A stretch of DNA of 49,728 nt from Amanita rubescens. Lineage: Eukaryota; Basidiomycota; Agaricomycetes; Agaricales; Amanitaceae. The stretch spans positions 1 through 49,728 of the forward strand of contig WION01000385.1 in assembly GCA_015039365.1 (NCBI GenBank), written 5' to 3'. Positions 1 through 49,728 of the stretch are shown here, in pieces (position 1 is the stretch's first letter; every line of letters starts with the position of its first letter). The notes under the pieces were generated by a model, which was not told where the DNA came from, did not search any database, and was given only the letters and a program-made list of their open reading frames with translations. A program made the position numbers and the translations under genes.

Positions 1-1593
1 TCGTGAACTTTTACCGACGATTCGTAAAAGGGTTCGCAAAAATAGCCAAAGCGCTCACGCGACTACGGGAAAGGAAGGATGGATGTGGACAGTATTACAG
101 AGGAAGCGTTTATGGGACTGAAGATGAGGATTGGGGAAGAAGTGGTATTGGCGATACCGTCAGATAAAGGAAATACAGAGTGGAAACCGACGCATCGGAC
201 TTTGCCATGGAGCGGTACTGTCGCAACACAGGAAAACGGCACGTGGAGACCAGTGGCCTTTATCTCGAAATCGCTCAATCCCGCTGAACGGAATTATGAA
301 GTCTACGACAGAGTTGTTAGCAATCATGCATGCCTTATATGAGTGGTCTCTACCTGAAGGGGATGGAGGAACAGATCGAGATCCTAACGGACCATCAAAA
401 TTTGACTTATTTCTGAAACCTCAGAATGTCAATCGAAGACAAGCGAGATGGGTGTTGGACTTGCAGGAATACAATTTTGTCCTGAAACACAGACCCGGGA
501 AAACCAACACAAAGGCCGACACCTGTCTAGAAGAGCGGATCATGATAAAGGAGAAACTGATAATGAAGGACGACGTTATTAAAAGGAGGAATGCTTATAG
601 AGTATGGGAAGAGGGAGATGATTTACATAAAATGGAAAATGAGTTGAGGAAAATAAATCCCGTCATGGGAAGAGAAAATTAGAAAGGCGGTAGAGAATAA
701 AGAAGACAGGTGCAAGTACAAGACGGAGGATTAGTAACTTGGCACGAAAGAGTGTATATCCCTGTTGTACGAAAACTCCGAGAACAATTCATAGCGGAAC
801 ATCACAGGTGGGACATTCAGGAGTGGATAAGACGATAGAATTGGTGCTGCGAAATTATTGGTGGCCCGGACTACAGAGAGATGTAGAAGACTATGTACGA
901 AGTTGTAGGACGTGCCAAACCGCCAAACCGGACAGGCAAAGAAAGCCGCACCTCTACATCTAATGAAACACCGAGAGACCGTGGAGCATATATCGGTTAG
1001 ATATGATAGGACCGTTACCTGAATCCAAAGGGTTCAACGCTGTGTTGGTAGTAGTAGATCGATTTACGAAAAAGGCATCTTCATACCTACGAATACGACG
1101 CTTTCGAGTCAAGGAACGGCTATACTATTCCGAGATCATGTTTTCAGAGAAACACGGATACCGGAAAAGGTTATCAGCAATCGAGACCTCAATTCGTGTC
1201 TAAATTTATGAAGGAATTGTATCAGTACTTCGAATTAAGGCCAACCCTTCGACCGCTTCCATCCGCAAACAGACGGACAGACGGAGAGGGTGAATCAGGA
1301 AGTAAAGGAGTTCCTGACAATGTTCGTAAATCATCAACAAGACAATTGGAGTGATGTTAGCGGTGGCCCAATTTTGTCATAATGATCGGACACATTCCGC
1401 GACTGGATTCTCTCCATTCTTCTTAAACAACGGACGTAATCCAAGGAAAGGATTGAATTGACAGTGGAAAGAAAGGTACAGGCAGTGGATGAATGGGTGG
1501 ACAGATTAGTAGAAGCGTGTGATCAGGCGAGACAGGGGTTGAATAGGGCGGCGGAAAATATGAGGAAACAATACGATAAAAAGAGAACGACCT
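1..1593 (+). pseudogene. Decayed Ty3/gypsy pol fragment (RNase H to integrase)
   Basis: This is a remnant of a retrotransposon polyprotein with several frameshifts. In order I can read the end of reverse transcriptase, an RNase H stretch (bases about 190-530), the zinc-binding HHCC start of integrase (about 805-930, WGHSGVDKT-like and CRTCQ), then the integrase core (DMIGPLPES at about 1000, followed by VVVDRFTKKA). The best match in this window is pol of gypsy element B, and element A is more distant. The piece ends abruptly at about 1593, eight bases before the LTR of element A, and its continuation is not found beyond the other LTR of A. It also runs off the left edge, so its 5' extent is unknown. 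Confidence 0.9.
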
Positions 1594-1600
1594 GATTGAA

Positions 1601-1928
1601 TGTCACGAGCCTTAGACAGGCTACACAACACAAGACTCAATCACTCGTAGATACTACCGACAGTGTCAGGTAGTGAGGGCGAATACAAGAACCGTCTAGG
1701 TTCAGGGCAAAGCTAAGAAGGGAGGAGCTCCGAGCTGTCCAAGGAAAGACTAGCTTGTTGCTTAGGGTATGTACTACAATATACGCTACTTATATACTAC
1801 TCTGGGCACTAGGGTATGAGTCATAGGGTATAGGGTATGAGTCATACTATGTCATAGGGCGTAGGGTACATGAGTCAGTACATGCACGAAGCATGCGGCG
1901 TATCAAGGAGTAAAACAGGGGCTTGACA
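1601..1928 (-). repeat. 3' LTR of element A
   Basis: A direct repeat of 7876-8200 with TG...CA ends (TGTCACGAG on the left, GCTTGACA on the right). The purine-rich stretch next to 1928, read on the minus strand, is a plausible polypurine tract. The LTR contains short internal repeats of the type AGGGTATGAGTCAT. Confidence 0.93.
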
Positions 1929-2277
1929 TAGCCTCCGTTTCAAGGTTCGGATTCCAGACGAACTGGAAGGGGATCCAAAAATTCGATGGTATGACAATTG
2001 GCACTCACGTTCTTCCTGATGCTCCTTCGTCTTTACCCGTTACCAGACCTGCGTCCAATGCCGACGGGAGGTTACTATCGAGTGCTAAGGTTAGGCCTTT
2101 CGACTTTCCACATAGGGGTCCGTCTCCAGGGTTCACCGAATACCCTATTGACATCTCGCGATTCCTCGTTCAAGGCGTCACCCATGATCTTGCCTAGGCG
2201 CGTCCTCTCCCGATTCCTCGTTGTTTCTTTCTTTTTCTCTCCCTGTTCGTATCGGATCTTGTTGCTACAGGCATCAG

Positions 2278-5200
2278 TCACTTTAAACTGGTGTGGGTCC
2301 TTGCTGACGAATTCGCTTCTTCGCGTGCGCTCTTCCAGCGTTGCCAGTTCCCTTCGAGTTTTCGTCGATACTCTTCGTCGAAGGCCTTGTCATCCCACCC
2401 ATAAAGGCGCGGATGTGGAACATAGAGGGGGAGGAGGTGCGGAGGTGTCGGCGTCGGCGGTCCAGAGGGGGTTGGAGACAGGGACGATGGGGGAAGGAGA
2501 GGAAGGGGTTTGTTTTGTCGTAATGCTGAAGGGTTCTTCTTATAGTATTCCCTTATCGCTTTCTTCGCGTTTTCCATGTGTTCCTCGGGTTCCCAGGTAT
2601 TTTCTTCTTCGGGTAACCCTTTCCATTTTACTAGGAAACGTTTCCCTTGCCTCGTTTTTCTTACCCCTTTCACCGCTTCTACTTCGTATTCTTCACGTCC
2701 ATTAATAATTTCCGGTGGCGGTCGTGGTTCGTTTTCTTGCTGCGCCGGGAATTGCGGTTCATAAACTGGTTTAAGTTTCGACTCGTGGAAGACAGTCGTG
2801 TATTCCCCATGTCGGTGGTAATTCCAGTTTATACGCTGATTTCCCTACCTCGGAAATTACCTTTGAAGGGTCCGTGGAACTTTGCGTCGAGTTTCTTCGA
2901 TGTCCTTGTTGTTTTAATTTTGGACGCATCTAGATATACTCGATCTCCTGGTTGATATCGTCCGGGATGGTTTGACGTGTTTATCGTGTTGTCTTTTCAT
3001 CCTTTCCGCGGCTTGTTCCAAGTTCGCTTTCACCGTTTTCCATGTTTCTTTGAATCTTTCGATATATTCCGCAGCCGAGTGGTTTGTCGTTTCCGTTTTA
3101 CCTTCCGTTCCTTTGAATGGATTTCTTCCGGTTGTAATCATGAAAGGGGAGAAACCTGTCGCCGAATGTCGTCGATCGTTATGGCAGAATTGAGCTATGG
3201 GGAGCCAATCCTGTCCAATCGTCTTGTTTTTCGTTTACATACATCCGTAGATATTCTTCCAGTTCTTGATTTACTCGTTCCGTTTGTCCGTCCGTTTGTG
3301 GATGGTACGCCGTTGAAGGGTTTGCTTCTATTCCCTAATATTTGGTATAATCCTTTCATAAATCCGGATACGAATTGCGTTCCTCGATCTGATATGACCT
3401 TTTTCGGTAGTCCTTGTTCCTTGAATATATGTTCCCGATAAAGGTTTGCTACTCCTTGCGATGTTATCGTTGTATTGCATGGAATGAAGTAAGCCTTTTT
3501 CGAGAATCGGTCGACAATTACCAAGATCATATCTTTTCCTTTTGACGGTACTAACTGGTCCGATAAGGTCCACGCTGATTACTGCCCATGGTTCCGACGG
3601 GATTTCGTTTGGTTGTAATGGTGCCGCCCGTGGTTGTCTATCGGGTTTATTGATCTGGCATTGATGACACTGCTTTGATGTACGTTTCAATGTCCCGTTT
3701 CATGTTAGGCCACCAGAATCCTCTTGTCGTTAATTCCAGGGTTTTTGCGACTCCTGGATGTCCTGCCGTTTTTACGTCATGGTTCGAGCTGATTACCCTT
3801 TCTCGGATTTCTGGTTTTGCTGGTACGTATATTCGTCCTTTCCATTCCCAGCATTGATCGAGGGTATCGTATTTGAAATTCCGGGTCTTTTTCTTTTATT
3901 CCTTTGGTTACTTGTTTATCGAAATATCGACGGTGCGTGTTACGAATTTCTTGTCGTATACTTAGCCATTCGTAACTTTCGTCATCTATTCTGATTTCGA
4001 CTTTTCCGAATATATCTTCTTTTAGGAGAATGATTCCTTCGTTATCGTTTTCTCCTTTCGGATGTCCGGCTCTTCTAGATAATATATCGGCTTTAGTATT
4101 CGTTTTTCCCGGATCGATGTTTTATGACGAAGTTATATTCTTGTAGATCCATGATCCATCGGGCTTGTCTCCTGTTCAGGTTTTGTGGTTTTCGGAAATA
4201 TGTAAGATTTTGATGATCTGTCAATACTTCCGTTACCGTTTCTGTTCCTTTTAGGTAGTGAGCCCAATCGTAGAATCCTTGCATTACCGCTAGCATTTCT
4301 TTGTCATATACTTCGTAATTTCTTTCTGCTTCGTTTAATGCTTTCGATATGAATGCTACGGGTTTCCAAATTCCGTCGTCGTCGAGTTGAGAAAGTATCG
4401 CCGCGATTGCAAAGTCCGATGCATCTGTTTCCATTCGGAAGGGTCTTCCTGGTTTAGGGATGATGAGGACCCTTTCGGAGGCGATTTCCTTTTTAGTCCT
4501 TCGAATGCTTCTTGTTGTAATTCCGTCCATAACCATTCAATTTTTCCCGTAAGTTTCGTTAATGCTTTCGCTATTTTCGCAAAGCCTTTAATGAACCTTC
4601 GATAGAAGTTGACAAATCCGAGGAATTGTTGAAGTTCCCTTTTCGTCGTTGGCGTTGGCCATTCGGCTATTGCCTTCACTTTATTAGGGTCCATTCGTAT
4701 TCCTTTATTTGAAATGATTAATCCTAGGAATTCGATCTCTTCTTGTTCGAAGTAACATTTCTCCGCTTTTAAGGAAAGTTGGTGTTGTCGTAATTTTTCG
4801 AGGATTCTTTTGACTTGTCCTTGATGTTCTTTCTTGTCTTTTGAGAATACTAGGATGTCAGTCCATATAGATTACGACCCATCCTTCGGCAATTTCTTCT
4901 CTAAAGATATCATTCATCATCGTTTGGAATGTTGCCGGTGAATTGGTTAATCCGAAGAACATTACCAGCGGTTCGAATAATCCACGATTCGTTCGGAACG
5001 CGGCTTTCCATTCGTCTCCTTCTTTGATCCTGATGTTATTGTATCCCCATCTTACGTCCATCTTCGAGAAGTATTTGCTTCGGATAACTTGTCGATTAAT
5101 TCCGAGATTAACGGTAGTGGATATCTGTTTTTGATAGTCATTTCATTTAATTTCCGATAATCTTGGACTGGCCGTAGTTTTCCGTCTTTCTTTTTTACGA

Positions 5201-5600
5201 AGAAGAATGGCGATGCCATGGGTGATTTACTTGGTTTGATCCTTCCCGTTTCTAATTGTTCTTTCAGGAATTCGTCCAATTGTTTTTGTTCTTCTGGGTT
5301 CAACGGGTATATTTTGCAATCCACCATTTTTGCTCCTGGTGTTAATTCAATTCGCGTGGTCCCATGCCCTTCTCGGCGGTAATTGGTCGAATGTCTGTTT
5401 TTCGAATACTTCTTTGTAGTCGCGATAGACTTCCGGTACTATTTCCTTCCAGGTTCTCTCGATTTGATTGGCTCCTGCAATATCAGTTGCAAAGTTTGAT
5501 TTTGCTCGTACTTTTATCCAGGGAAGATCAACGTGTCGTATGAATTCGGGTCGGTCAATATCAATGGCCAGTATTTTATCTTCTTCTGGATTATATTGAT
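2278..5600 (-). pseudogene. Pol of element A: RT, RNase H, integrase, chromodomain, with frameshifts
   Basis: Read downward on the minus strand, overlapping open pieces give successive parts of one polyprotein. RT fingers lie at 5327-5052 ([15 protein letters not shown]). RT palm is at 5061-4858, ending in the YMD catalytic motif. The RT end and RNase H occupy 4694-4093 (TDASDFAIAAILSQ). Integrase zinc binding and core lie at 3690-3195 (CHQCQINKPDRQ, then VIVDRFSKKA, SDRGTQF). The C-terminal chromodomain is at 2673-2480 (FLVKWKGLPEEENTWEPE). At least five frame changes separate these pieces, so the protein is not made intact. The 2005-2280 stretch after the chromodomain shows no recognised domain. 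Confidence 0.9.
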
Positions 5601-5605
5601 CGATC

Positions 5606-7717
5606 TCATCTTCTGGTTCTCCGACCCATGATTCGTCGTAACATTCTCCTGGACATTTTGAGAACTTTTATTTGGGCCTTTCTCCACTCGATTTCTGGGT
5701 TATGATGTTCTAACCAATCGTGTCCGAGGAATACGTCTTTCTTTCCAATGTTTACCACTGCCAGTTCTAGCGTTTCTTCATGGTCGTAAATTCTCATTTT
5801 GATTGTGACCATGTCCGTTATCTTTCCTCCGACGTTTAACGTTCCGTCGGCATTGGTAGCGGTTATTGCTCGTGGTAATTTGGTTGTGTTGATTTTATGT
5901 TCCTCGACAAATTGTTTGGATATCGCAGACATCATGCATCCGCTGTCGATTAATGCTATGGTATCGAAGCTTTCTTCTGTATCCAGGGTGGTGAGGATGA
6001 CTCGTATGTCCATTTCCCTGTGTCCTGTTGCTCCGATCCATTGCGGTTCTCTGAGTTTTCGTAAGTACCAGATCGCTTCTTCTTCTCCGAGATCATTGAT
6101 TTTATTTATTAATTCTTCATCAATTTGTTCTCTAAAGGTTTGGTGGGCGAACGTTCGTAATTGCGTAACTCCTTGTTCCGGGTATTTCCATAATTGTCTT
6201 ATCATCCATGCGGACGATGAATTTCTAAGTTTGTTCGTTTTGTCCCTTATCGATGTATTCCGAATCTTTCCTTCCTTTTGTTTCACCTCGTATATTATTG
6301 ATTCAAGGGATACATATTCGGAAGGTACTAGAGATTCATAAATACATCGATCGGAGATCAATGAAGAGGGACTATCCTTCACTGATCTTTCACAAAACCC
6401 AACTTTCTCTTTCATTTCCGTTTTTTCTTCTTCGGTCATTGATCCGAAGTAGTCTCCTACAGCTTGTCTTCTAATCACGGTTTTTCCTTTGCAGTATTTT
6501 GCGATGTGACCGATCTTTCCACAGTTGTAACATTTTGGTGGAGGACGGGTTGTTGGTGTTTGGTCAACATCCATTGCATTTTCGTCTTTAACTTTGACCG
6601 TGATCGTTTCCTTTTTCGGTTGGCTAGGGCCAGCTTGGGCGTTGGTCCTTGTTACCTTAAATTCTCTTTTTCCATAGTACTTTTCGGCTTCTCTGAATTG
6701 CCTTTCTATTTCAGTAGCCCTGTTGTACCATGCTTGGAGTTGTCCTGGCATGCTACCGTCTCCGGGGTTTCCTAGTTCAATTACCCTTCGGCCTACTCCG
6801 ACTTTAACGCCTTTCTTAAATTGATCGATTAGCGCAATTTCGTCAAATCCCGAGAGTTGAGCCCATCCTTTGAATTCGATGATATATTCTTCGATGGTCT
6901 TCTCTCCTTGTTTTAATTCTCGAAGCTTCTTTATGGCTTCGTCGCGTGTCTCCGTTGTTAGGAAGTATTGTCTTGCTTCCTCTGCGAATGCATTCCAGTT
7001 TACGAAGGGCGGTTTGTGGATGAATTCGTATCTTTCCCATTCCGGATGATCAACCGTTGCTTCTTCCGCCGGTACTTCTGTGCACGCTTGGTAATGTGTG
7101 CATGTTCGTCCGGGATAGGTTGTCGCGAATCTGATCCGTTCTTCGTCATTCTGGGCGATTTCTCCTATTTTTCCATTTGCCCAGTTTGACGCCCGGTTTC
7201 CTTTTCCTTTCCTGATTCGTTGGATCGCGTAGGTAACCCGTGCGATGTCTTCCGTTAACCTTACTTGGACGAAGTAGTAATTCATCCTCCTGAGCCATGA
7301 ATCGATTTCCGCTGGTTCGCCTTCGTAGTGTTCCGGAGGTTCAATTTTTAATTCCGGTGGTCGTGTCCTAAGTCTGTCGGCGTCCCGATCGGCTCTTTCC
7401 GCGGCTCTTCGTTCTCGTCCGAGTTGTCTTTCAAACTCTTGTTGTTGTTGCGCCAGCTGTCGTTGGAAGTTTTCGTTTTGTACCCGTAATTGTTCTATAA
7501 CGTTTGCAATGTTTGCTCCCATTGCTGCTGCAGCAATAGTTGCGTCGTCGGCTTCCGTTGCAATCGTTTCCATAGTGGGTACGGCCGTTGTCGAAGATGC
7601 TCCGGTGATTGTTCCAGTCTCATCAAAGATTGGGTGAATAATCTGTACTCTGTTTCTTCGCATGAGGTAGGTGAATCCTGCCAGCGCGATCGCGGTGAGC
7701 GCAGCTGGTAGGGCCAT
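5606..7717 (-). CDS. Gag-protease of element A
   Basis: A 703-codon frame beginning MALPAALTAIALAG with an ATG about 160 bases inside the 5' LTR. The N-terminal part is a hydrophobic segment followed by a glutamine/arginine-rich coiled-coil-like stretch. The central part is the gag capsid region (FAEEARQYFLTTETRDEAIKKLRELKQGEKTIEEYI, given here only as positions around residues 245-285). A CCHC zinc knuckle follows at roughly residue 395 (CYNCGKIGHIAKYC). The C-terminal part is a retropepsin with the catalytic LIDSGC motif and the VFLGHDWL signature of the Ty3 family. Gag packages element RNA in virus-like particles and protease matures it. The frame is open, but pol behind it is broken. Confidence 0.88.
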   Translation of the reverse strand: MALPAALTAIALAGFTYLMRRNRVQIIHPIFDETGTITGASSTTAVPTMETIATEADDATIAAAAMGANIANVIEQLRVQNENFQRQLAQQQQEFERQLGRERRAAERADRDADRLRTRPPELKIEPPEHYEGEPAEIDSWLRRMNYYFVQVRLTEDIARVTYAIQRIRKGKGNRASNWANGKIGEIAQNDEERIRFATTYPGRTCTHYQACTEVPAEEATVDHPEWERYEFIHKPPFVNWNAFAEEARQYFLTTETRDEAIKKLRELKQGEKTIEEYIIEFKGWAQLSGFDEIALIDQFKKGVKVGVGRRVIELGNPGDGSMPGQLQAWYNRATEIERQFREAEKYYGKREFKVTRTNAQAGPSQPKKETITVKVKDENAMDVDQTPTTRPPPKCYNCGKIGHIAKYCKGKTVIRRQAVGDYFGSMTEEEKTEMKEKVGFCERSVKDSPSSLISDRCIYESLVPSEYVSLESIIYEVKQKEGKIRNTSIRDKTNKLRNSSSAWMIRQLWKYPEQGVTQLRTFAHQTFREQIDEELINKINDLGEEEAIWYLRKLREPQWIGATGHREMDIRVILTTLDTEESFDTIALIDSGCMMSAISKQFVEEHKINTTKLPRAITATNADGTLNVGGKITDMVTIKMRIYDHEETLELAVVNIGKKDVFLGHDWLEHHNPEIEWRKAQIKVLKMSRRMLRRIMGRRTRR

Positions 7718-7861
7718 GGTTTAACGGGTGTTTGGGGTTGTGTAGAGTTGTTGGTGAACTTGTGCAATATAAACTGCAACAAGGTAAAGGTATGTGAGGT
7801 GTGCTATCAGGGCGATAGCAAGGAAAATTCGTATGAATTCCGTGGTGAGTGGTGTGAAGAA

Positions 7862-7873
7862 AAGCAACAAGCT
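7862..7873 (-). other. Primer-binding site of element A, complementary to its own LTR (self-priming)
   Basis: Two bases inside the 5' LTR, the minus strand reads AGCTTGTTGCTT. Its exact complement AAGCAACAAGCT lies in the LTR at 8026-8037 (minus strand), about 33 bases after the start of a TATATAAG box, where the RNA should begin. No tRNA 3' end complement with TGG is present here. The arrangement matches the self-primed reverse transcription known for Tf1 and related fungal elements. Confidence 0.75.
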
Positions 7874-7875
7874 TA

Positions 7876-8200
7876 TGTCACGAGCCTTAGACAGGCTACA
7901 CAACACAAGACTCAATCACTCTATGGCTACTGCTGACTGTGTCAAGCAGCGAGGGCGTATACAAGAACCGTCAAGGTTCAGGGCAAAGGTAAGAAGGTGG
8001 GCTCCGAGCTGTCCAAGGAAAGACTAGCTTGTTGCTTAGGGTAGGTATTACAATATACGTTACTTATATACTACTCGGGGCATAGGGTATGAGTCATAGG
8101 GCGTAGGGTATGAGTCATACTATGTCATAGGGCGTAGGGTACATGAGTCAGTACATGCACGAAGCATGCGGCGTATCAAGGAGTAAAACAGGGGCTTGAC
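7876..8200 (-). repeat. 5' LTR of element A
   Basis: A direct repeat of 1601-1928. On the minus strand it starts next to 8200 and ends at 7876. The terminal A of the CA end is replaced by T at 8201, so the outer end is mutated or truncated by one base. Confidence 0.92.
8063..8070 (-). promoter_or_regulatory. TATA box in 5' LTR of element A
   Basis: The minus strand reads TATATAAG. It lies 33 bases before the LTR segment that pairs with the primer-binding site, a normal TATA-to-start distance. This supports the predicted RNA start. Confidence 0.6.
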
Positions 8201-8474
8201 TCCAGCGACCGAGCTCGGACGAGCACCTTTCGGTGCTGCCGAACTCACCGGCCGCATCGCATTTCGGAGGCTGCACCCAAGTCAGCCTCACTTGCGTTGT
8301 TTCACCGCGTATGGAAGAGAAGCCTTGGAGTGGGTAACGCATGCCTGGGTGAGAAGCCTCATGTTAACCTCGACATTCCCTTAAGTTTTTAATTTTACAC
8401 TAAAGAAGTTATGTTATAAGCACTAATGAGGAGCGGTATGCCAGTAGTCACTCGCTGAGCGCTCACCAGCTGCC

Positions 8475-9772
8475 ATGGCCCATTCCCGCAACGCCCACTG
8501 GCACGATGCCGTCTATTACGATTTCAACTATTTTATGACTTCTGCACTCAAAGATGCCATTAATCATACCAACAGGCTGGCATCTTTGGACAGCTTTCTC
8601 CGCTTGCTGCTAGTGTTAAGCCTGAAAAATACCATTTCCCTCTCCGACCTCCTATCGCACGTCTCCGGCATTTTCGTAATCATCATCAGTCTGATCCATG
8701 GCATTGGATTTGTCGCTACACTTGCAATTATTGCCATCCTTGTTGCCGTCCCGATGAAACGATCAGAAGAAGGCCGATGCGGAAGTGCGTTCGGCCAAAG
8801 GGGCTTCGGAGGTCAGTCCTGGGGGTGCCTTGGGTGCAGAGAGGGTGCCGAAGACGAAGGTGAACGAGTGGAAGGTGTCCGAAGCACCGAGGAACGAAGG
8901 GAACGAAAGGAATCGAACTCGGAACGAAGCTGGGGTGATAATTCCCTAACTACAACTACGTACACAATGGTATATATACTACGGAGGCACGAGGTGACCA
9001 TGTGATGAATCCTGCACCAAGTCCGAGGCCTGTGCGTGCATCCGAACACAAACGATCATCCTCCAGGATCGAGCATAGGCTTGGAGTGCTTCGGGGAGCT
9101 TCGGAAGGATTCGGAGATCGGTTCCAACGTAGCCGGAATCGGCTCGTTACACCGATATGGTTACTGTCGACCGCGCTGGCCAGTTTTTTTTGCAGGTAAC
9201 CCTGCTCTTACTGGCCTGAGCGTCGCAGTTCTTGGAATCGGGTTTTTCGCGACGATTCATAAACTCGGCCAAGAACGAGATATCCTGATTGCTTTTCGTC
9301 ATGATGCTCAGGAGATTTCCACAGCATATGATTGTGTTAAATTCAAGGATAAAACTGAATTCTTGTTGGCCACAGAGATACTAGGACCCAATCGGTGTCA
9401 GGATATCGACGACCGAGCCAAGGTACTCCATCCTGCCAGATCGCCGCCTCGGATGTGAGGTAGCTAACGATCTGCAGTCTTTTTAGGAGATTCTCATTAA
9501 GCTTCGGGGAATTGATGGACTACATCAACTAGCCAAGGTACATTATGATGTTGTCCGCCGCTTCAGATGTTGGTATACTCTGCCTGCATTTTAGAAGAGG
9601 TTTACCGAAATTTTGATCGACGTGGTGGCCAACAGAGCCGATAGACTTCCAGGTTTTGAGCGAGTCAATGAAGTCCAACTGTGCGACTACCTCAGACAAG
9701 CCCTTCACGAGGTGAAACTAAGTACAATTTCTCGGTTGATGTCCCGCTAATGCGTTACAGATTCAAGGATGA
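8475..9772 (+). pseudogene. Predicted membrane protein gene, interrupted by a solo LTR and a frameshift
   Basis: I do not recognise the family. The ATG at 8475 has a good context (GCCATGG). The first exon encodes a hydrophilic start, then hydrophobic helices (LLLVLSL, IFVIIISL, LAIIAILVAV). It is cut at 8754 by a 397-base solo LTR flanked by CCGA, and the same frame resumes at 9156. A run of eight T (9184-9191) then breaks the frame; seven T would restore it into another hydrophobic segment (VAVLGIGFFATIHKLGQERD). Three introns follow, with boundaries 9423-9486, 9538-9594 and 9712-9760, all GT-AG and in phase. The frame ends at the TGA at 9770. An open stretch starting at 9770 would continue across the insertion C1 to a stop at 12609, so the true 3' end is uncertain. 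Confidence 0.55.
8755..9151 (-). repeat. Solo LTR of family C, inverted, inside a host gene
   Basis: 397 bases, the reverse complement of the two LTRs of C1 (9834-10230 and 12066-12462) and exactly the same length. It is flanked by the 4-base duplication CCGA (8751-8754 and 9152-9155). It was left by recombination between the two LTRs of a former full element and interrupts the exon of the 8475 gene. Confidence 0.95.
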
Positions 9773-9833
9773 AATCTCGCACTTATAGACACCCTGAATC
9801 ATCACACACGAGTACTAAAGGTCGAGCAGCCGC

Positions 9834-10230
9834 TGTAACGAGCCGATTCCGGCTACGTTGGAACCGATCTCCGAATCCTTCCGAAGCTCCCCGAAGCACT
9901 CCGAGCCTATGCTCGATCCTGGAGGATGATCGTTTGTGTTCGGATGCACGCACAGGCCTCGGACTTGGTGCAGGATTCATCACATGGTCACCTCGTGCCT
10001 CCGTAGTATATATACCATTGTGTACGTAGTTGTAGTTAGGGAATTATCACCCCAGCTTCGTTCCGAGTTCGATTCCTTTCGTTCCCTTCGTTCCTCGGTG
10101 CTTCGGACACCTTCCACTCGTTCACCTTCGTCTTCGGCACCCTCTCTGCACCCAAGGCACCCCCAGGACTGACCTCCGAAGCCCCTTTGGCCGAACGCAC
10201 TTCCGCATCGGCCTTCTTCTGATCGTTTCA
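9834..10230 (+). repeat. 5' LTR of C1
   Basis: A direct repeat of 12066-12462, with TG...CA ends. It contains a TATATATA box (about 10008-10015), a plausible Pol II promoter. The downstream part is rich in TTCG-type pyrimidine repeats. Confidence 0.94.
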
Positions 10231-10232
10231 AC

Positions 10233-10245
10233 TGGAGCCCACCGC
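10233..10245 (+). other. Primer-binding site of C1
   Basis: TGGAGCCCACCGC starts two bases after the LTR, and the leading TGG is what a tRNA CCA end would pair with. The same bases follow the 5' LTR of D1 (14475) and LTR F (32384). The predicted primer would have U before CCA, which is typical of tRNA-Cys, but I cannot confirm the tRNA. Confidence 0.6.
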
Positions 10246-10616
10246 GAGGGGCTCTTAGGTCAGTCCGACGGTCATTCCTTTCACCCAACTGCTGCACAGA
10301 AAGCATCGGACAAGTTCCGGTGTCACTTGGAATCTGCTCCGAGCCACTCCAAGCACTCTGCCGGCCCTCCCATAGCTCAGAGACCATACCCCGCCGACCT
10401 TTCTTCAATTATACCCTCCCCGCTCTTTACACTGCAGTAGCCTTCACCACTCGGCCCCACAGCACTGACACAGCATCAACCGAACGAGGCCTACACGTTC
10501 CACTACTCACGATCCAGCTCCGATCGATCAATAGCTTTCATCCCTGAAGCCCCTTGCTTAATCCACCTCGCTTTCCATCAGAACAGCTCGCTTCGCTTCA
10601 GCCTGCCAGTAACATC

Positions 10617-12161
10617 ATGACCGAACCAAACCGCCGCATGCCCATCCGAACGAACAAGGAGGCACCCTGCTTCCGAGGCACTGCCGCTGGCCTTGAGAGA
10701 TACCTCGAAGATATCGAGATGATCTGCGAGGATAGACAACGCTCCGGAGATGCCGAACTGATCAAATGGGCCGTCTACTACACCGATGAGAAATCTTCCG
10801 AGATCTGGAGAGCCACTCGGGACACCCTATCGGATCCGAAAACCTGGGACGCATTTAAGAAAGCGATTTCCGAGATCTACCCCGAGGCACAGCCCGATCG
10901 CCGCCACACTATTGCAGCACTACACGCCGTTTCCGACCGCTTCTCAGCGCAAAATGTCACATCCGAGACAGCCCTTGCTGAGTATCACAGGGAATTTTCC
11001 GGAACAGCTCAATACCTCATCGGAAAGCGCCGCATGACACGCCGTGAGGCAAGCATCATGTACATGTCCGCATTCCCTCCGGATCTCTGACCCGATATCA
11101 CTACTCGGCTCACAATCAAGTACCCGGACGTCCACCCCGATGATGGCTATGATCTAAAAGACATGAATAGTGCCGCGCAATTCATTATCAGCTCAAGGTC
11201 TGCTATAGCCTTGCTCGCCGCGACCACCCCACAAGCTCCGACGCTTCCGACGCCTCCGACACCTATCCCTACTCCCCCTCCGAGCACTGCCTTCGCTCCG
11301 AGCACAGCTTCCACCCATCTCCTTAGCGGATGCATTTTCTGCGGAGATATCAATCATCGGACGGCCTGGTGCCATATCAGGGATGAATATGCAAGGCAAG
11401 GGAAGATCAAAATAGTCGACGGACGGATTCAATTTTTGGACGGCAACAAACCGAATGCATTCCAATACCGCCACTTCGGACAATGGTTCAAAGAACGCAT
11501 TGATGTATGGCTGCTGAGGTACACACAGCCGACCGCTCCGAAGCCATTTGCGTCCTCCAACTACTTCCTGGAAGCTCTAGACCACTCCGGAACACATACC
11601 GCCGAGCCTGTCAATACTGAAGCACTGCAAAACGTACATACGACTCCGATGCACATACACATTAGCACCACAATCCCTAATCAATCCACGCTCCCTAATA
11701 CCACCCCCTCCGAACCCTCTGAACCCTCCAGACCCTCCGACGCTCCTACCACTACAACGCATGCCAATACCTCCGAGACCTCCGAGGCTTCCAATGACCC
11801 CACTACTGCTGCGCCAATTTCTGCCACCCCGGAAACCCTCAGTGACCACATCGCCGAAGTCTTTATCATTTCCGAGCCATCTGGCATCCCGACAGCTGCC
11901 ATTCCGAGACCTGATTCCGCCGAAATTCCAACTGCCGCCCTGACCGCCTGCACGATTGAAGAAAGCGAGATGAGAAGAACCCACCCACCACTTCCCTTCT
12001 ACTTCCTATCACCATCCGATCTCCCCGTCCTGACCAGGAGGTCAGTATTAAAAGTACCCAGGAGGTGTAACGAGCCGATTCCGGCTACGTTGGAACCGAT
12101 CTCCGAATCCTTCCGAAGCTCCCCGAAGCACTCCAAGCCTATGCTCGATCCTGGAGGATGA
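10617..12161 (+). pseudogene. Gag protein of C1, one in-frame stop
   Basis: The ATG at 10617 starts MTEPNRRMPIRTNKEAPCF. The first 157 codons look like the capsid region of basidiomycete Ty3 gag (RYLEDIEMIC, EIWRATRDTLSDPKTWDAFK). A single TGA at 11088 interrupts the frame, which then continues for 357 more codons. A zinc knuckle of exact CX2CX4HX4C spacing (CIFCGDINHRTAWC, bases about 11334-11375) follows a proline/threonine-rich linker. A long Pro/Thr/Ser-rich tail comes next. The frame runs through the polypurine tract and closes inside the 3' LTR. Gag would form particles and bind RNA. The single stop could be a CGA-to-TGA mutation. Confidence 0.8.
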
Positions 12162-12462
12162 TCGTTTGTGTTCGGATGCACGCACAGGCCTCGGACTTGG
12201 TGCAGGATTCATCACATGGTCACCTCGTGCCTCCGTAGTATATATACCATTGTGTACGTAGTTGTAGTTAGGGAATTATCACCCCAGCTTCGTTCCGAGT
12301 TCGATTCCTTTCGTTCCCTTCGTTCCTCGGTGCTTCGGACACCTTCCACTCGTTCACCTTCGTCTTCGGCACCCTCTCTGCACCCAAGGCACCCCCAGGA
12401 CTGACCTCCGAAGCCCCTTTGGCCGAACGCACTTCCGCATCGGCCTTCTTCTGATCGTTTCA
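12066..12462 (+). repeat. 3' LTR of C1
   Basis: A direct repeat of 9834-10230, essentially identical by eye, preceded by the purine stretch CCCAGGAGG as polypurine tract. This indicates a recent insertion. Confidence 0.94.
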
Positions 12463-12855
12463 CCGCGTACCTATTTTACCATGGATCCACTGCTACTATG
12501 GCCATTGGTTTTGGCCACATCCATTTGATACACGCATCACTCCGTCTGCTGTTACTCACTATGTTCCTTACAATTAGCTATTGGGCCTTGTTTCATGAAC
12601 TTGGTGAATAATTACGAGATATATGCAAAAGTGTAAGGGTGAACAATATAATACTACTACTTAAGTTGCCTCGGATCAGCTGCACAAAGTGGCGGCCCAC
12701 ATTTTCCAAGTTAACGATATTCTGCAATGTGACGGATAGCCAGCGTGCCGTGTGAGCCTGTACCCCGAAATAGTACTCTTGTACCCGCTCGCCACCAACC
12801 CATACACGCCAGTATACTTCATCACAGTCAGCTACCATTACTAACCTCTTGTAGT
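12463..12855 (+). other. Flank of C1, possible last exon of the broken membrane-protein gene
   Basis: If C1 and one CCGC copy are removed, a plus-strand frame runs from about 9770 through 12463 to a TAA at 12609. It includes a hydrophobic stretch (LRLLLLTMFLTISYWALF). This suits the membrane character of the 8475 gene but needs a splice phase I could not reconcile. On the other strand an 81-codon frame (12838-12593) has protein-like composition but no domain I can name. Confidence 0.35.
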
Positions 12856-12888
12856 AAATATGGTGTAGATTTTAGAGCTTGTTATCAC
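12856..12888 (+). pseudogene. Fragment of a HATPase ATP-lid exon, plus strand
   Basis: The plus strand reads KYGVDFRACYH, followed directly by a GTATG donor-like sequence. This is the counterpart of exon 3 of the sacsin-like gene at 42017-42059 (KYGVGFRACYH followed by GTACG). The second glycine of the GxGF lid motif is replaced by aspartate. Nearly all the rest of the module is missing. The fragment faces opposite to the HATPase fragment just downstream. Confidence 0.7.
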
Positions 12889-13596
12889 GTATGTCAGAAC
12901 TGGCTTCAATGACATCATCATCCACAGTTGCAACAGTGTTGATCATTGCTTTGTGGATTGTCCTGACGACGTAATTCAGCAGAAAATCTTTCACATGGTG
13001 CAGGTCTCCATGTCCTGCGGATCATCGATAATCAATAGCAAAAGTCACCGTTTTAGATTTGAACGAATCATCGGATATAAGATTGTTAGGTACACAGGTA
13101 CTTGTAATGGTGCGAATAGTTTCAATATTGCCGTTCTGTCGTTTATGCACCTTGAACAACTTGTCATGCTTTGCCAAGGAAGAGTGTTTCCAGCGGAACG
13201 ATAAATTTTGTGCGCCCATTCCGAAGTCACCGATTACGCTAGTCTACCCCAATTCTGGTTTGCAATATTCCTCTGAATCTTTTTGAGAAAAGATCCCATC
13301 GTTGTATATGACCCGAGATGCCTTCCGAAAGACTGCTAGTTCCTCTGAGAGGAGATGCTCCATTGGGCCCTCATGATCGTGTACGAGGATGCTGAACCGC
13401 TTAGCATCTGCGTCAGGTGCATTTGCAATGAATTCTGTGAAGAATTGTTTTCGATAATATTGCCTCAAAGTGTTACCGATGAGGGTGATAAAAGAAGTGT
13501 CCATGGGTCGTTCCTCAGGAGCATTGAGCTTGCCGAGCATCTCCAATAGATCAAAAGTGTCATTGGCCATTTCAGCATCGTCAGAGTACTCGACGG

Positions 13597-14472
13597 TGTA
13601 ACGTGCTGATACCGGCTACGTTGTACTCAGTGCTCAAACCCGATGAAACGTGTGAGAAGGGCGTGCGATGTACTTGTCCGCCCAAAGGGGTCCGAAGGAA
13701 AGGCTTAACGAATGGGATCGTACGGAGTACGGAGACGGAGTAAACCCGCAATGCAAATGGACGCAAGTCCGACGAAGATGCGTCGCAGCGGAAGATTGTC
13801 GGACAAGTGCGAAGGCGTACGACGGTGACGGAGTGAACCCGCGACGTAAAGGAACGTGAGTGCAACGAAGTTGCGACGGAGAGATATCAAACGGATGCGG
13901 AGGAGTGAAGGGCAGTATATTCGATGTCCATACAGTACAATGAAGCCGTATATAAACTAATATGCACGAGGCGCACTCACCGCAATCATCCTGAGCTCCT
14001 CCGATGGTCCGTGCGCGTATGCGGATTGCCTTGCTGTATGAATATGTCGAGTCGGCGGGTTGAGCCCTTGGCATCGTGTACGGGTGTCGAGGCGCGAAGG
14101 TTTAAGTGCGTCGGAATGCTCCGACGGATATCTCCGATGTCGGAATATCGGGCCGCGGATGCCTGCTGCACAACGTAACCGGAATCGGTACGTTACACCG
14201 ACACATGGCGGGCTCTGACCTCCGACACTGCGGACCCCGAAACCCGACATCGGACGCATCGGATCATCGGACGCATGTAGTACATGAGGTAGACATTATA
14301 TAAACGTGTCGTAGTTTAGTTTTATACACCTTCTTTCCTTCCGACCACTTTAGTTCAATCGTCCGACAGTGCGGCCGAGGTTGGGTGCGACTGCCCCGTC
14401 CACCGAACTCATTCGGAACACGCCGAAACACTCGGGGGTTGTGCGCAACACAGCCTCTTTTGAGTTGTTACA
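13597..14472 (+). repeat. 5' LTR of D1, split in two by solo LTR E
   Basis: The left part (13597-13643) and right part (14202-14472) match the first 47 and last 271 bases of the 3' LTR. TATATAAA at 14297-14304 is a candidate TATA box. Confidence 0.92.
13644..14197 (-). repeat. Solo LTR E (554 bases), inverted, nested in the D1 LTR
   Basis: Bounded by TGAAACG...CGTTACA and flanked by CCGA on both sides (13640-13643, 14198-14201). The reverse complement starts TGTAACGTACCGATTCCGG, resembling the family C LTR start but longer and otherwise different. It inserted after D1. Confidence 0.88.
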
Positions 14473-16162
14473 ACTGGAGCCCACCGCTCGGTCCAGCCTT
14501 TGGCCGCACTCAAGAAACCCTTGTTTTTCATTCACAAACAGCCCCGGAGGCGCTCATTCTACCTGGACGGCCCCACTGGCTCATTCCTATTCGCCGATAC
14601 ACCTACTGGTCACGCCAAAGCGCACTGCCACTGCATTTCAGCCCGCCAAGCACGCTGCATGACATCTACAGCCTTCCACAGCTTTATCGGATCCCATCCG
14701 GCCCTTACTTCCGCGTCCCAGCCTCCAGACATGCACAATGCCGCTCACTGCTGCTACTTGCATCCGCTGAACCTGATCCGCCAGCCACGTCGTGCCCCAA
14801 CTGCTCCGCCAAGTCGCCACTCGATGCCTACAGCCATCTGCAGTCTTATCGGATCCCATCTGATACCATTGAAGTCCGCCGAGCCCACCGCACGACATCT
14901 ACACACTACCAAGGCCCTATCAGACCACAATCGGACTCCGTCGGGCCCCAGCCTCTGTATTCCAGCTCTCCGAGACACGTACAGCGCTACGCTAGCCGCT
15001 ATCCGCCTCAGCAGCCCCGATCTACCGGCCCACACCCCGTCCAAGTGCTCGCACCCCGCCGTTCGATTCCCGCAGCCCTACCGCGCCTTATCGGATCCCA
15101 TCGGTCGCCATCGCAGCCCATCCAGCGACGCCTTGCAGCACGTGCCCACCTCATGCATCAGACACTATCGGAGCACGTTCCAGCCCTTTATTCCACGCCA
15201 ACCTCACCCTTCATTATTCAGACGACATTCCCTGCTTCATCAACACGTGTAGACCACGCTCCCACCCGCTCATTCGCTCTCGCACTTGCCACAGCCGTCC
15301 GCCGCCGCTCCTATGCCTTTCGGACACTGCCAGCACCTCGGCTCACTCTACCACCGTTCCGCCGACACCCGCGAGTCGCAATTCTTTTTTTTTTCAGCCT
15401 TTTTTTTTCTTTTCTACCCAGGATCGGGATACGGCGTAGCCATATTCGTTCAAAACGGCCAAGTTCGCGCTCAATCGGACCCTCAACCCATGTCTCATCA
15501 CCATCGGCATCACCTCAGCTCCAAAACCCTTATCAAGCCAGCCCGAAGCGTTAACAGAGTGTGGGGGATGTTGGAACAGAATCAGGATAACGGATATCAG
15601 TACGCACAACGCAGGACTCACCTTAGGCCCTTTATCATTTGACTAGCACTACCGACTCCGACACCACTCTTTAACACCGTATTGCGCCGACGGCATCTCA
15701 GGAAACATCATAGCAGCCTTACAGGGGTCCATGCTATTGATTCGGATTACTGGGATGACCGCGATCGCGGGAAGTAGCGCCCCACCTCGCCAACACTTTC
15801 TACCGCCTACGACGACATGGGCCGCCGACATGCCATCTGCTATCTGCACCTCGACACGCCCCTCCTCCACATCCCGACAACATCCGCAGCACGCCGACTG
15901 CCACTGAGACCTCCGACACTTCCTGAACCCTATCGCCATCCCCGACTCCCTTGTTTGCAACTACCTACGCACAATCGGACGCCGTCGACACTACGTCTCA
16001 CCTCCGATGCCTCTTCCGTCGACGCCGACATTCCGTCTCATTCAATCACAGACTTCCGCTGCCCTTCCGACTCGGACACTCCGCTTCCGACACTTCACCT
16101 CGTTCATCCACCAACCCGATGCAGGTTGACGGTGATGTCAACATTCAAAACTGGTGAGCGGG
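14473..16162 (+). other. Interior of D1: no recognisable protein
   Basis: Long GC-rich frames cross this stretch (for example 14385-15554), but they begin inside the LTR and are rich in Ser, Pro, His and Arg. They contain no zinc knuckle or enzyme motif and are not preserved between D1 and D2. I treat it as untranslated element RNA. A T-rich tract lies at 15384-15413. The D1 copy of the site into which gypsy B inserted in D2 is near 15430. Confidence 0.7.
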
Positions 16163-16480
16163 TGTAACGTGCCGATACCGGCTACGTTGTACTCAGTGCT
16201 CAAACCCGACACATGGCGGGCTCTGACCTCCGACACTGCGGACCCCGAAACCCGACATCGGACGCATCGGATCGTCGGACGCATGTAGTACATGAGGTAG
16301 ACATTATATAAACGTGTCGTAGTTTAGTTTTATACACCTTCTTTCCTTCTGACCACTTTAGTTCAATCGTCCGACAGTGCGGCCGAGGTTGGGTGCGACT
16401 GCCCCGTCCACCGAACTCATTCGGCACACGCCGAAACACTCGGGGGTTGTGCGCAACACAGCCTCTTTTGAGTTGTTACA
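16163..16480 (+). repeat. 3' LTR of D1
   Basis: 318 bases, TGTAACGTG...GTTGTTACA, preceded by GGTGAGCGGG as polypurine tract. The inverted copy at 22057-22374 has the same length. Confidence 0.94.
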
Positions 16481-16791
16481 ACGGGCTCGATGTATTGGAT
16501 CCTTTTGGTCAAAGAGTTGTCTAAGGAAATGTCGGCTTCTTTTACGCCACCGGGGGAGAGTTTTGCTTGGGATTTCTTTCATTGGGAAATTTGTCAGCCA
16601 CTTCAGCGTCACCAAAGTAATCGACAGGCTCGATGTATTCAAACCCTTCGGTCAGAGAATTGGGAACCGCGTCGACAGAAATGTCCGCCACCACAGGAGA
16701 GTCCTGGAGAGTCTCGCCAACGATCTTTTCCGTCACTTCAATGCTGTCGTTGTGGCACCTAGCCAATGACGAAGGAATGTAGAGAAGGCGA

Positions 16792-18742
16792 CAGTACTTT
16801 ACCCTCCCCCATGCTTCCTGGCAGGATCCTGGCTGACTCCATGGAATCCACACGGAATCCACATGGATTCCACATGGATTCCTTGCAAAAAGGAAATTTC
16901 TGTGGAAATTCTACCAGGATTCCATGGAGTCCATGTGGATTCCATGCTCAGTCCAGGCACATTCCTGGCAACAGGCAAAACATGATTTACACCTGAATTC
17001 CTGGTAGGCTGTCTGGAATCCATGTGGACTCCGTGGATTCCATGTAGCAATATATGCATTAAAAAATATGGAAAAAATTCCAAAAAATATAGAAAATTCA
17101 TAAGATCGAACCTATATAAAATTTATTATCTTAGGACATGCATAGAGTCCAAATACCAAGATAGTCTTTGGATCAGTATCAGCTAACCATACAAAAGCCA
17201 CAGACTATTGCTATATGACATTTTGTCATCTATGACTAGCAGTTGGAGTGTGGCAGTGGTTGCTGATGACCTGACATAACATTGCAGAGCCTCAGAGGTC
17301 ATGAATAGATGTGAGAAGGTTGTCATGAGGGTTCTGTAATCATGTGGGGGGCTTTGAAATTTGGAGATGACTATCTGGAGATACATTGCTGAGCAGTTGT
17401 TAGCAGAATATTGACAGCTAGTGATCAATGGTGGCTGACATGCCAGCAATTCAAGTTATCAATATGGTCTACCTCATTACCATCACAAGGAACCACTTGC
17501 AATCACCTGCCACCTCCCTCTCAAACCTACCAGCTTATGCATACCTCCAGCAACCACATCTGTTAGCTGAAAAGGCTGGGCATCTAAGCAGACTTTAAGG
17601 ATCTCAGTTATCAGTAGTACAGAAGTGACCTACTGGATGACCATCAGCTAACACAGCAAAAGTCTGATTGCATCTGATTCTGTCTGACACACTGATTGTC
17701 TGACTGTGTCTGACTGCCTGACCATCTAAGAGACACTGATGGATGCTGATACACTAATTGTCTGACTATCTGACTATCTGAGAGACACTGTTGCATAAGT
17801 TGTCTGATTGTCTGACTATCTAAGAGGCACTGTCAGCTGCTGATACACTTATTGTCTGACTGTCTGACTGTCTAAGGGGCACTATTGCAAACTTGAGGTG
17901 TTCTTTCAATATATGTATCCATACTAGTTTTACATAGCCTAGTCTGTCTCATGGTATCACTTGTTGACTAAACCATTGATTTGCCAGATGGTTCTAGTGT
18001 GGAAGCTTAGTAGGTACAGCATTTTGCAAACACACCAGTCAAATGAGGGAAACAACTACAGAGTACTAAGGCTAGGTCCTGATTGTGTTGCAGAAATAAA
18101 TACAGTAAAGTTGTGTACACCCCACTACATTATACATATCAGATTGCTGACCACAGGTACATATGTAACAATGCATGTGTCAGCAAAGTAATCAAGGTAG
18201 AGTAAGCAAGGATTGAGGCATGATGAATGAGGAGGCTTGTCTGCTAAGCATGATTGTGTAATGTGGGAGTCCATTACTATAACAGCCACCATTCCCACCA
18301 AAACAGTAGTTTGAAAATATCTTGTGTTTGGTTGTGTTTTGCACTGCAATTCTTGAAGAGATGTGATCACATAATTTTTGACAATTTTTTGGATTTTTTC
18401 AATTTTCTGTCACATCTGAAAAAGTGATATACCTGTGGGCTGGCACACAGACCAAGTGGCCTGTCACATGACCATGGGAATCAGGAGTCCATGTGGACTC
18501 CTGAGGACTCCTTGTGCTGAAAGTCCTTGTATGTCAGCATTATGCAAACCAGGCAGAAATGTACCTGGAATCCACGGAGTCCATGGAGTCCATGTGGATT
18601 CCTTGTCACTCCTGTTCCAGGCAAATTCCTGAGATTCCGTGGAATATGCATGGATTCCACATGGATTCCACATGGATTCCATGGAACTTCCGCATGGAAT
18701 GCAAGGAATCCATAAGGAATGAGTGGGGGAGGGTAAAGACCT
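16792..18742. mobile_element. Inverted-repeat element M1 (non-autonomous, DNA-transposon-like)
   Basis: The left end reads CAGTACTTTACCCTCCCCCA and the right end GTGGGGGAGGGTAAAGACC. A 15-base inverted repeat CTTTACCCTCCCCCA lies at 16797-16811 and 18724-18738. About 200 bases inside each end are packed with palindromic copies of GGAATCCACATGGATTCC-like motifs. The interior is AT-rich with a TCTGAC-rich tract (17690-17890) and no transposase frame. It shares ends and internal TCTGAC blocks with M2 (23458-25942), but the subterminal motif differs. No target duplication is visible: the left flank is HATPase pseudogene and the right flank copia, so a rearrangement is likely. Confidence 0.75.
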
Positions 18743-18767
18743 CCTTAGGTATGCAAATCAATTAGTA

Positions 18768-19800
18768 CAATAAGAACATGGGTACTCTTATTATTGATCA
18801 ACATGCATACGCTAAAAAAGTTGTATCAAGATTTGGTTTAGAAAATTGTAAACCAACTCGTACACCTTTACCAACAGGATATATTCCAACTGCTGCTACA
18901 AAAGAATGTACAGCAGAAATGTGATCTTATTTTCAACAAATAATAGGATCATTATTATATCTTGCATTAGGAACAAGACCTGATATTACTTATCAAGTAA
19001 TATTAATGTCTCAGTTTTGTGCAAACCCAAATGAAGAACACATACAGAAAGCATTATACATAGTACGCTATGTTAATACCACAGTACAAACTAAAATAGT
19101 TTATAATGGTTTAAACAAAGAAGGCTTTGTAGCCTTTACTGATGCTGACTGGGGTGCTGACAAGATCACAAGAAAATCTGTCACTGGATATATAGTAAAA
19201 CTCGCAGGAGGAGCTATATCATGGGTTTCACGAAAACAAAAAGTAGTGGCACTGTCTTCAACTGAAGCAGAATACATGTCAATGTCTGATACATCAAGAC
19301 AAATAGTTTGGATTGAGTCACTTATGAGTGAACTTGATTTTCCAATTAAAACTATTTTCTTATGTTGTGACAACCAAGGAGCAATGTTCTTAGCCAGTAA
19401 CCCTGCACAAGAACATCGTTCAAAACATATTGATATAAGATTTCACTACATTAGAGAATGTGTCGAAAGTGAGAAAATTAAACTCACATACATTCCTACA
19501 AATGAACAAGTTGCGGATATAATGACCAAAAATCTACCATATTCAAAATTTGTAATATTCCGAATGAAGATGGGATTAATCCTAGATGATAGTCAAATAT
19601 CATTAACCAATCACATTAAGGCAACACAAACTTTTGCAAATTATATCAAAAGTAAAACCCTTAATAAGTCTCCAGGACAACATAGTAAAATATTTGAAAG
19701 AATTCAAGATCTTGAAGTGCGAGGATATCTTGAAGAAATCTTTAAATACTATGAAAGAGAAAATGATAAATTGACTACCCTTTTGAAAGCTAATAAATAA
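18768..19800 (+). pseudogene. Ty1/copia pol fragment: end of reverse transcriptase and RNase H
   Basis: The frame begins in the RT thumb (GTLIIDQHAYAKKV), has one in-frame TGA at 18922, and continues through YLALGTRPDITY. The copia RNase H follows (DADWGADKITRKSVTGYI, STEAEYMSMSD, then VADIMTKNLP). It ends with a TAA at 19798, 15 bases before the LTR. Upstream RT, integrase and gag are absent, removed at the junction with M1. Codon use is markedly AT-rich compared with the gypsy elements. Confidence 0.93.
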
Positions 19801-19815
19801 CTTAGTGAAGGGGAG

Positions 19816-20524
19816 TGTTGAACTTATAATATACAATATACATACAGTATATAGTAAATATAAGTGATATCATTAGTTTACACTAACTAATGTAATAACG
19901 CTCAGTTACTTACTCGTCTCTCAACCAATCATAATAGTGGATGATTGAGTGTGAGATAATATATTGACATGAGAATATATTCAACATATTCTCATACTCA
20001 TCTACCAATCATAATAGTGGATGATTGATGATGAGAACATATTCTGACATGAGAATATCCTAGAGATATTCTCATAAGATCATCCAATCATAATAGTGGA
20101 ACTATTGATGATGTGAATATATGTTGACATGAGAATAGAAGACATATATACGTTATGGTTATCGACCTATCACATTGAAGATTGATAATGTGATGAGTCA
20201 GTCAATATAATTGATGAGTCAAGTGCTGCGCAAAGCTATGCATTGCTGTATAATAGCTGTGCATTGCTGTGGAATGACGCCTTTAGTATGAGTCAAATAC
20301 CTTTGACTCATACTGATAAGACTCTTTGTACTTATTTGTAGTTTAGTAGTATATAAACTGTACTCTAGTAGCGTCAATCCTTATCCTATTATCCTCTCTA
20401 CTGTCTACTGTTGAGCCCCAGCTCCAGTAAGCTCTTAACAACTCCACACCACACTCGGTAAGTAGTACATTCCATGTACTAGACTGCGCTGCTCGCTAGG
20501 GACTTGTTACCCCTAGTTTCAACA
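19816..20524 (+). repeat. 3' LTR of the copia element
   Basis: 709 bases from TGTTGAACTT to TTTCAACA, preceded by the purine tract GTGAAGGGGAG. It carries three tandem units of about 80 bases (starting near 19925, 20005 and 20084), each with CCAATCATAATAGTGG and an adjacent ATGAGAATAT hairpin arm. The 5' LTR is not in the window. Confidence 0.85.
20350..20357 (+). promoter_or_regulatory. TATA box in the copia LTR
   Basis: TATATAAA lies downstream of the 80-base repeats, the usual order of upstream elements and promoter in a copia LTR. Confidence 0.5.
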
Positions 20525-22052
20525 GCTGCTCCCTGCGCATAGTAGTCCGTTTAACGGGCGTTTTGGCATGGGTATGAAGGTGTACAAGTCTGACCCAGAC
20601 GATGAAACTTTGAGGACGATGCCACAAAGATTATGTGTAGAGGGGTGCCTAGAAAAGGACAGAGCGATGTTGTACAGGACGTAATGGCCAGGTGGTGGTA
20701 GAACGGGAGATCGTCGCCTCTTACTTGGTATGTGTCATTTCGTATCCTCCAAAAACTTACTCTTATTATCCTATCTACAGATTCAATCTCTCTTCCAATC
20801 TACAAAATATGGTTCGTCCTTCACAATGAATACCAACGGCCTCTTAACTTCCGATTTACCAAAACATCAAGACGTTACCGAGTATGTAGAGTTTGTCTCG
20901 TACTTTGGTGACGTTGATGATGATGATCCCTATCATAGTATCAATACAGACGCTTCCTCTCTGACGAAGAAGACAAAGATGTCAACTTTCCCAGTGATAA
21001 GGAAGACAAGTCCGATATGGATGATGACGATTATCCCCTCAGTTGCTGCGTCCTCTGTCTCCCCAGCTCTGTTCATCCTCTTTGCTCTTGCACGAAATAT
21101 GTGCTCCCTCTCTAATCCATTCGATTGTGCTGACCAGCTGTGTTCCACGACCATCCTGCCTCAATCGTACCCCACACGAAACCCCTCTATGTTCACCTGT
21201 GAACCTCTACACCCCTTCATGCCAAATCCTGCCCCATGATGGCCCTTACAACTGCGCGAGGACCCTCTTTACCCTTCCTTGACCCTTTACACCTCACCAT
21301 GCCCAATTCCACCCACTGGCACCTTTTACAACAAAGCGAAAGCGTCAACACCTGCCCGTGACTCTCCCTTCATACCCAATCCCACTCACCAGAACCTCTT
21401 CTAACCATGCGTAACCCATTTACGCTTACCCTCTCCCTCTACTATTGTTTCCAAAAAAGGAGAGGCTCACTGGCCAACCCTACCCGGTGCGCCTCATGCA
21501 GCTAAAACACTCGTCTCTCTGCCGACTATTTCTGCACGTTTGAACGAGACGAGTTGCATGACCAACACAAGCTTGCCGTGACTCACGCTGTTAACTCACT
21601 CACTCGCCCTCCTGCCGACTGGAATAGCTCGTAATCGACGCTTCACCCAAAGGCTCGGAGATGCCGTTTTTGGTCATCGTCTAGCTCTTTCCTCAACAAC
21701 CTAAAGGTTGCTTAACGCGTTCCTTGTTTCAGATTCTTTACTCCAGCACTGCATCTTGCAGCTGTCTTTTAACAAGACGGCTGGATCCGAGACTCATTGC
21801 ATGACGTGGCGGGACACCACACATTTGCGCTCGCCATTCAAACTGCTCCTGGTGGCTGGTGCCCCCAGCATGTTGGGCTGGCCAACATTCAGAATTGACA
21901 TGACCTAAATCGCGGCGAGGCCCGAGATGAGACCTCCTCCAGCTCGATGCACTTCTCTAATGGTGAGACCCGACATATGGGTGGAATTCCTAGTTACACA
22001 TCTATCCAGAACTCATGATGACCGGCATCTTCCTCTAGGCAAAAAGCCCGAC
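20525..22052 (+). other. Unassigned stretch, possible degraded coding piece
   Basis: A plus-strand reading from about 20820 gives MNTNGLLTSDLPKHQDVTEY and an acidic stretch. A frame change near 20960 continues as a second acidic run and a CCVLC motif, so this may be a decayed gene. A GT-AG intron-like segment lies at 20729-20778. From 21300 to 22052 I see no convincing gene or repeat. The stretch was continuous with 33562 onward before D2 inserted. Confidence 0.3.
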
Positions 22053-22056
22053 CCGT

Positions 22057-22374
22057 TGTAACAACTCAAAAGAGGCTGTGTTGCGCACAACCCCCGAGTG
22101 TTTCGGCGTGTGCCGAATGAGTTCAGTGGACGGGGCAGTCGCACCCAACCTCGGCCGCACTGTCAGACGATGGAACTAAAGTGGTCGGGAGGAAAGAAGG
22201 TGTATAAAACTAAACTACGACACGTTTATATAATGTCTACCTCATGTACTACATGCGTCTGACGATCCGATGCGTCCGATGTCGGGTTTCGGGGTCCGCA
22301 GTGTCGGAGGTCGGAGCCCGCCATGTGTCGGGTTTGAGCACTGAGTACAACGTAGCCGGTATCGGCACGTTACA
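22057..22374 (-). repeat. 3' LTR of D2 (family D)
   Basis: 318 bases, the reverse complement of the D1 3' LTR with only a few differences. It is contiguous at 22375 with D-type interior, as in D1. Confidence 0.94.
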
Positions 22375-23107
22375 CCCGCTCACCAGTTTTGAATGTTGAC
22401 ATCACCGTCAACCTGCATCGGGTCGGTGGATGAACGAGGTGAAGTGTCGGAAGCGGAGTGTCCGAGTCAGAAGGGCAGCGGAAGTCCGTGATTGAATGAG
22501 ACGGAATGTCGGCGTCGACGGAAGAGGCATCGGAGGTGAGACGTAGTGTCGATGGCGTCCGATTGTGCATAGGTAGTTGCAAGCAAGGGAGTCGGGGATG
22601 GCGATAGGGTTCAGGAAGTGTCGGAGGTCTCAGTGGCAGTTGGCGTGCTGCGGATGTTGTCAGGATGTGGAGGAGGGGCGTGTCGAGGTGCAGATAGCAG
22701 ATGGCGTGTCGGCGGATGTCGTCGTAGGCGGTAGAAAGTGTTGGCGAGGTGGGGCGCTACTTCCCGCGATCACGGTCATCCCAGTAATCCGAATCAATAG
22801 CACGGACCCCTGTAAGGCTGCTATGATGTTTCCTGAGACGCTGTCGGCGCAATACGGTGTTAAAGAGTGGTGTCGGAGTCGGTAGTGCTAGTCAAATGAT
22901 AAAGGGCCTAAGGTGAGTCCTGCATTGTGCGTACTGATATCCGTTATCCTGATTCTGTTCCAACATCCCCCACACTCTGTTAACACTTCGGGCTGGCTTG
23001 ATAAGGGTTTTGGAGCTGAGGTGATGCCGATGGTGATGAGACATGGGTTGAGGGTCCGATTGAGCGTGAACTTGGCCGTTTTGAACGAATATGGCTACGC
23101 CGTATCC

Positions 23108-23346
23108 TGTTAGGAGGTTATCCGCACACAACCACTAAGACACTCGATGATGGGGATGAGAACTTGGATTGCGTCTATGGACAACAGAAACAATCGTAAG
23201 ACTAAGGAACTAACCCAACCCTCAACCCTTATATACCTATCCACCTGCGGCTGTGCCATCCCTATCCCGCGGATCGCTGACCTAATCCCCTTGATACGCG
23301 GCTTAATACCCTTTAGATCTTAACACTCGTAAATACGGTCCTTACA
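23108..23346 (-). repeat. 3' LTR of element B
   Basis: 239 bases, TGTTAGGAGG...CCTTACA. The pol frame, once M2 is disregarded, would close with TAA formed by the first LTR bases on the minus strand. Confidence 0.96.
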
Positions 23347-23457
23347 CCATCTCCCTTTCAGGATTCTCGTCTCGAGAATCGGCCTTCTCTTCGTTATTTT
23401 CTTCGTCGTCTTCCCAATCAATTTCACTTTGATCCCTCCTCCAATTAGCCCATCTCC

Positions 23458-25942
23458 CAGTACTTTACACTCCCCCCCCAGTCCGATTAGACTCCGACAG
23501 ACTCCTAGGACTCCTATAGGACTCCTATAGGACTCTGATCACTTTCTGATAAAATGTAAAAAAAGGTAAAATGGTAGGAAACATGTTTGGCTTTGTTTGT
23601 TTATGTTTGTTTATATTAGGCATCTTAACTTGCAAAAGAAATCCAAAATCCTTAAAAATAGGGAACTATGTTTGGTATTGTTTATTTATGTTTATTTATA
23701 TTAGGTATCTTTAACTTGCAGAATAAATTCAAAAAAATACTGAAAAAATGCGGAAAATCCATGTGATCCAGGTTATATAAGAATTATAAAACCAAACAAT
23801 GGCAAACTTGACATATTTGCAAAATACTTTTCAGATGCAAGTGTGATCTTGAAAAATGCACACAAGGTCATGCAAGAATTAGGACACAAATCTGAGCCAA
23901 ATTCTAGGTAAATGTAAAGGAATGTATCACCACTCCATGTGACCACCTGCAAAGCCATAGTTGAACCCAACACAATTTGGGTGTGTCTGGCTGGTGATGA
24001 TGAGTCAATGTAGTATGTGTGATCAGTTAGAAAGGGCTGGCAGTGGTGAAAGTCAGTTTCAGTAATGTGACTTGAGTGGTGAGTAGCTGCTGAGGTCAAG
24101 GACATTGGCAACATGCACATGATGGCAGTGGCTGCTGGAGGTGCAGTGCAGAGTGCCAGTTGAAGTGATGATCTAGTTTTAGTTCCACAATCCCACATGT
24201 TTGTTGCCAGCAACAACCAATGACTCACCACCAATCACCTATGATTGTCAATTTGTCATAGGTATGTAAATATGAGGGATTTGTGATTATGTATGTATTG
24301 AAGTCAAGGGGTGAAAGCAGGTGGAGATGAGTTCTTGGTTATTTGGTCGGATGGTATGGCACAGTGAGCTGTGGTTGTTAGAAGCATATTAATAATTGTC
24401 TGACTGTCTGACTATCTGACAGGCACTGACAGATGCTAACACACTAATTGTCTGGTTGTCTGACTATCTAATAGGCACTGACAGATGCTGACACACAGAT
24501 TATCTGACTGTCTGACAGACAGTGTTTCATAAGTTGTCTGACTTGTCTTCAGACTATCTAACCATCTGAGCAGTGAGAGACACTTAAGCATCAGATAACA
24601 TCAGACAAGTCTGTGATCAGACTTTTGCTGTGTTAGCTGATGTACTAAGCTTCCACACTAGAAGCATACGGTGGCAAAGTTAACTCAGCAATGGTTAACT
24701 CAAATACTAAGAGAACAGTGATGATAGAAATTGAACAGAGTGTGGACAATGATAGATAATTTGATGATGAGTAAGTAGAGATACATAAGTGGGTCTGTCA
24801 CTTCCAAAACTAATCAGGCATGCATAATGTGGGAGTCAATACTATTAGTAACAGAATGGTGGCTCAGTGACATGTAATAGGCTAGTATCAACTTCAAGTT
24901 CCAATCACAGTGGCAGTGACATCTGGCACCTGTGACCTGCCACACTGAGTGCCCTACTATGGATCATTATCAGCTACCTCCAATCACAGGTACTATTAGT
25001 AATTTGAAGTTAAGTACAGTGCCTAGGCCAATATCAGTCAGTCTCACCTTTACTAGTACTATAACTTTACGGTTGTCCATGCTCTGTTCCAGAATTGCCT
25101 CAAACCTAAGACTATGATATTCTATTGTTTTACCTAATATGTTTGAAGTTTCTCTGACCCCACACCCCCAGTGGTTCAATTGTCTTATCAACATAACCAG
25201 GGGCCCTTGTACAAAGTCACAAGATGTTTTGGCAACCTATCAATTTTCTCTCCATTATATCTGAAGAATAAATTACAAATATCTTGGGTTTGGCTCTGTT
25301 CTAGAGCATGATTCTTGCACCATCTTGATCACATGATTTTTCCAGATTTTTCAAGATTTTTAGCAGCCTTTCAATTTTTCAACATGAAGTGTTTAAAACA
25401 GTATTTTGCAAATATCTTGAGTTTGGCATTGTTTGGCATGTTAATTTCCACACTAATCTGATCGCATGATTTTTCCAGATTTTTCAAGATTTTTGGCAGC
25501 CATTCAATTTTTTAACATGAAGCGTTTAAAACAGTATTTTGCAAATAACTTGAGTTTGGCATTGTTTGGCATGTTCATTTACACACTGGTCTGATTACAT
25601 GATTTTTCTGCATTTTTCACATTTTTTTTTCCAAATTTTCCCACGGTCACACAGTACTCTTGGCAAATGGTAGTATTACAAATGAGACTACAAAGACTAC
25701 ATTAAAAAGCGCAGAATTGTCGGAGTCCTATAGGAATAGTCCTATTAGAGTCCTATGTCCTATTCGAGTCCGTCGGAAGGCTTCCTATTCATCCGATACC
25801 AGTCCGATTGAAAAATGTAGTGTTAAAAAATTTGTAATGTTAATGTAATCTTATTTGTAATAAATTCCGATGTGACTCCTATAGGACTCCTCGGACTCCG
25901 ATCGGACTCCGATCGGAATAGGGGGGGGACAGTAAAGACCTC
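23458..25942. mobile_element. Inverted-repeat element M2 inside gypsy B
   Basis: About 2.5 kb, flanked by CCCATCTCC (23449-23457 and 25943-25951). The duplication is 8 or 9 bases because a C at the junction is ambiguous. The ends read CAGTACTTTACACTCCCCCC and GGGGGGACAGTAAAGACC, imperfect inverted repeats like those of M1. Subterminal stretches carry GGACTCCTATAGGACTCC-type palindromes. Inside are TCTGAC-rich repeats (24395-24600) and a 133-base tandem repeat (about 25330-25610, 2.3 copies). No transposase is encoded. Removing it restores a continuous pol end in B, which proves mobility. Confidence 0.85.
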
Positions 25943-28900
25943 CCCATCTCCGTTGCATGTTTTCCAAATATTCCTTATCGAATTTCCCATCCTCCCATCC
26001 AAACAATTGCTTTGGCACGCTAGTAGTTGTATAATTTTGATACGCCCTGAATTGCAAGGTCTCCCCTTCGGGTATCTGTCGCGGAGCGCTGGGTTTCTTT
26101 TTATGAAACTGAGCTACCTTTTTACTAGCGTGTTCTAAGTTGTCTACCGGCTCCCACGTCGCCTCCTCATGAGGGTATCCTTTCCACTTTACCAAGTACT
26201 CCAACCGTCCTTTACCCCCCCTCTGTCGACTATCAACTACCTCTTCCACCTCAAACTCCGTATCTCCCTTCATGTTCTCCTCTTCCTTACGTCGTTTATC
26301 CCATTCCTTCTCTCCCGCTTGTTGTTTCGGAAACTGAGCGGGCACGTAGGGTTTCAACCATATCTCGTTGAATACGTTGTAAACTTTCCATGCCCCTGGT
26401 ATCCGAATTCGGTATGCTGACGCTCCCACCTTCTCGATAACCTCATAAGGTCCTACGAACTTTCCTCCTAACTTTTTTGTGGTTCGTAGGGTTGGAAGAT
26501 TCTGCGTACTCAGATATACCTTCTGCCCCTTTTTATACTCTCGCAAAGGTTGCTTTTTCACGTCGTATTGTTTTTTCATACTCTCCGCCGCTCGATTCAA
26601 CCCTTCCTTCGCCTTTTTACACGCCTCCGTTAGCCGTTCAATCCATTCGTCCACCGCCACTACTTTCCTTTCAATCGTCGGTTCTACTCCCTTTCGTGGA
26701 TGTCGTCCGTTGTTCAAAAAGAAAGGAGAGAATCCAGTTGCGGAATGAACTCGATCGTTATGACAGAATTGAGCCACCGCTAGCCAGTCGCTCCAATCAT
26801 TTTGTTGATGATTCACGAACATAGTGAGGAATTCCTTTACTTCTTGGTTTACTCTCTCCGTCTGTCCGTCCGTCTGTGGATGATAGGCCGTGGATGGATT
26901 GGCTTTTATCTTCAACACCTTGTATAATTCCTTCATGAACCTCGATACGAATTGCGGCCCTCGATCACTGATTACCTTCTCTGGTATCCCGTGTTCCCTG
27001 AATACATGGTCTCTGAATAACGTCGCCGTTCCTTGACTGGTCAATGTGGTATTCGTTGGTAGGAAGAACGCCTTTTTTGTAAAGCGATCGACGATCACCA
27101 AGACCGCATCATACCCTTTCGATTCAGGTAAAGGACCAATCATATCTATGGATATTATTCGCCACGGTCCTTCAGGAATTTCGTTTGGGTTCAAGGGAGC
27201 CACTCTTTTCTGTCTATCTGGTTTGACCGTTTGACAGACTCGACATCCTTTCACATATCTTTCTACATCCTTCCTCAATCCCGGCCACCAATAGTTTCGT
27301 AGTATCAGCTCGATCGTTTTATCGACTCCTGAATGTCCCCACGAATGGTGGATAGCCATCACTTCTTCCCTTAACTTCTTTATCACCGGCACGTACACTC
27401 GTTCTCGCCACGTCACCATTCCGTTATTCTGCACCTTCCACCCTTCTTCGTTTTGTTCTATCGCATTCTTTATTTTCTCTTCCCATTGTCTTTTATTCGC
27501 CTTTTTTATTTGTATTTCTATCTCCTGTAACCCTCCGTCTTTATTTATCGTTCGTACGAACATTTCCTCTTTCAATACTACTGTTCCTTCATTATCCGTT
27601 TCCCCTTTGTCGAAATCAGCCCTCCTAGATAACGCATCTGCCTTTGTGTTGGTTTTACCCGGTCGATGTTTCAACGTGAAGTTATACTCCTGTAAATCTA
27701 ACACCCATCGCGCTTGTCGTCGATTTATGTTCTGGGCCTTGCGGAAGTAGGTAAGGTTTTGATGGTCCGTCAAGATTTCGATGGTTTCTTCCGTTCCCTT
27801 CAAGTAGTGAGACCATTCGTATAACGCGTGCATTATTGCCAATAATTCTTTGTCATACACTTCGTAATTTCTCTCCGTTGGGTTTAACGATTTCGAAATA
27901 AATGCGATTGGTCGCCATGTTCCGTCCGGTTGTTGCTGGGATAGTACTGCTCCCATTGCGAAATCAGACGCGTCAGTTTCTACCCGATACTGTCCTTTGT
28001 CCGCCGGTATCGCTAGTACCACCTCTTCCCCTATCCTTATCTTCAACCCTTGGAACGCTTCTTCCTGCAATATCGTCCACATCCACTCCTCCTTTCCAGT
28101 CAGCTTCGTGAGGGCTTTGGCTATTTTCGAGAATCCTCGTACGAATCGTCGGTAAAAGTTGACAAAGCCTAAGAACTGTTGCACTTCTCTCTTGTTCTTA
28201 GGACGAGGCCAATCAAGTATCGCTTTCACCTTTGCTTTATCCATTCGTATTGAGTCATGTGATATAACCAATCCCAGAAATTCGATCGTGTCTTGGTCGA
28301 ACCAACACTTGTCCGCTTTCAACGACAACTTGTAACGTTCCAGTTTTTCCAATATTCGTTCAACATGTTGTCGATGTTTTTCTTTATCGTCCGAAAATAC
28401 AAGTATGTCGTCCATGTAAATTACCACCCATCCTTCCGCTATTTCTTCTCTAAACATATCGTTCATCATGGTCTGGAATGTCGCTGGGGAGTTCGTCAAC
28501 CCAAAAAACATTACTAACAGTTCGAATAATCCCCTATTCGTTCTGAACGCCGCTTTCCATTCATCTCCTTCTTTTATCCTTACGTTATTGTACCCCCATC
28601 GTATGTCCATCTTAGAGAATATTCGAGCATGACTGAGACGATCGATCAGTTCCGAAATTAACGGGAGTGGATAGCGGTTCTTTATCGTCATCTCGTTTAA
28701 TTTCCGATAATCCTGTACTGGTCTTAATTTCCCATCTTTTTTCTTTATAAAGAAGAAGGGTGATGCCATCGGGGATTTGCTCGATCGAATTCGTCCCGTA
28801 TCTAAGTTCTCTTTCAGGAACTCATCCAACTGTACTTGTTCAGGTCTGCTGAGTGGATATATCTTGCAGTCCAGCGGTTTAGATCCCGGTATCAATTCAA

Positions 28901-29942
28901 TGGCATGATCCCACGGACCGCGACTCGGCAACTCGTTGAACGTCTTCTTTTCAAAGACCTTTCGGTGACCCAAATAGTGAGCGGGGATCATCTCTTCCCA
29001 CGTTTGGTTTATTTGATTCTCCGCTGCTATTCTAGTGGCCGTCGTTTTGTGCGCTCTCATCCACACTCCTTCATTTTCGTCTCTCATTACTGCCAACAAC
29101 CGATCTCCTTCTTCCCATTCATGTCCACCGATCGCCTTATCTTCGCCGGTCTCCTCACCTTCAGTATCGTAATCGTCCTCGGCCACGTAGCAATGGCCTG
29201 GGCAATTTACCATCCGGAGTGAGTTTTCTTTCCAATTTACGCTTGGGTTATGGTATCTCAACCAGTCATGTCCCAAGAATACGTCGGTTTTTCCGAGCGT
29301 TGAAACGCCGAATTCGAACACCTCTTCGTGTGTTCCTATTCGTAATTTCAACTGTACCACTTCTTTTAACGTTCCTCCTAAGTTGGGTGTGCCGTCAGCG
29401 TTGAAGACGGGGATGGGTCAGTCTAGTCGTCGTGTATTAATTTTGTGTTTTTTTACAAACTCTTGATTTATACAAGACCCCGTGCATCCCGAGTCGATAA
29501 GGATATCCACCTTATTTCGTTCGTGTGTATCCAACATAGTCACCGTTCCTTCCATTACCATCTGGTTTTTCCCTTTCCCTTGTATGTGCTTCGGTTTCGT
29601 TTTTAAGTTATTGAGGCACCACAACGCGTCTTTTTCTGTCATTTTATTTATAGCTTTTACTGTTTCTCCGTTCGCCTCTTCATCTCGTGTCTGATGCACC
29701 CATTGTTTCAAACTTTCCACCGCTATTTTTTCTTCCTGATCCCACATCCTTCTCACCATCCATGGTCCTTGCCACGTTTTTAATTTCTTATTCGTTGCTC
29801 TTACGGGTTCGTTCCTCCATTTATGTTCGTGTCCTCTCAATTCATATAAGATGTCATCAATATTTAAATTCGAATCTTCGTATTTTACATCGAGAGGTTC
29901 CGTAACATATTTCTCAACCAGTGCCTTAGGAGGCACTTTCAC
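25851..29942 (-). pseudogene. Pol of element B: protease, RT, RNase H, integrase, chromodomain
   Basis: One frame with a single TGA at 29418-29420, where element A has arginine. Protease DSG (ILIDSGCTGS) and VFLGHDWL come first. RT follows with [15 protein letters not shown] and the catalytic YMDDILVFS (about 28410). RNase H (TDASDFAMGAVLSQ) lies near 27960 and the integrase HHCC (HHSWGHSGVDKT, CRVCQ) near 27320. The integrase core is next ([33 protein letters not shown]), and a chromodomain near 26180 (YLVKWKGYPHEEATWEP) would tether integration to chromatin. The last 30 codons (below 25943) are M2 sequence. It overlaps the gag end in a shifted frame, consistent with -1 frameshifting or a small indel. 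Confidence 0.93.
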
Positions 29943-31255
29943 TGGTTGTTCTGAAAACCCGTTTCCGTCGCCTGATCGGATTCATTCGTCTGGAATCCCA
30001 TCAGCGCCGCTATTTCTATCTTCTCTTGTTCCGTTGCTTTATCGATCCTTTCCTTCCACGTTACTTCTCTCACTTCTTCTCTCTTCTTCCTTGGTGCCCA
30101 GCAGTCTCTTGACAGGTGTCCGATCTTTCCGCAGTTGAAGCATTGTCCCGGGCCTCTTCTTCTATCAATCATCATGGCATTCGGATCTGTTCCTGACCCT
30201 GTTGCCACCGGTTGGGGTCGTGCAATTTGCGTGGGAATTGCTACCGGTGTTTGCACAGCCTGCGGTGTCGTCGGCGGTGTTTGTGCCTGATAGGGTGTGT
30301 ACCTCAGTCGGAATGTCGGTCTTTCTGCCCGAGTTATCCCATATAGCTTCTGTCCGTCTCTCCATGCTTTGTCTAACGCCGTCGCCCTATCATACCACAT
30401 TTGCAGGTCTCCTGCTGTTGCTCCGTCTCCCGGCGCTCCATTCTCTACTATCTTGATTCCTAACGGTGGGTTCAATCCTCCTTTGAATTGGGCAATTAAG
30501 GCAATTTCATTAAAGTCCGTTAGTTGCGCCCAACTCTTGAAGTCAATGATGTAGTCTTCCACCGGTCGTTTCCCCTGTTTCAATTCTCGGAGATGTCTAA
30601 TTGCTTCATCTCTTGTCTCCGTTGTCATGAAGAAGGCTAACGCTTTCGCTTCGAAGTCGTTCCAGTCATCAAATGGTGGTGCTCGTGTGAACGCTGCTAT
30701 TCCCGGTTCCGCCGCTCTCGGTTCCACTATTATCGCTCCTAATGGGGACGCCACTGCCACCACTTCCGCTCTTGGTTCCACTCCTGTCCTCAATTGCGCC
30801 CATGTATATCGCGACGATTGTGGCTTCTCCGTCATCTCTTGTACGAAGTCCATAAATTCTTGTAATTTCACTCCCGCCCAATTCTCCGCTCTGTTGGCCG
30901 TCCCTCCTTTGATCCTTTGTAGTGCTATAGCTATCATTTGGCTGTTGTTGAGTACTTCCGTCAATGAGAAGTACGCCCTCATCGATCTCAGCCAATGCGC
31001 TATCTTCTCCGGCTTCCCTTCGTACGCTTCGGGTGGATCTATCTTCATTTGGGGTCTGGGGGGACGGGGTGGGTCTCTGAACACCTCTCTAATCTCTCCT
31101 ATGGCCGCCGCTACTCTCGTACCCGCTTCTCTCTGTGCCGGCTCTGTCATCGTCGTCCATAAGGTTCGTACTGGTGCAGATGAGAAGGCTCCTATCAATG
31201 CTACCAGTAGTCCTAGGCACGCCGTGATCAACGCTTCCATCGGTGTGTAAGGCAT
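29939..31255 (-). CDS. Gag of element B
   Basis: 438 codons starting MPYTPMEALITACLGLLVAL about 345 bases inside the 5' LTR. After a hydrophobic N-terminus comes the Ty3-type capsid region (AFFMTTETRDEAIRHLRELK near residue 230). A single zinc knuckle, CFNCGKIGHLSRDC, lies near residue 390. It is organised like gag of element A but shares the frame with neither protease nor pol, which begin in an overlapping frame. The frame is intact, so capsid could be made. Confidence 0.92.
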   Translation of the reverse strand: MPYTPMEALITACLGLLVALIGAFSSAPVRTLWTTMTEPAQREAGTRVAAAIGEIREVFRDPPRPPRPQMKIDPPEAYEGKPEKIAHWLRSMRAYFSLTEVLNNSQMIAIALQRIKGGTANRAENWAGVKLQEFMDFVQEMTEKPQSSRYTWAQLRTGVEPRAEVVAVASPLGAIIVEPRAAEPGIAAFTRAPPFDDWNDFEAKALAFFMTTETRDEAIRHLRELKQGKRPVEDYIIDFKSWAQLTDFNEIALIAQFKGGLNPPLGIKIVENGAPGDGATAGDLQMWYDRATALDKAWRDGQKLYGITRAERPTFRLRYTPYQAQTPPTTPQAVQTPVAIPTQIARPQPVATGSGTDPNAMMIDRRRGPGQCFNCGKIGHLSRDCWAPRKKREEVREVTWKERIDKATEQEKIEIAALMGFQTNESDQATETGFQNNQ

Positions 31256-31586
31256 CTCTTCTTATCTTCACAGGGACACAGGGAGTTCTGAATACTGTGT
31301 GTTTGGTTTTTAGCTCGTCTTCTCCTATGGATCGAATAGGTACGCCTAAACTCGAACGTATCGTAGTTTTACCGGGACTACAACTCTGAGTTTAGAGTAA
31401 TCCCAGCCCTGTCTCGTTAACCCTCGAGTCCGGGTTTATCAAGCGGTGGTGGATACGCGCGATGTGCAGCGTGAGGAGGTAGATGTATCTGGAGTAGGCT
31501 ACTAGCGCTATCAAGCGCAGCAGTCGTCGAATTTCGTATCTGTCCGTCGTGGGCAACGACGAGCAGGCGAGTGTGGTAGTGTAAAG

Positions 31587-31599
31587 TAGTCTTACGATT
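31587..31599 (-). other. Primer-binding site of element B, complementary to its own LTR (self-priming)
   Basis: The minus strand reads AATCGTAAGACTA one base inside the 5' LTR. The LTR carries TAGTCTTACGATT on the minus strand at 31697-31685, about 31 bases after the start of its TATA box. That gives 13 perfect pairs with the expected RNA 5' end. Confidence 0.8.
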
Positions 31600-31600
31600 A

Positions 31601-31839
31601 TGTTAGGAGGTTATCCGCACACAACCACTAAGACACTTGATGATGGGGATGAGAACTTGGATTGCGTCTATGGACAACAGAAACAATCGTAAGACTAAGG
31701 AACTAACCCAACCCTCAACCCTTATATACCTATCCACCTGCGGCTGTGCCATCCCTATCCCGCGGATCGCTGACCTAATCCCCTTGATACGCGGCTTAAT
31801 ACCCTTTAGATCTTAACACTTGTAAATACGGTCCTTACA
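31601..31839 (-). repeat. 5' LTR of element B
   Basis: 239 bases, two differences from 23108-23346. It contains the TATA box and the self-priming segment. Confidence 0.96.
31721..31728 (-). promoter_or_regulatory. TATA box in 5' LTR of element B
   Basis: TATATAAG on the minus strand, 31 bases before the self-complementary segment that should be the RNA 5' end. Confidence 0.65.
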
Positions 31840-32003
31840 TATCCTGATCCTGGGTAGAAAAGAAAAAAAAGGCTGAAAAAAAAAGAATTGCGACTCGCGG
31901 GTGTCGGCGGAACGGTGGTAGAGTGAGCCGAGGTGCTGGCAGTGTCCGAAAGGCATAGGAGCGGCGGCGGACGGCTGTGGCAAGTGCAAGAGCGAATGAG
32001 CGG

Positions 32004-32381
32004 TGTAACGGATGGAATCCTGTTACAGTGTGCAGCATGCTCTGAAGCCTTCTGAAGATGTCCTCCACCATCCACCTTTGATCCGCTTTCCGTCTGCTTC
32101 TGTCCGCTTTCGATCCGCTTCGATCTGCTCCGCTCCGACGTGCGGGAATTCGTCGGAGTACGTCGGATGTGCGGGAATATGTCAGATTATGTCGGACCAC
32201 AAGTGCATGGTAAGCGCATGGTAGTTACTATAAGTACATGTCACATGTAGTTGTATACGATAGCTACGAACGAGAATCGGAGTCCCCTTCCCCTCAGATC
32301 AGCCTTAGCTTAAGTCTGTGCACTATTGTGCATGGCACCTGCAGTGCTGGGTACAACCCAGAGCACATTGCAGTTGTTACA
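32004..32381 (+). repeat. LTR of family F (378 bases)
   Basis: TGTAACGGATGG...GTTGTTACA, followed by the shared primer site at 32384. GCGG precedes it at 32000-32003. Its inverted near-copy lies at 33178-33557. The last bases differ between the two copies (GTTGTTACA versus GTGTTTCA), as expected if the copies exchanged ends in an inversion. Confidence 0.85.
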
Positions 32382-33177
32382 ACTGGAGCCCACCGCTCGG
32401 TCCAGCCTTTGGCCGCACTCAAGAAACCCTCGTTTTTCATTCACAAACAGCCCCGGAGGCGCTCATTCTACCTGGACGGCCCCACTGGCTCATTCCTATT
32501 CGCCGATACACCTACTGGTCACGCCAAAGTGCACTGCCACTGCATTTCAGCCCGCCAAGCACGCCGCATGACATCTACAGCCTTCCACAGCTTTATCGGA
32601 TCCCATCTGGCCCTTACTTCCGCGTCCCAGCCTCCAGACATGCACAATGCCGCTCACTGCTGCTACTTGCATCCGCTGAACCTGAACCGCCAGCCACGTC
32701 GTGCCCCAACTGCTCCGCCAAGTCGCCACTCGATGCCTACAGCCATCTGCAGTCTTATCGGATCCCATCTGATACATTGAAGTCCGCCGAGCCCACCGCA
32801 CGACATCTACACACTACCAAGGCCCTATCAGACCACAATCGGACTCCGTCGGGCCCCAGCCTCTGTATTCCAGCTCTCCGAGACACGTACAGTGCTACGC
32901 TAGCTGCTATCCGCCTCAGCAGCCCTGATCTACCAGCCCACACCCCGTCCAAGTGCTCGCACCCCGCCGTTCAATTCCCGCAGCCCTACCATGCCTTATC
33001 GGATCCCATTGGTCGCCATCGCAGCCCATCCAGCGACGCCTTGCAGCACGTGCCCACCTCATGCATCAGACACTATCGGAGCACGTTCCAGCCCTTTATT
33101 CCACGCCAACCTCACCCTTCATTATTCAGACGACATTCCCTGCTTCATCAACACGTGTAGACCACGCTCCCGCCCGC
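32382..33177 (+). other. Inverted 5' part of the D2 interior
   Basis: Nearly identical to D1 14473-15270 and in the same orientation as D1, whereas the rest of D2 is opposite. It ends with CCGC (33174-33177), the complement of GCGG at 32000-32003. Open frames here are shared with D1 but carry no domain I recognise. Confidence 0.85.
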
Positions 33178-33557
33178 TGAAACACTGCAATGTGCTCTGG
33201 GTTGTACTACCCAGCACTGCAGGTGCCATGCACAATAGTGCACAGACTTAAGCTAAGGCTGATCTGAGGGGAAGGGGACTCCGATTCTCGTTTGTAGCTA
33301 TTGTATACAACTACATGTGACATGTACTTATAGTAACTACCATGCGCTTACCATGCACTTGTGGTCCGACATAATCCGACATATTCCCACACATCCGACG
33401 TACTCCGACGAATTCCCGCACATCGGAGCGGAGCAGATCGAAGCAGATCGAAAGCGGACGGAAGCAGACGGAAAGCGGATCAAAGGTGGATGGTGGAGGA
33501 CATCTTCAGAAGGCTTCAGAGCATGCTGCACACTGTAACAGGATTCCATCCGTTACA
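33178..33557 (-). repeat. LTR of family F, inverted copy (380 bases)
   Basis: The reverse complement of 32004-32381 apart from a few bases. It is followed by CCGT (33558-33561), which pairs with CCGT at 22053-22056 and not with its own left flank. Confidence 0.85.
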
Positions 33558-33561
33558 CCGT

Positions 33562-34560
33562 GCATTTGCCCCAGCCTTCTGGTGATGAGCGTCGCACGGC
33601 TTTCGGCGACGATGAGTAATGTCTGCTGACAAATCGACTCTCTTTGTCTCAAGACCGACACCGGGGTTCAGATTGCAGTGCCTGCTACATTGCCCTTGCC
33701 TTCCCTTAAGCTCGTAGCGCATGCAGCGGTTCGACCTTGAGTGTATCACCTGACTCCCCAACTCGGAGTGTCTTCTTGCTGGAATTTCAGGGTCCGTGGT
33801 GTTGGAATATGATGTTAGCAGTTGAAGGTACCTGAATACCAAGCGTTGTATGTTATTTTCAGTCATTCCTAATACAATCTCCACACAGTTGCTGAGCATA
33901 CATATATTATTGCATTTCTTAATATATATCATGGACATTGTAAGGCAGTGTACAAGTGAATGTGGCCTCGGACCATGCCACGCAATGTGGTGGCCCACGT
34001 CTCAAGTTTACATTGCTCATTCGTTGAGGCTGGGCCGGGTTGCCGTTTCGTGCAATCTTCACTTCCGCTGCCTTCGGACTCTCGGGAGGTGCTGTGGTTT
34101 GATCTTATTAGTCCGGTTACTCACATGCGCAGTGTACTATTATTCAATTTTAAAAACCTGTCAGCATTATGCATACCTGGATGCTGCATGAGTGATTATG
34201 GCTGGTTGCTTGCAAGCATGTGGTGTGTTACTTGTTGAATGGGCTACAAAGACTCGTGTTGGGATGTTAGTGCATATATTCTGTTGCATACTAATTATTT
34301 TCAAGGTCAAGTTATTCCTGACTTAATTTAAAGCCTGAAACCAAATCATTCATGTCTATTCATGTCAGAGATGGTCATAATGGCAGGATGCATGTGATGG
34401 AAACCAGAAAGAAGAAACTGTAATTGTGTAAATCAATAGAAGCCACAAAGCATGTGGACAGGAGGGTAGCTAGGACCAGCATCATGTGTATGTATGGCAT
34501 GTTACAAGTGCTACCCTGAATTTAGATTGGATTCTGGTATTGTAAGTGAAGTACATACCA
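33562..34560. other. Region between D2 and the GTPase gene; no gene recognised
   Basis: Short frames only, on both strands. It is 3' of the GTPase gene and may hold its 3' untranslated region. Before D2 inserted it was joined to 22056. Confidence 0.5.
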
Positions 34561-37500
34561 TCAAATGTAGATCATAACCTGTTTGTACAGAAATTCAGCC
34601 AATTCTTCATGACCACATTGCACAGACTCAGAAGTAATATGAGTCTTCAGTTTCTGCACATAGTCATGTTTCCTGAATTGTTCTAAAGCCTCCATGATTG
34701 ATTGCAAATATGGCCTCTTTATCCAAAATGACAGCTTGGCAATGATGTTAATTGCTTAGAAGTATTAGCATAAGTGCAGCATAGTGAATAAGATGGAATT
34801 AAATTACCAACTACCACTTGGCATGCTGTAGGCTTATTGTGGTAATGTTAATACTTTTAAAAGGGGAAAGGGAAACTCATACAGTTGCTGAAAAATTCTC
34901 TGGTTGATCTCCAAACAGGGAGAAAAGTTCAGGCTGACCATGACTATTAGAAGGGAAACTTCCTAGCAAAATTGGACTTACACACTAGCATGCAAATTAA
35001 TATCAAGATTCATATCTTCCACAATCTTATCACTCACCTGCAAAGTCAGGATGGTCATAAGAATTGATAGAATGTTCCAGGAGACAATATGCCCACAATC
35101 TATAGGTAATAATAACATCAGGAAAAAATGGACAAGCTGCATTCTCACTTGCTGTATTCATATATTTATTTGAGATTGAGACTTGGAGAAAAATGCAATG
35201 TCACTCACAGCCTGATAGTTATAGGAGAAGATGTAGTGAGGTAGGCTTTAAGAAAAATAGTGACACCCACTTGCTGTTGGTTACAAGAGAAAATGTAATG
35301 TGACTGGCATTCAGAAGGATGTACACTGCCACTCACTGCCTGTTGGTCATAGGTGGTGTGATAAGACTGCTGTTCAAAATATCACTTACTTCCTGAGTTC
35401 ATTTGGCAAGGTAATAAGACTTCCTTGGAGAAAATGTGCAATATGCAATGTTACCCACTTCCTGTTGATGAGAGATGTGGTGAGAATCTTTCAGGAAATT
35501 CAAATGTTATTCACAATCTGTGAGTCATAGGAGAATATATATATGTTGAGGCTACCTTTCAGAAATTGCAATGTGACTCACAAACTATTAGCCATAAGAA
35601 TGTATGATGAGCTGCAATTTAGAAATGTGTTTTGTCACTCACTTGCTGTAGGAGAATATGTGATGAGATGATTGACTTTCAGAAAATTACCATGTCACCC
35701 ACTTGCTGTTGGTTATAGGAGAAGGAGAAGATACAATAAGACTGGCTTTGAAAAAGAATGATAACACTCACTCGCTGTTCATTGTGTATGAAAAAGTAAT
35801 GTGGCTTTTAAATTCAAGTAAATATGTAATGTCACTCACTTGCTGTTCATTACATGAGTGGTGGGATGAAACTGCTGGTCAGACTCAAATGTGCAATGTA
35901 CTTACTTGCTGTTGATCATGGAAGAAGCTGTGATGAGTCTCCCTTGAGAAAGACTGTGACATCACTCACTATCTGTTCATCATGTAATGAGAGTAGCTTT
36001 CAGATAATGTACAATATTGCTCACTTGCTGCCAATTTTAAGAGAAAATGTGATGAGAGTGTCTCACATGAATGTAATGTTACTACTCACTCGCTGTTGAT
36101 CAAAGATAAGAAAAGATATGATCAGATTGCATTGCATAGGCTGTGGTATCACTCACTGCTCTCTGTGGGTTATAGAATGCATTTGTGATTATACTGCATT
36201 TCAAAAATGTGTAATACTAATCACATACTCGCTAAGTTGGCCACAGAGAATGTGATGACATTGCCTTTCAGAAATATGTACAATATTACTCACTCGCTGT
36301 CAGTCATATGTACAAGCAGATGTCATAAGACTGCTTTCAGAAGAATGTGTAGAATTACTCACTTCCTGTTAGGAAATATGATAACATTGAAACACCATAT
36401 GATGTACAACATATAATCACTTACTCGCTGTCATTTGTCATACATATAAGGTAATGTGATTGGAGTGCATTTTGGAGAAATTACAATGCCACTCACTCTC
36501 TATTGGTCATAGATAACTGGACAGTATTGAACACTGAGTAATGTCACTCACTCCCTGTTGGTCATAAGGATGTAATGTCATTGTTTTTCAGAAAACATTG
36601 AAATTGAACTTACAAACTGTTCACAAGCATTTGGGCATGACATGTTCAAGTGGGTGAATTACAAAACAAGGAGTCATATCACTCACTCTCTGTTGCTCAT
36701 AAGATGTGGTTAAATCCAGATGATGGTGAATCTGAGTATCACTCACATACTATTGACCATAAAGTTATGATGAGAATTGCAGAAAATGGATGTCGTTTAC
36801 TTTCTGTTGACCATGATGTAAGTTACTTCATGAAATCTCAAGCATACTTACTTTTTGCTAATTGGATGGGATCAAACTACCTGGAAAAGTGAATAACAGC
36901 CTCCTACATTCTGCAAAGTTGTTAGTTCTCTGAAAAAATACAGTACCTCATAACCCACATCCTGTAGGTGTGAATGAGATTCATAGAGTCAGTTGGTTGA
37001 CAATATCTCTCACTCTCTGTTGATGAAGAAGTGAGACTGCCCAGCAGGAAATAACATAATGTCACACACATCCTATTTTATGCAGTGAGACATATGGACT
37101 ATGTGATGCTTAAATATATGTGTAGACTCACTGCCTGTTTGTCAAAGAATTATTATGTGATGAGATTTCTGGGCAGAAAAAGGGTCCAATAAAGTTACTG
37201 ACAAACTGCATGCAACAAAATGAGAGTGATAAGACAGTCTGGCTCTTAAATCTCACAAACTTTGATCACAGAAAGAGGTGATGAGACCTTATAATGGGGG
37301 AAGAGTCATTTACTCACTTCCTGTTATGCCAACTTGATGTGATAAACATATTGCAAAAAAATGCATAATCACTCACTCTCTAAATGTAAGTACTATGTGA
37401 TAAGTTTACCTGGCTGAAGACTGGGCAGTGCTACTCACTTCCTGTTGACCATGGGATAGAATGTCATGCATCTGCCTGGCAGAAAAAATGCAGTGCTACT

Positions 37501-39671
37501 GACACCCTGGTTGTCAAAGGTGAGATATGATAAGACTGTCTGTTAAAAATAGCCCTACATCCTGGTGATTATTAAGTAAGATCTAATAAACCATGAAACA
37601 GAATGCATCCAGGCATCACTCACTGCCTGTTATTATGGGATGAAAGTCACAAATAAAGTTCAAAAACAGGAACTGCCACTCACTTCCTATATTAAATGTC
37701 ATTTAAGGTTTCTTTAGATAAAAGTACAATACTACCAACTTTCTGTGTTCATAGTACAGATCAGATGTAAGAATATGACAGTGTTGCTCACCTTCTGTAA
37801 GCAGGTGTGGCAAGGTGTGACTCCATGGTTCAAAGAAAGGATGCTGCACCACTCACTGCCTGTTGATTATAGGATGGAATGTGACAAGACTGTTATAAAG
37901 GTAACTTCACCCACTTTCTATTGATTATTCAATGAAGCATGAAAATGCCTTCCACATGTTGGAGTAAGATATCACTAACATCCTGTTGATCATGTGACAA
38001 AACTGTTGAGCAGCAGACTAAAGCATCACTCACAAACTGTTGCCATGAGAAAGATGCCAAAACCATAACCAGTCCAATAGTGACTATGTACTTACCCACT
38101 GTCACCCATATCATCAGACTTGATCACAGAAAAGTGTGGTAATATAACTCACTTGTATCTCATCCTGTTGTTTAGCAGGCATATAGACATGGCTGATCAG
38201 ACCACAATAAAGGAAATGTAGTTTCACTTGCATCCTGCTGCATATTGTTGCAAGCATTGATTATTTCATATGTAATACCTACCTGTCTGGTCACCTGTCA
38301 TTCAATTCAATTTTCTCTTCCTGATATGCAGCATTAGAGAAATACAACACCCAAAAGTGTGGAAATTTTGTGAGAACCATGACAACAACATCATCCCATG
38401 AACAATTGTCAGCCAAAACATGTCTGAAAACAGTTAAGTTTTTAAAGTAATATTTAGATCTGAATCATGTGATCCTCACTGAAGTGCAGATTTAACACAG
38501 AGATCAAGGTTATTCTTCTGTGTTGAGACAAACAGTTGATGGATACTGTTATCATCTATTGCATCAGCTGTCTTCTGGGTTAATTCAGGACAGTTCTTCT
38601 CTGGTAGATCCAGATCTATGAAATTACTGTACATATCTCTGCTTCCAAAAAAGAGTTTTCCAATGCTCTTACCTTCTAATCTGACATATGCCTTGGGAGG
38701 ATATTTAGCATGCAAGACTTTAGGAAGGTAGACTGTCTGAAAAATGCTTTCAGCTTTCTCCCTGGCCATTTTCCACTTATCATCATTCTCAATGTCTGGC
38801 AAGTTTGCATATTCATTGATGATTTGACCATCAAATTTGGTAAAGATGGTCACCAAAGGAACTGCAGAAAAGGCATTTAACAGTCAGTACAAGGTAAATT
38901 TTGCACATGTTTTAAATATTCAGAAAAGTTAAAACCAATCATGATGTGTATGTATTTATAAACATTCTGAGAGATGAATCTCTTACCTTTGCCTCTCCCT
39001 TTATCAAAGAACTCAAGTTCTGCAGGTTGTATGGGACGAGGATCATCCATGGGTATGCAGTACCTGGAAGGGGCTTGCTGATCAGTCAGTTGTGTAAGAT
39101 TGGAAATATGTACCAAATTGCATGCAACTGGTTTTTCAGTTCAGCTTCTGTGGATCTCTTTTCAATGAACTCCCAAGCAACCTCCAATTCCTCAATTGCA
39201 CCAGCTTCAAAACCCTGAGAGTCATGGAAGATAAAATTACTTCCAGGGTAAGTAATCTGATGTTCAATATTATGCAGGCCTCTCTATCATCATTGCATAT
39301 CAAAAACTCCTACATTATCATTTTACCCACCTCAATTGATGGTATTAAATGAATGCTTGAACATGGTAGCTGGTCACCTGCAAGAAACCAAATGTTTAGA
39401 GAATGGACAAAGTTCAGCTTGTCTTACCATTCATGTCATATATGATGGGCTCTGTTTCTTTGCCTACACCACAAACCTTCTCAAGGATGGTTGTCTTGCC
39501 AGCATTAGCCCTCCCTATGACAAGAACACGAAAATGTGTACATCTGTATCTTTCCCTGAGCACTACTATTTTTGCCCCACTGTCATTATCTAATAGTATG
39601 AACTGATGAGAATTTGACAAAGCCAGATAATTTTGCATACTCAGTGGAGGTGCATCAGCAGCATCTGCCAT
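34561..39671 (-). CDS. P-loop GTPase gene with an array of single-codon micro-exons
   Basis: The ATG at 39671-39669 starts MADAADAPPLSMQNYLALSN. Ordinary exons are 39671-39428, 39377-39331, 39256-39114, 39063-38987, 38861-38673, 38615-38480 and 38423-38295. They encode the G-domain: P-loop GRANAGKTT (residues 53-61), DSQG in FHDSQGFEAG (about 109-112), TKFD (about 178-181) and LFVSTQKNNLDLC. Exon 8 is 7 or 10 bases (38228-38234/37, tandem CAG acceptor) and exon 9 is 12 bases (38164-38153). Then come 51 micro-exons, two short exons (34887-34883, 34825-34818) and a last exon 34754-34561 ending in TGA. The assembled frame is 1353 bases with no stop, so 450 residues. Residues about 330-382 come from the micro-exons. 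The family is widespread in agaricomycetes; its role is not established. The end could differ if a donor near 34580 is used. Confidence 0.82.
34982..38098 (-). other. Micro-exon array: 51 exons of 3 or 6 bases
   Basis: On the minus strand the pattern is acceptor AG, then exactly 3 bases, then a GT donor (about half exactly GTGAGT), repeated 51 times. Micro-exon low coordinates include 38096, 38034, 37980, 37915, 37857, 37792, 37740, 37684, 37624, 37559, 37504, 37439, 37377, 37318, 37257, 37203, 37132, 37070, 37014, 36959, 36908, 36852, 36801, 36747, 36687, 36614, 36552, 36497, 36425, 36363, 36294, 36229, 36157, 36090, 36025, 35970, 35906, 35840, 35772, 35703, 35643, 35582, 35515, 35459, 35390, 35337, 35271, 35209, 35149, 35097 and 34982. 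Those at 36852 and 36157 are 6 bases. Spacings run 51-73 apart from the last pair. The 49 triplets use 18 codons, mainly CAA 7, GAA 6, CGA 5, TTT 5, AGA 4, GAT 4, GCA 4, AAA 3. None is a stop. Confidence 0.8.
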
Positions 39672-41669
39672 CACTAGTAATACTTTGTCCAAGTCTCCTA
39701 GAACACTAGAGGCTTTTATTGGTGGGGTAGCACAAAGTAGACGGTGTTATAGCCGGGTTTGAGAGACCGATCAGCCCGGATGGTGTTAGATGGCAAAATA
39801 ATGAATAGTACGAGGGCGTGAGGGCGCTGGATGGCAGGGCGAGCGACAGAAATAACCGGTTATGATGGGAAGCTCCCAGATTCATGACCAAATATTTGGA
39901 TGTTCTATATTTGGGAAGACCAGACTCCCGCGCCCTTTGGTCGTTGTCAAATTTACGCAACGCATACGGAGCTCACGGAACTCCTAGAAAAAACGAATTG
40001 TCCATGCCAATTCTGCGTTATTCGGGCTTTCTCGCTTATTCCACTTTGATATTCCACGTTGTCCCCCGAAGACAACAGAAGACGGGATTATCTCACGTCG
40101 AAGAAAGAATCGAACGTGACGTTGACAAGCCTACCTTGTGCTTGTTATCGTCATGTATGCTATGAACATGCGACGATTGAAGACGATGGTGATGCCGTTT
40201 TTATTTCATTTTATCTTTAAGACAAGCTGATGATGTTTAGATGCAGATCAGCAGCAATATAAAATTGCGCTCACCAAGATGCGTAAAGTAATTCACCTCT
40301 GGATGACGATTCCTGCCTACGGCTTAGCAAAATAACGGGTCCAACATTTTCGCTAGGAAGAAACAGGGCGCCGACCTTCCTTTCCATTTTGGTTCATTGA
40401 CGTATCATTGCATACTGTTACGTCTCCGAGCTGTGTTAGCCCCATGATTGGTGGACTCGCATCGTTCCAGGTGAGGTTCCATGTTGCACTGTCCATTTAA
40501 GACCATGTTGATTCAACTAGGTTGGTGCGACAAGTGAAATGAATTATAGGCGGTGTGATGCTCATGCGGTCCGTTCCTATTCAATTGGCCCTGAAAAACG
40601 AAAACTCGTACGAGGAGCCAAATTCGACAGTAAATGATACACGGGTCGTTCCCAAGCAAGCGTCGCTTTTAACTGGTGCTGGTTTCAACAAGGGATATGT
40701 AGACCTTCTTTCACGTCCGATCGAACGGCAACTCTGCCGATTATGACAACTGCTAGAACGCGGCACGTAATTCAATTACACCTAATTTTCTCGATATTAA
40801 CCCTGTTTCTTCGTATAGGTGAAGCGGAGCGACAAGTCATTAAGGACATGGACGAGGCGCTCCCGAATTAAAGATCACTGGCCAATTCATTGATAACACA
40901 GAACGCAAAAAGGACTTGTTGCCCGCGAAGCCAATGTCGTTCGCTCATTACCCAAAGCTGTGGACGAACTAGCTAGATTTTCAAATTAGATTACTTATTC
41001 GTGCTACACCATGATCTAGGGCCAAACTCTGCCTCAAACTAAATGTATTTTTTGTCACTAAAAAACCAACATTTATTTACATGAGCCTGTTATCATGACA
41101 TCATGTGCCTTAAGTAACTCGGCCATAAATAAGACCCGACTTCCATCACACTCTCATCGCCGGGGTCCATTGCCAATCCCAACCGGGACGGCTGATAGAT
41201 TGTAATACTTCGCGACGCTGTCCTGAACGTGTCGCATGTATTTTCGGCGTTTACGCGGAAGATTAGGTTTGACATATCACATATCAGCAAGACACGTGCT
41301 GACCGCATGGCTAGAGATTCTGGCCTGCTGGATCGACTTTACAGCTGGGCCGTGATGCGTCTTCGTCATGCGCGACGAAATGAGGGTTCTCTTTTATGCC
41401 ATTCTGTTCGTGATTTATGTAAGGTGCTGCCAGTGGTGTGGATGTTCATGGCGTCTGTTTGGCCTTATTGACGCGTTCTAACTTCTGGTCAGCGTCAGCG
41501 TCAGTCCGCACTTGACTTGTTTTGAGGCTTTTGACACCCTCCATTCCAGCGTCTTTCTCATGATGGCTAATAAGGCTTCTGTGTCAGCAAGGCTGTGGAA
41601 GGCAAAGACCCCGATAACACCGCAACATATATTTGGAAACGGAATGTTTCTTGACAGGCAACCTGCACC
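39672..41669. other. Intergenic region between divergent GTPase and sacsin-like genes
   Basis: About 2 kb separates the two divergent starts and should contain both promoters. On the GTPase side a CCAATAAAA stretch lies about 45 bases before the ATG (minus strand). Short frames near 40555-40746 and 41229-41471 have no domain I recognise. I see no repeat or transposon here, unlike the left two thirds of the window. Confidence 0.55.
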
Positions 41670-44600
41670 ATGAGCTGTAATTTCGGTGAAAGCGTCAGTC
41701 CCGTCGCTGCGATCCAAGCGATCCTACATGACTACCCCTTCTCTGCAAGCATCCTTCGAGAACTGTTGCAGAACTCGGATGATGCAAAGGCTACAAAGCA
41801 GGTTTGTGTTGCGTCACTCAGAAAGCAGATGTTAACAAAGGCATAGATTTTTGTTCTCGACATGGGGAAAGACCCTGCGTTATTGGCGTACAATAATTCT
41901 CAGTTTCAAGAAGTAGATTGGGAAGCTATCCAAACCATCCATACGTCGGCCAAAAGAGCAGATACCTCGTGAATTTATCCATTTCCGCAATCAATCACTG
42001 CTGACATCTTCTTTAGTAAAATTGGAAAATACGGCGTAGGCTTTAGAGCTTGTTATCACGTACGTTGATCCATCTTGAGCCTCATTATGGACACTGAAGC
42101 GCATATAGATCACAGATGGACCTCAAGTTCTTTCTGGGTCGTCGTTTGCCATTCTTGATCCCCTCCATTCTGGCGGCATGAAAATTAACTACAATGAATT
42201 CAAAAAATCAGACCATCGCAAATGTTTTGATTTTTTCTCCAACATGTCTACATCTTCTTCTTTTGGCGGCACGGTCATCAGATTACCACTTCGGTCGAGG
42301 CCGAGCGAACTAAGCCAACGCGTCGTACTCGCACAAGAGCTGGATAAGATGATCAGCGATTACATCAACGAAGAATTGGACATTTCTCTTCTATTCCTCG
42401 ACAACCTCAGGATCATTGAAATTTGGAAGGTCCATGATGCAAGCAAGACGTGCTTAGCTACATGGAGCAAATCCGAGAGGAGGGCTGAACGTCAAAGCAA
42501 AGAATCTTCACTTTCCATTTACGACTCGGTCCTATCTGATGGTCATGCGAACTTCTCTTGGCGGATTATTCAGACCCAGAATGCGGAAGAAGAGGCCAAG
42601 TCTCGTCTCGCAGCGCAGGTTGGCGGCGACGCTGTAGATCTCATACTCAAAAAACACAAATTACGTCCTGACGTGCGCCTTGCTTATCCATTGATCACCA
42701 ACGAGCACATCTCTGGTCGCCTCTTTACCTTTTTGCCACTCCCATCTATCACGGATTTCCCTGTCCATATACATGCGCTATTCGCATTAACTTCTTCAAG
42801 ACAGAGCTTGCGCAACCCGAACGAGACTGGAACTGTAGCTGGATCCGACAACGAGTACGCATATGTCTCCATTTTGCCGCGATCGGGTGCTGAAGGCCTT
42901 CATTTAGTGTATTAATCAAATGGAACAGTCTGCTATTCGATTACTATATCCCTCAAGGTTGGGGTCGCCTTTTGAAAACATTGGCCGAAGACACTGTATG
43001 CAAGGATATTTTCAGTTCTTGGCCTCCGTACTGCTCGTCGATAACGTCTGGTGATGGCCTATACTGGCAAAATATTCTCCAGGCAACGTTGAAGTGTGCC
43101 ATCCAGTCTGGTTTAACGATATGGCCGAAAGTAACAGAGACGGATACGACCACATATGTCGACTTGAAGTCATCCCTTGTCGTAGCTAGAGACAAAGTTC
43201 ATTCGGATGTGCTTATCGCTTTGGCTCGGGTTGGTCTAACGTTGGTCCAAATGCCCGAAACCCATATGAAGTTCCTCGACGACTCTATAAGCAAGTTAAC
43301 TCCACATGTCGCCCGGGACCAAATCGAGCGTCGTAGCTTGGGATTCAACAGTTTGTCTCAGAACCAAAGGAGGGTTTTATGCGAGTACTTTCTCTCTGAG
43401 AAGGACTTTAGCAGTATATATGGCCTTCCCCTCTTCCCCACCCTGGATGGATCGTATATATCCCTTGACAATAGGGACGCGACAAGTCGACGCTACATCG
43501 CCTTAACCACCGATGAAGTTGATGTGTTCAGAGTGTCAGCGGGCGATGCTATATCTCTAGATGAATTGCCACGCGAAGTGGCAGTGTTGGTACGGGAAAA
43601 AGGCACGACTCAGGCCAATATCGATCTGCTATCCCCGCAGTCTGCCGTTGCTTACTTGTCAAGTGAACCACCACCGCTCAGCGATCAGCGATTGACGAAG
43701 TTCTGGACGTGGTTGGAGAAATGGCAACAACGTGATCAAACAATGGGGCTCCTGAAATCCAACACCGTGCTTCATCTCGTCCCGACGTCGAAAGGCCCAC
43801 AGCTTGTCTCTTCTCCTGCGTTTCCGGCTCCAGGTGTTCCACTGTTTGAGAAGCTAGGGCTTGCCTTTGTCAGCTCTGTACTTCCGAGTGCAGTAGTTCA
43901 ATTTTTGAATAACCACGGGGTCGTCAAAGACACTGATGATATGAACCATTTTTTAGCGGCTATCAATTTGGCGACATTGCAGACTCTCGGCGATGACGAA
44001 GCAAAGTCGGTATTCGACCATATCTCCACTTGTTACAGGTCACTTTCTAGTGATAACTTGACCAAGTTGAAGAAGCTACCCGTTTTCCCTGTGCTGGTTC
44101 CATGCGCAAACTTGGTCTCTCCTAGCTTAGTGCCAAACACGAATGTGCAATCTCTGGTCAAATGCAATACCTCTGTAAAGTGGCGTACCATCGTCGGCCT
44201 TAGCGTCAAGGGAATCTCGCCTATGTCGCTTATTCCTTTGATGGACAACATAAACTTCCTCGACAAGTCTTCCTTTAGCAATCCGTCATGTTCTCTATTG
44301 CAGGCACTACAGCTACCGCTCCTCAGCGACGAAGATATATTGCTGCTTGCCCTTGGTCAATTCTCTTCACAGCCAAAGTCTCTTCGAGCCCTATTCGTCT
44401 CCTACGTCAGACAAAATCACAGATGGACCAATAGCGTTACGTCAGTCCTCCGGAAGACACAGTTTATTCACTCGTCAGACGGTACCTTGCGATCGCCAAT
44501 CGAAGTTATTGATCCCAACTCGAGGCTTAAAAGTCTTTTTCTCCCCGCTTCGAGCGGCTCGCTTATCCCGACCATGGAGGATGATTACGATCGCGAGATA

Positions 44601-47600
44601 ATCGATGATCTTCGGGACCTGGAGATGATGAAGGCATCTTGTCGTTAGATATAGTGCAAGAACGAATTTGGTACATCTCGGCAAATCACACGTCGCCTGA
44701 GGCACTAGTCGTTGCTCGATCCTTGCTTTCGCTCATGAATGATCCAAGTTTCGTTTGTGCCAGTTTTCCTATCGACCGCTCCTTGCGCTGGTTACCGACG
44801 GAGGCTGGTCTTGTCAGCTTGAAAGAATGCATTGATTGGGGACGTCGTGATGCTGACCTGTTCGACGAAGTTCTCGCCACTCTTGACAAATCTTTTACAA
44901 TCACACCCTCTTTCCGGGCTCTGCTAGGCTGGGATAAATCTCTGCCTTTGGATGTCCTTACGAAACAGTTGGACCGTGTTCTTGGAAAACCAAATCCTGA
45001 TACGCAATATCGCAAAATCAACGAGATTATAAGAGAACTTGCGACTCGCGAGCTCGGAGATGCAGACGTTAAAGCTGTACACGCAGCTACCGCTGGACGG
45101 CCTTGGGTACCCACCAAATCTGGCACGCTCGCGCTGCCCCTCCGTGCCGTGTTCACAAGTGTAGTTGATTCGAGTTGCTTTCACGAAATTTGCTTCTCGA
45201 AGGCGCAAAAGCAAATCTACATGTTCCTTGTGAAGATGGGATGCAACGAACGGTATGTTATTATTCTGACTAGGAACGGAGTCATTGACAATCGAGTCAG
45301 GCCTTCGGCGTCAGCGATTATCAGCGAACTTAATGCATTACGCAAAAATGCGGGAACGGATAGAAGCATTGTTCAGCAAGCGGTGCAATTATTGGAAATG
45401 TTACCTGATTCAATAACAGACAAGGAACGTGGCTCTCTGTTAGTTCCAACAGACACGGGGGATCTCGTGTCATTACGCACTGGCGTATGTTATTACAAAG
45501 GACCAGTCACTGGCGTAGACGATGGAAAGATCATCGCTCATCACCTTATCACTGAAAAACTTGCAAAGAAGATTGGGATCCAATACCTGGGCGTCGACGA
45601 AGCACTGAACGACATCGACTTGGGCGGGAACCCTATCACCCTCATCCGTAATACTTTGAGGCAATACGATCCGAAACAGTTCTTTACTGAATTTATCGCG
45701 AATGCATCCGACGCAGGTGCTAAGCGGTTCAGCATCCTCGTAGACGATCATGAAGGTCCAACGGAGCATCTCCTCTCAGAGGAACTAGCAGTCTTTCAGA
45801 AGGCATCTCTGGTCATATACAACGATGGGATCTTTTCTAAAAAAGATTTCAGAGGAATATTGCAGACTGGAATTGGCGGAAAGAGGGGCAGGACTGGCGT
45901 AATTGGCCACTTTGGATTAGGCGCACTTTCAATGTTTCACTTTACGGAGGTAAGATGGGGTTTGGCTGATATTCCGAAGACTAACACTTCTTCTCTAGCT
46001 GGCTATGATTGTTTCGGGCGATCAAGTCCTTTTCATGAGTCCGTCAAAGCAAAACTTGTCGTTCTGCGGGAAACACTCTGTTCTGCTTCCTTTGCAAAGC
46101 GTGAAAAAGTAATTGCTGTCCGGGAGATATTTTCTACGTTTTTAATTTTTATTTCAGGTTATATCCAGATCATCTTAAGCCGTTGGTTGGATTGTTCGGA
46201 TTTGATCTTTCTTCCACTAAATCATACCAAGGGGTTAGCTTCGTTTTCTTCAACGTCGTTCACTGTGCTGACCATTTCCTAGACTCTATTTAGACTGCCG
46301 CTCAGGAACGAATCGCATTCAAGTCAAGATCCTGTTTCTACGACGCCTTGGAGTGTAACACTGGCCCAAGAGATGATTCTGACCGAGTTCGATAAAGTGG
46401 CGTACAAATCGCTTCTGTTCACTCGGCTGGGATGTATAGAGGTGCAAAAACGGCAGAATGGCAATATTGAACCTCTTCGCGCCATCAAAAGTGTCCGTGT
46501 ACCAAACGATCCTACCTCCGGTGATTCATTCAAATTTGAAACGGTGACTTTTGAATCGCCAAAACTGCAAGTACCCAAATGGCTAGTCGTGACGATAGAC
46601 GTCAATGTCCCTGAAAAATTCAAGGCAGGGCTTGCAAAGAAATATGACATGCATCACCTTCTCCCGATATGCATTGCCGCAACGCTGGACAGTGACCAAG
46701 CTCAGAAATTGGAATATAATCTGTTCTGCACTTTACCGTTGCCCGTCACCACGCCTTTACTGGCCCACATCTCCGCTCCGCTGATCCTAGAACAGGATAG
46801 GCGAAATGTACGCATCGACAGTGACCGAACCGAGATAGAATCCGAATATAACCAATGGTTATTGTCGTCAGAACTCCCTCGCTCATACCTTTGCTTGCTC
46901 GAGATGTTATTGCGGATTCAAGGCACCAATATTGCGTGGTGGCCTGGGGCACACAACATCGATGTCAATTATCCGAGTCGGATTTTTATGAATGCTTTTT
47001 GGAGTTCCGAAATGCTTAAAGAGAGTTCGAGACGCGTTTTCGCAAGCAAATACAATCCTACATCCCTCCTGAGCCCAGACGAGGTCGTATTATACGCGAA
47101 TAAGGCAAATGAATACACGGCATGCAGCTTCACGCTCCCTAAAGTCCTATCTGCTATTCAACCCCCGAATATTGCGGAGCTCCCTGTTCAATTGTTCGAT
47201 TACGCTAAAAAGGCGTTACGTATCGTCGATGGTCCGTTTCTCAAAACACTTTTGGAACATGCCGATCCGCCCAGCCTACGTTTGTCCGTGGACGAGATGA
47301 ACAGTTTATTGTGGTACCTATCGAAGAAGATACAGTTGGATGGCCTACCACTGATCTTGCTTGAGGATGGATCCTGTGCGAAGATCCGCTCGCAATTCAC
47401 TCAAGCATATTATATAGTAGGGGAAGAACAAAACGCTGCCTACCACCTCTTCCGACCCAATCGCCTCGTACACAGGAAGTTCACCGCATCTAAAGACCTT
47501 CTGAAAGTTGAAGTGAATGTATCACGCCTAGATAACGCTGGAGTAGCCGAACTTGTCGAAGATCATATTGGGCCTGATCACGAACGGTCTGGGGATGAAA

Positions 47601-49728
47601 AGTACCAAGCTTGGGTTGCCGCATTTTGGGACGCTAGGCTGAACGTCTCTCTGGAAAGCATTTCACATCTTCCACTAATTCGAACAATTCAGCCATCCAA
47701 ATTCATCTCCATCAGTAGGATGAACGACCCTTCCGTTACTATTGTCGATGCGGAAAGGAGCACTGAAGACTTCGACTATGCTATCCTGCAGAAACTTGGA
47801 ATGACGATCGTTCTCAGAAGACGAATACCCGAAAAATCACCAGCTCTAGAGAAGAAGAAGCAAGCACCATATAAAAGCTTCTTAGAATATGTGCAGAAAA
47901 ACGAAGCGAAAGGGCTCGACGAGATCTTGAGTCTCAAATCGAACGATCGCGATGAGCTGGCCCGTTGGGTTCGGTTAAAGTTTTCTCAGACCCCTCAGAA
48001 CTTGGCGGACATTGCCCGTAAGCTACCTGTATGGCCTATTCGGCAGCGTTTCAAGAAGCCTCCTCGCCTTGGTGCCCTGAAGGATGCCATTGTCCTTCCT
48101 GCCACTTTGCCATGCGACAATCTACTACCTTTTATAGATCGTCCAGTCATCAACTGGGACAAAGGTATGGAGGGCGTTATGAAAGACGAGTACAGCGCAA
48201 AGGCCGTCACCGAACTTTTGCGTGTTTCACCTGGCTTTATTATTCGTTCTCCTACCGAACGAGCGGCGTACAAGCAATTCGTAAAGGCCTTTATCAAGTT
48301 CAAGAGGGTCGAGGGGTATTCGCTATTAGTACCTAACGAAGAAGGGGTTTTAACTCCAGTCGAGAGCCTGTTCGAATGCCATGAACTCTTTTCAGCAGCC
48401 TTTAAGGCGTCCCCAGAACGTTTTCTTCCGGTCGACTTCCAAGACATAGCGGAGTTGTTGGGAGACTACGGTTTGAAACTGAGGAATCGTCTTGATCTTG
48501 CCATGTTCATAGAATGTGCGAAAGCATTTGATCAAGACAACGATGATGACGACGACGATGATAGCGGGTGCGAAGCTGATAACCACGACAAACGTAGGAG
48601 GAGCGAAGTATTATATCGTTATTTCAACAACCTTTCCCTCTCTCCGAATGACGTTGGTCGCTGCCCTGAACTGGATGGACTCAAATTTATTCCGAGGGAC
48701 TTTACCCGCAGGCCGGGCTATGAAGGGATGAACGTAAAGAGAAACAAGCAGGATGACATACTCTCACCCAGTAAAATCACGCTCACCGCATACGAACCTA
48801 TATGTTGGAGCCAGAGGGGTTGTGTCGCAACTCAACCCAATTTAACTTTGCGCGGCACTTATCAGAGCTTGGGTAAACCAACTGGAAAAGAAGTTGCAAG
48901 TGTCATTTCTTTGTTCGATACCACAAATTCTCATTTGTTTATAAACAGGTGAAGCATCTCAAAGTTCTTGTTGAACTTGGCAAAAAGTACGGTCACCGTT
49001 CGGCGCTGCTCTCAGACCTCAAAGCGACCTACAAGTGGCTGAACGAGAACGTAGACGAAATCCTCGCTGACATCAAGAACGAAATCGGAGATCGATATTT
49101 CTCAATGTTGATAACCCTGAATCTGATCCCTGGGCAGAGCAGTGGCATGCTGCTTCGAACCTTGTGAAGGATCTGCAAGACGTTGGGACATGCACGACGT
49201 GAAAGGTTTTCTTCGGAATTACGACAATCTGTTAAAAGCTGCTGGCGTCAGGACGATCCAGAAAGTGAAGGCTGAGCCTGTAGCAGCCCAGGACAGGACG
49301 GTGTTTCACCGAAGCCGATTTCGTGAGATGCGTGAACGAGGATTTGAAGTCAATGTCACTTTTAAAGCCATGGACAATGAACACCAAATCGGTCGTGCAC
49401 ACAAAGCTTGGTTGAGCCTGAATAGCGAGTATTTTTGGCGCAAATTCGTTGTACTTCCAGACTTTCCGGGGGATCCTGGTAAACGCGCGCAAGTGCCAGT
49501 GGACGTGTCAGATTGCTCGAGTCTTTGTGTTAAGGAAACCATCGGTAAGCATTGAGTCAAAGATTTCTTCTTCACTAAATTACCAACGCAGATTGGATTT
49601 ACGTCGGCGAGCTACCCGAGTCGATCAAGACTAATCCAAAGAGTGACGAAGAGTCAGAAACGAAACTTGATCTAGCCCTTGGCATGCTTAATCTCGCTCA
49701 TCGTTGGGAGATCGCCGAGTTGCATCTC
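41670..49728 (+). CDS. Sacsin-like protein with two HATPase modules and a BTB-like C-terminus (partial, with frame breaks)
   Basis: The ATG at 41670 starts MSCNFGESVSPVAAIQAIL. Exons are 41670-41801, 41847-41968, 42017-42059, 42109-42854, 42908-45949, 45999-46108, 46158-46233, 46283-48892, 48949-49544 and 49592 onward. Module 1 has the ATP-binding N box ELLQNSDDAKAT and the lid KYGVGFRACYHITDG. Module 2 (from about 45640) has FFTEFIANASDAGAKR, LVIYNDGIFSKKDF and GHFGLGALSMFHF, then TLFRLPLRN. An acidic Asp run lies near 48540. The end (49300 onward, VNVTFKAMD, DWIYVGELPES, LAHRWEIAELHL) resembles a BTB/POZ domain. Sacsin modules are Hsp90-like ATPases; a chaperone or adaptor role is inference. 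One-base frame changes are needed near 44640, 49105 and 49175, so it may be a pseudogene. It runs off the right edge. Confidence 0.85.

Follow-up and report, generated by a model that had tools for sequence, protein, structure and literature searches.

Serial one-codon exons in a family of GTPase genes of Amanita rubescens

Can a gene be spliced from dozens of consecutive exons that hold a single codon each? This question is raised by a GTPase gene on the minus strand of Amanita rubescens contig WION01000385.1; the window referred to below is the whole stretch of 49,728 nucleotides that was analysed. In a preliminary description the middle of the gene had been read as 51 successive junctions, 49 of them one-codon exons. 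We consider it very probable that such exons are joined in frame and that the array is the diversifying part of a gene family, with the variation focused on the junctions. The exon-by-exon model comprises the following features.

34561 to 39671, minus strand: GTPase gene, full model of 64 exons, 445 codons plus stop
39671-39641, 39589-39428, 39377-39331 and 39283-39114, minus strand: G-domain exons 1 to 4
39063-38987, 38861-38673, 38615-38480 and 38423-38351, minus strand: G-domain exons 5 to 8
38283 to 38294, minus strand: 12-base exon encoding VTRQ
38232 to 38234, minus strand: first single-codon exon, GAT, followed by a GC donor; P0001 retains the intron on its 3' side
38153 to 38164, minus strand: 12-base exon encoding DEIQ; the homologous stretch in P0002 is NEIK
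35097 to 38098, minus strand: micro-exon array of 50 exons, 48 of 3 bases and two of 6 bases; the joined peptide is WFDKAKKEADGEREFFADRDNQKKYRFGRRERRRARQIQQRQQFIEEAQAQI and aligns with P0002
36857-36852 and 36162-36157, minus strand: the 6-base array exons
35037 to 35038, minus strand: zero-base junction AG/GTGAGT, putatively like a recursive splice site
34982 to 34984, minus strand: possible 51st one-codon exon, TGT, plausible but not certain
34883 to 34933, minus strand: 51-base exon encoding PELFSLFGDQPENFSAT
34808 to 34832, minus strand: 25-base exon encoding PTACQVVV
34561 to 34754, minus strand: 194-base last exon with the stop codon, helical C-terminal domain

The spliced model gives a reading frame of 1338 nt with its sole stop at the terminus. 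Single codons make up 49 of the 64 exons, 48 in the array and one as the separate GAT exon (38234-38232). From the 51 junctions proposed, 50 are recovered as chain exons between 38098 and 35097, and the 51st, the TGT triplet, is plausible only. It lies (34984-34982) within the last interval of 163 nt, behind the zero-base junction at 35038/35037, and some relatives have a single residue at its place (I-L-P in P0004, P0005 and P0011, I-F-G in P0094). The small upstream exons, formerly given as 7/10 and 12 bases, are now 12, 3 and 12 bases long, the 3-base one having the GC donor. Downstream, exons of 51 and 25 bases take the place of the 5- and 8-base exons, and their peptide PELFSLFG...FSATPTACQV finds a close match in contigs of relatives; the 194-base exon had been placed correctly. 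The motif GRANAGKT in the second G-domain exon (39589-39428) is the P-loop.

Short intronless JGI contigs were taken as transcripts of relatives; they are probably cDNA, since introns are missing in places and retained in others. The exon structure of the 5' part of the model and the 25-base exon were set by P0001, a contig protein, together with the contigs of relatives. P0001 is identical to the model at 299 of the first 300 residues. Nine introns are removed in its contig, the intron ahead of the first single-codon exon among them, while the next is retained; the first of these nine junctions was adopted into the model from this contig itself.

Between the start of the chain and the 51-base exon lie 50 intervals of 48-70 nt, except for the last, which has 163 nt. 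Their lengths modulo 3 are distributed 16/14/20, and the donors are mostly GTGAGT-like. Read-through of the array as an open reading frame was rejected, since each 65-base unit, not being divisible by three, would shift the frame. A frame-blind splice-chain parser gave the array a score of 614 with 41 introns in the chain. Dinucleotide-preserving shuffles, 40 in all, scored 27 at most, and 24 other pieces of the window did not exceed 24. Because the site weights of the parser came from training on this array, its score is partly circular, but exon length was untrained and the other loci are independent. One parser run covered the window chain only in part, and other runs used wider intron limits. 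A comparison with the paralog L009 revealed no difference at the AG/GT sites (0/200), named before as the best-kept bases, and one at 153 codon sites, versus 114 of 2505 intron sites and 30 indel events. The window array belongs to an old type, in which the codons are conserved and the introns drift.

The same constraint on frame is seen throughout the family and the genome. When 24 loci, the window included and L021 left out, were parsed blind to frame, 1125 of 1188 small exons had exactly 3 nt and 1141 were multiples of three; the corresponding intron lengths modulo 3 were 787/218/207. Up to 85 exons were parsed in one locus. Genome-wide, the motif CCAACAG-N(k)-GTGAGTGACATT occurs 1214 times with k=3, 13 times with k=2, six times with k=4, never with k=5 and nine times with k=6, and the reversed pattern gave 0 matches at each k. 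L021 is a natural control, in which a broken frame goes with many off-length junctions: its last exon is frameshifted and 15 of 48 distal junctions are off length, compared with 9 of 589 in 16 other loci with L026 left out (Fisher p 1e-12), three of these nine being one-base calls in L016 that another parser reads as 3 bases. The correspondence has exceptions, as L019 combines a broken G-domain exon with normal junctions, and the exons of L011 otherwise match but several of its junctions are off length. Among 435 distal triplets of 12 loci, two are stops (L025, whose array contains TGA, and L026), versus 21.5 expected, which suggests that selection acts on the codons. The claim that the run is coding and in frame is thus borne out by paralog constraint, by both frame counts and by L021. 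Some joined tracts (poly-Gly, VVGVVGVV) are unlike conserved protein. L027 and L020 are truncated by contig ends.

The family is large, with at least 150 scored G-domain exon matches, in which both haplotypes are possibly counted. All six loci chosen by similarity to the GTPase contain arrays (L029, L030, L031, L032, L033 and L034/L035). Three of them, L029, L030 and L031, had been missed by the array search and were thought to be array-free, an assignment which had to be abandoned.

Intronless contigs of relatives hold the joined codons in order. The 120 homologues listed include 25 JGI-contig proteins; 21 of these were inspected, eight carry a leader-like joined stretch and five of the eight continue into the C-terminal domain. 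All seven joined peptides outscore their own 20000 order-shuffles, which were scored against the best-matching contig only; three of the seven have one leader type and are therefore not independent. The contigs of P0002 and P0009 apparently continue into a retained intron of the array architecture, judging from short matches: the tail of P0002 resembles translated array introns (best E 0.015) and that of P0009 the intron that follows the final micro-exon (best E 0.001). Transcript searches with the tail of a young array returned none, and those with the C-terminal part of P0005 returned P0005 and P0004 only; an array-spanning A. rubescens transcript was not found in these searches. An Rfam search gave 0 matches.

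Within the protein of the window, Pfam finds MMR_HSR1 only, at 19.7 bits and below the gathering cut-off of 21.9; PF01926 is present in some homologues. In the AlphaFold model of P0005, residues 295-357 have a pLDDT below 50 and lie between confident G and C-terminal domains, and the tract encoded by the array is accordingly predicted to be a disordered loop. Among the families listed by VIA-align, the immunity-related GTPases Irga6, Irgb10 and GM4951 show 10-13% identity and a TM-score of at most 0.37 by query length; on the G domain by itself, septins and EngB come within about 1 Z.

The preliminary description had foreseen neither the gene family nor the young arrays, in which hypervariable codons stand between homogenised introns. 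There, near-identical introns of 62 nt are split by highly variable triplets. Over 492 regular units the entropy per site is 0.062 bits in introns versus 1.64/1.73/1.31 at the triplet positions, and within 12 loci codons differ by 0.563 and introns by 0.0129, a 44-fold contrast. Between L012 and L024, 40 of 69 nt of the distal codons differ (units 15-37; 18 of 23 codons), versus 2 of 1302 in the distal introns (units 17-37). L013 and L015 differ at 4 of 153 codon sites, all in two neighbouring codons, with 6 mismatches outside codon sites in about 8.8 kb. In leader units of young paralogs, codons are hardly better conserved than introns (6.5% and 7.4% differing, 13 loci). Blocks of units in L018 look tandemly duplicated together with their codons. 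In 12 of 13 loci, identical neighbouring codons are more frequent than the mean of the shuffles, but p ranges from 0.02 to 0.59 over all loci and is below 0.05 in L026 alone, whose alignment crosses a non-array stretch; these values are mostly not significant, so that unit duplication leaves only a weak trace.

We propose that ordinary splicing would join the 50 tiny exons, of which 48 have a single codon, in frame, with intron definition removing each intron of 48-70 bases. After the removal of intron n, its codon would adjoin the donor of intron n+1, and splicing would therefore likely advance step by step along the array, in the manner of recursive splicing. Recursive splice sites as a rule belong to long introns and contribute no exon. 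The likeness is that a new donor would adjoin the joint after each step, and there is one zero-base junction at 35038/35037; in contrast, each step in Amanita would add a codon, and the introns are short. The array would encode a helix and, after it, a variable and likely exposed loop; both would lie between the G domain and the helical C-terminal domain. Unequal exchange and gene conversion between identical introns may add, drop or swap codon units with the frame intact, and the 3-base junctions between adjacent introns would mutate, or be selected, far faster than the introns. As young arrays keep their introns near-identical and differ in their codons, the runs probably serve to vary the predicted loop.

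For the variability of the junctions, we give a little less than an even chance to selection for difference alone, which would diversify the codons while exchange and conversion homogenise the introns, the junction being no mutational hot spot. The fungal hnwd repeat genes, described in PMC2873952 as very polymorphic and under concerted evolution, offer a precedent; the scarcity of stops (2 of 435 versus 21.5) fits as well, and the swaps of neighbouring junctions in L013/L014 and L013/L015 look like conversion tracts. Still, a 44-fold contrast is extreme for selection by itself, and the length changes of the frame-broken L021, unless due to assembly error, gather at junctions (15 of 48, at 3 bases each) compared with introns (17 of 49, at 62 bases). 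It is possible, though we think it rather unlikely, that the arrays are a codon-by-codon diversity generator, in which the junctions, as programmed or tolerated hot spots, are cut and rejoined and produce germline variation by single amino acids in receptor-like GTPases. The introns would then serve recombination as a platform and also guard the frame, and combinatorial splicing may add variants, because no frameshift would result whichever exons were omitted. We find it improbable that the identical introns arose as introners by recent insertion into an older variable tract, between its codons. The 62-base intron does occur in 791 copies within 3 mismatches, the full-width similarity in many copies that is typical of introners, and insertion can add or remove adjacent codons, as stated in PMC9860276. 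It would, however, have to occur in phase 0 at each codon; the L018 blocks appear to be duplicated with codons included; among the 100 copies listed, 99 lie in array loci on C13, C79 and C82 and one on C12; and L029, L030, L031 and L035 share the anatomy with diverged introns.

Two further explanations deny that the codons are regularly joined. Most transcripts might drop the array as one long intron, the one-codon exons being a decoy that is seldom used. Skipping the whole array would keep the frame, given flanking exons in phase 0 and array exons whose lengths are all divisible by three; the NCBI models inspected end at or near the array, P0053 passes it by, and P0071 seems to arrive at the next exon out of frame, which looks like skipping or mis-splicing of the array. 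We nevertheless hold this to be very improbable in view of the eight JGI proteins with a leader-like joined stretch and of the constraint on AG, GT and codons in the window array. Hardly any credence is left for a non-coding minisatellite in one long intron with a variable 3-base spacer. Its units would be tandem and alike, as they are here, but the spacer in the motif has 3 or 6 bases, rarely 2 or 4 and in no case 5, stops are depleted, and the joined peptides match contigs of relatives; on the frame counts of the 24-locus parse and the genome-wide motif, a non-coding satellite was rejected.

In the open-licence literature we found no paper joining Amanita and microexons, and searches for single-codon exons or microexon arrays gave matches only on human RPS24. 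The schistosome MEG genes likewise have a succession of many very short exons, most of them multiples of three, within one protein family; according to PMC10526429, they have 10-20 such exons per gene of 6-81 bp (3-81 is also given), mostly 15 bp, introns of 0.1-5 kb and secreted products. The Amanita genes have symmetric serial exons too (1141 of 1188), but these are single codons instead of about 15 bp, the introns are mostly 50-70 bases instead of long, the products are GTPases, and young arrays vary the codon and keep the intron constant. Introners and propagating stwintrons, according to PMC9860276 and PMC12403724, are near-identical introns in many copies; the Amanita copies, unlike these, are tandem, one codon apart and confined to one gene family among those examined. 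In Podospora, the NTPase genes hnwd (het-d/e/r) contain, as set out in PMC2873952, a repeat array under concerted evolution that gains and loses units and produces new variants. The Amanita arrays work like these without being members, having concerted evolution with variable positions; hnwd repeats are coding WD-repeat units, whereas here the unit is the intron and the variable part the codon between. Pfam detected no STAND NTPase with WD repeats in the window protein, hence no shared family.

If RNA agrees, the arrays would mark a limit of how finely the spliceosome can work, with some fifty to ninety faithful steps of one codon each. They would also allow a protein to vary without damage to the frame, as identical introns are available for recombination and only single codons differ. 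Since the inspected NCBI models end at or near the array, the variable part of the family is probably largely unannotated. A role in recognition, non-self or immunity-like, may be considered and is the claim we make least firmly. The arrays make it testable how exons too small for two-sided binding are recognised, and whether mushrooms possess a recognition repertoire at the level of codons.

The genome around the window, that of the ectomycorrhizal mushroom Amanita rubescens, comprises 75.7 Mb in 786 contigs, of which the window is contig C316. Our model of the GTPase gene (39671-34561, minus strand) has 64 exons, which join to a frame of 1338 nt with a single terminal stop. It is composed as follows, with one further candidate exon:

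Minus strand, 5' part of the gene: eight G-domain exons
Minus strand, between G-domain exons and array: exons of 12, 3 and 12 bases, the 3-base one being GAT with a GC donor
38098 to 35097, minus strand: array of 50 tiny exons, 48 of 3 bases and two of 6 bases
Minus strand, 3' of the array: exons of 51, 25 and 194 bases
34984-34982, minus strand: TGT, a plausible 51st one-codon micro-exon, preceded by a zero-base AG|GTGAGT junction (35038/35037)

The splice chain of the array is far above chance, scoring 614 with site weights that were trained on this same array, compared to at most 27 for 40 shuffles and at most 24 for 24 other pieces of the window. The other features of the window, the last four judged by eye, are:

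31992-33569: inverted-arm element a short way downstream of the 3' end of the gene, arms of 362 bases, 97% complementary and 854 bases apart
32309-33160: inner ORF of this element, sharing long stretches with ORFs at 14304-15554
25851-31261, minus strand: long ORFs resembling a Ty3/gypsy-type retroelement, with reverse transcriptase, integrase and chromodomain-like letters
5606-7720, minus strand: gag-like ORF, 704 aa, in which one stretch resembles a CCHC zinc knuckle
18925-19800, plus strand: ORF similar to a copia-type element at its RNase H end
42109-48952, plus strand: series of long ORFs, like a gene with introns for a very large sacsin/HSP90-like protein

The array is not restricted to this gene. 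With 401 array bases as DNA query 215 matches were found in the genome, and of the 245 candidates for one G-domain exon 150 were scored matches; both counts may include the two haplotypes. Eighteen of the 20 loci fetched from the array search have G-domain exons upstream of the array and, downstream of it, the 51-base exon and the last exon. The exceptions, L020 without downstream exons and L027 without most exons, lie at contig ends. Three GTPase loci absent from the array-search listing (L029, L030, L031) all contain arrays, as do the GTPase loci L032, L033 and L034/L035, so that arrays are present in 6/6 loci chosen by GTPase similarity.

Between the window array and its paralog L009 (contig C529) 114 of 2505 intron sites differ, in addition to 30 indel events, while differences amount to 0/200 at AG/GT, 6/200 at donor positions +3 to +6 and 1/153 in the codons. 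The single change of exon length, AGAGCA to AGA, keeps the frame. The comparison with L010 is very similar (introns 117/2508, AG/GT 0/200, donor +3 to +6 6/200, codons 1/153). In the window array the introns drift and the codons are held, which is the opposite of what is seen in the young arrays.

The unit of a young array has 65 bases, a 62-base intron and a triplet, and the genome contains 791 copies of this intron within 3 mismatches. For the 492 regular units, defined by no more than 2 differences from the consensus and counted without L021, entropy averages 0.062 bits per intron site, a figure lowered by the choice of units by intron similarity, in contrast to 1.64, 1.73 and 1.31 bits for the triplet sites. 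Within 12 loci, under the same choice, the comparisons show a difference in 56.3% of cases at triplet sites and in 1.3% at intron sites. The comparison of the paralogs L012 and L024 is free of that choice: the distal introns (units 17-37) show 2/1302 differences, whereas the distal codon bases (units 15-37) show 40/69, affecting 18 of 23 codons. The GTPase body differs at 38/1311 sites, the leader introns at 13/789 and the leader codon bases at 1/42. Across the leaders of 13 young loci, codons have little advantage over introns in conservation (6.5% against 7.4%). Over about 8.9 kb L013 and L015 have 99.7% identity and 10 mismatches, of which four fall in two adjacent codons. The near-identical copies L017 and L018 are set apart by a whole unit of 65 bases, a 7-base indel and 1 substitution in 5257 aligned array intron sites; the one-unit difference fits a change of copy number by one codon.

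Array exons mostly keep the reading frame. Across 24 loci, the window among them but not L021, a frame-blind parser treating exons of 0-14 bases alike found 1188 exons; of these 1125 have exactly 3 bases and 1141 a multiple of 3, and the lengths of the introns modulo 3 are distributed 787/218/207. Genome-wide counts of the motif CCAACAG-N(k)-GTGAGTGACATT, matched exactly, are 13, 1214, 6, 0 and 9 as k rises from 2 to 6, and the reversed-pattern control gives 0 at every k. The 19 matches with k = 2 or 4 lie in C749 (13), C13 (4), C254 (1) and C599 (1). C749 corresponds to locus L021, a gene with a frameshift in its last exon. In its distal array, intact introns are separated by junctions of 0, 1, 2 and 4 bases, and 15/48 of its distal junctions are off-length, compared to 9/589 in 16 other loci (L026 left out), three of these nine being one-base calls in L016 for which another parse gives 3 bases. 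If this is no assembly error, L021 would show, as a natural case, how junctions change when selection is absent. Against a simple frame rule, L011 (C13) has several 2- and 4-base junctions although its other exons match, which may be recent damage, assembly error or a tolerated frameshift; in L019 (C298) a break divides one G-domain exon between two matches that overlap, while the array junctions are normal, and the L025 array contains a TGA triplet.

The 435 distal triplets of 12 loci comprise 39 types. Position-wise composition predicts 21.5 stops among them, but two are present, one in L025 and one in a misaligned stretch of L026. The last base is A or T in 453/492 triplets, and arginine is encoded by CGA 87 times (AGA 1, AGG 2, CGG 1), in contrast to the G-domain exons (mainly AGA 45, AGG 27; CGA 7). 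This preference suggests that splice-site pressure shapes the last base of one-codon exons.

As protein query the joined window model retrieved 1246 proteins, with 25 from JGI among the 120 matches listed. We read 21 of the 25, from contigs of about 1.0-1.9 kb, and eight of these contain a leader-like joined stretch (P0002, P0004, P0005, P0009, P0011, P0032, P0094, P0098), five extending into the C-terminal domain (P0004, P0005, P0011, P0094, P0098). Since introns are absent in parts and retained in others, these contigs are probably RNA-derived. P0001 is identical to the window model at 299/300 positions as far as the codon GAT, with nine introns removed, although the first of these junctions entered the model from P0001 and only the other eight were already in the query; beyond GAT its sequence continues as that of the intron following this codon in the window. 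P0002 joins 56 codons before a tail that looks like array-type intron sequence in translation (best E 0.015), and P0009 joins 58 and ends in the intron behind the last micro-exon of A. rubescens paralogs (best E 0.001). P0002, P0009 and P0032 come from outside the genome analysed, with listed exon identities of at most 90%. The L035 codons YGAWDRQEYDEELRKQHEELADKAAADE align with P0002, the spliced part of which stops after its own AADE. Aligned to the JGI contigs, seven joined array stretches (window, L012, L018, L031, L035 and two of L029) each beat all 20000 order-shuffles, for which only the best-matching contig was used in scoring. One leader type is common to L012, L018 and L031.

Two further proteins concern the region behind the array. 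The tail of P0071 can be matched to the 51-base exon 3' of the array in a different reading frame, which would fit a transcript with the array skipped or mis-spliced. The gene model of P0053, an annotated A. rubescens paralog, contains no array residues between the G domain and the downstream exon.

Recursive splicing has one trait in common with the arrays and is not known to show the combination of one-codon exons with homogenised introns. Schistosome micro-exon genes, introners, stwintrons and hnwd repeat genes as described likewise share one trait each, without that combination. No report of one-codon exons between homogenised introns was found in the open-licence literature searched.

The anatomy, the constraint on frame and sites, the joined codons in contigs of relatives and the contrast of codon and intron rates are observed; the mechanism that follows is proposed. 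Recognition of every array intron would be by intron definition, and the introns would be removed one step at a time. Junctions may outpace introns in change by mutation, selection or both; the length changes clustered at the junctions of the broken gene L021 make us lean towards a mutational component, with assembly error as a possible alternative. Identical introns would allow in-frame gain, loss and swapping of units, and the variable loop would alter recognition.
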